Shown here: positions 1 through 64,000 of the stretch, piece after piece
Numbering within the stretch: position 1 is the stretch's first letter
Layout of the letters: each line of letters begins with the position of its first letter
Assembly (NCBI GenBank): GCA_025602915.1
Contig: JAHLJZ010000087.1
Span: 33,502 to 97,501, forward strand
DNA: 64,000 nucleotides
Direction of reading: 5' to 3'
Source of the DNA: Paraphysoderma sedebokerense
Lineage: Eukaryota > Blastocladiomycota > Physodermatomycetes > Physodermatales > Physodermataceae
The notes under the pieces: model-generated
What the model saw: the letters and a program-made list of their open reading frames with translations, nothing else
Databases searched by the model: none
Told to the model about the DNA's origin: nothing
Position numbers and translations under genes: made by a program

Positions 1-1637
1 CTGCCCCTTGTTACTCTCTGATGATGTACTTGCCGCCATAACGATCAGTTGCATGTATTCTGTTGCCATTGACGTGAGCACTTGGATCTAAAGCGAAAAG
101 AGTTGTCTCAGCAGTTCAACATAACACCTTCAAGTTCTAACTGATTACATGAGACTTAACCTTAAAATCCACAATTTTGTTTGAGCAATTGCTTCCATCA
201 TCCTGAAATTCGAAAGAGTCAAGTAGGCTGAATGCAAATCGAAACCACTTAATGCTGCCAGAGTTTGACAAGGAATCATCTGAAGCCTGTTGATGTTTCG
301 ACTGTCCAAAGACATTGGCTTGTTTCGCGATGGACAAAAGCTAAAAACTGAAGTTAGTTTTATCAAAAATAGCTGGAATAATAATACTCTTACGAGGTCA
401 GTGCTGCCAGGGTCTTTTGCCACCGATTTTAAAATTAAAACCGCCTGTTCCAGCATGTACTGTGCGACTGATGGTGTCGAGTGTTTCCAAGCCTAGGCCA
501 AATAATTAACTTTCGTCTATTTGTGAAGGATAAATGCATAAAACTTGGAAAGGTAACCGATTCTGCTTTCAAGAGATAGAAACTAGTGTAGAGCTTAATT
601 CTCTGTAACGTAGGGGGGGAAGGGCAACATCGCATTATTCTTTCCTGAATCTAACATAAAAATCCACTTTTCAGCATTTCAATCAGAGCAAAGGGTACAA
701 TGCTACCATAATTCATACTGTGCTCGCCATATCCAATTGCTTATCCGCTTTTGCTTGTTCATCTTGTTCTTGATGGGGGTACATTGGTTTTAGGCCTGGA
801 TAAGTCGCGGTCGTAAAATACAGCGCGGGTTACCTAGCCAATCTTTCGTCGTCTTGTTGGCCAAATTGAGAAGTTTCAACAACGCTGTGTTGGCATATTT
901 CAGTTAGGGACAATGATGTTTATGAGCCTTTCAAAAGTAAGTTGGGTTATCTCGTACTCTTCTCGTCCTTGTTTTGCGCTGCAGCTAGACAAATCAGCCC
1001 CAAAGCCGTTTCCCTCACTAATTATGTTTGCGTTAGCGGCTCCTGAAATTGGATGTTTTGAAGTAGATCAAGACGTACGATGCGCAACTAATTGTTGAGA
1101 TATGTGGATTTTAGCGGTTTCTGAATCTAGTAACTTTAATTCCACGCTCTTATTCCAAAGGTCGACACCTGCCATTTCGCGCGTCAGTCCAGAGTAACGT
1201 TCACAGAAGTGAACTTAAAGGAGATGGAAACACACCATAAGAGTCTAAGCGAGCAGTAAACTCCCTGATATCATAGGTTAATTCGAATTGCGTTAATTTC
1301 TTTGATTCGATCTGTATTTCATCAAGCAATTTCTGACAGTGGGTGGCTGAGCCACTTGAGGGACGAATGAGTGACGATTTGATGTCCTGAATCAACGCTT
1401 TTTTGGTACGGCACAAAAAGAAACATAATTACTACTGGCGACATTTGGAATGAGGAATAGATGACGGTAACAACCATTGATAAGATTACATGATTGCGCT
1501 ATTCGCGAACTGTTGTGTTTTCCCGGTTCATCCACTGCAGTTGAAAGGATTGAGGTTGGATGCGGACGGGGGATGGCCGAATTGGGCCGTGAGATTGACT
1601 GCCGCTTCGGATTATTCTTGCCTTCCATTGCTACCAT
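1..1637 (-). CDS. SPO22/ZIP4 (TEX11)-like TPR protein, 3' end off window
   Basis: Multi-exon gene read on the minus strand and running off the left edge. Compatible exons, in order: an N-terminal Ser/Pro-rich segment (start near 1637 or 1628); a helical exon starting at 1386 (DIKSSLIRPSSGS...); an exon with GVDLWNKSVELKLLDSETAK; then VRETALGLICLAAAQNKDEK, ANTALLKLLNLANKTTKDWL, a Gln-rich piece, an exon with LYTSFYLLKAES, then AWKHSTPSVAQYMLEQAVLI, IKWFRFAFSLLDSF and an exon open to base 1. The LWN motif and the helical-repeat style fit the SPO22/ZIP4/TEX11 family, a TPR scaffold for meiotic synapsis and crossover formation. This identification rests on remembered family pattern only. The exon 1-2 junction is unresolved and one proposed intron (around 820-860) is only about 38 bp, so the model needs transcript support. 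It could be another TPR/HEAT-type protein. Confidence 0.5.
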
Positions 1638-2036
1638 CGAGATGATAATGTTTGCGTTTGTTTGCTATGGCAATTTCTGTTGCCGATGTAGATCAGAGAG
1701 TTTGAGGGCGGCAAGAGGGAATCGTCGGGCAAGTATGTGAACCGGTGAACCACTGGGTGAACCAAGTATCATTGATTTATATGTACATCAGGTATCAATT
1801 TATATTAACATTGTATGGTTTTAAATAGACTATATGGTATAGCGTATTATTAGATTTCTCTATTCTAAGAGTTGAACAGAGACTATAAACTGGCTTTAAA
1901 CGTTCTGTACATTTTTTCAATCAAGTCGAAAGGGCCACTGCCAGGCGCAACGATAATCATAAATATTCGAAAATATGAAAGAAGAAACCTGCCAGCGTCC
2001 ATTATTAATGATATACTGGTAATTGGCAAATCATCC
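1638..2036. other. intergenic
   Basis: Between the start of the SPO22-like gene and the stop of carbonic anhydrase 1. AT-rich with several in-frame stops in each frame. Nothing recognisable seen; probably promoter and 3' UTR. Confidence 0.5.
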
Positions 2037-3979
2037 TCAAACTCTGTACTCCGGAGAAATATCGTCAATATCTTGCATGCCAACCCTCAGATCTTCAAGT
2101 ATCCCGTCTTCGAGACGGTAGACCCAACCATGCAACTTTAACATTTGCTTTCGCTTCCTATTATTACGAAGAGGTAAGAATCAGCTTATCTCACAGTGTA
2201 TGATTTCAGCTTAAAAGAGTAAGTTACCATGCATTCTGAACAATCGCTAGTCTACCTAACTCCTGCACCGAGTTCATCACGTTCAGACGAACGAGCAATT
2301 TCTTTTTGTCATCCTCATTGTGCAACTGCTGCATCTGTTTTCGATGCTTATGGCATACATCCTTTATCGCTTTTATCCAATGGTCAATCAGTCCGTAGGA
2401 TTTCGCTGATAACGCAGCCGCCACACCTCCACACTCGTAATGCCCAGCGACTACTATGTGTTCAACTTTGAGATGGTCGACTGCATAAGTTAAAGTCGAT
2501 AAGAGATTGAGATCGTTCGGAAGACAGAGATTGGCAACGTTGCGATGCACAAATAGTTCACCTGGACCTATTTTAAACGAACATTTAGTCATCAAAATTC
2601 AGACGACATGGGGTAAGCATCGACCTTCATTTTCGCCTAGAAGACTATCGACCCACACCAGAAACTATACATCATTCTCTTTCATTCAAATTATGTGCAA
2701 CGTCAAAGAGAAGTACTCACCAACGCCAGTTATTCTGGCTACAGGAATTCGACTGTCAGCACACCCAATCCATAGGACCTTAGGATTCTGACCTTTAACA
2801 CTTTGCTGAAATAATTGGGGATTTGTTCTTTGTATCGATTCAGCCCACCTTCGGTTTGCAGAAAGAAGGCACGATAGATCCGGTGCATTGGAAGGAACAC
2901 TAATAAATTGTTCTCGTTGTCGACTGTTTTTAACTGGGGGGGGCTGTTTTTGATTTGAGAAACAGTCAATTTCACCAATCTCTGATGAAAACAAGGGATC
3001 AAATAATAGTTTAACCTGTAAGCGGAAACCTGAATCTTGATATCTCCGGTTTACATGAGGATCGGCATCTCGATTGCGCATATCAGATGTCAATGGTGAG
3101 GAGTAGTTTTGTACACCGTCTTTATACTTCGGGGATTTAGTTCGCAAATCGTCGCGATGTCCTCTGCCTTCTGTAGTGAATGAAAAGTAACGGATAACGA
3201 GGTGAGAGGTAGTATACTTGGTTTTGATACAAAAAGTGACGCCTCACCATTTTCCGGTCGTATTCTCATGTGGTTCAGCTTATCAGCCATAAAATTGGAA
3301 CTATCAAATGAATCCGCCGAAGTTGTGGTGAGATCTGAATCATTTGAATCTGGGGAGTCATTGGCTGTGGTCAGATAAGGGCCAACGTAAAATTTACACG
3401 AATGTTGAACTACCTGTGTCTCCGGCTTGTATCCTGTTGCTACCTTTGCCCTGCATCCTCTCACGAGTACCAGATTGCTCCTGTTGATTCCAATGTCCAT
3501 CCCAATTTGATTGACCATTGGTCTCATTGTTACCATATCTCTGCCTTTCTGTGTTTTGATAGATACCTGTTTCAGGTATGCCGCCGTTATACCGTCTGTC
3601 GTTGTATGTTTTTGTTTCATCAACCCGCCTTTTATCTCGCTCGACTCGATTTAATTTTTGTGAAGTGACAATGCCGCCTAACTCTCGACCAGGCACAAGG
3701 GTAGCGTTATGGCCGGAGTATCCAGAGGACGACCCGCATCGATGGCCACCAGGATTCGCAGCGATATCATAATTACAATGCTACAGAATTGGTTTGAGTT
3801 GTTAAACATGATTTTAACGTAGCTCTATATTTCGATTTGTCGACACATATTGCCTGCTAAAATAAAATCAAAATAAATGAAAGCCTTACCTTGCAAACGA
3901 ATTGAATCTTTGCCATTGGAGGTATCCTAGTAGACTGCATCAACTCTGCTTCCCTTCTGCTTACAGAGGGCTTTGCCAT
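2037..3979 (-). CDS. beta-carbonic anhydrase 1 with long N-terminal extension
   Basis: Zinc enzyme interconverting CO2 and bicarbonate. The catalytic part shows the beta-class zinc site: WIGCADSRIPVAR (Cys, plus the Asp/Arg dyad) and HYECGG (His, Cys), and ends GWVYRLEDGILEDL as in fungal and plant enzymes. Exons read: 3979-3890, 3780-3414, 3364-3248, 3170-2721, 2567-2228, 2157-2037; these keep one frame and give about 494 residues. The last three introns-exons match those of the second paralogue at 20766. Roughly the first 290 residues are extra: a start MAKPSVSRREAELMQ, a Cys/His cluster (FVCKHCN...HRCG), then Asn/Gln/Gly/Arg-rich low complexity. There is no in-frame ATG just before the enzyme domain; the nearest is the Met of SDMRNRD. 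The extension could be real, or the enzyme may start internally and the upstream exons belong to another gene. The domain call is secure; the 5' structure is not. Confidence 0.82.
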
Positions 3980-5407
3980 CGGTATGCTGAAAATTTTATC
4001 ACAGCTCTTCTTTCTAATACGGAGCTGAAACCTCTGACTGGATGGAAAATAGCTGTTTGCCTTTGGGTTTCCAACCTCAAATCTTGATTCGAGTGTATTT
4101 AATTGTTGTCGCTGGCGGCCGCGTGCCTGACGCCATCTTGACGTTTCGAGTCCACATTAAGACAGCGAATGGCATCCATTCAGCTCGCTTCATTACATTA
4201 CACACGATACTATAAATCGATACATTCGTCACTCTAATTCTGTGACACTGCTTTCTATTATATGTGCTGAACCGTCAACCGTAATTATATCACTTCGGAA
4301 TACGGAGTACCTCACTGTCGTAGGAACCGATAATAAAGCTAGTTTCATGCTTTTGGTTAATCAAATCTCTAAAGCAGGTATTCAAGCCATACTCAGGATG
4401 TATCTCTCATCACTCTGAAAGTGGAGCTTAGAAATTCTTCCGCATAAGCAAGTTGCATTGGCACGGTGTCAGAGGTCGTATGCACAGTACGGGCAATTCT
4501 GTGTCCATTTTACTACTGACTTATGATGATGATGATGATCAAGTTTCCCGGAAAGGAGGAACTCTTAATTATTTGTGACGTTTTATTGAACCGTCTAAAT
4601 AACAAGACGGATATGGGCCCGACATTAACCCTTAACCAACCCAAGTCTTGATTAAATTTCGGAACGAATGAGCAAGGAATGATGAATTGGTTACAGATTC
4701 TAAATTTCCAGTTTGCCAATATACTTAAAGTACTCTTTTGATAATTGCGCAAATCCCCTTAATTATCTAAACTGCTGGCTGGAATGGTCGACCAAGCCCT
4801 ATTTGGCGGGTCGAGGAAACCATTTATACTCAACCATACTGTGTTGACAATACATCTTCTCTATCTTAATAGTCTTTATCCAGAATTAGCGACATGGGTG
4901 ATATGTGTTGAGCATCGGTTTCATTAAGGTAGAAGTATGAAAGAATGCAAGACGCCCGTTTTTCTCATTGCGCAACCAGCTCATTCCAATGAGTCATTGG
5001 GAAATCATATCCAAATTGTCAATTGTCCTTCTTTTCCTGCATTACTAAGCTGGTAATTACTTTATAAATGGTTGGACTGCAGCCCGCGTCTGCTCCAGAG
5101 GTCTGAAGCCGCTGATCACGTGACACCACATCAATCCATTTCTACCATCACCAAAAACACTTACTTCCAGCATCGCTCACATCCCCGAGTACAAATTAAC
5201 ACTTTTTTATCAAGGTATGCTATCGTTCCAGCACTGTGATGAACAGCCCTTATGGATTAGCCTTTGTCGTTTGAGAATTACATGTGGTTTTGGATGGATG
5301 GATTTTTTTTCTTGAGGGATGCGCAACCACTGACCATGGACTTACCCACTAACCATGTTTCCATGCACTTTGTTTGACCTACGTTTGAATATTAGGGATT
5401 AGCAAAA
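3980..5407. other. long intergenic region upstream of RPL10
   Basis: About 1.4 kb without a supported gene. It contains a short TGATGA microsatellite near 4523 and a CACGTG site at 5117. It must hold the divergent promoters of carbonic anhydrase 1 and RPL10. Confidence 0.5.
5117..5122. promoter_or_regulatory. CACGTG palindrome, RPL10 promoter
   Basis: E-box/Cbf1-type CACGTG in the context TCACGTGA, 286 bp before the RPL10 start codon. The same core occurs in five other promoters in this window. Confidence 0.5.
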
Positions 5408-6574
5408 ATGGGAAGACGTCCAGGTATGTCCAATTATAGAGTTACGCTTATTCAAATTAACATGCTATTCTGACTAAACGTCCACTTGTTATTAGCTCGT
5501 TGCTACCGTTACTGTAAGGTACATCTTTTCGAATAACATCCCCATAGGAAAAATCATGGTAGCTTTATGATAGTACCGAAGTCTAACATAATTTTAATTG
5601 CTCTTGATTGATGTTTGGGAAACTTTAGAACAAGCCTTGTATGTGTTCTTTGCTTATTAGTGAGTCCAGAGTGACGGACTAACCTTTGTTGCTTCTTTCA
5701 ATGTTATGAACAGACCCCAAATCTCGTTTCTGTAGAGGTGTCCCTGGTATGTACTCCAATGTTATTTTTACTTTTATTCCGTATTGTTTTCTAATTCAAA
5801 AGCACTTCTTCCATAGACCCCAAGATCAGAATTTACGATTTGGGTCGTAAAAAGGCCAACGTTGATGAATTCCCATTGTGTGTTCATATGTTGTCTGATG
5901 AGTACCAACAAATCTCATCTGAAGCTCTTGAAGCTGCTCGTATTTGCGCCAACAAATATATCACCAAGGTTGCCGGAAAAGACTCTTTCCATCTCCGTGT
6001 CCGAGTTCATCCTTTCCATGTCATCCGTATTAACAAAGTGAGTAGCAAGCTTCTTTGTTCGTTTGCCAGTGTACCAATTACTTACCTCTTTTCTTTGCAG
6101 ATGTTGTCGTGTGCTGGAGCTGATCGGTATGTCTTAAATGCAAATTCAGGCTGTTCCTGGTGCACTGAACTAAACATCTTAAATTTAGTCTCCAAACTGG
6201 TATGCGAGGTGCTTTCGGTAAACCTTACAGCACCGTCGCCCGTGTCAACATCGGTCAAGTTTTGATGTCCATCCGCACCAAGGACCAAAACAAAGCCGTT
6301 GTCATCGAAGCCCTTCGTCGTGCCAAGTACAAGTACCCTGGTCGCCAAAAGATTCTTGTTTCCAAGAACTGGGGTTTCACCAAACTGACCAGAGAGCAAT
6401 ATATTGAAGAAAGACAAGCTGGACGTCTCCAACCTGATGGTTGTTACGTCAAGTACCTTGGGTGAGTTTTTCTTCTGCAACAGGTTCTGAATGTATGCAG
6501 TATGATTGACTGGTAATATTTGTAGCAACCACGGTCCCCTCGAAAACTTTTACAAGAGATCTATCTTTGCTTAA
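5408..6574 (+). CDS. RPL10: 60S ribosomal protein L10 (uL16)
   Basis: Component of the large ribosomal subunit, near the peptidyl-transferase centre, loaded late in cytoplasmic 60S maturation. Eight exons were read: 5408-5423, 5496-5518, 5629-5638, 5714-5746, 5817-6037, 6101-6126, 6189-6461, 6526-6574. The product begins [20 protein letters not shown], contains the conserved [20 protein letters not shown] and ends SIFA. The first four exons are tiny (16, 23, 10 and 33 nt) and encode the invariant N-terminus, which is why a simple ORF starts only at the fifth exon. Length (about 216 aa) and sequence match the eukaryotic family closely. A CACGTG site lies upstream and the PP2A scaffold gene follows in the same direction. 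Confidence 0.97.
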
Positions 6575-6959
6575 ATGTAACTGTTAGGTCCCAATATAAG
6601 TAATGTACATGTATGAAGAACCGTTAATAGTAAAGTTTGATTGATTGGTCTTGTGAAAGAATTTGGCTATTTGGAGCTATTACTTCAAAAAGAAATCCAT
6701 AAGCAAAAGTGAGGATACATTTGCAGCGGAGTGAGATGACAATGTTCGCATCTGAATAATCGTTTAGGTGATAAAATGAAGCGCAGAAACGCAAAATCAA
6801 GTGTGCGCTCCCAAATTCCACTTGCCGGGCGTAATGAGCAGGTGAGATGAGGGGGACACGTCGTCATGAACACCGAGTCAAACATCCACATCCACAACAT
6901 TCGAATAGTATCCATCCATCATCACTTTCTCTGTCTTAGCCTTCGCAATCACTCCCGAC
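6575..6959. other. intergenic RPL10-PP2A
   Basis: 385 bp holding the RPL10 3' UTR and the promoter of the PP2A scaffold gene. No further gene seen. Confidence 0.5.
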
Positions 6960-9739
6960 ATGAATCCTGAACCAACCCCAGCCGAAGACAGTGCTCTGCC
7001 CATCGCTATCCTCATCGACGAGCTCAAGGGGGAGGATGTAACCGGAAGACTCGCCGCTATTAAGAAACTCTCCACAATAGCTCTTGCTCTTGGTCCTGAA
7101 AGATCAAGAGATGAGTTGATACCATTCCTTACTGGTTTGTTATATGTCCTTTGGATTCATTGACTATGTAAAGTGGTATATCACTGGGATATCTTGACTG
7201 CCCAACGCGATGTGAGAAGTGCGTCGCTTGGAGTGAGAATTGACCAGTAACCACAAAGAAGCTAAATTGGAGCAATCATATTGATATCCTATTCCAATTT
7301 ATCATCTGTCTGTTTGCTGTCTTTATTATAAAGAATCTACCGATGATGACGATGAGATATTAGTTGCCCTTGCCGAAGAATTGGGTAATTTGGTCGATTT
7401 CGTGGGGGGACCCCCTTTCGCACATGCTTTGCTCCCTCCTCTTGAAATTTTAGCAGCAGTGGAAGAGACAGTTGTGAGGGAGAAGGTAATATTCCGTGAT
7501 ACATTTTGTGTTCTTATCTGGGTTACGCATTTTGGCAGTACGCTGTAACTTCATCTTGTCTACCACCTGAAATCTGACTTTTATAAACAACCATTTCACC
7601 GAACAACACTATTCCTGACATCTAGGCCGTCGAATCTTTGAATAAAGTTGCTACCTCTCTCTCTCAACAACAAGCAGAAGAATCCTTTGTTCCATTGGTA
7701 AAAAGATTATCTGCCGGAGAATGGTTTACAAACAGAACAAGCGCGGCCGGATTATACGCTTGTTGTTACGCTTTGTGTCGCCCTGAAGTCCAGCAAGAGT
7801 TGAGAAAGTGTGTAATTCATTTATCTTTCAATAGAGAGTTTGTTGGTTAGAGGAGGCTAATTCTTGGCATGATGATCGTTGTATTCCGGATGTTGACTTG
7901 CCGTTGTCGTTAGATTTTATACTCAGTTATGCCATGATGATACTCCTATGGTTCGACGAGCTGCTGCCTCTAATTTAGCGGTACGTTTCTCCTCACCCAT
8001 TTGTTTGTGTTTAGTGATTCTGAGATGTGCTCTATTCATTTCAGAAATTCACCAAAGCTGTTAGCAAAGAACATGTCGTAAGCGAAATTTTACCGGTGTT
8101 TTCGCATCTATCCACGGATGAGCAGGTACATTACTTTTAAGGGTTATTTCGGCAATTATATACTGCTCACCAATTTGTCCGCTTTGTCGGTTACAGGATT
8201 CCGTGCGACTTTTAACCGTCGAGGATCTTATCGCCATCGCCGAAATTTTCACACATGAGGAATCCAAAACACATTTACTTGCATCCTTACGGAATTTATC
8301 ATCGGATAAAAGTTGGAGAGTCCGATACATGATCGCAAGTCGTTTCGTTCAATTGGCAAAAGCTGTCGGACAAGATATCGTGAACGAAGAGCTCGTATAT
8401 GCGTTTGTTCATTTATTAAAAGACAATGAAGCTGAAGTTAGATCTGCCGCTGCCACACAATTGCCTGGTATATTAATTTAACATTAAAAATGCGCCCTGC
8501 TTACCTGCATTTGACATATGTTCCGTTATCATTATAGGATTCTCCGGCCTCATTGACGCCCAAACCATTTTACAACAAATTGTTCCTTGTGTCAAGGACT
8601 TGACGACTGATGCGTCGCAACATGTCAGAGCTTCGTTGGCTCAACAGATCAGTGGATTGGCACCATTATTAGGAAAAGAAAAGTACGGATTGCTTATAAT
8701 CTCTTCCAGAATACACTGATTTATATCATTGACATTTTACTTTAAGTACGATTGAACATCTACTTCCATTGTTTTTACAGCTTTTGAAAGACGAGTTTTC
8801 AGAAGTTCGTCTTAACCTTATTTCAAAACTAGATGGGGTCAATCAAGGTAAATATTATGTTCTCAAGCAGGAATGATATTTCGTAGGAGTCTGAATGTTT
8901 TTTGTGTTCACCCTCAGTTATCGGCATCGAATTGCTGTCTCAGTCACTCTTACCAGCTATTGTGGAATTGGCAGAAGATAAACAGTGGCGTGTTCGGTTA
9001 GCTATCATTGAATACATTCCATTGTTAGCAAAACAATTGGTAGGTTCAGCTATCTCTGTCAGTTTTCTGCCATTATTTCAATTTGCTAAACTCGCCGTCC
9101 CATTCTATAGGGAGTTCAATTTTTTGACGAGAAGCTTGGCAATTTGTGTATGACTTGGCTTGGGGATTCGGTCTACTCTATCCGGGAAGCTGCCTCAAAG
9201 AACCTCAGAAAATTGACTGAAGTGTTTGGTGTTGAATGGGCTAAGTCAACTCTCATACCGAAAGTTGTACCAATGGGACAACACACCAATTATCTGTATC
9301 GCATGACTACCTTAGCGACCTTCACTGTGAGTAGTCTGTTCACTTTACCCTCATTTGTCGATGTCGCTTGAGATTAACGCTTCGTTACTGTTGTTTCTAA
9401 GACAATGGCATCGGTGGTCACCCCGGAGCTACTGAAAGAACATCTATTACCAACTATTACTAAACTGGGCTCCGATCCAATTCCTAATATCCGCTTTAAC
9501 GTTGCCAAGTCTCTCGAAGGAGTTGTACAGGTTATAAAAAAGAATCCCGAAACTGCAGCTTTGATAGACTCGGTCGTGAAGCCTACCCTTACAAAACTCA
9601 GTGAAGATGGGGACGGTGATGTGAGGTATTTTGCTAGCAAAGCTTTGAATAGCATCGGTATGTTTTAAATCGTCTAAAACAATTTGTGTTTGTACTAACG
9701 CATGTCAATTTATTTTACTTTATCGTAGCTTCAGCTTGA
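6960..9739 (+). CDS. TPD3: protein phosphatase 2A scaffold subunit A (PR65)
   Basis: Structural subunit that holds the catalytic and regulatory subunits of PP2A. The start is at [20 protein letters not shown]; the stop is the TGA at 9737 after ALNSIASA. About a dozen exons join in frame and give a chain made only of HEAT repeats, with the diagnostic helix pairs [53 protein letters not shown] and [17 protein letters not shown]. The length of just under 600 residues fits the 15-HEAT-repeat family. Introns are 50-190 bp and interrupt between or within repeats. The gene symbol follows the S. cerevisiae orthologue. No anomaly seen. Confidence 0.95.
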
Positions 9740-10436
9740 GGATTCGGTATTCCTGAGATCGATCAGCGATCTTCACTCGCAATTATGGTTGATACCCAAA
9801 AAATTTCTAACTTCAATTCACAGCCTTGATCTTCTCTGTTTGAACGCAGCTTTTGTAGACATTTCTTTGCACCCATTCCTAGATATCTCCGAACTCAAAT
9901 ACTGTTATTCCATCCTGTATTTCCTTGTGTCGTTTATTTTTTACAATTCTTTTGGACATTGAGGTTGAACTCGTTGCCGTGGATAAACAATTCTTGTTGT
10001 TTTGGTAAGGTCATAAATAGGGACTTGATGATAATGAGTGGAGTCGGAAGGTATTGCAGGGTGTGTGTGATGTGGCGTGAGATATTTCCTTTGTTTGTAT
10101 ATACGATGTCTTTAAGATTATAATGTTTCTTAAACAATCAACAACCTGAGTTGGAATACTGTGAATTCAATTTCGATGATGCCGGTTGTAACTAGGCAAT
10201 TTATCTTACGATGCCAAACAAAAGGTTAATCTGAGCTTCTCTCAATTGATTTTGTCTTGCTTTGCCTTTTGGACCGATGGTGGAATCAGTTTACATCTGG
10301 GCCAAATCGAATTCCATTCTGCTAGATGGGAGTGATCTGACGACGTTGAAAGGTTATTTCCATACATCTTCTTGTTGCTCATACGGAGGAATTTCCCCCG
10401 ACCGGCATATTCAGAAGTCCGGCTCTCTCCACAAAT
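9740..10436. other. intergenic
   Basis: About 700 bp between the PP2A gene and the intronless unknown gene. Contains PP2A 3' UTR and presumably a promoter; no gene recognised. Confidence 0.5.
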
Positions 10437-11417
10437 ATGTCCGACTCCGCTACATCAGCACAAGTGAACACAGAACTCTTCGTCACTCTTTGCAATGAGC
10501 ACCTTCATTCGTTGACGAATCAACCAAATTCATCTGTGTCATCCGCTGTCGTAACCCTGATATCTACCGCCGTTCCAATCCTGGATGGTTTCTACTGCTT
10601 GGACAATCGATTAATAGCTGAATTTGAAGATCGACCTAGTCTAATCGGAAAACTTTATGAACTTGGAATCGACAATCATGAGTGTGTCCAGGCCAGTTTA
10701 CTTCAACAGTACAATAAAACCAAGAACAAAGTCCGTCGACAATTTCACGAAGAGATCGCTAAAAAGAATGTTGAATATTTGAATCAAGCATTGGAGTTGA
10801 AAATTGATCCGCTACCTACATTATCTGACAAACGTATCGCATTGATTGATTTCATAAATATGTACAAGAACACTGTTGGGTCCGGGCCATTCGTCCGAGG
10901 ACTTCGGAGATCACTCGAGTACACCGAGTTTTATATTGAACGATACAAAAATTCGAGTCAACGAGTTTATGTCGCTTGGATTTTAGACGATCAAATTTTA
11001 GTTCAGCCCGGTGAAAGATTTATGAGAGATGGAATTGGTTTACTGAAATCCTTAGGGTTCAACTGCATCACCTCAACGGCCAACATCATGATTCAGGAAA
11101 CAATAATTCAAATAGACCACAATCAGCCGCTACTGGAATCAAATTCAGATAAGAGGCTTTGGTACATAAAGTGGGATATGAATTTGCTGGGAGAGTTGAC
11201 TCAATTAGCAAAGGTCATTGCAAAGTATGATAAAGAGATTCAGTTTGGAAATGCAAATGGGGAATGGATTGAGCTCGACGAATCTGGCAAGGTCATCGGA
11301 AAGGTTAAGGTGCGGCGAAAGTCTGGTATTATTAATTGGTTAGCCAAATGGTTGAATTACATTTTCAGACCATTGAAGAACTTTTTCAGATGGTTTAAGG
11401 GTGTCATTTGGTCATAG
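10437..11417 (+). CDS. unknown 326-aa protein, intronless, amphipathic basic tail
   Basis: A single uninterrupted reading frame from MSDSATSAQ to the TAG at 11415, in a window where most neighbours have several introns. I do not recognise the family. It looks like a soluble mixed alpha/beta protein with regular hydrophobic spacing (VYVAWILDDQILVQPGERF, FVRGLRRSLEYTEFYIERYK). It ends in a Trp/Phe/Lys/Arg-rich stretch (WLAKWLNYIFRPLKNFFRWF) that would form a strongly amphipathic, positively charged helix, as in peripheral membrane-binding tails. No signal peptide or long transmembrane segment is evident. Codon use and composition resemble the neighbours. The length of the frame and the protein-like composition make it real; function is unknown. 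Confidence 0.8.
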   Translation: MSDSATSAQVNTELFVTLCNEHLHSLTNQPNSSVSSAVVTLISTAVPILDGFYCLDNRLIAEFEDRPSLIGKLYELGIDNHECVQASLLQQYNKTKNKVRRQFHEEIAKKNVEYLNQALELKIDPLPTLSDKRIALIDFINMYKNTVGSGPFVRGLRRSLEYTEFYIERYKNSSQRVYVAWILDDQILVQPGERFMRDGIGLLKSLGFNCITSTANIMIQETIIQIDHNQPLLESNSDKRLWYIKWDMNLLGELTQLAKVIAKYDKEIQFGNANGEWIELDESGKVIGKVKVRRKSGIINWLAKWLNYIFRPLKNFFRWFKGVIWS

Positions 11418-11797
11418 CATAGTTAGAGCCATTGCGTTATTGTTCGGTTTGAAATAATATTTTGACGATTCATGGGCCTGTCGAATGTCGCAACAACGAT
11501 GTATGTGAGCGTGAAATGACATACCAACGGCCATAAAACCATTGTAATCCGAACAAGTGGTCTATTTACCTCATTTTGGCTAGACGTTGACGAAACACCC
11601 AAATTGATTCATCGCCTTCGATAATGTGATTTAATAGGTTTGAAAATTCAAGAAACGGAAATTTAAGCCTAATGTCCTTCTTCACTCTCGTTGCGAGGTA
11701 CTGAACATATCGAGATTTACGCATCTGATTTTGCGTGGATTTAACATTGACTTTATTGACCACGGGAGAAAGTTAACCCGTTTGTCTTATCTAAATT
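11418..11797. other. short intergenic region with a doubtful small ORF
   Basis: Separates the convergent unknown gene and MRH receptor gene. A minus-strand frame at 11566-11763 encodes about 65 basic residues (…KSRYVQYLATRVKKDIRLKF…) but has no clear start context or known relative. I leave it unannotated as a gene. Confidence 0.3.
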
Positions 11798-13816
11798 CTA
11801 CAAGTGAATTTGTCCATAACCCCGATTGCGAACCTACAGATATCAAGCAGGTAAACATAAACATTGGCATTAGTTCAGCAACTAATTTCGAAGGCCCAAT
11901 ATAAAAAGGATACAAAACTAACCTTGCTCTCAATCCATACATAAGCATCTAACAGCAATTCCCAGATTCTCCCCGCCGCACTGCATAAAATATCCCATAT
12001 CCTTTCAAACGCTTCGAGGTGTGGAATGATTTCGGCACCGCGGTATCCAACTTTAAATCGATAAGCCGCGTGAAGAATGAAGTAGGCCAGGGTTAAAGAA
12101 AAGATGCTAGTTTGAAGTAGACAATAAATAAGACTCATCAATTATGGACGAAGGCGCGCGGCATAAGCCAGTAGCAAAGAAAGGATGATAACTTACACCC
12201 AAAATACAATCATTCCTGCACCTATCCCGCCTAAAAGGTTACATCCAACTGACGATTCCCAATCAAAAGTGGTGCGACCACACGCAGCTTGACCTTCAGT
12301 CAGTTTTGGTGTACCCTTATGGTAATATAAAAGAGACCTCTCTAGTCAATCCATCATCGAGGAGACTTAACCCAAGATTATAGCTTACCAAACCGCTACC
12401 GCAAGTGAACCTGATTTCAGTGATTCTGGGTGTTCCATCAGGACACTTATCACCATCTTGATATCGTAGCGTCAACTGGTCACCTAGTCGTAACCGGTCA
12501 GTTTTTCAAGGATGGCAAATAGATAACTTGCAATCAACAATTACCGACGACTGTCAGTTCGCCGCTTTTCCCCAAAACTCTCGGTGATTCCGCCGTATTA
12601 GACGAGATGCCACACACTCGAGTTCCGTCCGCGCAACGATTCTGAGAAGAAGGAACAAGCGGATGGCACACATTGATAAGATAAGTGCTGTCGTCATTGG
12701 GGGCCGTCACCTCCCAGTTCGTGCTGAGGGAAAGGTCATTTATGAGTACACGATAAGAGACAATAATAAGAACATAAACATACCCTTCTTGCGTTCGTTT
12801 CAATGGTGATAAATCAAACTTCACCGCTTGAGATTGATATGTGCAATCGGTAACGATAGCTTCCGATGGTTTATTAGGAGTGTTGGGTTGTTTGGCCAGA
12901 TCATCCTTTGTACAGCTATTATGGATTGATAAACAGAGTGAGAAAATTGTGCAACATATTATACCGACGAAATTCAACTTAATCTTACGCATAACTTGTT
13001 GCCCATTTGAATCTGTATTCACAATTTTCTTGGCCTAAGAAAACCGGGTCTCCCTGATTAAAAATTGCCAACATGATTTTGAAGTTGTCAATGAAAGAGC
13101 AACAGCGGGATGATATTTGCAAACTCAAACTCCAGTTAACAATTCAAACATACCCTTGTTCCATTAGCCGCTCCACTTAAACACTCGAATTCTACCGTTG
13201 CTGACATGGACCTTCCCGAGTTCGATGAACACGTATCGCCGTTCTTTATTCTCATAACGATTTTACCATTCACAAGTTCTAACGTCGAGTCTGATAAAGT
13301 TCCTAAAGATTTCCATGACTGTAATAAAGAGTGTCCACATAATGGTGTTAGATCTCGCATGGATTAAGTGAAATAGCACGAAAACAATAAGCGATGAGTC
13401 CACACGTACTGTTTTATCCGCTGCATTCTGCCTACTTGTCAGGCAACCTGCTGACCCTGACTTACAGAAATCATCATTTATTGGATGGCAAATATTGAGG
13501 TAAAACTGATCATCAGATTCGGAAGCAACAAAATAATCGCTGAGGGTATGGGCGTGACAAAGAGAGAGTGGACAAATGAGAACTAAGTTAACTCATGATA
13601 GCTGATATTGATAATCAACTGAATCGTTGTTCTATCAACAAAAACTTACACATGATCTCTTGCGAGTTTTCTTAAATTTATCACTTCTCCAGTATCTACT
13701 TTGATATTGCACGAATTCTGGTCCAAAGATACGACGTGGGCCAATAAGTGACCAGCTATGAGTGTACCGAGAGATATTCGCAATATCGACATCGAACGAT
13801 TGAGAATTAATCTCAT
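11798..13816 (-). CDS. membrane protein with two MRH (mannose-6-phosphate receptor) domains
   Basis: Type I membrane protein for the secretory/endosomal route. The start was chosen at 13816 because that frame gives a signal peptide (MRLILNRSMSILRISLGTLI…) leading straight into the first Cys of an MRH domain. Exons 13816-13650, 13539-13410 and 13318 onward join in phase. MRH domain 1 includes YLNICHPINDD, NGDTCSS and CEYRFKWATSYAC. MRH domain 2 includes FDLSPLKRTQEG, YLINVCHPLVPSS, YQDGDKCPDGTPRITEIRF and CGRTTFDWESSVGC. A transmembrane helix follows (GGIGAGMIVFWVIFSLTLAY), then a cytosolic tail with YRGAEIIPHLEAF and the stop at 11798 after GYGQIHL. The architecture resembles Mrl1/CD-MPR/Atg27-type receptors that sort cargo between Golgi and endosome or vacuole. 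Whether it binds phosphorylated mannose is not shown. Confidence 0.85.
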
Positions 13817-13980
13817 TGTGAAAGGAATATCCTAATACAGAATTTGTGAATGGTGCGCTGTCTTTAAATGACTTGGCGAGTTTGGATTTGGATTGGGCCT
13901 CGTATCCACGTCCGTAATTCACCTGGAGTGGACGTAACGGTTTTCAAAAATCGATTATGAAATAATGATAGAAAGTAGAT

Positions 13981-14364
13981 ATGCCGGCGTTTCAGTAAAG
14001 TTTCATAATGCCATCTATAATCTATGTCAGTTGAGTTTGACATTGTTCTAGTCAGAATGTCGATGGTGATGAAGAAGTCACTTTTGAAGTACTAAAGCCT
14101 CAAGAGCCAATTCAAAAATATTTATTAGGATATGAACGTAGATGTGAACAAATGTACATTGATTTTGAATGCAATATTCCATGGAACTTTGGAAAAGTAA
14201 CAAGGTAATTGTTTCCTCAGGCAAGAGCAAGTTAGAACCATGGGGTAATCTTAAAGACTAATCGAAAATTTGCAACATCATCGGAAACAATAAACACCAA
14301 GGTATTACAGGAAAATACACAGCAAGATTGTCTGATTCACTTTTTGAATATCAACCCCAAATGA
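13981..14364 (+). CDS. small hypothetical protein (~70 aa)
   Basis: Proposed three-exon gene divergent from the MRH gene, 165 bp away: 13981-13994, 14052-14196, 14311-14364. The frame reads MPAFHQNVDGDEEVTFEVLK, continues through a well-composed acidic stretch (KYLLGYERRCEQMYIDFECN) and ends HFLNINPK. Splice sites are consensus (GTAAAG…CTAG, GTAACA…CAG), but an alternative donor at 14205 exists, and the third exon could be read in another frame to a later stop. No family recognised. Supported only by open frame, composition and splice signals. Confidence 0.3.
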
Positions 14365-14749
14365 AACGCTGCCAAAGAACGGGGATATCTCGGTCAGTGA
14401 GTCTTGGAGTTATCAACTCTTCACCTTCTAAAAATTAACTCTACCCAGAGTAAGGACATTAAATTTTCCTTGGGTGGAGAAAGAGTGTCGAGGTGTGATA
14501 TTGATACTGTAAACTCGGTTGCCGCTTCTAAACATGCAATTTAATTTTTGTTTGGGCAGAGGCGTGACATGTTGTAACGACCAGTATTAAATCTTGCTCA
14601 TTGATAATGAAGATAGACTCGAAATGACTAAGTACACTGACTAAATATATATAAAAAAAACCGAGCGCCACCCACTTCGGTATCGTAACTTCATCTCTTG
14701 AACTAAAAATTTGCCATAGTCGAATTCTTTAAGGTGACGACTGGCGAAA
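14365..14749. other. intergenic, HEM13 promoter
   Basis: 385 bp upstream of the coproporphyrinogen oxidase start. No gene recognised. Confidence 0.45.
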
Positions 14750-16210
14750 ATGGCCTCCAGGGTACCAATAATTCCTCGGCTTCTGAACCGGTTGCCTCGT
14801 CCTCTCAATCTTCGACTGTGAGCAGAAAATCTCATTTGTTTATCTCAATATTGCAGAGGAGCTAATTGACTGAGTGTTGAATTGTTTGTAGCATTCCGAA
14901 CCACCGATGTTTCTCAACTAGTCCGAATTCAACAAGCGCCTATTCGTCTCGTCGGCAGTTCAAAGTCGCGGCGGTTCTTCTAACCGGCATATCAGCTATT
15001 GGTGCAGCTAGTTATTTTTCTCGAGAGAACGTTGTGAAGAGGAATGATTTGGTAAAATTAGTCGTTTACTTTGTTGTCATCTCGTCTATTAATTTGTTAT
15101 TGCTTTTGCTGTTGCAGTCAACCGCGGCTTATTGCGAAGGAAGGAAGACGACCAAGTCCAACAAAGCGGTAAGTAGATATTATTGAGATTACACCTATTC
15201 AATCAAACTCATGTTTTGGAATATCACGCTAGACGTCCTCATCAAGCGATATCGACCTTGCCGATACCAAAGTTCCGATGCGTGATCGCATGGCACATTT
15301 TGTTCATCAACTTCAGAACGAAATCACCTCTAAGATATCCGAAATTGACGGAACTCCGTTCCATGTTGACTCTTGGACACGCCCTCAAGGTGGCACTGGG
15401 GTTTCCTGTGTCCTTCAAGGTGGAAAAGTTTTCGAAAAAGCTGGTGTCAACGTATCTGTAGTTCATGGTGACCTTCCTCCCTCGGCTGTTCAGCAGATGC
15501 GAGCTCGTGGTAGGGATTTCAAGGGATTGGAAGAACATGGTTCTGTTCCTTTCTTCGCTGCCGGAATCTCTATCGTCGTGCACCCATGGAACCCGATGGT
15601 GCCGACAGTTCATTTGAATTATCGGTATTTCGAGGTTCAGAATCCAGAAAATCCCGACGAAGCTGTGACATGGTGGTTTGGAGGAGGTAGCGATTTAACA
15701 CCTTCCTTCGTTTTCGAGGAAGACGCTGTGCACTTCCATCAAACTCTCAAAACGGCTTGTGACAAACACGACCACTCTTATTACCCGAGATTCAAAAAAT
15801 GGTGTGATGATTATTTTTACATTCCTCATCGCCAAGAATGTCGTGGCGTCGGTGGTATCTTCTTTGATGACCTGGATGACCGATCCCCAGAAGAGATATT
15901 TAAATTCGCTCAAGATTGCGGGAAAGCATTCTTACCATCTTACGTACCAATTATCTTGAAACGAAAAGATTTACCATATACAGAAGATCAAAAGATCTGG
16001 CAACAAATTAGAAGAGGTAGATATGTAGAATTTAATTTGGTGTATGATAGGGGTACAAAATTTGGATTGGCTACTCCTGGGGCAAGAATTGAAAGCATCC
16101 TGATGAGTTTACCATTGACCGCTAGATGGGAATATCAGCAAAAGCCTAAGATCGGAAGTTGGGAGGAAAGATCGCTTGAAGTGTTGAAGAAACCAAGGGA
16201 TTGGGTTTAG
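14750..16210 (+). CDS. HEM13: coproporphyrinogen III oxidase, mitochondrial form
   Basis: Oxygen-dependent oxidative decarboxylation of coproporphyrinogen III to protoporphyrinogen IX in heme synthesis. Exons 14750-14817, 14892-15051, 15118-15168 and 15233-16210 give 418 residues. The catalytic region is unmistakable: WWFGGGSDLTP, KKWCDDYFYIPHRQECRGVG and RGRYVEFNLVYDRGTKFGL. Before it lies an Arg-rich presequence (MASRVPIIPRLLNRLPRPLN), an FSTS-like segment and a hydrophobic stretch (VAAVLLTGISAIGAASYF). That is a bipartite arrangement expected for the mitochondrial intermembrane space. It resembles the animal type rather than the cytosolic S. cerevisiae enzyme, which lacks such a leader. 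The presequence is encoded by three small exons. The symbol is by orthology to yeast HEM13/human CPOX. Confidence 0.95.
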
Positions 16211-17816
16211 ATCACAGATAAATGCGTTAGTCCTTGTTTTGATATCAATCTATGTATCTACTCTTTTTTCCATTAAGTGATATATCTGCAAAATATTTCC
16301 TATTGAAGAATACTTGATGGCTTGATTTTTCAACTAAAGATCAAAATACCTGAGTGAATCTTTTCGCTCAAATGGTGCTATAAACAATTGAGTGCCTGAC
16401 TCGCTTACTTAAAGTCTGATTTGATCAAGTAACGTTTATATAAAAAGAATGTCTCGGAGCGATCAATAGCAAATTGCTATCAGACGGACATTCAGCTCAC
16501 ATACTTACATGGAATGTGTGGCGTGAAAACTGAGCAAATCAGGTTAGATTAGTTAATTCATATTATGGCAGTTCTTAGCGTTCGCCCTTCGGCTAATCAA
16601 AGCATCCAAATTCGAAACTACATGTGGAGGTTTCCTTTCAAGTAAATCACTAATGAGTTGCTGATGCAGTATGCACATGTATGCACGGAATGAAGTGCTG
16701 CGATCCGCCTGCGACAGCAGATCTCAGCAGATGTCATGAATGTTGGTACTGAAATCACTAATCAGAGAGTCTCAGTCGGGTAGACGAGTCTAATCACAAG
16801 TCTGATCGAGCAGAGCCGGCGAGGTGAGAGGTCCGGACTTTTTGAGGCACCTCCATCGATACAGTATCGATACTCCCTCAACGTGACAAATTGTGTAAGG
16901 ACTTTCAATGCAATCATTCGTCATAGCGGATTCGGTGGCATGATGATTTTCATGCGGCGATAAAAGCAGGTCGTATCGTTCCCACTTGTCTGAAAACATA
17001 GCCAAATAGTTTGTGAAGAGGCTACACTCAAAATATGGGTGATGTTACAGCACTACAATCGATGGCAGCTAGTTACACCCCCATAGCAGTGAATGCCCCT
17101 TTCGGTTTGCGCCTTCATGTTTTTATGTATCCACTGATATCCACTGGATCCACATCCGACAATAAACAAATCCGGACAATGGGAAGGGAATGCGAGGGTT
17201 TGCCACAAACGTGAATTCCCACGAAAACGCGCGATGGCAGTGACGGCCCCCTCAATATGGGCGGTATCATGATAACACATGTGAACTGGCACACAACGGG
17301 AACATGAGAGGAACATGACGAATGATTATAGTCCGGGATGCTTCTGACACTCCGAATTAGCGCTTTTATTATCGGACAAAACACTCTCGGCTGCCCCGAA
17401 ACTGCTGTTTTTCCGCTATTTCATACGGAGTTTTCATCCTCTGCTAATTTCGTCACCATCGGCAAGGTAAGCAGTCTGTTCATGAATAGCGTTCACGGTA
17501 GGCTTTTGCCACCCGTGTAACATATTTAATCGTAATCCATTCAAACTGACTAAGTGTCTCTCCTTGAAAATTCGTTGTTTTCTCTAATGAATGATAACAA
17601 ACCCGATTTTCGATGTCGTACAAATTTGTCCCGGTCTCCTTTCCTTTTATCCCAGAATACTCTTGACGGCTTTTTTACCGCCCGTCTGTCTACCTCTAAC
17701 TGTCATCAACACAAATTTAATTCATTCAACGCTTCGATTACAAATCGTCTGTTCATCAACCTACCGATATAATTTTCGGTGACATACCACTGCCTCACTA
17801 CAAGCACCACCTTTCG
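16211..17816. other. long intergenic region
   Basis: About 1.6 kb with only short, poorly composed frames on both strands. I see no convincing exon chain, RNA gene or repeat. It holds the HEM13 3' UTR and the promoter of the lipoxygenase-like gene. Confidence 0.45.
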
Positions 17817-19788
17817 ATGGCTATGAGGAAATCTAGAAAGTTGAGACAAGGCCAGACTGGCTTATTAGACATTAAGCAAGTAACAGATGATGATACCCCG
17901 CCAGTATCACCGACGAAATTTACTCCGAATGCCGAGTTCCGGACTATGTAAGTTTCACAGTCAATTTTACATTTTTTACCTTGTTCCTTACTCAACTCTC
18001 AATTACAAGGGAGTACGAATTAACACCCACCGGCCAGAAATTCATTAGTGGGGTGATATTATGCATTTTATTCCCACTCTTCATCTTTATGGTCATTGTA
18101 GCGTTAGCTATTCGTTTAGGCGAAAGGCTATTTGCTACCTCATTCCTCCGTGATCTCTACCATGATATCCACTCTTCCGTCACGCTAGTATCCGGACCGG
18201 TTTCTAATGGACCCAAACTACCTGCGCATCCGCCCTTCATTGAGCTGATCGAATTCGAAATTATCAAAACTCCTTGGTTCATTTTTAGGATTGTAGTTGG
18301 CTCGGTGTTATTGGTTCTTAAGGGTGGTCTCACATGTGCCAAAATCCGAATCTTATCTGATTCGGAATTTGGCGATTACATTAATAAATCTCTGTTCTCT
18401 CAGTATCTGGTAAAGGAAAAAAGAGACGGAGAAACTATATATACCTTAACTTTAGATGAGATCGTCGGATTAGAAACTTGGACTGGGACATTCCTTTCAG
18501 GTAATTCTTCCGAGTACCGAGTTTTCGTGATTGCCAATTGATTGACAAGGTTTGGCGTGTTTATCACTAGGTTCGGTCACTATTTTTAAAAGAACACGCG
18601 AAGGTAAATTGATTCCCGTATCGATTACTCTTGAGAATGGTTGTACATTCTATCCCCGCACGTCACCGGAATGGAAATGGGCACTCTCAAAAGTTTTCGT
18701 TATGCAAGGCCTTGTATACGTTACTATTGTTGGGCGACATCCTCACCTACATTTCCCTTATGATACTATTAAGTATGGATCCGTTCGTTAAGTTAATACT
18801 CAGGGGCCATTGAATAACTTTTGATATTATTTGTAGTGTTGTGACAAAACGGCACTTGCATCCCACGCATCCTCTCTACAAACTTCTGGCTCCTCACTTT
18901 CGATTTTCCATGGTTCTGAACATCACTGTATTGTCAGCCCCGAACAGCGTCCTTTTCAGCGATTACTGGAAACCATATGCAGCTCTTACGCTGGACAGTT
19001 CCGAAATATTCAACAAGCTTATGCATCGAGGGTGGGCGAAATGGTCATTTCCACGTTACCCGAATCTTTCCGAAGAATTTGTCTACGGTTACAGTTTATT
19101 GAATTACTACCAATGTATTCGTCGATTTATCGCCCAAATTTCACCTTACATTCCCCGAGACGACTTCGTGTTACAATGGGGCAACGAAATAGCCAAAAAT
19201 CTGCCATCATTTCCTTCTGGAGAAGATTTAGTGAAAGACGAAACTTTATTTATTGATACATTGGCCATGATCATTTTTACGGTCTCGGTTCACCATTGTG
19301 CTGATCATTATTGTTTCAGTCATATGGACCACCGAGTACTCCCGTTTAGACTAAGAGTTCCGCCACCATCAGATCATTCTACTGCTATTGGATTAAATGA
19401 GAATGAATTAATGACAAGACTAGATTATTTAAAGGTAATAATTCTTTTCATTGTCTTACGCTGGAAATTGCAGTCATTAACAGAATCATGACTTGATTGT
19501 TTATTAGCAAGTACAATTTCATGTGACAGCAGTAAGTTCTCGGCTTCAATGCGCGTTTTCTAATGCATGTGCTAACATTCGTTCTAGGCATTCCCTGGAA
19601 AATGTTACTTTCCGCTCATAGTTGACGACACAGCTCTAGCAAAAGTGGATTACAAGTTCAACCACCCTGAAATGACAAGAGCACAAGAATCGTTCAAATT
19701 GGACTTGATACTCACTAACAAATCGTTGGAAAAACAAGTTGGACCGGTAGTTCCCTTGGATGAGTTGGTCTGTAGTATAGAATTTTGA
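17817..19788 (+). CDS. divergent lipoxygenase-like protein with N-terminal membrane anchor
   Basis: Exons 17817-17947, 18010-18500, 18571-18772, 18837-19434, 19508-19531 and 19588-19788 stay in frame and give 548 residues. A transmembrane helix near residue 55-80 (FISGVILCILFPLFIFMVIV) anchors it. The C-terminal half carries lipoxygenase landmarks: WALSKVFVMQG, then VGRHPHLHF, then HPTHPLYKLLAPHFRF, the region SVHHCADHYCF matching the third and fourth metal ligands, and a C-terminal SI. Lipoxygenases are non-heme Fe or Mn dioxygenases of polyunsaturated fatty acids. By my alignment the first ligand position of the H-x4-H pair is Thr rather than His, and the usual terminal Ile is followed by Glu-Phe. 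It may therefore be altered or inactive, or my alignment may be shifted. Family membership is likely; activity is not established. Confidence 0.75.
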
Positions 19789-20765
19789 GTGCTTGGTGGT
19801 ATCAGTGAAATTCGTTTGCGCAGGAGGTGTTGTAAGCATAGAAAGTTTCTTGCGATCGAACAATTTTGAAAATTATGCCTTTTTATTTCGTATATCCAGG
19901 TTTCGCTTACTACTAATATAGATTTTTGCCTCGATGTTCCTTTGAACCTTTCTTATTCTCTAATATTGTAATAATTTCTTCATTTGTCTGTGCTTTTACA
20001 CCCTTAAAATTATAAAAAAATCAGAAAATTGAAATGCAGGATAACGCCCCCGTTAGAACGCAGCTGTCTGTGGACCATGCTGCAACGAAGTAGGAAATGT
20101 TGACTCGCCGTGTCATCCCGGCAGATAAGAACATTACCCTGATAATCTGCTTATCAGCTCATTTGCAATTTAACATGGAAGAGTACATGATTATCAGATT
20201 CTGAACTAAGAGTTGACCCCACTCTGAGCATGAAGCAATAATTTTTAACAACGATAGCGGTCCCGGTGTTGAATATCCACTTTTTAGGAAAAGATAAACC
20301 TTTCCAACATTGTCTCAATCAGTTTTATCACTCAGATAATTGACTACCGGACAAAACGGAATTCTTTGTATCAGATGTTCCAATTAACGGGGTTCGTACC
20401 GCCGTCCATGAATCCGGTATTGTGGAGGTACCAGTTTCGCCGCAGATTTCACGCGAGGTCCTTAATTATCAACTTATCGGACTGGACAAGTAATTTATCG
20501 ATGTCGGCATAACCAGATAGAATTCGGCATTCGGTTATGTTTGAAGTTAACGAACAATAGGTGCATGCCAAATTTCCCGGCAAACCATTGAAGGTTATCC
20601 TACCTTTGCCGTAACCATTGGCAGAATCAGTTTAAGTTGTTTCGTTCGGGCTTGATACTTAGTTCAATGATATCTCCCCATTGGACTTGCCTTGTCCACT
20701 GTACCTTTTCGACCTCGGAAGAACTCATTTTCTAATAATCTATAACCTGGAAAAAGGTGTCCAAC
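19789..20765. other. intergenic
   Basis: About 1 kb between the lipoxygenase-like gene and carbonic anhydrase 2. Nothing gene-like seen; AT-rich 3' UTR at the left, promoter at the right. Confidence 0.45.
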
Positions 20766-21764
20766 ATGAGAACGGAACAGCTTGTTACTGTACCTCCAAA
20801 TTCTGGGGACTTGTCGTGTCTTTTAGAAGCCAACAAAGAGTGGGCAGAGTCTATTAAACAGACATGTCCGGAAGTGTTTAGTGAAACTGTTAAAGGTCAG
20901 AATCCTAAAGTGTTGTGGATTGGGTGCGCGGATAGTAGAATTCCAGTTGCGCGGGTTACAGGCGTTGGTAAGCAAACTTGTTTCGTTTTTCTCCGATAGT
21001 CAAGATTCTGGTGAAGATTATAGAGGAGAAGCAAGTTTAATTGGAAATTTTAGAGAGCTTCCGATTGAAATGATTAGGACAGTTTATCTGACGTTGATCA
21101 AATCGTTGTGTTTGTTCTATTTTTATACTTGTTCCGCGTTCTCGACCGCGGACTGTCCGCCACTCATTCCAACATGGTTGAACAATCTCGGTTTAGGTCC
21201 CGGTGAACTCTTCGTCCATCGTAATGTAGCAAACTTATGCCTTCCAAACGATCTCAATCTTCTATCGACCTTGGCTTATGCCGTAGATTATTTAAAAGTT
21301 GAACACATCGTTGTAGCAGGTCACTACGAGTGCGGAGGTGTGGCTGCCGCGTTATCTTCCCAGTCATATGGGTTGATTGATCATTGGATCAAAGCAATTA
21401 AAGATGTGTATCATAGAAATAAGAAAAGAATACAAACATTGCAAAGTGTGAAGGAAAGGGCTAGGTTGTTGGTTGAGTTGAACGTCGCAAATTCGGTTTT
21501 TGAATTGAGTAGATCTGGAATTGTTCAAGGGGCATGGTAAGTTATGTTATGCCTTTTTTTTCAGTCATCAATTAAGAGACTGCGTCCAAATAGTCCAAAT
21601 ATGTGGGTGGCTCCAAGTATTAACGATACGGTTATAATAATAGGAAACGGGATCAGCCCTTAAAGTTGCACGGTTGGGTGTATCGTTTAGAAGACGGAAT
21701 ACTTGAAGATTTGGGCATCAATATCAACAAGATTGACGATGTACCATTGGAATACAGGGTGTGA
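20766..21764 (+). CDS. beta-carbonic anhydrase 2
   Basis: CO2/bicarbonate interconversion. Exons 20766-20967, 21197-21536 and 21644-21764 encode 220 residues, the usual size for a compact fungal beta enzyme. The zinc-site motifs CADSR and HYECGG are intact, as is the C-terminal GWVYRLEDGILEDL. The start is the ATG of MRTEQLVTVPPNSGDL. It is a close paralogue of the enzyme at 2037-3979: intron positions (after TGVG and within the Trp codon of GAW) are the same, but the long N-terminal extension is absent. No targeting signal is visible, so a cytosolic location is inferred. Confidence 0.95.
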
Positions 21765-22736
21765 CGGCTCATCAAGTGCTTTTTCATAAGTGTTTTATAG
21801 TGGCCCCTTTTCAATGTCAATTAAACAAAGTGTCGTCTACGAAATGTCAAATTAAAGCGATAGCTTATTTTTCAGTCGCAGATGCGGAATTCACCTGAGG
21901 CCCGATACCTCAATCTGTTTTGCTATATTAAAATTTCTAAATGATGTGAGCATGTCGTTGATCCCCGACTCATGATGAGACGACCCTTTTTCCGTGATCG
22001 GAGCTGCTTAATGATCGTTTAAGAAAGACAGTCGGGTATATAGCTAGCCAAAATAAATATTGACTCGGTGATTTGTAATAGATTGAAATTTGGGTTCTTT
22101 GGTTGGAATTCTTTCATGACTTTTGATCATGTTGATTTGCCGCGGAGGTCGTTGTTAGCACATTAACTTTGGAGAATGCAATTTAAAGGCTGAGTAAAAC
22201 TTAATATGAGTGTTGACGAATCTTCCATTGCTCGTAATATTTGATTCAAAGCAACGGAAAAGAAGCGGCTCGGTCTCGGGGAGATCTGATGAGATGGGAC
22301 GAGATGATATGGGACGAGCTTAAAGTGGCAAAGCACCCACATGGAGGGGATATTGGATTGTTGATGGGTTGAAATTGATAATTTGCAATGTGGCGAGCGA
22401 TTTCAAGGAGGAGGAGTGAGCAGGGATGATGGAGGAGGTATTGTCTCTGTATTGTCGCTGCCATAATCGGTTTCAATGCCCTTGTCTCCGGCCGGTTCCA
22501 CTTTTGCGGGGCGGAACCAACGACGTAGCGGTGACGTCACTCCGTTCACAGCGGTTCCGGACGATTTCCATCTCAATATATAGACGGAAGAGAAAATTGC
22601 GATTCCCAATTCCATAAATGGACTTTTTATGAGCGTATTCTCAGCTCTGTGCACAAAGCGTCTCTTGTGATATATTTCCAGACACAACAGCAACAGCAGC
22701 AACCGTCTTGTCGAAGCAGCAGTCATCCTGTCCGCC
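21765..22736. other. intergenic, PTP promoter
   Basis: About 970 bp. Contains a purine-rich imperfect repeat near 22278-22320 (GATGGGACGAG and variants) and a TGACGTCA site. No gene seen. Confidence 0.45.
22532..22539. promoter_or_regulatory. TGACGTCA (CRE-like) site upstream of PTP
   Basis: Perfect 8-bp palindrome of the bZIP ATF/CREB type, about 200 bp before the phosphatase start. Another lies at 37433 before the small heat-shock gene. Function is inferred from motif and position only. Confidence 0.4.
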
Positions 22737-24602
22737 ATGTTCAACGGCGCACTCTGCTCTCCCACAACCCTCGTCCCGCCCTCTCTATCCCCATCGAAGC
22801 GAAGGAGAGAATCCGCATCCAGGAAATCCGCACCAAAGCTGCAAAGATTCAAATCTCTTGTCCTTCTTCCGCCGCCGCAAATGACTTTCATCTCAAACTA
22901 CTTGCGAGTCCTCTCGACTGCATCGGCCCCTCCATCCTCTGTCAACAAAATTGAGGGTGTTATGCCTCATTTTTTGAAACAGCTGTCGGTATATAAGGAC
23001 CAGGACGGCTATGTACAAAGTGTTTTCACAGTATGTTGACGATATTTTTCCTTTTTTCTTGTGTAAGATCCCTCCTTCGTGAGAGGCGGTATTTGTTTAT
23101 TTATATTACTTGGATGTCGTGTTGCTTAGTCATGGGCGGTTTATAAAGGAAAAAAGACTGACGATGATTTGTTTTATCCTTGCAGGATATGAATAGGCAG
23201 GAGGGTCTTAAAATAGATCAAGAATGTAGTAAATTAGGTTCACCTTACTGTATGTTGACAGGGTTGTCCAAAGTTTGTATGTTGAGGAACCGTTACAGCA
23301 ACATCATTCCTTGTAAGTTTGCCTCTTTTCCTTTTTCTGTTCGGTTCTTGATGTATTGGTTTAGTATGCTAATTTATTGCTGGGTTGTTTAAGTCGATCG
23401 AAATAGAGTGGTGCTGGCCGATTCTGTACAGTCTATACCCGGTTCAAGCTACATCAACGCCAGCGTTGTCAACCTACCGCATCCTCATCTTTTGAACGAT
23501 CCATACTCTCCAAATACAGACGGTGTTATGCGACAGTATATATCTACTCAGGGCCCACTACCAAACACTTTTGGTGATTTTTGGGCCATGATTTTGCAGG
23601 AAAAGTCACGGGCTATCGTGATGGTAACACTCGAAGAAGAGAGGGGAATGGTACGACTTTGTTTTTGTTCTACTCAAGTTGTAAACATTTCTCTTTTCTT
23701 ACCACAGTTGTATCAACATCTGCAGCGAAAATGTGACAGATATTTTCCAACATCGGAACAACCCAACTCAGCATATACCCGCCCCAACTCGACATCAATC
23801 CATCTCAACTTACTTTCCGAATTCCGTTTCAACGCCTCACCTGTTCCATCGACGTTTGAGTCCACATTTCGAGATGCATATATCAAGTATCTTCGAAAGC
23901 GATACCCTGGTATTCATAACGATGGAATTAGGAAGTTGTTAACCGGTCTTAGCAACGTCTTCCTGAGGCAAATACGTATCGTCCGGACCATCGCAGGTGT
24001 AGCCCCGGAAAATTGGCAAGATGGAATAGAAAGCTGGGTTACCTATCAATTGCAGTTTTTGGGATGGCCTGACCATGGTGTTCCAGAAGATCCGGCCGAG
24101 GTTGTCAGTTTAATGGAAGTAGTCGAATTTGTGAGGTCCGGAGCTGCTGACGTAGAGTTCAATACCGGAGTAGTGGGCTGTACAAAGGAAGGGCCCACTG
24201 TTGTTCATTGCAGGTGACTATTGATTGTTTCGTCCTTTGGTATATTGCCATTCGGTTACTTACTTCAACTGGTTTGTCTGCAGTGCCGGCGTGGGTCGAT
24301 CTGGAACTTTTATCACTGTGGACTATGTATGTTCAGAAATATGGCGTACTATTCTCTCCTCTCCGAACGATTTAAATGCCATAAAAGACGATATTATCCT
24401 TTCCACTGTTAAGTGGCTGAGGACTTGTCGTGTGAGCATGGTACAGAGTGTGGTATGTTGCCTTTGTTAGCATCAATTATCACCATTGTGTACTCATTTT
24501 TTTTTGGATATTACATTGTTGTAGGATCAATTCAAGTTATGCTACAAAGGACTCTTGTGTTACCTTGATTCTGTCTGCTCAAGTTCGCCGGCAGAGCTCT
24601 AA
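22737..24602 (+). CDS. protein tyrosine phosphatase
   Basis: Classical Cys-based tyrosine phosphatase. Exons 22737-23030, 23186-23312, 23394-23650, 23708-24213, 24284-24452 and 24525-24602 give about 476 residues. Motifs in order: RYSNIIPFDRNRV, YINAS, QYISTQGPLPNTFGDFW, the WPD loop LGWPDHGVP, the catalytic VHCSAGVGRSGTF and the Q loop DQFKLCY. An intron splits the P-loop right after the catalytic Cys codon (AG|T). Between the KCDRYFP segment and the WPD loop there is a poorly conserved insertion of roughly 90 residues, as seen in fungal Pyp/Ptp enzymes that act on MAP kinases. The N-terminus is basic and Ser/Pro-rich. The substrate is not deducible. Confidence 0.93.
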
Positions 24603-25233
24603 CGTAGAACTTACCAACCTTGTTTCATTCACATGTCGGCACATCCGATTCTTCTCGGTACTAGTCGAACGCCGAAATTTCACACTTATAAACCTCATCT
24701 TCTCTGTACCGTCTTTCACGATTTACCGTTGAGATATTCTCGTGTCTCTACTCTTCAATTGATATATCAACCAATTCTCTAACGCCGTCTCCCAAAACAT
24801 CGATGGGATAATAACTTCTGTCTTCACCCTTAATCTAACGATCTATTCCATGTTTCCTTTGTTCTTCGTTGTTCAACATATTTACCCCTTTTTTTTCGTT
24901 GTCCCTATTGTAATCACCGACTAAATCTTTAATTGAAAAAATCAGCTTAGATTACAACCGCTGTGTGTGTGATATGGGTGTTGTAGAGTTTGTTTTGGTT
25001 GGTATTGTAAAGAGTTGGGTTTCCCTGGGGTAATAACTGTATAAAGGTGATGTGAATTCTGTAAAATTTGTAGGGATCTGTAGAATTGTATGTTGTGTGG
25101 AATAAACTAAAAGTGTCCAATTGGAGAACTTTAAAACTAAATGCTCTGGTTTTTGAAACCATTATCATATCTACATGGTCTATTGCCGAAATTGAATACA
25201 AGTTGGGCAGATTCTCAAACTCCGACTTGAGTG
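24603..25233. other. convergent 3' intergenic region
   Basis: About 630 bp between the stops of the phosphatase and the RWDD2-like gene. T-rich; a minus-strand frame at 24947-25237 is open but has no recognisable content. Confidence 0.4.
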
Positions 25234-26654
25234 TCAAGTTTTAGATATCTTCATAGCGGATAGAAACAATGGTTCTAACTTCGCCTCCTTCATTCTATTC
25301 AGTTTATAAAAGTGAATTATCATCTTGAAATGCGCGAAGGATTCAAGAAAGTAACAGGATCAAAACGAAAACAACATACATTTCACCAACTTCACTCATT
25401 GATTCGACTTCATGCACTCCTTTCTCGTTTAAACCTGACTTTATACGTCTATATTGATTTATATCCAATTTACACGATCCCTCAGACGCCGAGACCATTT
25501 GAACCGGAATTTCCAGACTCGAAGTATCGCGAACAGTGATTGCCTGCCATCGCAAGGCCTACACGTACGACATAAGAACGAAATAGGAATTCAGCTTTAA
25601 TAAAAACAACTATTGAATAGAAGAAATGAAATAATAGAGACTTTTAATCGTGAGATATACTCTGTTATGTCTTCATCTAATCCTTCGACAACTAGGATAC
25701 CAGGATACCCCGGTTTACAAACGCCTCTTAAATCCAGTTCTGAAGCCCATGTCACTATATTCTTTCGTTTCGTCAGGGATAGAAGATGATGAAACCAAAG
25801 TAGTGCGCAGGTCAATTTTTTTTGAGGTTGTGACGGGCCGGACGTGGTGGAAGAAAGGTCGGGATGGTTTGGGGATTGAAGTGTAGAGGAAGGTGAATAC
25901 AGGGAATTGGAAGAGGGGGTGGAAAGTTGAGATAGTGATGTGGCAAGGTATTCTTTGGTAGTTGTAATGATAGTCAAAAGACAATCCTCGTCTGTAGTGA
26001 TTTAAAATATTAAATTGAATTCAGAGTTAGTTTTGCAGATCCATGATTCCTACAGAGCGACGTTTCCAAGCGCACATCATTGAACCTGTTTATATTCACA
26101 AAGAAAAGTATAATTGAAAACGTACTTTGTAACTCTTGATGGATAATATTTTGAATCTCAGTTTCGGTTGCCCTATGTATCGATCGATCCAGATCCGGAC
26201 AGGAGAGATAGATTTTCGGACTACCCGATGGATAATTTGGCGGTAACTCAAAACAAATGTAACAAGACTCTAAATTAATTTGAAATTAAAGGAAAAAAAC
26301 GGTTTCAGTATGTTAAGGCTCATAGTTGAGACATTTGGATAATGAAAGTCAGATCATGATCATGATAGAATTAAAGAGTTTAAACCTGGTATCCGTGATT
26401 CCTCGTCCGCTATTTTTATCCTGAATTTAAACGTCCTCTGCATTTGTTCGCCAGAATTCAATGCCGTCGGATCAGATGAATATAAGTCTATCAAATTCTA
26501 GCAACATAATTAAGTCTTTAAAGTCATTGTCCAGGAATATGGAGGAAGGGTCCATGAATGTTACTTTGACATCTTCACTGTCGGAACCAGTCCATTCGAA
26601 TTCGTCGGCGAACATGCTGGTTAGTAATAATAATTCTGAGAGACACCTTTCCAT
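25234..26654 (-). CDS. RWD domain protein with DUF1115 (RWDD2-like)
   Basis: Starts MERCLSELLLLTSMFADEF, a typical RWD first helix. The next exons give NLIDLYSSDPTALNSGEQ…FKFRIKIADEESRIP, then CFELPPNYPSGSPKIYLSCP, the RWD YPxxxP signature, then EDCLLTIITTTKEYL and a Ser/Pro-rich linker. The C-terminal half has WASELDLRGVCKPGYPGILV followed by EGLDEDITEYISRLK and LRWQAITVRDTSSLE, which match the DUF1115 part of RWDD2/PRP3-like proteins. Introns use GTAACA, GTTTAA, GTACGT and GTCTCT donors, the last being non-consensus. The final exon boundary near 25340 is my least certain splice. Function of the family is unclear; RWD folds are protein-interaction modules. Confidence 0.78.
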
Positions 26655-26937
26655 CGTAATATATGATTTAGATGTCGAAGAATAATCTGTGTTTGTCAAT
26701 GATTGCCATGTGCGGCATGTCAAATGTGTGGTTTGTAAGACCTTTCAATTTGACGTTGGGCGCCATTTTTAGATATTCGACATTTTTCATAACAACGAAT
26801 TAACTTCAACTGATACGATCTCTCTGCATTTATTATGAATTCAAATCACTATGGCCATGCAACTTGTCGGTTAAAATCACATCAAGCTATATACACTATA
26901 CGAGCCCTTCATCAAATATTGGGCTCGGAGTCAAGGT

Positions 26938-27797
26938 CTATCCTCTGAAATACTTCACTTTTTGACGTTTCTCTTTCTTTTTACCAACATCCTGAGCAGC
27001 AGAAGGCACTGCACCCGAACCAGCAAATTGACCTCTTAAGAAGGAAAATACTGTGCCGCCGAGTTTCACAGAAGCGTACGCGGGTATCTATATTAAAAGG
27101 ATAGGTTGATCAGTCAATTCTTCATTGTTTGTATAAACATCAGAGAAAAACAATGGAGAGTATTTACGTACAATTAGGTATAGATACCACATTTTGTCGG
27201 AAAACATCGACGTAAGCTGGACAAACCAGGTAATGTACAAGATATCGAGGATGTACCTATTTGATTAAAGCATCCATGAATCAAGCGATTAGATTAGAAC
27301 TCCGTCATCCATTTCCTTTCTGCATCTTGCCCCATATCTGAAGAAGGAAAAAAGAGTAAAAATGTGATTTACATACTGATGCAGTCCTGGTCCTTTCAAA
27401 TCAACGCCAACACTGAGCAATTCATTGGTACTGGGATTCACTCTGCCGGCACTCATATTCTGCAACATTCTAAACAACCACAGCGATATCACCGTGGAGA
27501 TACCATAATATGTTGCATCAGATCTTGTGAAATTCGAATAGTTTAGAATAATTCGATATAGGATGTAGATTGTATGTACGGCAATATAAGCTTTGACTAG
27601 GAAAGCGACGAAGGTTTTGTTCGATGCATGGATTTTTTTGCTCGATGTGTTTGCCTATAAACGCCAGATTACTCTTAAGTACAATCAATTATACTTAATA
27701 AAGGAATAAATTGAAATGACTGCACCATCTTGTCTTGACCCTTTAATCTTCCCGTCATTCCAAGTCCCCGTAGTTGGACCCACGTCGGTGTTTCCAT
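26938..27797 (-). CDS. SND2: TMEM208/SND2 family ER membrane protein
   Basis: Small ER protein of the SRP-independent (SND) targeting pathway for membrane proteins. After a short N-terminal exon (METPTWVQLRGLG or the internal MTGRLKGQDK), the frame gives SNKTFVAFLVKAYIAVHTIY and IRLLY-like hydrophobic segments, SLWLFRMLQNMSAGRVN, DLKGPGLHQYILDILYITWF, WYLYLIIPAYASVKLGGTVF and a basic end KKKEKRQKVKYFRG. That order of two membrane hairpins and a lysine-rich C-terminus is diagnostic. Length is about 190 residues. The start is ambiguous between 27797 and 27758; both are in frame. It lies head-to-tail behind the RWDD2-like gene on the same strand. Confidence 0.88.
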
Positions 27798-28439
27798 GAC
27801 AATCAGTCATCAGATGGTAAACAAACAATTTTCTGCAGGCTATAAATACCTACCATTTTTTTCTACTGGTTTCTTTAGAAGTTAATGTTTCGTGTTTAAA
27901 TCTAACCGAAAACTATCCAAAATCAATGTGTTCTTTATGTGTGCCACCGTTTTTCGTAAGATCGTGGTGGGACATTTCCAAGCACAAGAGATTGAAATGC
28001 TGTATCTATCTGAATTCCGTTGTCGTTTCAATGGCAATGGAATATTTGGGTCAGCCATATCACTCAAAAATATTCATCTTGCTCTTTTCTTTGCTTTGTT
28101 GTCTCGGTGAATCGCTTCAGTTGACAGGAGTCGTTGAAGTTAGCAATACAAAGGTCGATTTTTCCAATAAATGAATGTTTTTATTTGATTATTTACATTG
28201 ACAGATGAGTTACGGATTCAAGGATGAATTACAATAAGAGTGCAGACAATATAAAAGCAATAAAATCAGATAAAGGCGATTCCCCAACAACAATTAGAAC
28301 CGACATTTTCGTTATGTACACACAACAGCAAAGCCACCAAGACTGCATGTCGCAGTCATTCACTGGGTTCCAACTCCTGTTTCCTCCTCCATTAATTTTA
28401 TCCGATCCATCCATTATATCCGCTGTGTTGCGAAGTTGT
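27798..28439. other. intergenic
   Basis: About 640 bp. A plus-strand frame near 28045-28170 has a short hydrophobic segment (FILLFSLLCCLG) but no other gene support. Promoter of the TMEM208-like gene and 3' UTR of the unknown gene. Confidence 0.35.
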
Positions 28440-29379
28440 CTAAAGGTTATATTTAGGATCGTAGCAGTCAGCAAATCCCACCAAGTTTACGCAACTAGCT
28501 GGCGCCGAGTTAAGGCTCGACGACGACATAGGTGGATAGCTCATTGGACGACGACAATAAGATGGTATAGGCATATATCTTCCATGATCAGGTTCATAAC
28601 GCATAGTAGGCGGATCATCAAGTCTCGGTGATGAATTGGTATAGGTGATTGTCGGCACTGTCAACTCGGATTCCATGTTTGCATCTCCATCATCTAATTG
28701 CATTTCGACGACGGGAGGTATTTGAGAACTTTTTGGAAAAGACAGATGCTCTGGGTGAGGAGATTGAGGTAATGAAGGGACCGGAGTCGGAAAGCTCGAC
28801 GACGGGTTTAATTGAGAATCCATATCGAGGAATGTGACTTGCTTTTTATCATGCAACCAACCTCCTTGATGCCTCTTTTCATTCGGACACTAACAGAGGA
28901 ATCGATAGCAATGCAAATATATCCGACGAAGATATTTAAAAACCAGTTTATGTCAGATTCTAAGTTGAGCGCTCAAAGTCGATAATAAACACCATTCGAG
29001 CAACTTACATCTATGTCTTCATCTTCGTCTCTGTTTTTTCTTTTATTTGCGGAAACCATAAAAGGTGCGCATCCAGATGCTTCAAAGTGACCTGAGGATA
29101 ATGTAGTCAGCATCCGCAAGACAAATCCGAGGTGATATGAGGGGAGCAATGAACAAGCAGTGGAACGAGTTCAAATCTGTTGACGACTTGTGTGAACCAT
29201 ACATGCGATACATGCATGTGTTTTTCCCACATATCGCAGCATTCCCATCTACCACATTTGAAATCCACAGATCTATAACTACTACCAGAACAATACTAGT
29301 ACAAGTCATGTAGAGGGGACTACATACCGACGGCTTGATAGTGGTAGCAGTTGCTGGAGATGAATGTGTGGACGGGCAT
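28440..29379 (-). CDS. unknown acidic/Ser-Pro-rich protein
   Basis: Three-exon model: 29379-29328 (MPVHTFISSNCYHYQAV), an exon with GHFEASGCAPFMVSANKRKN and an acidic DEDEDID run, and a last exon from about 28890 to 28440. The last exon reads CPNEKRHQGGWLHDKKQVTF, then a long Pro/Ser-rich part with MQLDDGDANMESELTVP and RRPMSYPPMSSSSLNS, ending CYDPKYNL. Splice phases agree (G|GT at exon 1-2). No catalytic domain is visible; KRKNRDEDED could be a nuclear localisation-type basic/acidic patch. I do not recognise the family. A CACGTG site lies 227 bp upstream. Confidence 0.6.
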
Positions 29380-29605
29380 GTTCAGCGAGGATAAGAATCA
29401 AAGATCAGTGAAAAATGTAGCAAACTATGGACTGTGAGTTGTGGCAGGGAATCGCTTTAAGATGGAATTATAGAATTTTTATGGTGCAAAAGAGAGGGAG
29501 GGAATTTCTCTTCCGATTCGGCCCTGTGGCGTACTGTTCGCGTGGCTCCTCCAATGAACGCCTGTTCTCCATTCACAGACGCGTTTTTTTTTCCTCCTCC
29601 CGTGT

Positions 29606-29611
29606 CACGTG
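29606..29611. promoter_or_regulatory. CACGTG palindrome
   Basis: TCACGTGA core between the CSTF2 stop and the start of the unknown gene at 29379, so probably in that gene's promoter. Confidence 0.4.
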
Positions 29612-29743
29612 ATTTCAATTGGCGAGGGAACCCATGTCGTCACTGCTACACAGCGAGTTTGCGTTCTACAGGGGAGCCAAGCATGCCAGTGTTCTTTATT
29701 GTATGCAACAAACAAACTAGAATAATACATGCAACAAAAATGT

Positions 29744-31475
29744 CTATGTACCTCCACCCATCAGCATCTGTGCTTGCGCTTTCTGTGTATCCGGAATGGT
29801 CCCCACGCAAAACAGAAAAGAACGACATGTTAGATCACCTTGAACGGAAGACCTCATAACATGAGGGTGACGAAACATACCAATTGCAAGACTTGTGCCC
29901 TTTGATCGGGCGGTAGCATTTCGATTTGTTGCGGCGTCAGATTAATAACTTGCAACAAAAGATTCTTTTGCTGTTCTTGGAGCACATCTGATAGTTGGTA
30001 ATTCATGCATCAAAATACGATACAAATTTAATGATTAGATATCATCTATGAAACATAAAAAGAGAATAGGGAAATTGAAGATGACGCACTCATTGCAGCC
30101 GGATTTGGCATTCCCATTCCCATTCCTGCCATCATGGCCGCTTGTTGCTGCTGCTGCTGTAAGAACGGATTCATAGCTTGAGATCCAGCCATATTTTGCA
30201 TCATTGCCATGCCAGCATCAAACGGCATAGCCGGCGGTTGAGGCATCTGTGGTATTTGCGGAACTTGAGGTACGGGTGGTTTAGGTGGAATTTGGGATTG
30301 CGCTTGTGATGTCAGGATTCGCTAATAAGATAGAAGCGAATAATAGTGGTTAACCTTAGATTGTCGGGAAAAGGGGACGAGCGAAAAATATATCCACCTG
30401 CAGGACTGTGGGTGCAACTAGATTCAACATTAACATGGCTTGAAAGAATGCGTAGGCTAATTGTGGGTTCTGCACCATCAACAACCTAGCTTGATCGGGG
30501 TTTGTGTGAACAAGTGTCTATGGCAGCAGGGGTCAATAGTAAGGAAGACAGAGTTAACTGCTCGACTCAAGAGATCGAAGGATAAAATTCAACGTAATCG
30601 CTTTACCTTCATCTGAGACAACAGATCATATATTGCGTCAGGTGTCATACTTGCCAATGCAGATGATATGGCATCTTGGGCAGATTGACCCGAATTCTGG
30701 CTGACATTGAGACTCATATTGGATGCAGAACCACGACTCCTCATCTACACCAAAACAAATAACCAAGTTAAAGTCAATCATCAGATCGCATCATTTCAGC
30801 AAGAGTACGCCGTCGTAACTTTTGAATAGAATAAATTTTGTAACATACATCATCCATATCTCGATCTCTATCCCTATCACCGCCCCTGCCGCCTCGATCA
30901 CCTTTATCCATATGTTTACCGGGATCACTTTCGGCAAAATCAATCCTCAAGTTTCGTCCATTTACTTCATAATCTACCAAATTTCTCACCGCAGAACTGG
31001 CTGTTTCGACATCAAAGTATTCACAAAATCCGTACCCTCGGGGTCGTCCGGTTTCCTTATCAAACACTAGTCTGTTTCGTTCGATCGTTGATTATTTAAC
31101 ATCAAGAAGGTTCGGCAACATCGAAATTCGGTTGCGCAGGTCCACGCACCATTCGTAGGATTTAGATAACAGGGAAGATGCAGTTACAGGGAAGATATGA
31201 ATCAACATGACATGTTAGATTTCCAGATTCTGGTGGAAGAATTAATCATAGCGCAATAAGGCCCGAAGAATGCCATTCACTTTATATCCAGGACAACACA
31301 TAATTGATATCCACAAAAATACATGGACATAAACCATATAAGAAGAATAGTTCTGGGCAATGTACCTGAAAGATGCAACGGGACCAACTTCACGAAATAT
31401 CTCTAGCAATTGCTCTTCAGTGGCATCGTAAGGGATGTTCCCAACGAACACATATTTTGTTGGTTTGCCAGACAT
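29744..31475 (-). CDS. RNA15: cleavage stimulation factor subunit 2 (CstF-64/Rna15)
   Basis: RNA-binding subunit of the mRNA 3'-end cleavage/polyadenylation machinery that reads the downstream GU-rich element. The N-terminal RRM is complete across two exons: RNP2 YVFVGNIPY with [15 protein letters not shown], then RNP1 [11 protein letters not shown] and [15 protein letters not shown] Gly/Arg/Asp-rich patch follows, then the hinge ([20 protein letters not shown]) that binds CstF-77/symplekin, a Met/Pro/Gln-rich middle with a six-glutamine run, and the C-terminal Pcf11-binding helices ([20 protein letters not shown]). The stop at 29744 follows [12 protein letters not shown]. All parts of the family are present. 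The symbol is by orthology. Confidence 0.93.
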
Positions 31476-31621
31476 TCGTGCGGGGGTATAAATAGTTTTC
31501 GTTTAAATTGATATTCACACAAAAATGAAAAAATAGTGATGCAATGACTTTTTGATTGATGCTTTATGGTTGAATCTGGGGCTTCTTCAACCCAGACTGG
31601 TGAGGATAACGAAAATAACAT

Positions 31622-31627
31622 CACGTG
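31622..31627. promoter_or_regulatory. CACGTG palindrome, CSTF2 promoter
   Basis: TCACGTGA 147 bp upstream of the CSTF2 start codon, in the divergent region shared with the small gene at 32043. Confidence 0.45.
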
Positions 31628-32042
31628 ACCTTCTTTTGCGGAGGAAATTGCAATATCATTGTATTAATCCACAATCACTAGATTCTAATCATACTTTCAA
31701 GGGCACATAATAATTAGACTACATTGATGATAAGCCTATCCAGCAACAGTTGCTAGTCCATTCTCAACGATGCAATCAAAACATCTCTTGGAAATTGTCA
31801 CTAATTGCATCACCAATATAATTCTCTCATCCACGTATGATACAAAATTGGTTGTCGCTTTTCGTATCCATCAGCTTTTATATCGCCTTTATTTTACTGT
31901 TGCTGTAGAATACCAGTGTCCTAAGTTTTGTATCTGCAGAGCAACCGTCACGCGTTCAATAATCAATGTTTAAGATTTGCTTTAGGTTAAAGCAGCTGAC
32001 ATCGCCCGACACATCCTTTATGTTAATTGAGTCATTATCAGC

Positions 32043-32482
32043 ATGACGAGTATATCGAGAATAAGTAATTATCATTATGCTACTAGTTATTATCTTTTAA
32101 GAAATCTTAAAACACCAATACTAATCATACATGTCTGTTCACAGTTGTCAAAACTCTCCGACAAACTGGACCCCTAACGACTAAAGAACTACATGCCCGT
32201 CTCGTACCTACTCTCCAATCGGCTACAACCGATTCTCCTTTTTCTTCAGAACTATCTTCATCGGATCCGTCCGACCTGACAATGTCAAAACTGAAACGAA
32301 AGATACTGAGACAAATGGAAGCAGAACATTACATCAAGAAGAAGGCGGTGCATACGATGAAAGATGACGGCAAAAAAGATATGGAATTCAAATGGCATGT
32401 TCAAGAACATATACTTCAAAGAAAAGGGGTTTATCAAACGCCGGATATGGCTGTAAATGGAAGCGAACAATTGAAGTCTTAG
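32043..32482 (+). CDS. small basic protein, probably mitochondrial (119 aa)
   Basis: Two exons, 32043-32064 and 32145-32482, joined in phase with a CTAATC branch-like site before the acceptor. The start MTSISRIIVKTLRQTG would serve as a short amphipathic mitochondrial presequence. It is followed by PLTTKELHARLVPTL, which looks like a winged-helix opening, a Ser-rich loop, and a Lys-rich helical half (SKLKRKILRQMEAEHYIKKK…EFKWHVQEHILQRKG). The pattern recalls small mitochondrial ribosomal proteins, but I cannot name the subunit. Divergent from CSTF2, with about 570 bp between starts. Confidence 0.6.
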
Positions 32483-32735
32483 AACGCTGGATTTAAATCG
32501 GAGTCGTTTATTTAACCGTTCAATTAAAGATGGACATCATGTAATATCCCCTTTGTGTACAGTGTGTCAGTATTATCTACCAAGATAAGAATTATTTGCG
32601 AAAATGGCCACACCGTTCAAGCCATTGTGATCAAAACCGAGACGTACTTGGGCTCACGGGTTCGTTGAATGATTGGAATGCCGATCGCCAATGCGGAAAA
32701 CATATCATATATGTACTGTTAAATTAATTTGTCTA

Positions 32736-35057
32736 TTACTTCACCGCCCAATGCGGGAGGTCAACTTCAAAAACTCTTTTTATCCCTGCAATCGGAATTT
32801 CGTATTTCCAAGCACACAATTCAATCCCCAGCAACCTTTGCTTTTCGTTAATTTCTTCGTCTTTTCCATTTTCCCGCCGCCTCGTTCTCTCATTTTCACT
32901 TTTATCATGAATGTCACAAGCATCAACCAATATTCGACTTTTAACATTCCGTGATCCCATCTCCGCGTACATTCCGTGTCGGTTCCAATTCGGATTGTAG
33001 ATTGGGTCACTCCTAATTGGGAACCCCAATGAAGCGAGGTGTAGTCGGATTTGGTGCGTCCTTTTGTATGTTGAGGTAATCGCAGAACGAAATTATCAGC
33101 TCCTGTATAGCATATGAATGAAGGGCAACACAACGAGATCGTACCTTCCAGTTATTGGTTGACCTTATGCAGAAGAGAGTCGTTAATCAGGGTTGTTAGG
33201 ACCGATTCGTGAATATTCATTTGAGAAGAAGTATCGGCGAGAACCACTATGACTTACATTCTACAAGAGAAACGATTCTTCCATCATGATCATGTTTACT
33301 CCATAGTTTCCTAATTAGAGTTTGTGAGGACTTGAAGTTCACTCTAGTTTTCTCTCCTTCTGTATTATCGCCTTGATCGGTACTTTCAATTTTATCATTT
33401 CCATTATCTTCGGACTCAACGTCCGGTAAATCCGTCTGAACTTTGACGATGCCATCCTGCATTTCGTACCGCAGTCTTACATTCCCTGTCAGGAACGGTT
33501 TGTCCATCGTCTCATTGAAAAGAGAAGTTATATCACTGGGCAAAGTAATCGCCGGTTGCGATGATAGCGTTGTTGACGAGGGGGAAGAGAGGGGGACGAT
33601 ACATTTCCACCTTGCTTCCTTATCGAGCGGTCTCCCTATGGGCAACTCGCAGGACACGGGATACCTATTTTAGATCAAACCGATAATACGATGGAATAAA
33701 GAATAGGCACGTATGAATGAGAATCTGTGCATGATAAAGGTAAAGCCGAAGATCGATGTTATGAAACTAACCGGACGAAATCACCCTCTACTAATGCTAA
33801 ATACTTCTTAACAACGTTTCTTGACTTCATCTCTTTCTGCAATCTTTTGGCCAGTGTCGGCGACCGTGCAAAAATAATGGTCCCTGTTGTAAGAGCGTCT
33901 AATCTATGTATAGCTGCAGCGGTGAAGAATGTCAAAAACAATTAATCCGTTAATCTCTTTTTGTACAGGCAACAGGACACATACGGAAAAGCCCAGAGAT
34001 TCCATAATCATATTTCAATATATTTACCAAACTGTTATGAGTGTATCGAGCATTGGGATGGATCTAGTAGGTCCCTTAAAATCAGATATTTAGCGCATGG
34101 CTTTCACGTAAACTTCTAGAAGTGTTCATAGCAGCACGCCCTTCCAATAACATAATTTTCACTTACCGGAATACTACCCGGCTTATCCACCACAACTACA
34201 GAATGATCTTGAAACACTATTCGAATATGTTCTGCGCTAACAGGGGGGTCTATTTTATACAGTAGCGTAGAGATCGAATTCGATGGGGACAAGATATGCT
34301 CCGGGTGGGTGGAATCTTGGTTGATCAGAACGCGGTTGCGTTTTATCAGTGATATCTGAAGGACGATTCAAAGTCAATATGTAGTCTAAAAATGATTGAA
34401 TTGCATAACCAGAACAATGCGGTAGTTGAATTGTTACTCACCCATTGGTCCCTTTCCACCCTCACAAACTCCTCACTCAACACATCAATTAACTTCCTTC
34501 CAAACCATCGCTGTTTCACTCTAGTTAACAAATTCAGTGGATACGGTTCAACATATCTAAGACCTAAAAATACAAAATAGAAAGTTTCGATTTAGACTGA
34601 CGGCCAAAGAAAACCGTAAACGCCTCGACGGATCACTTTATCATCCGATCTAAATCAAACTTCTTTCGGATAAAGCCTCAAAAATGTCAGAAAAAAAGAA
34701 TACTATAAACACACCATCACGGAAATAATACTTTGGCGGTATCTCATTTTGGATATCCATTTGCCCTCCAGCCTTTTCCTCCGCCCCATTCAACATCATG
34801 TTCCTTGATTCGACATTGTTATCCAAAAGAGTCAGCCGCTTCGATCGAATACTTTTGCCCTCTGCATCCTGTTTAAATTGATTAATGGTACTGTACAATC
34901 GATATGAATGTGCTATGGGTCGAAACTTAAAAAATAATGAGTGAATCCTCAGGGAAGTTGGAGGTCGATGTGGAATACGCTGAACGTTATGGCTTTTGGC
35001 AAAGTGGGTGATTTTAGATAATTTGTTCCCGAACGATCTATTCATCAGTAAAGTCAT
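32736..35057 (-). CDS. RluA-family tRNA pseudouridine synthase (Pus9/Rib2/RPUSD2-like)
   Basis: Converts uridine to pseudouridine in tRNA. The N-terminus (MTLLMNRSFGNKLSKITHFA…HSYRLYSTIN) is a plausible mitochondrial presequence. Then come KYYFRDGLRYVEPYPLNLL and RWFGRKLIDVLSEEF, typical of the Rib2/Pus8/Pus9 group. Next are an S4-like segment (ISLIKRNRVLINQDS), FQDHSVVVVDKPGSIPIHPN, the catalytic motif AIHRLDALTTG with its Asp, KKYLALVEGDF, and QPITGRTHQIRLHLASLGFP. The end is ELCAWKYEIP…VFEVDLPHWAVK. A hydrophilic Asp/Glu/Asn insertion of about 100 residues sits between the catalytic and THQIR parts. The presequence suggests the mitochondrial U32 enzyme (Pus9-like), which is inference. Confidence 0.9.
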
Positions 35058-35375
35058 AATTAAGCAGTGGTGGAATGCGGAATGAAAGTGGGTTCATCCG
35101 GATAACGCATCAGAGAAAAGGAGTTGTAGAATTTGCCGCGAACAAACTCGTAGGAGATTCAAACCAACCAGAATTGAAACGATCTACATTTTTATACATC
35201 CATATCACATAATGAATGTAATATCTTAATTTATCCAAACTTAATACACATATATGTCATACAAAATTCAACCTTAATAATCTTCTTAGACTTCATCAGG
35301 TCATAATAGAATCTAGGACCGTACACTTTTCGAAACAAAACCAGCGTAAGGGTAACCAGGTATTACGAAAGTAAT

Positions 35376-36906
35376 CTACCACAATGCGTTCATAACCTTC
35401 ATTGACACTTCAACGCCTACATATTTTTGAAATTTAATATAGAGTCAATATATTTCGAAGATACTGAAATGAACGTGGTGCATGCACACAAAACCAACAG
35501 AGAACACAATAAACATACCAAGGAAACAAGCAGCATTAGCCGGGAAAGCTCTAGCCATTGCAGGAGCTAACCCCTTGAATAGGGCGCCTGCTCCTTCATT
35601 TCTAACTGTTTTCAAGAAGACGTCGCGAAGACCAGAATATGTTCCTTCAGGGGCTGACTGGAGTCGAGATTTGAGGACATCGAAGGGCTGGAATGTCCGA
35701 TAATTTTATAGTTGCAAAACAGCGAAGCAGAAAAAGAATGTGAGATTGAATAACAACGCACAAAAACCACTGCAGAACATTTGAGCAGATAGAAAAAGCT
35801 ACATACGATGGCAACTGCCCAATTGGCCATACCTGCCATACCACCGGCAAAGAAAACAGCCAATGGACTCAAATCCTCAGGTTTCGCTCCGCTTGGAGTC
35901 AAAGCTCTCTTGAACCCTTCATAAGCGCCAAAATAGGCAACACTACCGATACCGTCCCGCAATAAGGTTGCAGTTGTGCCAGCGTATAATCCTTTAATAC
36001 CAGATTCTTTCAAGATCCCTTTAGCGGCGTCTATTGGTCCCTTGTATTTGACATTTCCTTCTGTCTGAACTTGAAGTACAACTTTGATACGCTCCATGGG
36101 GGTCATTAAAGCTGTGGTTGGGACGGCGGAGAATCCACCAGCTATCATAATTTGTGTAAGACTGAGTTTTTCGGATGGATCCTAAAAGGGGTAAATGAAT
36201 AATCAACGATTAACAGTCAAATCAGTGAGGAATTTGGAAGTGTCATTCAAGTACTGAGAACTTTGCGTGATCAATTCCGTGAGCACACTATTGTCGACTC
36301 ATTCACATACGATTGCCAGTACACCAGTAAGGTCAACAAACAAGGAAAAATCACCTACCATTTTCAGAGCCCACCGTTGTAACTTTTGTCCTAAATCATA
36401 ACCCCAAAAACACACCGAAAAGACCGGAGTGACACCAACTAACGGTGTTGCCATTCCTCTGTACAATCCTCTAACACCTTCTTTCGCCATTGTTTGACGG
36501 GCGCAATCCATCATTCCTTTATACTGGTTCGATGTCTGCAGACGAACCTGTGAGGGTTTTCAAATTATGACAGTGAACAAAATGTTTGAAGTTAGTTTCC
36601 TATACTATCATCTGCACCGTATAGAAGTAATTAGAATAATCTGTTCACATTATTCCATCTAGAATAAATTTAAAACAAAAAACTTATAACGGAAGTGTCC
36701 ATCTTCACAATTGAATAAACAGCGCGCAAACGGCGAAACTTGCACGTATCCAGAAACAAAATTTTATACTTAAGAGAATATACCTTAATAAGATCCAAAG
36801 GATGTCCAGCAGCCACTAAACATATCCCACCAAAACCCCCAGACAAGAAACTCTTTAAACCGGAAGGTTGAGCGGCTTGTTTGTCGTCTTTTGCGTCGTT
36901 CGCCAT
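35376..36906 (-). CDS. CRC1: mitochondrial carnitine/acylcarnitine carrier (SLC25A20/Crc1)
   Basis: Inner-membrane antiporter exchanging acylcarnitine for carnitine to feed fatty-acid oxidation. About 300 residues in the usual three repeats. Each repeat carries its carrier signature: [11 protein letters not shown], then [12 protein letters not shown], then [10 protein letters not shown]. Carnitine-carrier-type features include [19 protein letters not shown] and [20 protein letters not shown] in repeat 1, [20 protein letters not shown] in repeat 2, and [20 protein letters not shown] with [13 protein letters not shown] at the end. The last exon is small (stop at 35376). At least five exons. The substrate assignment is by overall resemblance; an ornithine-type carrier is the main alternative. 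Confidence 0.88.
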
Positions 36907-37609
36907 TGGGAGTGTTCGTGCTATAAATAAACTGACAGGAGCAGAAGAAATAACATAGTGAAGATAATGAAAGCATCATATTAGCAATCCTATGTATACA
37001 TGAAAGATGCTCAATAGATGAAGAGATATGCATACCTTTGACGGATAAGAATTTAGAAAGGAGGAAATTCTGCTCCAATTGAAGATTGCGAAGAATGAAA
37101 AAAAACACTCACGCGACACTCGCTTGCGATCCACATGAAAATATCAATTCCCCACATTTATCGAAAAAGAGACGATGATTCTAGCATATAGTAGGTTATT
37201 GCTACCAAAAATTAATTGACGACTTATCGTGCTTCTATCCATTCATCCGGAACAATCTGCTATCAATTTATTGCAAATGGAGCTTTAACGAAAAGACGCT
37301 TGGGAGGGACGTCATTAATGGAAATAGGTATAATAAATGAGATCAACGACTAGATGGTAAATCCTAGCGTTGTGTTTAGGGGCAATTGACCGAGCACTTC
37401 CAAAACTTGCCGGTTCAGCCAACCCTACTGTCTGACGTCATAATGAAAATGGAAACTCGGTATAGCAAACTCAGCGCTTTCCTACTATATAAACCTTTCA
37501 TCTGGTCCTTTGTTCCAAACCACACATCCCTCAGCTCTTCTGAAAGTATCGACACTTTCAAATTCAACCATTGTAACGCGTGCACAAAAGAAAAATCATC
37601 TCTACAAAC
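36907..37609. promoter_or_regulatory. promoter region of the small heat-shock gene
   Basis: About 700 bp between divergent genes. It contains TGACGTCA at 37433-37440 and a TATATAAA box at 37486-37493, about 117 bp before the start codon, an unusually clear TATA arrangement for this window. TTC/GAA triplets near 37515-37560 could form an imperfect heat-shock element. Regulation is inferred. Confidence 0.45.
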
Positions 37610-39232
37610 ATGTCGCTCTTGGATACTGATCTCCTTCGTGATCGTTTGAGCGAAGCTTTCAATCTTATGAATATCGGCACCACTCCTACCCTTGGTCTTA
37701 CCGCACCACCAACCAAGGCGTTGAACCTCGGGAAAAGAGGTATCAATCTAAACATTGGAGAAGTAAGTAGTTCTGCATTACAATCCCGCCTGTTAGTGTT
37801 GAGGCAAGTTGAGTAGCGCGACATTGCTTCATCTTAATTGTCAATCATTCGTTCATATCTTCATTTTTAGTTATCAATTTATTAACAATATTGAATACAA
37901 AAATAGACGGATGACTCCTACAAAATTGTTGCTGAAATGCCGGGTATCCCCAAACAAAATATTAACATTTCCCTTGAAGAAGGCATCCTTACTATCCGGG
38001 GTGAGAAGCGACGTCCGGAAGATTTTCCGGAGAAAGACTCGGACATTTTGCTTGAAGAATCCACTTACGGGAAATTGTCAAGGACAATAAGATTGCCCAA
38101 CGGTATATTTTGATTTTTATATTTTGCGTTCAAATTGGATTACACGGATCCCTTGTACGCAAAACTAAAAAAGCTATCATTTGTAGACATCGACCCTGAA
38201 AACTGTATTGCCAAATTCGAAAATGGTTTGCTGTGTCTCAATATAGCAAAAAGCAGCGGCACTCACGCCCGCACTATCGAAATTGGGGAAGGCTCGTTTG
38301 GCACAGCTCAAATCGGTGAAACTCAATCCAAAGAGCAACTTGAAAAAGGAGAGCAACTTGAAGAAGGAGAGCAACTCGAGAAAGGGCGACAAGGTGAGAC
38401 AGGAGAAAAACTTGCTGGGTTGCAAGATACCGAAAAATCTACAGAATTTAAAGGAGCAGGACAACCCTTCAGGGGAGAAGGGGCGGATCAAACTTCTGGG
38501 TTAACAGGACAGGAGCAGTCCACTGGATTTGGAGGATCTGAACAATCTTCAGGTTATACAGGTGTCGAGCAACCATCCGGACTAACTGACAGTGATCAAT
38601 CTACGGGACTTCAACAAGGATCCGAGCAATCGTCTGGATGGACGGGTAACCAGCAATCATCTGGCTTAACGGGTTCGGATCAATCCGCGGAGTTCAAAAG
38701 ACCTGAGCAATCGTCTGGATGGACGGGTAACCAGCAATCATCTGGCTTAACGGGTTCGGATCAATCCACGGAGTTCAAAAGACCTGAGCAATCGTCTGGA
38801 TGGACGGGTAGCCAGCAATCATCTGGCTTAACGGGTTCGGATCAATCCACTGAGTTCAAAAAACCCGAACAATCCTCTGGCTGGACAGGTAGCGATCAGT
38901 CAACTGGATTAGCAGGTAGTGCGCAATCTACTGGGTGGGGTGGTGCCGGACAATTAAAGGGGCCAACAGACACTGAACAATTCTCAGATATCAGAAGACC
39001 CGAACAACCTACTAGTTGGGGAAGTTTCGAACAGTCTTCTGAGTTAACAGGCTTAGGCATGGGCCGTGGAACGGAAGGAGAAACTCTGGGTGGGAAAGAA
39101 ACTCCGTCAGGAGAAAATGTGCAACTAGGAGGGCAATATGGTCAAGACACAACCCAAGGAACTGCAGGACAATTTGGTCAGACCCCCGGTGCTGGATTTG
39201 GTGATAACAAGGAACGGCGAACTTCCTTTTAA
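37610..39232 (+). CDS. small heat-shock protein with ~320-aa Gln/Ser/Gly repeat tail
   Basis: Alpha-crystallin-domain chaperone. Exons 37610-37762, 37907-38102 and 38187-39232 give 464 residues, two to three times the normal size of the family. The N-terminus MSLLDTDLLRDRLSEAF leads to the domain: DDSYKIVAEMPGIPKQNINI, LTIRGEKRRPEDF, YGKLSRTIRLPND and CIAKFENGLLCLNIAK, followed by RTIEIG, an IxI-type motif. After residue about 145 the protein changes: Glu-Gln-Leu repeats (EQLEKGEQLEEGEQLEKG), then dozens of EQSSG/TGSDQST units, and a Gly-rich end. The tail has the composition of a prion-like disordered domain, with regular charged residues. Tail and domain are in one exon, so the fusion is not a splicing guess. 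Confidence 0.9.
38624..38866 (+). repeat. three tandem 81-bp repeats inside the sHSP tail
   Basis: GAGCAATCGTCTGGATGG recurs at 38624, 38705 and 38786, with a diverged fourth start at 38867. Period 81 bp, 27 codons (EQSSGWTGNQQSSGLTGSDQ plus STEFKRP). Copies are nearly identical in DNA, so they arose or were homogenised recently; length polymorphism is likely. Confidence 0.9.
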
Positions 39233-40114
39233 AATTTGAAAGTTAAACCTGTAATTAATTCTCCGGGACAAACTGATTTCACAGTGAGGGTATAGTGCAA
39301 GAGTCGTTCAGATTGTAAATGTTTGATATATGATATGATGGAAGCTTGCGGATGTGGTCGCATTTGTGTCATTTGGTCTATCAGAGGTCGAATAAAATCC
39401 TGTTTCGTGAAAATACCGCGTACCTGCGAAGCCGCGATAAATCATTAAATCTTCGACCAGCCATTCAGCGCATGAAGCTGCACGAAAAGATATTACATTT
39501 CTATTTCCATATATAGAAAGAAATTGTGCCTCGTTCTTATGTTCGATCACTCTGGAGTGCCGTGGAGAAATCAGTACTCATGCTGGGTAAAAACAGGCTC
39601 TCCTATGTGGTTACGCGCGAGATTTGTGGTCCACATGGCCAGTCCCCCCGTGACAACGTGACGGCCCCGCTCCGTCTTTTGTCAATCCTCCACCAATTTT
39701 TTTTTCCTTCTATCCGCCATATCTTACTTTTTCCATTCATCATAGGTACGTTCCCTGTCGCTCGCCTGCCCATTCAACCGCTTACGATGATACGGTCCTG
39801 CATTGGTTTTTTCGGATGGAGGAGGACGGAAGGATGGGATGCTTCTGGATGGATGGATACTTTGCTGGCGGTGGCTGGACACTATCCATCCATCCATCCA
39901 TCGACTGAAATCGACTAATTTGCATCATTGAAAGACATCTGACGTTCTCCTTCAGACAAGAGACTTATTTGCATAGCGAGCTGTTATCGATGCGGGTTTT
40001 TTCGTTTCAAAACTTCAGGATACAGCTTGACTGACCTCCTCCTTTGAATTGTTCCTTATATTACCTGATTCGCTATTATCGCTGTCGTTTGCATCACAGT
40101 AAGGTGTAGTTATC
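39233..40114. other. intergenic, RPL15 promoter
   Basis: About 880 bp between sHSP and RPL15. Holds an inverted repeat at 39846-39896 and a T-rich tract near 39698. No gene seen. Confidence 0.45.
39846..39896. repeat. inverted repeat (TGGA)n / (TCCA)n
   Basis: TGGATGGATGGATA at 39846-39859 is exactly complementary to TATCCATCCATCCA at 39883-39896, giving a possible 14-bp stem with a 23-nt loop. It is made from a simple tetranucleotide repeat. Confidence 0.7.
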
Positions 40115-41112
40115 ATGGGTGTAAGTAGATTTATTGCTTTCTAAACTCAGTTGCAAAAGTGGAGGCCGGGGAATTGTTCGGACCTGGAGAAATCAAGTGT
40201 GTAGAGATTGGTAGGGTTGAATCTAAGGATGAATGATGGGAAATTGAAGTCTTATTATTGGCCAAAGAGACTTGGCAATTACCGATTTGTTTCTCTAAAA
40301 ATATACTAAATTTCGTTTTTCATTTGGATGTGGTTACATTGAATCACTTTAGGCCTACAAATACCTTGAAGAACTCTACAAGAAGAAACAAAGCGATGTC
40401 ATGAGATTCCTTTCTCGTGTCAGAGTGTGGGAATACAGGTAGGAATTCTAACCGGCATTGGTGCATTTGGTTTCGGGACCGTTTGGTAACACATAAACCC
40501 ATTTAGACAACTCAATGTCATCCACCGTGCTTCTCGCCCATCCCGTCCCGATAAGGCTCGTCGTCTTGGATATAAAGCCAAGCAAGGATACGTTATTTAC
40601 CGCATCCGAGTTCGCCGTGGAGGCCGCAAACGACAAGTCGCCAAGGGTCAAACCTACGGTAAACCCAAAACTCATGGTGTTTCTGAATTGAAATTCCAAC
40701 GTTCCTTGAGATCTGTTGCCGAAGAAAGAGTCGGAAAACGTTGCGGAAACTTGAGAGTGTTGAACTCTTACTGGGTCAACCAGGTGCGTGAAACAGTCTT
40801 GTTTCTCTCGCATTCATATTCTTACTTAGTCTGTGTATATTAATTGTTATTTGTCTAAACTTACAGGACTCCACCTACAAATATTACGAAGTTATTCTCG
40901 TCGACCCCAACCACAAAGTCATCCGCCGTGATGCCCGCATCAACTGGATCGTCAAACCTGTCCACAAACACCGTGAATTACGTGGTCTCACCGCCGCTGG
41001 CAAGAAGAACCGTGGTCTCGGAAAGGGTCACTTGTACAATAAGGTTAAGGGATCTAGCAGACGTGCTTCCTGGAAGAGACGCAATACTTTGAGCTTGAGA
41101 CGATACCGTTAA
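40115..41112 (+). CDS. RPL15: 60S ribosomal protein L15 (eL15)
   Basis: Large-subunit ribosomal protein. Exons 40115-40120 (only Met-Gly), 40353-40438, 40507-40783 and 40867-41112. The product [20 protein letters not shown]…[20 protein letters not shown]…and the end [20 protein letters not shown] match the eukaryotic protein throughout, at its normal length of about 204 aa. The first intron of 232 bp directly after the second codon is typical of fungal ribosomal-protein genes. I checked that intron for C/D snoRNA boxes and found no convincing pair. Confidence 0.97.
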
Positions 41113-42231
41113 GTGATAACATAGGGTGTCGCGAACCAAAGGGACAGTATCATAATGCAATAAATATCTCGTTGGTTGAATTCATCAAAGATGGCCAGTT
41201 GTCTCGACTACTCACAACAGTTTAGTTATTTGTTCCACCTCTTGTCTGTGCAGATTTACTGTCTAGCCTTCAAACTTTCTATTGTATTCTTTATTCCCCT
41301 TCAATTACACAGCTCTCTGTCTGTTTAATAGATTGATTGCTTTGCTGATAGGGATAGACAAATAATGGGACGACCGTACTCCGCCTCGAAACTCCTGTAC
41401 GGGGTGATGCCGTTTCGGTTTGAATGCGTCTTACAACTCGTCATTTTTCCATGAGACGATAAATGTTCTTGCTGTTTCCTATTTTTCTTTCCTTCTTTCT
41501 AGCGACTCAGATCATTCAGTGGTTATTCAATATGATCGCACTTCCCAATCATTTCTTCTTGCAATCTGTCTGTTCAATGGATTGATTGCGCTTCTGATAG
41601 GGATAGACCAACATCTAGACGACCGTACTCCGTCTCGAAACTCCTGTACGGGGTGATGCCGTTTCGGTTTGAATGCGTCTTACATTTACTTGTTGCTAAA
41701 TTTTTATTGTGACAAATCGAACCTATACCCATTTTTTTCGTTTAATATGTCCCTTATCGATCTGGCAATTCGATCTAGTGATAGTGTTACGTGATAGAGC
41801 TGAAATTGCTTGATAATAAGGGTACACCAACATTTTCATTAGACCCGAGAGACGTCTAGTTCTTCGTCTTGGAACAATAAATAAGTAATGAAATAATTCA
41901 TGACGGTTAAAATGCATCTTACATTTGACTGTTGTCAGTGTCTTGCTTCTTTCTTTTGATAGTATCCGTTATCTGACTGTAATAAGATGAAATCGAATAC
42001 ATATTGTTGTTTGGTATAATAGCAATGGAACAAGAAACTCACAAGATACAGAAAAGCCAACTCTGATTTCGATTTCAACAAAATATACAAATATTTGATA
42101 TTTACGTTTTCATGGCCACTTTGTCTCCACTTGAATAATACAATCAATGACGAAACAACTACATTGAATTTGCAATCGTCCGTTCCGCTTATGACACCAT
42201 CTTGTCTAAATTAACGACAAAGGTGATTGAA
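41113..42231. other. intergenic region with dispersed direct repeats
   Basis: About 1.1 kb between the convergent RPL15 and GID9 genes. Apart from RPL15 3' UTR, the main content is the repeat pair at 41311-41686. No coding sequence supported. Confidence 0.5.
41311..41686 (+). repeat. 249-bp-spaced direct repeats
   Basis: A segment of about 120 bp at about 41311-41436 recurs at about 41562-41685 with offset 249 bp. The core from GATAGGGATAGAC to TGAATGCGTCTTACA is highly similar, including identical CTCGAAACTCCTGTACGGGG. A degenerate third relative lies around 41815-41935 (ATGCATCTTACATTTG). Within the core CCGTAC and GTACGG can pair as a short stem. Confidence 0.8.
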
Positions 42232-44335
42232 CTAAGTTATAAACATTTTCTTTAGCTGATTGAATGAATAAACAGCTCCTGTTCTTTGACATTTTATTTT
42301 GCCGTTGTTTTTCGCAGATTGCGCAGTGAGTGCCTGAGATTTGATGGATAGGTGGTGGAAATAGCAGGAAGAACATAGAAATCAAAGTCAGCAATGGAAC
42401 GTGACTGGTTGAAACAACAAATCAAAGTAGACGTCATAGAAAATCGTTTTCATACCTTCAAGCTGAAAACACTGCCGTTCGGCAACACCATAGGTGGATT
42501 ATCTTCATTCATAATTTCACCCGTCAATTTGCACACGTAACAACTGTTGACGTGATGACCCCTTGGTAATTTCTCCGCCAATTTTTCGAAGTCACTAGAT
42601 GAACAGATGGGACAATTGATATTACGAGAAGTAGAGTCGGGATTGGAAGTACACGATGAGGTTTTCAAAGCGGAAAGACCAGCCTGGAGGGCGAGGGAAA
42701 GTGAAGGGTGAAGAGGAAGAGAGTGTAATGAGAAAAGTGTGGATCGGAATTGAGTGATTAAGTAAGTCCATCGGGAAGGTTCATATAAATTCTGCGTTTG
42801 CAACATTGATCAATTGCGTAAACAGGGGCCAATTACGATATGGACACATGGATTTAAAAGATTAGGCAAAATTAGCAGATATACAGAAGCAAACTGGTGG
42901 GCGAGACAACATAATCAGAAATGATACCTTATACGGTCGACATGCTGTTCCTTCCGGAAATGCCAATAACGCCATAGCTTGTTGAATTTCCTTCATATGC
43001 GAATCGATCCAACCAGAGAAATGTTTTTTGGCGTATGCGATAGCCGCATTAAGGTCTCGTTTCCGTGCCAATTCGATAAACTCTTGGAGGCGAAGATTGA
43101 ATTCGAGAGTGCTCTGTATCAACCAACGAGTTAATGATTCGATGAATGGGAAGAAGAGAGATAGAGAGCACAAAAAAAAAGAAAGTAAAAGTGACACAAA
43201 ATAAGGAAGAAAGATAATTACCTTCATCTTTCGAAGAGCCGTTTTGTTATCATTACACCAGGCCAAGCACTCTGAACAATTATTGTTTTCCAAAGCGTTT
43301 TCAATTTTTCTTGCTTGCCTAAAAAACTCAACATCAACAAAGTCCTGTAATAAGGTCAAATTGTAGTCAGCAAACCTATTACGGTTTGTGCTTAACAGAT
43401 CACTGTTAAAGAATCAAGCAATTTATCCAGCCAACCTTGAGTCCCTCATCTTGAGCCATCTTCTCTGCGGTATCGATAAATCCAGTTCTCATCATATAAT
43501 CGATCAACAGTCTGTCCAACCTGATTTTTGACCAGCGGATGTATTCATCGCTATCGCAAAATTTGAGATGAGTTATCTGATTTAAATGATCTAGTCGAGC
43601 TCGAGTGCGATTGGAGTATGTGAGCTCCTCAGACCGAATTTCGTCAAGCTGAATCGGTTTGACGATTTCAACGACAGATACGGTACATAGATTATTTGAT
43701 GAAGAGATGTATCAAATTTGTATAGCAGAATCAGGGGAAATGGACAGCTTGTCGTTAGTCAAAGTCGGAAGGTTGATAAAAACCAATGTTTGGAAGTGCA
43801 AAGTTCTTCTCATAATCAAATTCCCCTCCCTAATCGCCGAGTACAAGATAGTGTTTGCGGTTTGAGTGTGAAAATGACTATCGTTTCGCGACGTCTCTGG
43901 CCGAATTACAATCTCTCCTTTGAAGGCCTTTAATCAAGCTCAACATACCTTTCTTTTCAGCTTATTCAATCGTTCAACAGCAGAATCAATAGTTTTTATA
44001 GCATCGTCTGGTTTTATTTTTTTAGCCGCCGTCTTTGAAGCGATGTCGGATATAGTAGAAGCGAGATTCGTCATTTCTTTCTCGATATGTTTTTGTGAAG
44101 TGCGATTTGCTTTCTTGAGTTGTTCAAATGGAACCTATACATTCAAACAATTGATGGAAAAACAGAGAATGAAATTGATGAAATGAACCATGGGGAGAAA
44201 GTCCGTATCAGCTTCTACGCCGAAAGAGCAAAGGGGACACATAAGGACGGCAGAAGATGAGGGATGGGATACCTTGATGAACGAGGATTCGAGGGACATG
44301 ATCCCATCGTGGTTTATCTTTATCCGATCAGCCAT
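42232..44335 (-). CDS. GID/CTLH E3 ligase RING subunit (Gid9/Fyv10/MAEA)
   Basis: Subunit of the GID/CTLH ubiquitin ligase that degrades gluconeogenic enzymes and other targets. The first exon is 44335-44273 (MADRIKINHDGIMSLESSFI K). The next starts VPFEQLKKANRTSQKHIEKE, the MAEA hallmark. A LisH-like segment (DRLLIDYMMRTGFIDTAEKM) is followed by CTLH/CRA helices (DVEFFRQARKIENALENNNC, ECLAWCNDNKTALRKMK, LQEFIELARKRDLNAAIAYA, KEIQQAMALLAFPEG). The C-terminus has a degenerate RING: CPICSSSDFEKLAEKLP, then HHVNSCYVCKLTG and PMVLPNGSVFSLKA, ending RTGAVYSFNQLKKMFIT. The last exon, needed to finish the RING region, ends at 42232. MAEA and its paralogue RMND5 share this layout; the VPFEQL start and RING spacing favour MAEA/Gid9. 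Confidence 0.9.
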
Positions 44336-44475
44336 AACTGCCTTGAGAATGCAAACGTCAAGATGTGTTTTAAAAGCGAAAACGGATACAATTCTTCAAA
44401 CGATGCTTCTTCTGTCGTAACGAACGAGGGGAACGAGGCGTCGTGTTTGTCAAGCGGTGGATCCAGCAATCGCAT
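44320..44475 (-). other. upstream ORF overlapping the GID9 start codon
   Basis: A 51-codon frame beginning MRLLDPPLDKHDASFPSFVT and ending TAA at 44320. It overlaps the GID9 start (ATGGCTGATCGGATAA) in another frame. If the transcript begins upstream of 44475, ribosomes would meet it first. It may instead be untranscribed. Confidence 0.35.
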
Positions 44476-44496
44476 CAGAGTCTATTTCATAAGTGA

Positions 44497-47363
<2,867 letters not shown>

Positions 47364-48576
47364 GCGAAAGACTTTTGTCGGATTGAATTTCGCTGTTTAG
47401 TGTTTACTTAATCTTCATTGTTTGACGTGTGGAAGATATTATTTTAATGTACTTTTAGCAATGCAATGGCTTTTTATTTTTCTTGTTTCTCTTTTTGCAC
47501 GATCGATGTTACTTCTGTGGATTTTTCATTGTCCTTTTGTTTTTATCTTGTTAATGCTAATATACAGGTAGACCTTTTTTCTGCGTTCTACCAGGAATGA
47601 TGGATTCATGATTATGATCATGGGACATTGAGGGCGAATGCCATGAGAGGAAAGGTGGTGGAATTTGCAAATATGCTGTATGGGTTCTGGAGGGCCGAGT
47701 CGTCTTTGATCAGTTATGATGGAATCTGATTGGTAAAGTGCCAGTCTTTTCGGATGAGAAGGTGATATGGTGGATCGATATATATGAAAGTCACTTAAAG
47801 TGTTATGAAGGATGGAGAGATATATGCGCGTTATAATAAGTAATTGTTCCCAATCATGAATAGGAAAGACAAGACCAAAAAAAGTCTAAATAATAAAATG
47901 AAAAATTTTATGGGTTGAATAATAATTGTTTGTATTTCGTTGTTCTCATTCTTCATCTACTTTTATTTTGTAGCATTTTGGGAAATGTATTCCATCGCAA
48001 TCTCGAGCAATTGATATTCGAAATTAAAATTTGCAAGCTAGCTACAAATGTCACTTACACTGTGTTGTTACTGTAATGTATAATTATCAACGATTATTAC
48101 AAACTATATATCATAAAAAAATCTCGGGTTTGGAAAGGCTACGTGTATGTTAAACAGGAGTGACGAAACATCGATCTCGTACTAGTCCATGATGACGTCG
48201 GCGACACCAATGGAGCAGGAGCTTGGAATTCTCGGATCATTCTATATGTCATTAAGAATATTTCCGACTCGAATTGACTCCGCATATTGGATTAGCATAA
48301 AGGTTTTTGAATTCATAAATGGCGATGCACAAATAAGAAAGTTAGTCGGATACCACATCGTCGAGTCAATTCTGCTTCGGTAGAGTACACATCTGAATGA
48401 CCGTGAAATGTATTTCTTTCCGTTCATGGAGAAGTTTGGATTAAATAACCATACGATTGCTTATTCTTTCCTTATTCGGAGGATACGGGAAGGCCTAGCC
48501 ATTGCGATACGTGAAGGCTACGTTATGGGACCGTCGCTCTTTGCGTCGCCTTGATACTGGACGGCGTCGCCTTGAT
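47364..48576. other. intergenic
   Basis: About 1.2 kb after PAB1. T-rich 3' UTR, then nothing recognisable. It probably contains the missing 5' exon(s), including a start codon, of the Cys-rich gene, but I could not identify them. Confidence 0.4.
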
Positions 48577-49058
48577 TTCGGAACTTCAAAATACAGATTT
48601 GTCTGTTTACTGTCTTGAGCGCTCCGCAACGTCCAAGAGAAGGGTATGGTCGCGGCGTTGGTACACCGATGGACCAATGCGCCCAGAATGAAGAACAAAA
48701 CGGCGCCTTCTGCTATCCCAAATGCGAGGACGGATTTTACGGCGCAGGACCAGTATGCTGGGAAGCCTGTGCTTCCGATGAGAGAGACGATGGGCTTACC
48801 TGTTTCCGCTCAATTATCAGTTTTCGTTGGAAAAAATCCCATGATCGTGGTGCCGGCCATCCTCCCAATTCTTGCCCTGCTGGAAAAGAAGCCAATCAAA
48901 ATTTATGTTATGAACCCTGTAAACAGGGCTATAGAGGTGATTTTCTGATTTCCTTTTCCGACAATTTTAGATGCACAAGTTGGACCAGTTGATTAATGTT
49001 ATCTATATTTGATTTTATAGGTGTTGGTCCAATGTGCCATTACGTCGGCAATAATTAA
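48577..49058 (+). CDS. Cys-rich module protein, 5' end unresolved
   Basis: An exon to 48936 and a last exon 49021-49058 encode two Cys-rich modules: YGRGVGTPMDQCAQNEEQNG, CYPKCEDGFYGAGPVCWEAC, then DRGAGHPPNSCPAGKEANQN, CYEPCKQGYRG and VGPMCHYVGNN. Such YGRGxG / GAxCYPxCxxGFYGVGPVCW modules occur in extracellular proteins of several eukaryotic groups; their function is unknown. The reading frame is open from 48577 but has no suitable ATG, so an upstream exon, perhaps with a signal peptide, is missing from the model. The breakpoint of the 7.6-kb repeat (48833) falls inside this gene. Confidence 0.6.
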
Positions 49059-49900
49059 AATTTGACTCTTTGCAACCAGTTTACCGTGTGATAAAATACT
49101 CTTTAAGATCAAAATCGTGTAGTTTAGAAATATCGAAAAATTTGTAAATCAATATTATACATATATGTAGTTTTAGTTTATTTCGGTAGATTTTTAATAT
49201 CTTATTTGTATATTACATGAATTGGGAAACAATGTCACGTTGTCCGACATAGTAATTATTGTTCAGTCAATGACAAATATAATCTGTCTGACTTCAGTTC
49301 AGTCGCCTGCAAATGAACCCTTTTGTCATTACACATATTAAAGTTTTCACTATGGCATACAGCTGATAGCCTCCCCCTCTTACGATCGCCACAAAGTTCA
49401 ATAAATACGCTGCGTTTTGATTTTGTTCTGCCAGGCATGCTGCTATAAAACAATCCCCTCGATTGCACCATCCTTCATGCGTATATACATAATTTATCGC
49501 AGTTACAGTGATATTTCTGGCTTAATTCCTCATGTATAGGCCCACCTATCGAGAGTTTACTGGCCTGTTTGTCCAATCGACTAGGTGTATCAACTGCTGT
49601 TTTCGACCAAATTTTGTCGAGTAGGATGGATAAACATTGTCAAACAACCATGATATATTGCTACATTACGACAGTTATAGATCCAAGGTACTTTGAAGCC
49701 CAAGACATCAACAACAGGATATTGGCAGCCTACTCCGCCTCATTTAATTTCCAATGACTTGGTTACAACTGCCCTACAGATTCATTCCAGTTCACAATAT
49801 GTTACATAAAATCAAAACAATCTCCGGCATCCCACTCACAATGTTCAAAGTAGCTTCCTTCTTGAATCTCATCAGCAATTCACTTCACCTCATCCTGCAC
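49059..49900. other. intergenic
   Basis: About 840 bp between the Cys-rich gene and the RBM22 stop. Several short frames on both strands but no recognisable product or splice chain. Repeated at 56643-57484. Confidence 0.45.
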
Positions 49901-51605
49901 CTACAAATCCCGTTTTGTGCTTCCCAACATTGTAGGGTCCATTGAAGGATATGATATCGAACCCGCACCAGGAGGAGGAGGAGGCATCGCCGAAGTTGAA
50001 GCACTATCAGCATAATACTTATGTTGGGGTCCAGTGTGTTCTGTAGACAAGTAAAAAGTCAGATATAATTGATAGTAATATGAAGATAAGATGATTACCA
50101 GGTGGAGGCTGCGGTCGTTTAGCTGCTATTTCTGATGAGGGTCCTTGGGGTCTTGGTCTATTGACGGAGAATGTTTAATGTTGTATTCACCTTAATTCAA
50201 ATAAAACTTTAATTTTCTTACTTTCCCCATGCAACTCTCAATGGTCTCTGCCTAATCATTAAGTTACCCTGCAATTTCGCCATTGCAGCTTCTGCACCCG
50301 CCCTTGTGGCAAAATTCACAAAAGCACATTTTGATCTGTACACCATTACTATGGATTTGATTTCACCGAATGCGTAAAAATATCCACTATTTAAGCAATA
50401 AGGATTCAATACGTCAGATTCATTATTACGAAAACGAAGTTAATGGAAGAGACTTCAAACCGTAAATCCTGCTCTGTTACATCTTGACTAACATTGGACA
50501 CAAATAAGGAAGCAACTGTCGGGTCGTCGGGAGGGGTAAGGCCATTATATTTTTCTGTTTTACCTAGAATCTTCAGAGCAACCGGATCGTGGGTGCCATA
50601 ATATCGATCTTTAAAATTTTGATGCGACAGTTCACCCTCGTCCGGCATTTCATGCCTGAAAAATTGATGATACAGTTTTAATCAGTCAAGTCGAGTAGAC
50701 TTAAATATAACTAGTAGTATACAGACCTATAAGGACATTCAGTACCACGCTTACATTCACCCTTGACATAAAACGAACATATATGTGGTCGATTTCGTTT
50801 ATAGTAGGGATCTGTCCGTGTCAGTTTCTTGAGAGTTTCCTTCGCGGCTGAATCAACTTTTCCTGCTCCTCCGGCGTATGTCATCATTTGATCACCAGTC
50901 TCTTCCATCTATAAGCATCGGGGAGTATGAATTTAGTAGTGATACGGGCTAAATTATCAAAGCGCCAACCAACCTTCATCTCTGCATTCCGAATGAACCA
51001 TTCCCGATTTACATCTGATTTCGGCATCGCCTCACTGTTTTGCACAACTGTATCTCGAACCTGTGTTGGAAGTCCTGAATACAACATATCATATCAAACA
51101 ATAAGTTTGTCGAGTTCAGGCTATGCGTAATGTCATAATAAACAAAAATCGAACCATATTCCAAATCCAGTAAACAAGTCTGACAAACATTTTTCAGCTT
51201 TGCACAGGTTTGACAAATTTCAGTTTTCTTAAATCTCATTCCAGCCCCTGGAAGCCATCGGAAAACTGTAAAAGGTCTAGCGCAAACCTAAATATGATAA
51301 GGTCAACGGAAGTGATTCCGACATTAACCGAGCAACGAAAAGAACAAACTTTGCATTCTCGAGACATATTTTGCTTGGTCTACATCGGAAAGAGATTAAT
51401 CATCATAAACTTTAGAGGCAGAATAGCCTAAATATACTGCATACCATTCTGACGTAGGGATTATCACCCAGGCATGTTTCGCAGACGATCGGAAATTCCT
51501 ACAAGATCACAAAATTAGAATCATGTCAGGAAAAGAAGTCATTACAGGAAATCGCGGAAAAGAATTACAACTAACCGAATCATCAACTCCTTTTTTTGCG
51601 TTCAT
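49901..51605 (-). CDS. spliceosome protein RBM22/Slt11(Ecm2)/Cwc2-type, copy 1
   Basis: Component of the activated spliceosome that contacts U6 snRNA and the intron. The start [20 protein letters not shown] leads into Cys-rich zinc-binding repeats ([43 protein letters not shown]). Then come a CCCH zinc finger ([20 protein letters not shown]), the RBM22 signature [19 protein letters not shown], and an RRM ([18 protein letters not shown]…[20 protein letters not shown]…[13 protein letters not shown]). The tail is Pro-rich and ends STKRDL at 49901. About nine exons. The combination fits RBM22/Slt11 closely; the fused RRM and CCCH finger also covers what yeast divides between Ecm2 and Cwc2. Confidence 0.93.
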
Positions 51606-51682
51606 GATTCTTATTTATATATGTTATTATCGGGATTGTTGAATGTCCCTACAAAAGGCCCCTACGAAAGGCGAAGGTAGAG

Positions 51683-51699
51683 CACGTGAGTGTCACGTG
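51683..51699. promoter_or_regulatory. double CACGTG, RBM22 promoter
   Basis: Two CACGTG cores 11 bp apart start-to-start (51683 and 51694), the second as TCACGTGA, 78-94 bp upstream of the RBM22 start. One helical turn apart suggests paired factor binding. Repeated at 59267-59283. Confidence 0.5.
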
Positions 51700-51831
51700 A
51701 TTCAATTTAACTTCAGGTTGAATCCTTCACTGAACAGTACAATATAATTGCAACCAAAGTGATTGTTATATTACTATGCACGGTAAGAGCGCAAAATCGA
51801 CATTTAGTTTTATTTAAATTCTTTAATCCGG

Positions 51832-52707
51832 TCACTCTTCATCAGAGAGTAAATCTTCTTCTGCATCACTGTCATCCTCATTCATTTCTTGATAATACGT
51901 CAAAGCTTTCGGAAATAAATCGTTTGCTATGAGATTCAAGTAATCCAACTCTTTTTCTTCAAACATATTGAACACGCTCTCGGATTTCTCTTCATCCTAC
52001 AATGGGATAAATCAACGGTCAGAACAATCGGCTACGACGAGGGTCACAAATTCAGACAATAAAACCAAGTCATACCGATAGTTTTCCTTTCCACTTTATT
52101 GGGGAGCATTCGATAGTTTCCATGTCTCCGTCTTTAAAAGTAACATTAGCGCTGATTTTTTTATTTTCGAACGTATCGTTCTTTCCGAAGTGCATCCCAA
52201 TTGTAAAGTTTGCCGCGCATGATGGATCCCTCTCAACAGTCAGGTCCTCAAGGGCTTCGATTGCACTCAAATCATTTTCGGAAACGAGGCCACCGAATGC
52301 CGGGTGGGCTGATATTATAATCGACCAGAAGTTAGGAATCTGAAACGATGTTAATAAATGAATTGAAATCAATAGTTGAATTGTATCCTGCCTTTTTGAG
52401 CAACTCTCGTCGTTGATTGTACAGCGGAGCTTTTTTGGCTTCATATTTTGACAATAATTGTAAAAATTCTTTATTGTAATCCAACTCAATCTCGTCGAGA
52501 CCATCTATCACAAAAGATAAGATATTAATCCATTTGCAGGATTCAAGACATTGGTCTTCACGGTATGAAATGAAACTCACCAACCACATCGCTTAACTTT
52601 TGGAAGGTTTCATCCAACTGTTGGTCATCATCATGCTGATCGGTCTTTGCTTTCTTTGAGACTGTAGCTTCGGCTTCGGCCTTTCGTTTTTGAGTCGGTT
52701 GTGGCAT
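51832..52707 (-). CDS. SET/NAP1-family histone chaperone, copy 1
   Basis: Acidic histone chaperone. The start MPQPTQKRKAEAEATVSKKA is nuclear-localisation-like. An alpha-helical dimerisation segment follows (DGLDEIELDYNKEFLQLLSK with APLYNQRRELLKK), then the NAP fold IPNFWSIIISAHPAFGGLVS, EDLTVERDP, NFTIGMHFGKNDTFENKKIS and ECSPIKWK, and an acidic tail MNEDDSDAEEDLLSDEE. IPNFW…HP and the length of about 240 residues point to the SET/Vps75 branch rather than long NAP1. It divergently shares a 220-bp promoter with NUBP1. Confidence 0.92.
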
Positions 52708-52802
52708 AATTGATGTGGTCTGGACGTATTGAGGGAGGAATGATTCGCTAAACGATTGACATAGAACAACCTTAGGATTCGGTAATCCGTGTTTACAAAG
52801 AG

Positions 52803-52808
52803 CACGTG
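52803..52808. promoter_or_regulatory. CACGTG in bidirectional SET/NUBP1 promoter
   Basis: Lies between the start codons at 52707 (-) and 52927 (+). Repeated at 60387-60392. Confidence 0.45.
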
Positions 52809-52926
52809 TTTATCGTTCCACTACAACCTCCATTAGTCAGGGTCTTAAAGGTGAGAAGCGCATTCGAAAAATTGTTGAGCAAGATTTCTCACTTTAATAC
52901 TTAGAAAGATACTTCAGTTCGGCTCC

Positions 52927-54245
52927 ATGGTGGAAAGCAAACCTTCAAATGCTCCGGAGCATTGCCCCGGTACAGACAACGAGTTGGCGGGGAAAGCTGC
53001 TGCTTGTGCTGGATGTCCCAACCAGAACATATGCGCTACAACCCCTAAAGGACCTGACCCTGGTAAATTCAGAATATTGTCAATTTCGGCGACGTTTAAG
53101 TATTGATTGCCCATCTCATTTAGCAATTCCGCTGATTAACGAGAGGATGGAGAACATCCGACACAAGATTTTGATCCTATCTGGAAAAGGCGGAGTGGGG
53201 AAAAGCACATTTACTTCTCAGCTGGCATTCGCATTGTCAAATGATGATGAGGTGCAGGTACATAATTGATCATCTCTTTGAATAGCTTTCTTTATACCTT
53301 GACTTGCCTAGTTTAACTCCTTTAATTGACGCTCTGGACAGGTCGGGCTCGTGGACGTAGATATTTGCGGGCCATCAATTCCTAAAATTATGGGTTTGGA
53401 AGGAGAACAGATTCATCAGAGTAGTAGTGGGTGGTCGCCTGTTTATTTAGAAGATAATCTCGCCGTTATGTCGATTGGATTTATGTTGCAGAATCAAGAC
53501 GATGCTATCATATGGAGAGGACCGAAGAAAAATGGTTTGATCACTCATCTTGCTTATTAGTTGTTGATACTAAACTAATCATTAGTTCATTAATGTATTG
53601 CCTCTTTTCGTCATAAAGGCCTGATTAAGCAGTTCCTAAAAGATGTCGAGTGGGGCCCACTCGATTTCCTCTTAATCGACACACCTCCTGGAACTTCTGA
53701 CGAGCATCTGTCAATTGTTCAGTTCCTCAAGGAAGCAGGAATAGACGGGGCAATTGTGATAACGACACCTCAGGAGGTGGCCCTCCAAGATGTGAGAAAG
53801 GAGATAAACTTTTGTAGGAAAGTCGGTATACCCATCTTGGGGGTCGTGGAGAACATGCGAGGATTTGTATGCCCTGGATGTAAGGTAAGGAAGCCAAGCG
53901 GCCATTCCTAGTTTTTAGATTTTACCGATTCATTTCTAATTCGCTGTTCTTATGCAGAACGAATCCCAGATCTTCCTTCCATCCACCGGAGGAGCTCAGA
54001 AAATGTGCGAGGAACTGAATCTCCGTTTGCTGGGCTCGATACCACTGGATCCACGAATTGCAAAGTCATGCGACCACGGTGTTTCCTTTATGGATGAATT
54101 CCCGGATTCACCCGCGACAGAAGCTCTAGAAAAAATTGTTGAGGGTAAGTTTAATCGTTTACACTCCATTGAATGCTAGCATTTGAATATAATGTGACGA
54201 TACGACCTCTATTTCTTCTCAGGAATCAAATCCACATTGAATTAG
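52927..54245 (+). CDS. NBP35: cytosolic Fe-S assembly P-loop ATPase NUBP1/Nbp35, copy 1
   Basis: Scaffold ATPase that builds [4Fe-4S] clusters for cytosolic and nuclear proteins, with Cfd1. The N-terminal cluster motif is present: EHC, 13 residues, CAGC, then CPNQNIC (C-x13-C-x2-C-x5-C). That feature separates Nbp35 from Cfd1. Next are [20 protein letters not shown] (deviant Walker A), [52 protein letters not shown] and the C-terminal bridging-cluster pair [10 protein letters not shown] (CPxC). Exons begin at 52927, 53124 and 53342; later boundaries fall at KKN|G, GCK|NES and VE|G. The stop at 54243 follows IKSTLN. All catalytic residues are intact. Confidence 0.95.
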
Positions 54246-54568
54246 CACCGTTTGAACTGCGACTCAATAAACCTCTTTCTTGAATGGCCTGGTGACTGAA
54301 ACAAATTGACGGTCAAGGAAAGCCAAGTACTCGTCACGATAATATCAATGTAGATACGATTGAAAGCCAATATTCTTTATCTTTTCGTATAGTTATCTGT
54401 ATATGGTACACGTAAAGGGAGAAATGATTTTGGATTCATCAATTGCCTTGGGTTGGAAATATATTTTAGGAGTTAGGTACACTATGTTCAGGTTCTAATC
54501 ATTGACATTGATACAATAAAGTACTTCTCACATGGCAATTAATGCGGTAGTATATTTAACAAGTTGCA
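54246..54568. other. convergent 3' region
   Basis: About 320 bp between the stops of NUBP1 and the dioxygenase. Nothing seen. Repeated at 61830-62152. Confidence 0.5.
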
Positions 54569-55550
54569 TCACTCTTCCTTGACTCCAACATCTCCGTCTT
54601 CACTTTTTACAGTTTTGGTCTCCGTATCTAAAGCATTTGCTGGTACCATTTTCCCATTCTGATATTTGAACACATCCCCATCCCCCACGTTATAGCGATA
54701 ATAGTTATTCGTTCCAGCAACATTAATTGCCTTTCTCAAAGTGATGTTGACCCTCGGAAATGCTTTCGATCGCTTCGGAATTGAATGATCCCAGTTACTT
54801 TGTGTCGGACCTTGCATTATGATCAAGTCACCATTTTGAAGCGTAAATGATTTTTTACGACCGTGATTTGATTTTTGGCGGAGAAAAAAGTCTCGGGTAC
54901 CTCCTACGGTATTAGGGCCACGGTATGAACAAGAATGAATTAACTTATACTTAGAAAGTGCGAACAGAGGAAATAAATGATATACCTAATGAAAGAGAGG
55001 CGATAGTAGGGTTTGGTCCTAAAAACGATTCATCATCGCTATGATACGCTATACTGTTACTCCCATCTTCATAAAAATTGATCAACACAAAATTAAATTT
55101 ATCCCCTGTCACTTCCTCCACTTTTTCTTTATACTTTCTCAATACATCGGGAATCGGTACGGGTTCTATCTTGTAAACTGAAGGCGGACTGTTGGTTTCG
55201 TCGATTCCAAAGACAGTTGTATACCGCGGTGTAACAATTTGGCGACCTCGAGAGCGATAGGTTACCCTGTGCCATGGTAGTTCTGCTAGACAGTAATTGT
55301 AGAACGCGGTTGCGGTTGCAGGAGAAAGGAAGGAATTGTAGTAAACTAGGTCGAGGTCTTGTTCCCGAATGATGGATTTGTTTTGTAGTTGAATGCCATT
55401 GTCAAAATCTATAGACTCATTTTTTGTCGTTGGGGACGGAAATGATGAAGGGATATCCAGTTTTGTATCCTCAGTCTTTGTACGTTTTGATGGGAGCCGG
55501 GCGGTAGAATCATATTCTCCAGACAAACTTCGTTTCTGTATAGATGTCAT
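54569..55550 (-). CDS. ALKBH2/3-type 2-oxoglutarate/Fe(II) dioxygenase, copy 1
   Basis: AlkB-family enzyme that removes alkyl groups from DNA or RNA bases. Two exons joined at SLSLG|GTRDFF. A Lys/Arg- and Ser-rich N-terminus (TSIQKRSLSGEYDSTARLPS…KRTKTED) could be nuclear targeting. The catalytic core has LVYYNSFLSPATATAFYNYC, PWHRVTYRSRGRQIVTPRYT, NFVLINFYEDGSNSIAYHSD with the iron-binding HxD, SLGGTRDFFLRQ, GDLIIMQGPTQSNWDHSIPK with the distal His, and RVNITLRK with the 2-oxoglutarate Arg. The QNxxH-type arrangement and lack of extra domains fit ALKBH2/ALKBH3. Length is about 290 residues. Confidence 0.92.
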
Positions 55551-56416
55551 GAATATGCGGATACTGCTTCAATGGACTGCGAATGCAAATTCAGAGGTGT
55601 CTCGCCAAACCATATCAGATCGTAACGATATTAAAGTACACGCATTCATTCTGCCCTTGTGATGTGATGTGATGTCATATCTGGTCCGACGAGGCTACGA
55701 TCGCCATTTCGTGAGCGAATATTTCATTCGTACCGCTTTGTCTAAATATTCTCATTTTTGCAAAATAATAGGAACTTACAACAATGTATTCTCCAATGGG
55801 ACCGGAAAGTTATGTGAACCCTGCCCACAAGGTTACTTGCCATATGTAATTGTTTGTTATTCGGACTGCTTGTTAATGACTTATTTTCATGTCTTGCTAT
55901 AGGGGCGACATGCAAGTAACTGAGATTCAGTTTGATGTCATTTCTATGCCATTCATATAAATACCGCTACTAACATCGAAGCAAAAGAACGAACGGATCA
56001 GTTTCCCCGTCCCTATATATGACTGGTGGAGAACTGAAAAGTAACAACACGATTACCTTCTTGCCGTGTATCCCTGTGTGTTATCCTCTCCTTCTATTTG
56101 TGCTATTTTGGACACAACTGACGTTGAGCTGTTGCTTCAAGCCCCAAGCTTGCCCTGGTGCAAGTAGAATCCGTAATACGGAAACTGGTTTGAATTTGTA
56201 TTGGTGTTCTTGAGGATAATGGTCTTTCCATAATTCTCAATGGCTTTAATTTCTCGCGATTCCATTGAGTCTATGCAGTCGAAACGGACAGTTCGTTCAA
56301 GCCCAATTATTTTTCAATATGTTAAAATGCTTTTAATATACTGTACGAATTTCTTAAGGGAGTGCATGAAAAGGAATGCAAATTGCGACATGTTGCGCGA
56401 CAATCGGACGGCAATG
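55551..56416. other. region upstream of the dioxygenase, possible tiny genes
   Basis: About 870 bp to the end of copy 1. Two weak candidates: a two-exon 22-codon frame at 55784-55923, and a 64-codon frame at 56019-56213 with a hydrophobic stretch (YPLLLFVLFWTQLTLSC) followed by Cys residues, perhaps a small secreted protein. Neither has family support. Repeated at 63135-64000. Confidence 0.35.
55784..55923 (+). CDS. possible micropeptide gene (22 aa), copy 1
   Basis: Exons 55784-55831 and 55903-55923 join in phase to MYSPMGPESYVNPAHK plus GRHASN and a TGA. The splice donor GTTACT is weak and the acceptor CTATAG is good. The overlapping frame in the same exon also reads plausibly, so this is a tentative call. 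Confidence 0.2.
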
Positions 56417-56642
56417 AAAATCCCATGATCGTGGTGCCGGCCATCCTCCCAATTCTTGCCCTGCTGGAAAAGAAGCCAATCAAAATTTATGTTATGAACC
56501 CTGTAAACAGGGCTATAGAGGTGATTTTCTGATTTCCTTTTCCGACAATTTTAGATGCACAAGTTGGACCAGTTGATTAATGTTATCTATATTTGATTTT
56601 ATAGGTGTTGGTCCAATGTGCCATTACGTCGGCAATAATTAA
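56417..56642 (+). pseudogene. 3' fragment of the Cys-rich module gene
   Basis: Copy 2 begins inside the gene at DRGAGHPPNSC and keeps the second module, the last intron and the final exon (stop at 56640), but lacks the first module and start. Preceding sequence is the unrelated end of copy 1. If the duplication is real, this is a dead gene fragment. Confidence 0.7.
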
Positions 56643-57484
56643 AATTTGACTCTTTGCAACCAGTTTACCGTGTGATAAAATACTCTTTAAGATCAAAATC
56701 GTGTAGTTTAGAAATATCGAAAAATTTGTAAATCAATATTATACATATATGTAGTTTTAGTTTATTTCGGTAGATTTTTAATATCTTATTTGTATATTAC
56801 ATGAATTGGGAAACAATGTCACGTTGTCCGACATAGTAATTATTGTTCAGTCAATGACAAATATAATCTGTCTGACTTCAGTTCAGTCGCCTGCAAATGA
56901 ACCCTTTTGTCATTACACATATTAAAGTTTTCACTATGGCATACAGCTGATAGCCTCCCCCTCTTACGATCGCCACAAAGTTCAATAAATACGCTGCGTT
57001 TTGATTTTGTTCTGCCAGGCATGCTGCTATAAAACAATCCCCTCGATTGCACCATCCTTCATGCGTATATACATAATTTATCGCAGTTACAGTGATATTT
57101 CTGGCTTAATTCCTCATGTATAGGCCCACCTATCGAGAGTTTACTGGCCTGTTTGTCCAATCGACTAGGTGTATCAACTGCTGTTTTCGACCAAATTTTG
57201 TCGAGTAGGATGGATAAACATTGTCAAACAACCATGATATATTGCTACATTACGACAGTTATAGATCCAAGGTACTTTGAAGCCCAAGACATCAACAACA
57301 GGATATTGGCAGCCTACTCCGCCTCATTTAATTTCCAATGACTTGGTTACAACTGCCCTACAGATTCATTCCAGTTCACAATATGTTACATAAAATCAAA
57401 ACAATCTCCGGCATCCCACTCACAATGTTCAAAGTAGCTTCCTTCTTGAATCTCATCAGCAATTCACTTCACCTCATCCTGCAC
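56643..57484. other. intergenic (copy 2 of 49059-49900)
   Basis: Same content as 49059-49900; no gene supported. Confidence 0.45.
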
Positions 57485-59189
57485 CTACAAATCCCGTTTT
57501 GTGCTTCCCAACATTGTAGGGTCCATTGAAGGATATGATATCGAACCCGCACCAGGAGGAGGAGGAGGCATCGCCGAAGTTGAAGCACTATCAGCATAAT
57601 ACTTATGTTGGGGTCCAGTGTGTTCTGTAGACAAGTAAAAAGTCAGATATAATTGATAGTAATATGAAGATAAGATGATTACCAGGTGGAGGCTGCGGTC
57701 GTTTAGCTGCTATTTCTGATGAGGGTCCTTGGGGTCTTGGTCTATTGACGGAGAATGTTTAATGTTGTATTCACCTTAATTCAAATAAAACTTTAATTTT
57801 CTTACTTTCCCCATGCAACTCTCAATGGTCTCTGCCTAATCATTAAGTTACCCTGCAATTTCGCCATTGCAGCTTCTGCACCCGCCCTTGTGGCAAAATT
57901 CACAAAAGCACATTTTGATCTGTACACCATTACTATGGATTTGATTTCACCGAATGCGTAAAAATATCCACTATTTAAGCAATAAGGATTCAATACGTCA
58001 GATTCATTATTACGAAAACGAAGTTAATGGAAGAGACTTCAAACCGTAAATCCTGCTCTGTTACATCTTGACTAACATTGGACACAAATAAGGAAGCAAC
58101 TGTCGGGTCGTCGGGAGGGGTAAGGCCATTATATTTTTCTGTTTTACCTAGAATCTTCAGAGCAACCGGATCGTGGGTGCCATAATATCGATCTTTAAAA
58201 TTTTGATGCGACAGTTCACCCTCGTCCGGCATTTCATGCCTGAAAAATTGATGATACAGTTTTAATCAGTCAAGTCGAGTAGACTTAAATATAACTAGTA
58301 GTATACAGACCTATAAGGACATTCAGTACCACGCTTACATTCACCCTTGACATAAAACGAACATATATGTGGTCGATTTCGTTTATAGTAGGGATCTGTC
58401 CGTGTCAGTTTCTTGAGAGTTTCCTTCGCGGCTGAATCAACTTTTCCTGCTCCTCCGGCGTATGTCATCATTTGATCACCAGTCTCTTCCATCTATAAGC
58501 ATCGGGGAGTATGAATTTAGTAGTGATACGGGCTAAATTATCAAAGCGCCAACCAACCTTCATCTCTGCATTCCGAATGAACCATTCCCGATTTACATCT
58601 GATTTCGGCATCGCCTCACTGTTTTGCACAACTGTATCTCGAACCTGTGTTGGAAGTCCTGAATACAACATATCATATCAAACAATAAGTTTGTCGAGTT
58701 CAGGCTATGCGTAATGTCATAATAAACAAAAATCGAACCATATTCCAAATCCAGTAAACAAGTCTGACAAACATTTTTCAGCTTTGCACAGGTTTGACAA
58801 ATTTCAGTTTTCTTAAATCTCATTCCAGCCCCTGGAAGCCATCGGAAAACTGTAAAAGGTCTAGCGCAAACCTAAATATGATAAGGTCAACGGAAGTGAT
58901 TCCGACATTAACCGAGCAACGAAAAGAACAAACTTTGCATTCTCGAGACATATTTTGCTTGGTCTACATCGGAAAGAGATTAATCATCATAAACTTTAGA
59001 GGCAGAATAGCCTAAATATACTGCATACCATTCTGACGTAGGGATTATCACCCAGGCATGTTTCGCAGACGATCGGAAATTCCTACAAGATCACAAAATT
59101 AGAATCATGTCAGGAAAAGAAGTCATTACAGGAAATCGCGGAAAAGAATTACAACTAACCGAATCATCAACTCCTTTTTTTGCGTTCAT
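57485..59189 (-). CDS. RBM22/Slt11-type spliceosome protein, copy 2
   Basis: Exact second copy of the gene at 49901-51605, with the same exons, zinc-binding Cys repeats, CCCH finger and RRM, and the same double CACGTG promoter (59267-59283). Intact coding sequence. Real only if the 7.6-kb duplication is real. Confidence 0.8.
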
Positions 59190-59415
59190 GATTCTTATTT
59201 ATATATGTTATTATCGGGATTGTTGAATGTCCCTACAAAAGGCCCCTACGAAAGGCGAAGGTAGAGCACGTGAGTGTCACGTGATTCAATTTAACTTCAG
59301 GTTGAATCCTTCACTGAACAGTACAATATAATTGCAACCAAAGTGATTGTTATATTACTATGCACGGTAAGAGCGCAAAATCGACATTTAGTTTTATTTA
59401 AATTCTTTAATCCGG

Positions 59416-60291
59416 TCACTCTTCATCAGAGAGTAAATCTTCTTCTGCATCACTGTCATCCTCATTCATTTCTTGATAATACGTCAAAGCTTTCGGAAAT
59501 AAATCGTTTGCTATGAGATTCAAGTAATCCAACTCTTTTTCTTCAAACATATTGAACACGCTCTCGGATTTCTCTTCATCCTACAATGGGATAAATCAAC
59601 GGTCAGAACAATCGGCTACGACGAGGGTCACAAATTCAGACAATAAAACCAAGTCATACCGATAGTTTTCCTTTCCACTTTATTGGGGAGCATTCGATAG
59701 TTTCCATGTCTCCGTCTTTAAAAGTAACATTAGCGCTGATTTTTTTATTTTCGAACGTATCGTTCTTTCCGAAGTGCATCCCAATTGTAAAGTTTGCCGC
59801 GCATGATGGATCCCTCTCAACAGTCAGGTCCTCAAGGGCTTCGATTGCACTCAAATCATTTTCGGAAACGAGGCCACCGAATGCCGGGTGGGCTGATATT
59901 ATAATCGACCAGAAGTTAGGAATCTGAAACGATGTTAATAAATGAATTGAAATCAATAGTTGAATTGTATCCTGCCTTTTTGAGCAACTCTCGTCGTTGA
60001 TTGTACAGCGGAGCTTTTTTGGCTTCATATTTTGACAATAATTGTAAAAATTCTTTATTGTAATCCAACTCAATCTCGTCGAGACCATCTATCACAAAAG
60101 ATAAGATATTAATCCATTTGCAGGATTCAAGACATTGGTCTTCACGGTATGAAATGAAACTCACCAACCACATCGCTTAACTTTTGGAAGGTTTCATCCA
60201 ACTGTTGGTCATCATCATGCTGATCGGTCTTTGCTTTCTTTGAGACTGTAGCTTCGGCTTCGGCCTTTCGTTTTTGAGTCGGTTGTGGCAT
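59416..60291 (-). CDS. SET/NAP1-family histone chaperone, copy 2
   Basis: Exact second copy of 51832-52707, intact from MPQPTQKRK to the acidic tail. No difference from copy 1 was found in the frames compared. Confidence 0.8.
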
Positions 60292-60510
60292 AATTGATGT
60301 GGTCTGGACGTATTGAGGGAGGAATGATTCGCTAAACGATTGACATAGAACAACCTTAGGATTCGGTAATCCGTGTTTACAAAGAGCACGTGTTTATCGT
60401 TCCACTACAACCTCCATTAGTCAGGGTCTTAAAGGTGAGAAGCGCATTCGAAAAATTGTTGAGCAAGATTTCTCACTTTAATACTTAGAAAGATACTTCA
60501 GTTCGGCTCC

Positions 60511-61829
60511 ATGGTGGAAAGCAAACCTTCAAATGCTCCGGAGCATTGCCCCGGTACAGACAACGAGTTGGCGGGGAAAGCTGCTGCTTGTGCTGGATGT
60601 CCCAACCAGAACATATGCGCTACAACCCCTAAAGGACCTGACCCTGGTAAATTCAGAATATTGTCAATTTCGGCGACGTTTAAGTATTGATTGCCCATCT
60701 CATTTAGCAATTCCGCTGATTAACGAGAGGATGGAGAACATCCGACACAAGATTTTGATCCTATCTGGAAAAGGCGGAGTGGGGAAAAGCACATTTACTT
60801 CTCAGCTGGCATTCGCATTGTCAAATGATGATGAGGTGCAGGTACATAATTGATCATCTCTTTGAATAGCTTTCTTTATACCTTGACTTGCCTAGTTTAA
60901 CTCCTTTAATTGACGCTCTGGACAGGTCGGGCTCGTGGACGTAGATATTTGCGGGCCATCAATTCCTAAAATTATGGGTTTGGAAGGAGAACAGATTCAT
61001 CAGAGTAGTAGTGGGTGGTCGCCTGTTTATTTAGAAGATAATCTCGCCGTTATGTCGATTGGATTTATGTTGCAGAATCAAGACGATGCTATCATATGGA
61101 GAGGACCGAAGAAAAATGGTTTGATCACTCATCTTGCTTATTAGTTGTTGATACTAAACTAATCATTAGTTCATTAATGTATTGCCTCTTTTCGTCATAA
61201 AGGCCTGATTAAGCAGTTCCTAAAAGATGTCGAGTGGGGCCCACTCGATTTCCTCTTAATCGACACACCTCCTGGAACTTCTGACGAGCATCTGTCAATT
61301 GTTCAGTTCCTCAAGGAAGCAGGAATAGACGGGGCAATTGTGATAACGACACCTCAGGAGGTGGCCCTCCAAGATGTGAGAAAGGAGATAAACTTTTGTA
61401 GGAAAGTCGGTATACCCATCTTGGGGGTCGTGGAGAACATGCGAGGATTTGTATGCCCTGGATGTAAGGTAAGGAAGCCAAGCGGCCATTCCTAGTTTTT
61501 AGATTTTACCGATTCATTTCTAATTCGCTGTTCTTATGCAGAACGAATCCCAGATCTTCCTTCCATCCACCGGAGGAGCTCAGAAAATGTGCGAGGAACT
61601 GAATCTCCGTTTGCTGGGCTCGATACCACTGGATCCACGAATTGCAAAGTCATGCGACCACGGTGTTTCCTTTATGGATGAATTCCCGGATTCACCCGCG
61701 ACAGAAGCTCTAGAAAAAATTGTTGAGGGTAAGTTTAATCGTTTACACTCCATTGAATGCTAGCATTTGAATATAATGTGACGATACGACCTCTATTTCT
61801 TCTCAGGAATCAAATCCACATTGAATTAG
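60511..61829 (+). CDS. NBP35: NUBP1/Nbp35 Fe-S assembly ATPase, copy 2
   Basis: Exact second copy of 52927-54245 including introns, the N-terminal four-Cys cluster motif, deviant Walker A GKGGVGKS and CPxC. Shares the divergent CACGTG promoter (60387) with SET copy 2. Confidence 0.8.
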
Positions 61830-62152
61830 CACCGTTTGAACTGCGACTCAATAAACCTCTTTCTTGAATGGCCTGGTGACTGAAACAAATTGACGGTCAA
61901 GGAAAGCCAAGTACTCGTCACGATAATATCAATGTAGATACGATTGAAAGCCAATATTCTTTATCTTTTCGTATAGTTATCTGTATATGGTACACGTAAA
62001 GGGAGAAATGATTTTGGATTCATCAATTGCCTTGGGTTGGAAATATATTTTAGGAGTTAGGTACACTATGTTCAGGTTCTAATCATTGACATTGATACAA
62101 TAAAGTACTTCTCACATGGCAATTAATGCGGTAGTATATTTAACAAGTTGCA

Positions 62153-63134
62153 TCACTCTTCCTTGACTCCAACATCTCCGTCTTCACTTTTTACAGTTTT
62201 GGTCTCCGTATCTAAAGCATTTGCTGGTACCATTTTCCCATTCTGATATTTGAACACATCCCCATCCCCCACGTTATAGCGATAATAGTTATTCGTTCCA
62301 GCAACATTAATTGCCTTTCTCAAAGTGATGTTGACCCTCGGAAATGCTTTCGATCGCTTCGGAATTGAATGATCCCAGTTACTTTGTGTCGGACCTTGCA
62401 TTATGATCAAGTCACCATTTTGAAGCGTAAATGATTTTTTACGACCGTGATTTGATTTTTGGCGGAGAAAAAAGTCTCGGGTACCTCCTACGGTATTAGG
62501 GCCACGGTATGAACAAGAATGAATTAACTTATACTTAGAAAGTGCGAACAGAGGAAATAAATGATATACCTAATGAAAGAGAGGCGATAGTAGGGTTTGG
62601 TCCTAAAAACGATTCATCATCGCTATGATACGCTATACTGTTACTCCCATCTTCATAAAAATTGATCAACACAAAATTAAATTTATCCCCTGTCACTTCC
62701 TCCACTTTTTCTTTATACTTTCTCAATACATCGGGAATCGGTACGGGTTCTATCTTGTAAACTGAAGGCGGACTGTTGGTTTCGTCGATTCCAAAGACAG
62801 TTGTATACCGCGGTGTAACAATTTGGCGACCTCGAGAGCGATAGGTTACCCTGTGCCATGGTAGTTCTGCTAGACAGTAATTGTAGAACGCGGTTGCGGT
62901 TGCAGGAGAAAGGAAGGAATTGTAGTAAACTAGGTCGAGGTCTTGTTCCCGAATGATGGATTTGTTTTGTAGTTGAATGCCATTGTCAAAATCTATAGAC
63001 TCATTTTTTGTCGTTGGGGACGGAAATGATGAAGGGATATCCAGTTTTGTATCCTCAGTCTTTGTACGTTTTGATGGGAGCCGGGCGGTAGAATCATATT
63101 CTCCAGACAAACTTCGTTTCTGTATAGATGTCAT
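62153..63134 (-). CDS. ALKBH2/3-type dioxygenase, copy 2
   Basis: Exact second copy of 54569-55550 with all iron and 2-oxoglutarate ligands intact. Confidence 0.8.
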
Positions 63135-64000
63135 GAATATGCGGATACTGCTTCAATGGACTGCGAATGCAAATTCAGAGGTGTCTCGCCAAACCATATC
63201 AGATCGTAACGATATTAAAGTACACGCATTCATTCTGCCCTTGTGATGTGATGTGATGTCATATCTGGTCCGACGAGGCTACGATCGCCATTTCGTGAGC
63301 GAATATTTCATTCGTACCGCTTTGTCTAAATATTCTCATTTTTGCAAAATAATAGGAACTTACAACAATGTATTCTCCAATGGGACCGGAAAGTTATGTG
63401 AACCCTGCCCACAAGGTTACTTGCCATATGTAATTGTTTGTTATTCGGACTGCTTGTTAATGACTTATTTTCATGTCTTGCTATAGGGGCGACATGCAAG
63501 TAACTGAGATTCAGTTTGATGTCATTTCTATGCCATTCATATAAATACCGCTACTAACATCGAAGCAAAAGAACGAACGGATCAGTTTCCCCGTCCCTAT
63601 ATATGACTGGTGGAGAACTGAAAAGTAACAACACGATTACCTTCTTGCCGTGTATCCCTGTGTGTTATCCTCTCCTTCTATTTGTGCTATTTTGGACACA
63701 ACTGACGTTGAGCTGTTGCTTCAAGCCCCAAGCTTGCCCTGGTGCAAGTAGAATCCGTAATACGGAAACTGGTTTGAATTTGTATTGGTGTTCTTGAGGA
63801 TAATGGTCTTTCCATAATTCTCAATGGCTTTAATTTCTCGCGATTCCATTGAGTCTATGCAGTCGAAACGGACAGTTCGTTCAAGCCCAATTATTTTTCA
63901 ATATGTTAAAATGCTTTTAATATACTGTACGAATTTCTTAAGGGAGTGCATGAAAAGGAATGCAAATTGCGACATGTTGCGCGACAATCGGACGGCAATG
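63135..64000. other. copy 2 of 55551-56416
   Basis: Same sequence as the end of copy 1, including the possible micropeptide (63368-63507). The window ends here. Confidence 0.4.

What the first reader, a model, noticed from the sequence alone, without database searches (positions are those of the whole stretch)
48833..64000. Perfect 7,584-bp tandem duplication whose second copy ends on the last base of the window
48833-56416 equals 56417-64000 by constant offset, with four intact genes duplicated including introns. 2 x 7,584 fills the window to exactly 64,000. A natural breakpoint landing there by chance is about 1 in 7,600. If a 56,416-bp contig had been filled up with its own last 7,584 bases, this is exactly what would be seen. 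A contig-end assembly loop is the second option; a very recent real duplication is the third. Gene counts depend on the answer.
Basis: partly seen in the sequence, partly recalled or inferred. Interest (0 to 1): 0.75.

Follow-up and report, generated by a model that had tools for sequence, protein, structure and literature searches.

The report
Contig tail probably written twice
A 7.6-kb stretch with four ordinary cellular genes appears twice, letter for letter, and the second copy stops on the last base supplied; this most likely reflects a sequence end duplicated by data handling or assembly rather than biology.

Summary
The unit holds four spliced eukaryotic genes: RBM22/Cwf5-like, SET/NAP-like, Nbp35/Cfd1-type ATPase and ALKBH2/3-like. 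Its left border cuts a fifth, Cys-rich gene whose frame is open through 48833, so copy 1's left flank is native and 56416/56417 is the only new junction. It has no N and chance-level similarity.

No source record, reads or relatives were reached, so the coincidence with the window end decides. It is certain if a sequence ending at 56416 had its tail copied, likely if a contig ended at an assembly-graph branch after two passes, and about 1 in 7584 for a real duplication cut at random. I judge artefact about 0.8 (data handling 0.5, contig-end assembly 0.3) and real tandem duplication 0.18. Zero differences alone does not prove extreme recency. Count the genes of 56417-64000 once until the source length or reads are checked.

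The parts
48833..56416 (.). Copy 1 of the 7584-bp unit, in its native left context
   Evidence: Exact match to 56417-64000; the frame of the Cys-rich gene is open across its left border
56417..64000 (.). Copy 2, identical to copy 1, ends on the last base of the window; probably not independent sequence
   Evidence: 0 of 7584 mismatches
56416..56417 (.). The only novel junction: unit end joined to unit start, no N
   Evidence: 0 bp left extension; 2 of 10, 4 of 20, 9 of 40 and 15 of 60 bases identical in the two left flanks; between the 300 bases before 56417 and the 350 bases 48533-48882 one shared 9-mer and no shared 10-mer
48669..49055 (+). Cys-rich gene (ends approximate) of no Pfam family, crossing the left border; only its 3' part recurs, at 56417-56639
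   Evidence: Frame 48576-48989 open through 48833; no Pfam hit at E 0.01; two related Cys-rich segments in that frame, E=6.6e-9.
49901..51510 (-). RBM22/Cwf5-like splicing factor gene, spliced (approximate; first short exon not located); repeated at +7584
   Evidence: STL11_N, zf-CCCH_RBM22 and RRM_1 in three frames; hand-joined 352-aa model matches PDB RBM22 chain 9r8v_P, E=7.7e-149
51832..52707 (-). SET/NAP-family histone chaperone-like gene, spliced; repeated at +7584
   Evidence: PF00956 NAP E=2.2e-12 and NAP1-related protein 5day_A E=7.1e-12, both for the frame 52073-52504 only; ends from the model
52927..54245 (+). Nbp35/Cfd1-type cytosolic Fe-S scaffold ATPase gene, six exons; repeated at +7584
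   Evidence: PF10609 in three of three frames searched; 312-aa model; Cfd1 6g2g_A E=5e-76
54569..55550 (-). ALKBH2/3-like dioxygenase gene, two exons; repeated at +7584
   Evidence: PF13532 in both frames searched; 298- or 299-aa model (two possible acceptors); ALKBH2 3rzm_A E=1.3e-26

Best explanation
The real sequence most likely ends at base 56416. The last 7584 bases of that sequence were written a second time to reach 64000, in preparing the record or the window. Copy 2 then has no biological meaning: its left border sits wherever 2 x 56416 - 64000 happens to fall (inside an exon of an unrelated gene), the copies are identical because they are the same letters, and the second copy ends on the window's last base by construction. 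Shown: identity, borders, absence of a gap and of homology on the left side of the junction, open frame across the left border. Inferred: that the source ends at 56416 and that something filled it up.
For: Exactly 2.000 units end on base 64000, with 0 of 7584 differences and 0 bp left extension. The left border cuts an open coding frame. Base composition before the right border is unremarkable (G+C 0.35-0.44 in 300-base blocks from 54001). No homology at the junction (15 of 60 bases identical, against a per-base chance of 0.258). No tRNA and no Rfam family in the window and no short tandem array at the borders. The terminal 15- to 127-mers of the unit occur only in the two copies. The other duplicated gene pair in the window, two beta-carbonic anhydrase genes, shows what an old duplication looks like here: 76.5% identity over 115 residues, 69-81% over three DNA pieces.
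Against: No direct evidence of filling: source length, record and reads are unavailable. Filling with the sequence's own tail is an unusual way to pad. An exact or near-exact ending is also predicted by a contig that stops at an assembly-graph branch.
Confidence: 0.5

Rival explanations
1. Contig-end assembly artefact: the contig in the database really holds both copies and ends at base 64000, because an assembler passed twice through a terminal loop or appended an overlapping end. A chimeric or misjoined read gives the unit-end to unit-start link.
For: In a de Bruijn graph of left flank + unit + unit + random right flank, the unit came out as one unitig of 7585, 7584 and 7585 bases for k = 55, 77 and 127 (3 of 3 trials), so a path that stops at the branch ends on, or within a base or few of, the unit's last base; over 100,000 random flanks the extra shared bases were 0 in 71%. 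[quoted passage not shown]
Against: Needs the window end to coincide with a contig end. Without a right flank (a dead-end loop) the one trial made gave unitigs of 7660 and 8908 bases, none equal to the unit, so exactness is predicted only where the unit end is a branch. PMC9516828 (passages): regions between false duplicates are most often an assembly gap, sometimes an unsupported read-depth gap; there is no N here and read depth is unknown.
Confidence: 0.3
2. A genuine tandem duplication made by end joining, or by a template switch without homology, recent enough to have no differences; the window or contig happens to end at the unit border, or the contig ends there because assembly stopped at the branch.
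For: Continuous sequence without N and a plain head-to-tail structure with one novel junction and an open ancestral frame across the left border. Natural tandem duplications with no or at most 3 bp junction homology exist: CUP1 arrays of yeast (PMC4232551, passages). 0 of 7584 allows divergence up to 3.9e-4.
Against: If the cut is random, an exact two-unit ending is about 1 in 7584. Non-homologous yeast segmental duplications studied in PMC2518615 (passages) used 5-10 bp of microhomology or low-complexity sequence; none is visible on the side that can be tested.
Confidence: 0.18

Closest known systems
Homotype false duplication at contig boundaries (Vertebrate Genomes Project, PMC8081667; PMC9516828)
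   Same: Same-sequence duplication next to the original, inflating gene counts; possibly at a contig end
   Different: No gap at the junction; read depth, the main test used there, could not be checked; exact coincidence with the end of the supplied sequence
Assembly-graph cycle of undetermined multiplicity (PMC9104695)
   Same: A unit followed by itself, number of turns not fixed by the graph
   Different: Described there for circular elements in metagenomes; no graph is available here
Non-homologous tandem duplication such as yeast CUP1 arrays (PMC4232551)
   Same: Head-to-tail copies, border inside a gene, little or no junction homology
   Different: No reads and no strain comparison here, and the array ends exactly with the supplied sequence

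Membership tests
Tail-fill / data-handling duplication | Last segment equals the preceding segment exactly and ends on the last base | tested here: met
Tail-fill / data-handling duplication | Source sequence ends at 56416 | not testable with these tools
   No genome held; 0 exact matches in viral contigs and genome contigs
Contig-end assembly false duplication | Located at a contig boundary | not testable with these tools
   Contig length unknown
Contig-end assembly false duplication | Reduced read depth over the copies, or a junction without reads | not testable with these tools
   No reads available
Contig-end assembly false duplication | Assembly gap (N) between the copies (most often, not always: PMC9516828) | tested here: not met
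   No N in the window; the feature is common, not required
Natural tandem duplication | Junction supported by spanning reads, PCR or a second assembly | not testable with these tools
   None available
Natural tandem duplication | Homology or microhomology at the junction (common, not required) | tested here: inconclusive
   0 bp on the left; the right side lies beyond the window

The most novel reading that the evidence does not exclude
A real, very young tandem duplication (or a chromosomal copy of an excised circle) of a four-gene block in an unidentified intron-bearing eukaryote, made without homology and caught before any base had changed.
Probability: 0.17. Interest if true: 0.25.

Novelty: not a real feature. 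Interest (0 to 1): 0.07.

Why it matters
If copy 2 is an artefact, four genes (RBM22-like, SET/NAP-like, Nbp35/Cfd1-like, ALKBH2/3-like) would be counted twice, and a truncated Cys-rich gene and one chimeric junction would be invented. Other windows of the same scan should be checked for a suffix equal to the segment before it; several such cases would settle the cause at once.

Tried and rejected
Recombination between flanking paralogues: a weak resemblance of 55810-55860 to the Cys-rich gene (E = 1.0) suggested paralogues at both ends of the unit. It is not significant and the junction does not fall in it, so it was dropped.

Mobile element or RNA-gene involvement: no tRNA, no Rfam family at gathering score, no inverted repeat pair at seed 16 and 30 bases or more (the diverged inverted carbonic anhydrase pair found is below that setting and far from the unit). 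The 9 of 10 frames with Pfam hits are ordinary cellular families; the other one, the Cys-rich frame, has none.

Block-size explanation: 48832, 56416, 7584 and 64000 are all multiples of 32. This is a 1-in-32 coincidence noticed after the fact and not used.

Finding the source: exact 34-base junction pattern in viral contigs (0 hits), exact 33-base pattern from the Nbp35-like gene in genome contigs (0 hits), PABP C-terminal protein in viral contigs (5 pattern matches, 0 confirmed). These collections are of viruses and of bacteria and archaea, so the misses say little. The organism was not identified; that it may be an early-diverging fungus is only a recollection-based guess. The NCBIfam scan and the PDB search with coproporphyrinogen oxidase named left-hand genes but did not place the organism.

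Literature: searches listed the five papers cited, of which I read passages only. Searches listed papers that I did not open, and one search found none.

Full report
OBSERVATION. The claim is exact. 48833-56416 and 56417-64000 are 7584 bases each with 0 mismatches; the base before each copy differs (A against G), so the period starts precisely at 48833; there is no N in the window and G+C is 41%. A repeat search (seed 16, at least 30 bases) finds the same pair at spacing 7584, two other direct families and no inverted pair. A more sensitive self-comparison of 1-56416 adds only one diverged pair, two carbonic anhydrase genes.

GENE CONTENT. Frames with Pfam matches define four genes inside the unit (10 frames given, 9 with hits): an RBM22/Cwf5-like splicing factor on the minus strand (STL11_N, zf-CCCH_RBM22, RRM_1), a SET/NAP-like protein (minus), an Nbp35/Cfd1-type P-loop ATPase (plus) and an AlkB-like dioxygenase (minus). 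PDB-sequence searches agree: RBM22 chain 9r8v_P at 7.7e-149 with a hand-joined model, Cfd1 6g2g_A at 5e-76, ALKBH2 3rzm_A at 1.3e-26, NAP1-related 5day_A at 7.1e-12 (one frame only was searched). The Nbp35-like model runs from ATG to stop in six exons and the AlkB-like one in two. My automatic models of the RBM22- and NAP-like genes skip conserved pieces, and the first exon of the former, about 18 residues, was not located.

BORDERS. A Cys-rich frame with no Pfam family is open from 48576 to 48989, through position 48833; the left flank is therefore the native context. Its 3' splicing is uncertain: two models differ. Copy 2 carries only the 3' part of that gene. The single new junction is 56416/56417. 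The sequence before it shares 2 of 10, 4 of 20, 9 of 40 and 15 of 60 bases with the sequence before copy 1, which is chance level; between 300 bases before 56417 and 350 bases around the left border there is one shared 9-mer and no 10-mer. The window has no tRNA or Rfam hit, and none of the four tandem-repeat rows lies at the borders (periods to 500).

WHAT THE IDENTITY SAYS. 0 of 7584 bounds the divergence below 3.9e-4 (95%). For comparison, the carbonic anhydrase pair at 2088-2921 (minus) and 20768-21713 (plus) is 76.5% identical in 115 residues and 77%, 69% and 81% in three DNA pieces of 222, 206 and 79 bases. Identity alone does not separate an artefact from a young duplication.

WHAT THE END SAYS. 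Measured to the window's last base, the array is exactly two units long. If a real array were cut at random, this has a probability near 1 in 7584. It is certain if a sequence of 56416 bases was filled with its own tail. It is also likely if a contig ended at an assembly-graph branch: in a de Bruijn graph of flank-unit-unit-random flank, the unit formed one unitig of 7585, 7584 and 7585 bases at k = 55, 77 and 127, the extra base being chance similarity with the flank, and random flanks share 0 bases in 71% of 100,000 draws. Against this, a dead-end loop without a right flank gave no 7584-base unitig in the one trial made (7660 and 8908 bases). The assembly reading therefore needs a branch at the unit end, and it needs the window end to be the contig end. 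It can surround a false or a real loop.

LITERATURE (passages only). [quoted passage not shown] Regions between false duplicates were most often a gap, sometimes an unsupported read-depth gap (PMC9516828); here there is no N. [quoted passage not shown] Real tandem duplications with 0-3 bp junction homology are known from CUP1 in yeast (PMC4232551), while the non-homologous yeast segmental duplications of PMC2518615 used 5-10 bp of microhomology or low-complexity sequence.

VERDICT. Observation confirmed; most likely not a real feature. My probabilities are judgements: tail fill or data handling 0.5, contig-end assembly loop 0.3, real tandem duplication 0.18. The source could not be reached: no genome is held, and exact patterns had 0 hits in viral contigs and genome contigs, which are not collections of eukaryotes. 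The genes of 56417-64000 should be counted once until the source length or reads are checked.

Noticed in passing
2088-2921 (-) and 20768-21713 (+): Two beta-carbonic anhydrase genes in opposite orientation, 76.5% identical over 115 residues: an old dispersed duplication.
   Followed up: partly
38438-38936: Tandem repeat of 81 bp (27-bp sub-period) inside a 372-aa open frame; that frame has no Pfam family at E 0.01.
   Followed up: partly
41316-41435 and 41565-41684: A 120-bp direct repeat, 90% identical, spaced 249 bp.
   Followed up: no
48576-49055: Cys-rich protein gene with two related segments in its frame and no Pfam match.
   Followed up: partly
18814-19488: Open frame with a weak match to lipoxygenase just below Pfam's cut-off (22.9 against 23.6 bits).
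   Followed up: no
48832, 56416, 7584, 64000: The unit length and border offsets are all multiples of 32; a 1-in-32 coincidence, or a trace of block-wise data handling.
   Followed up: no
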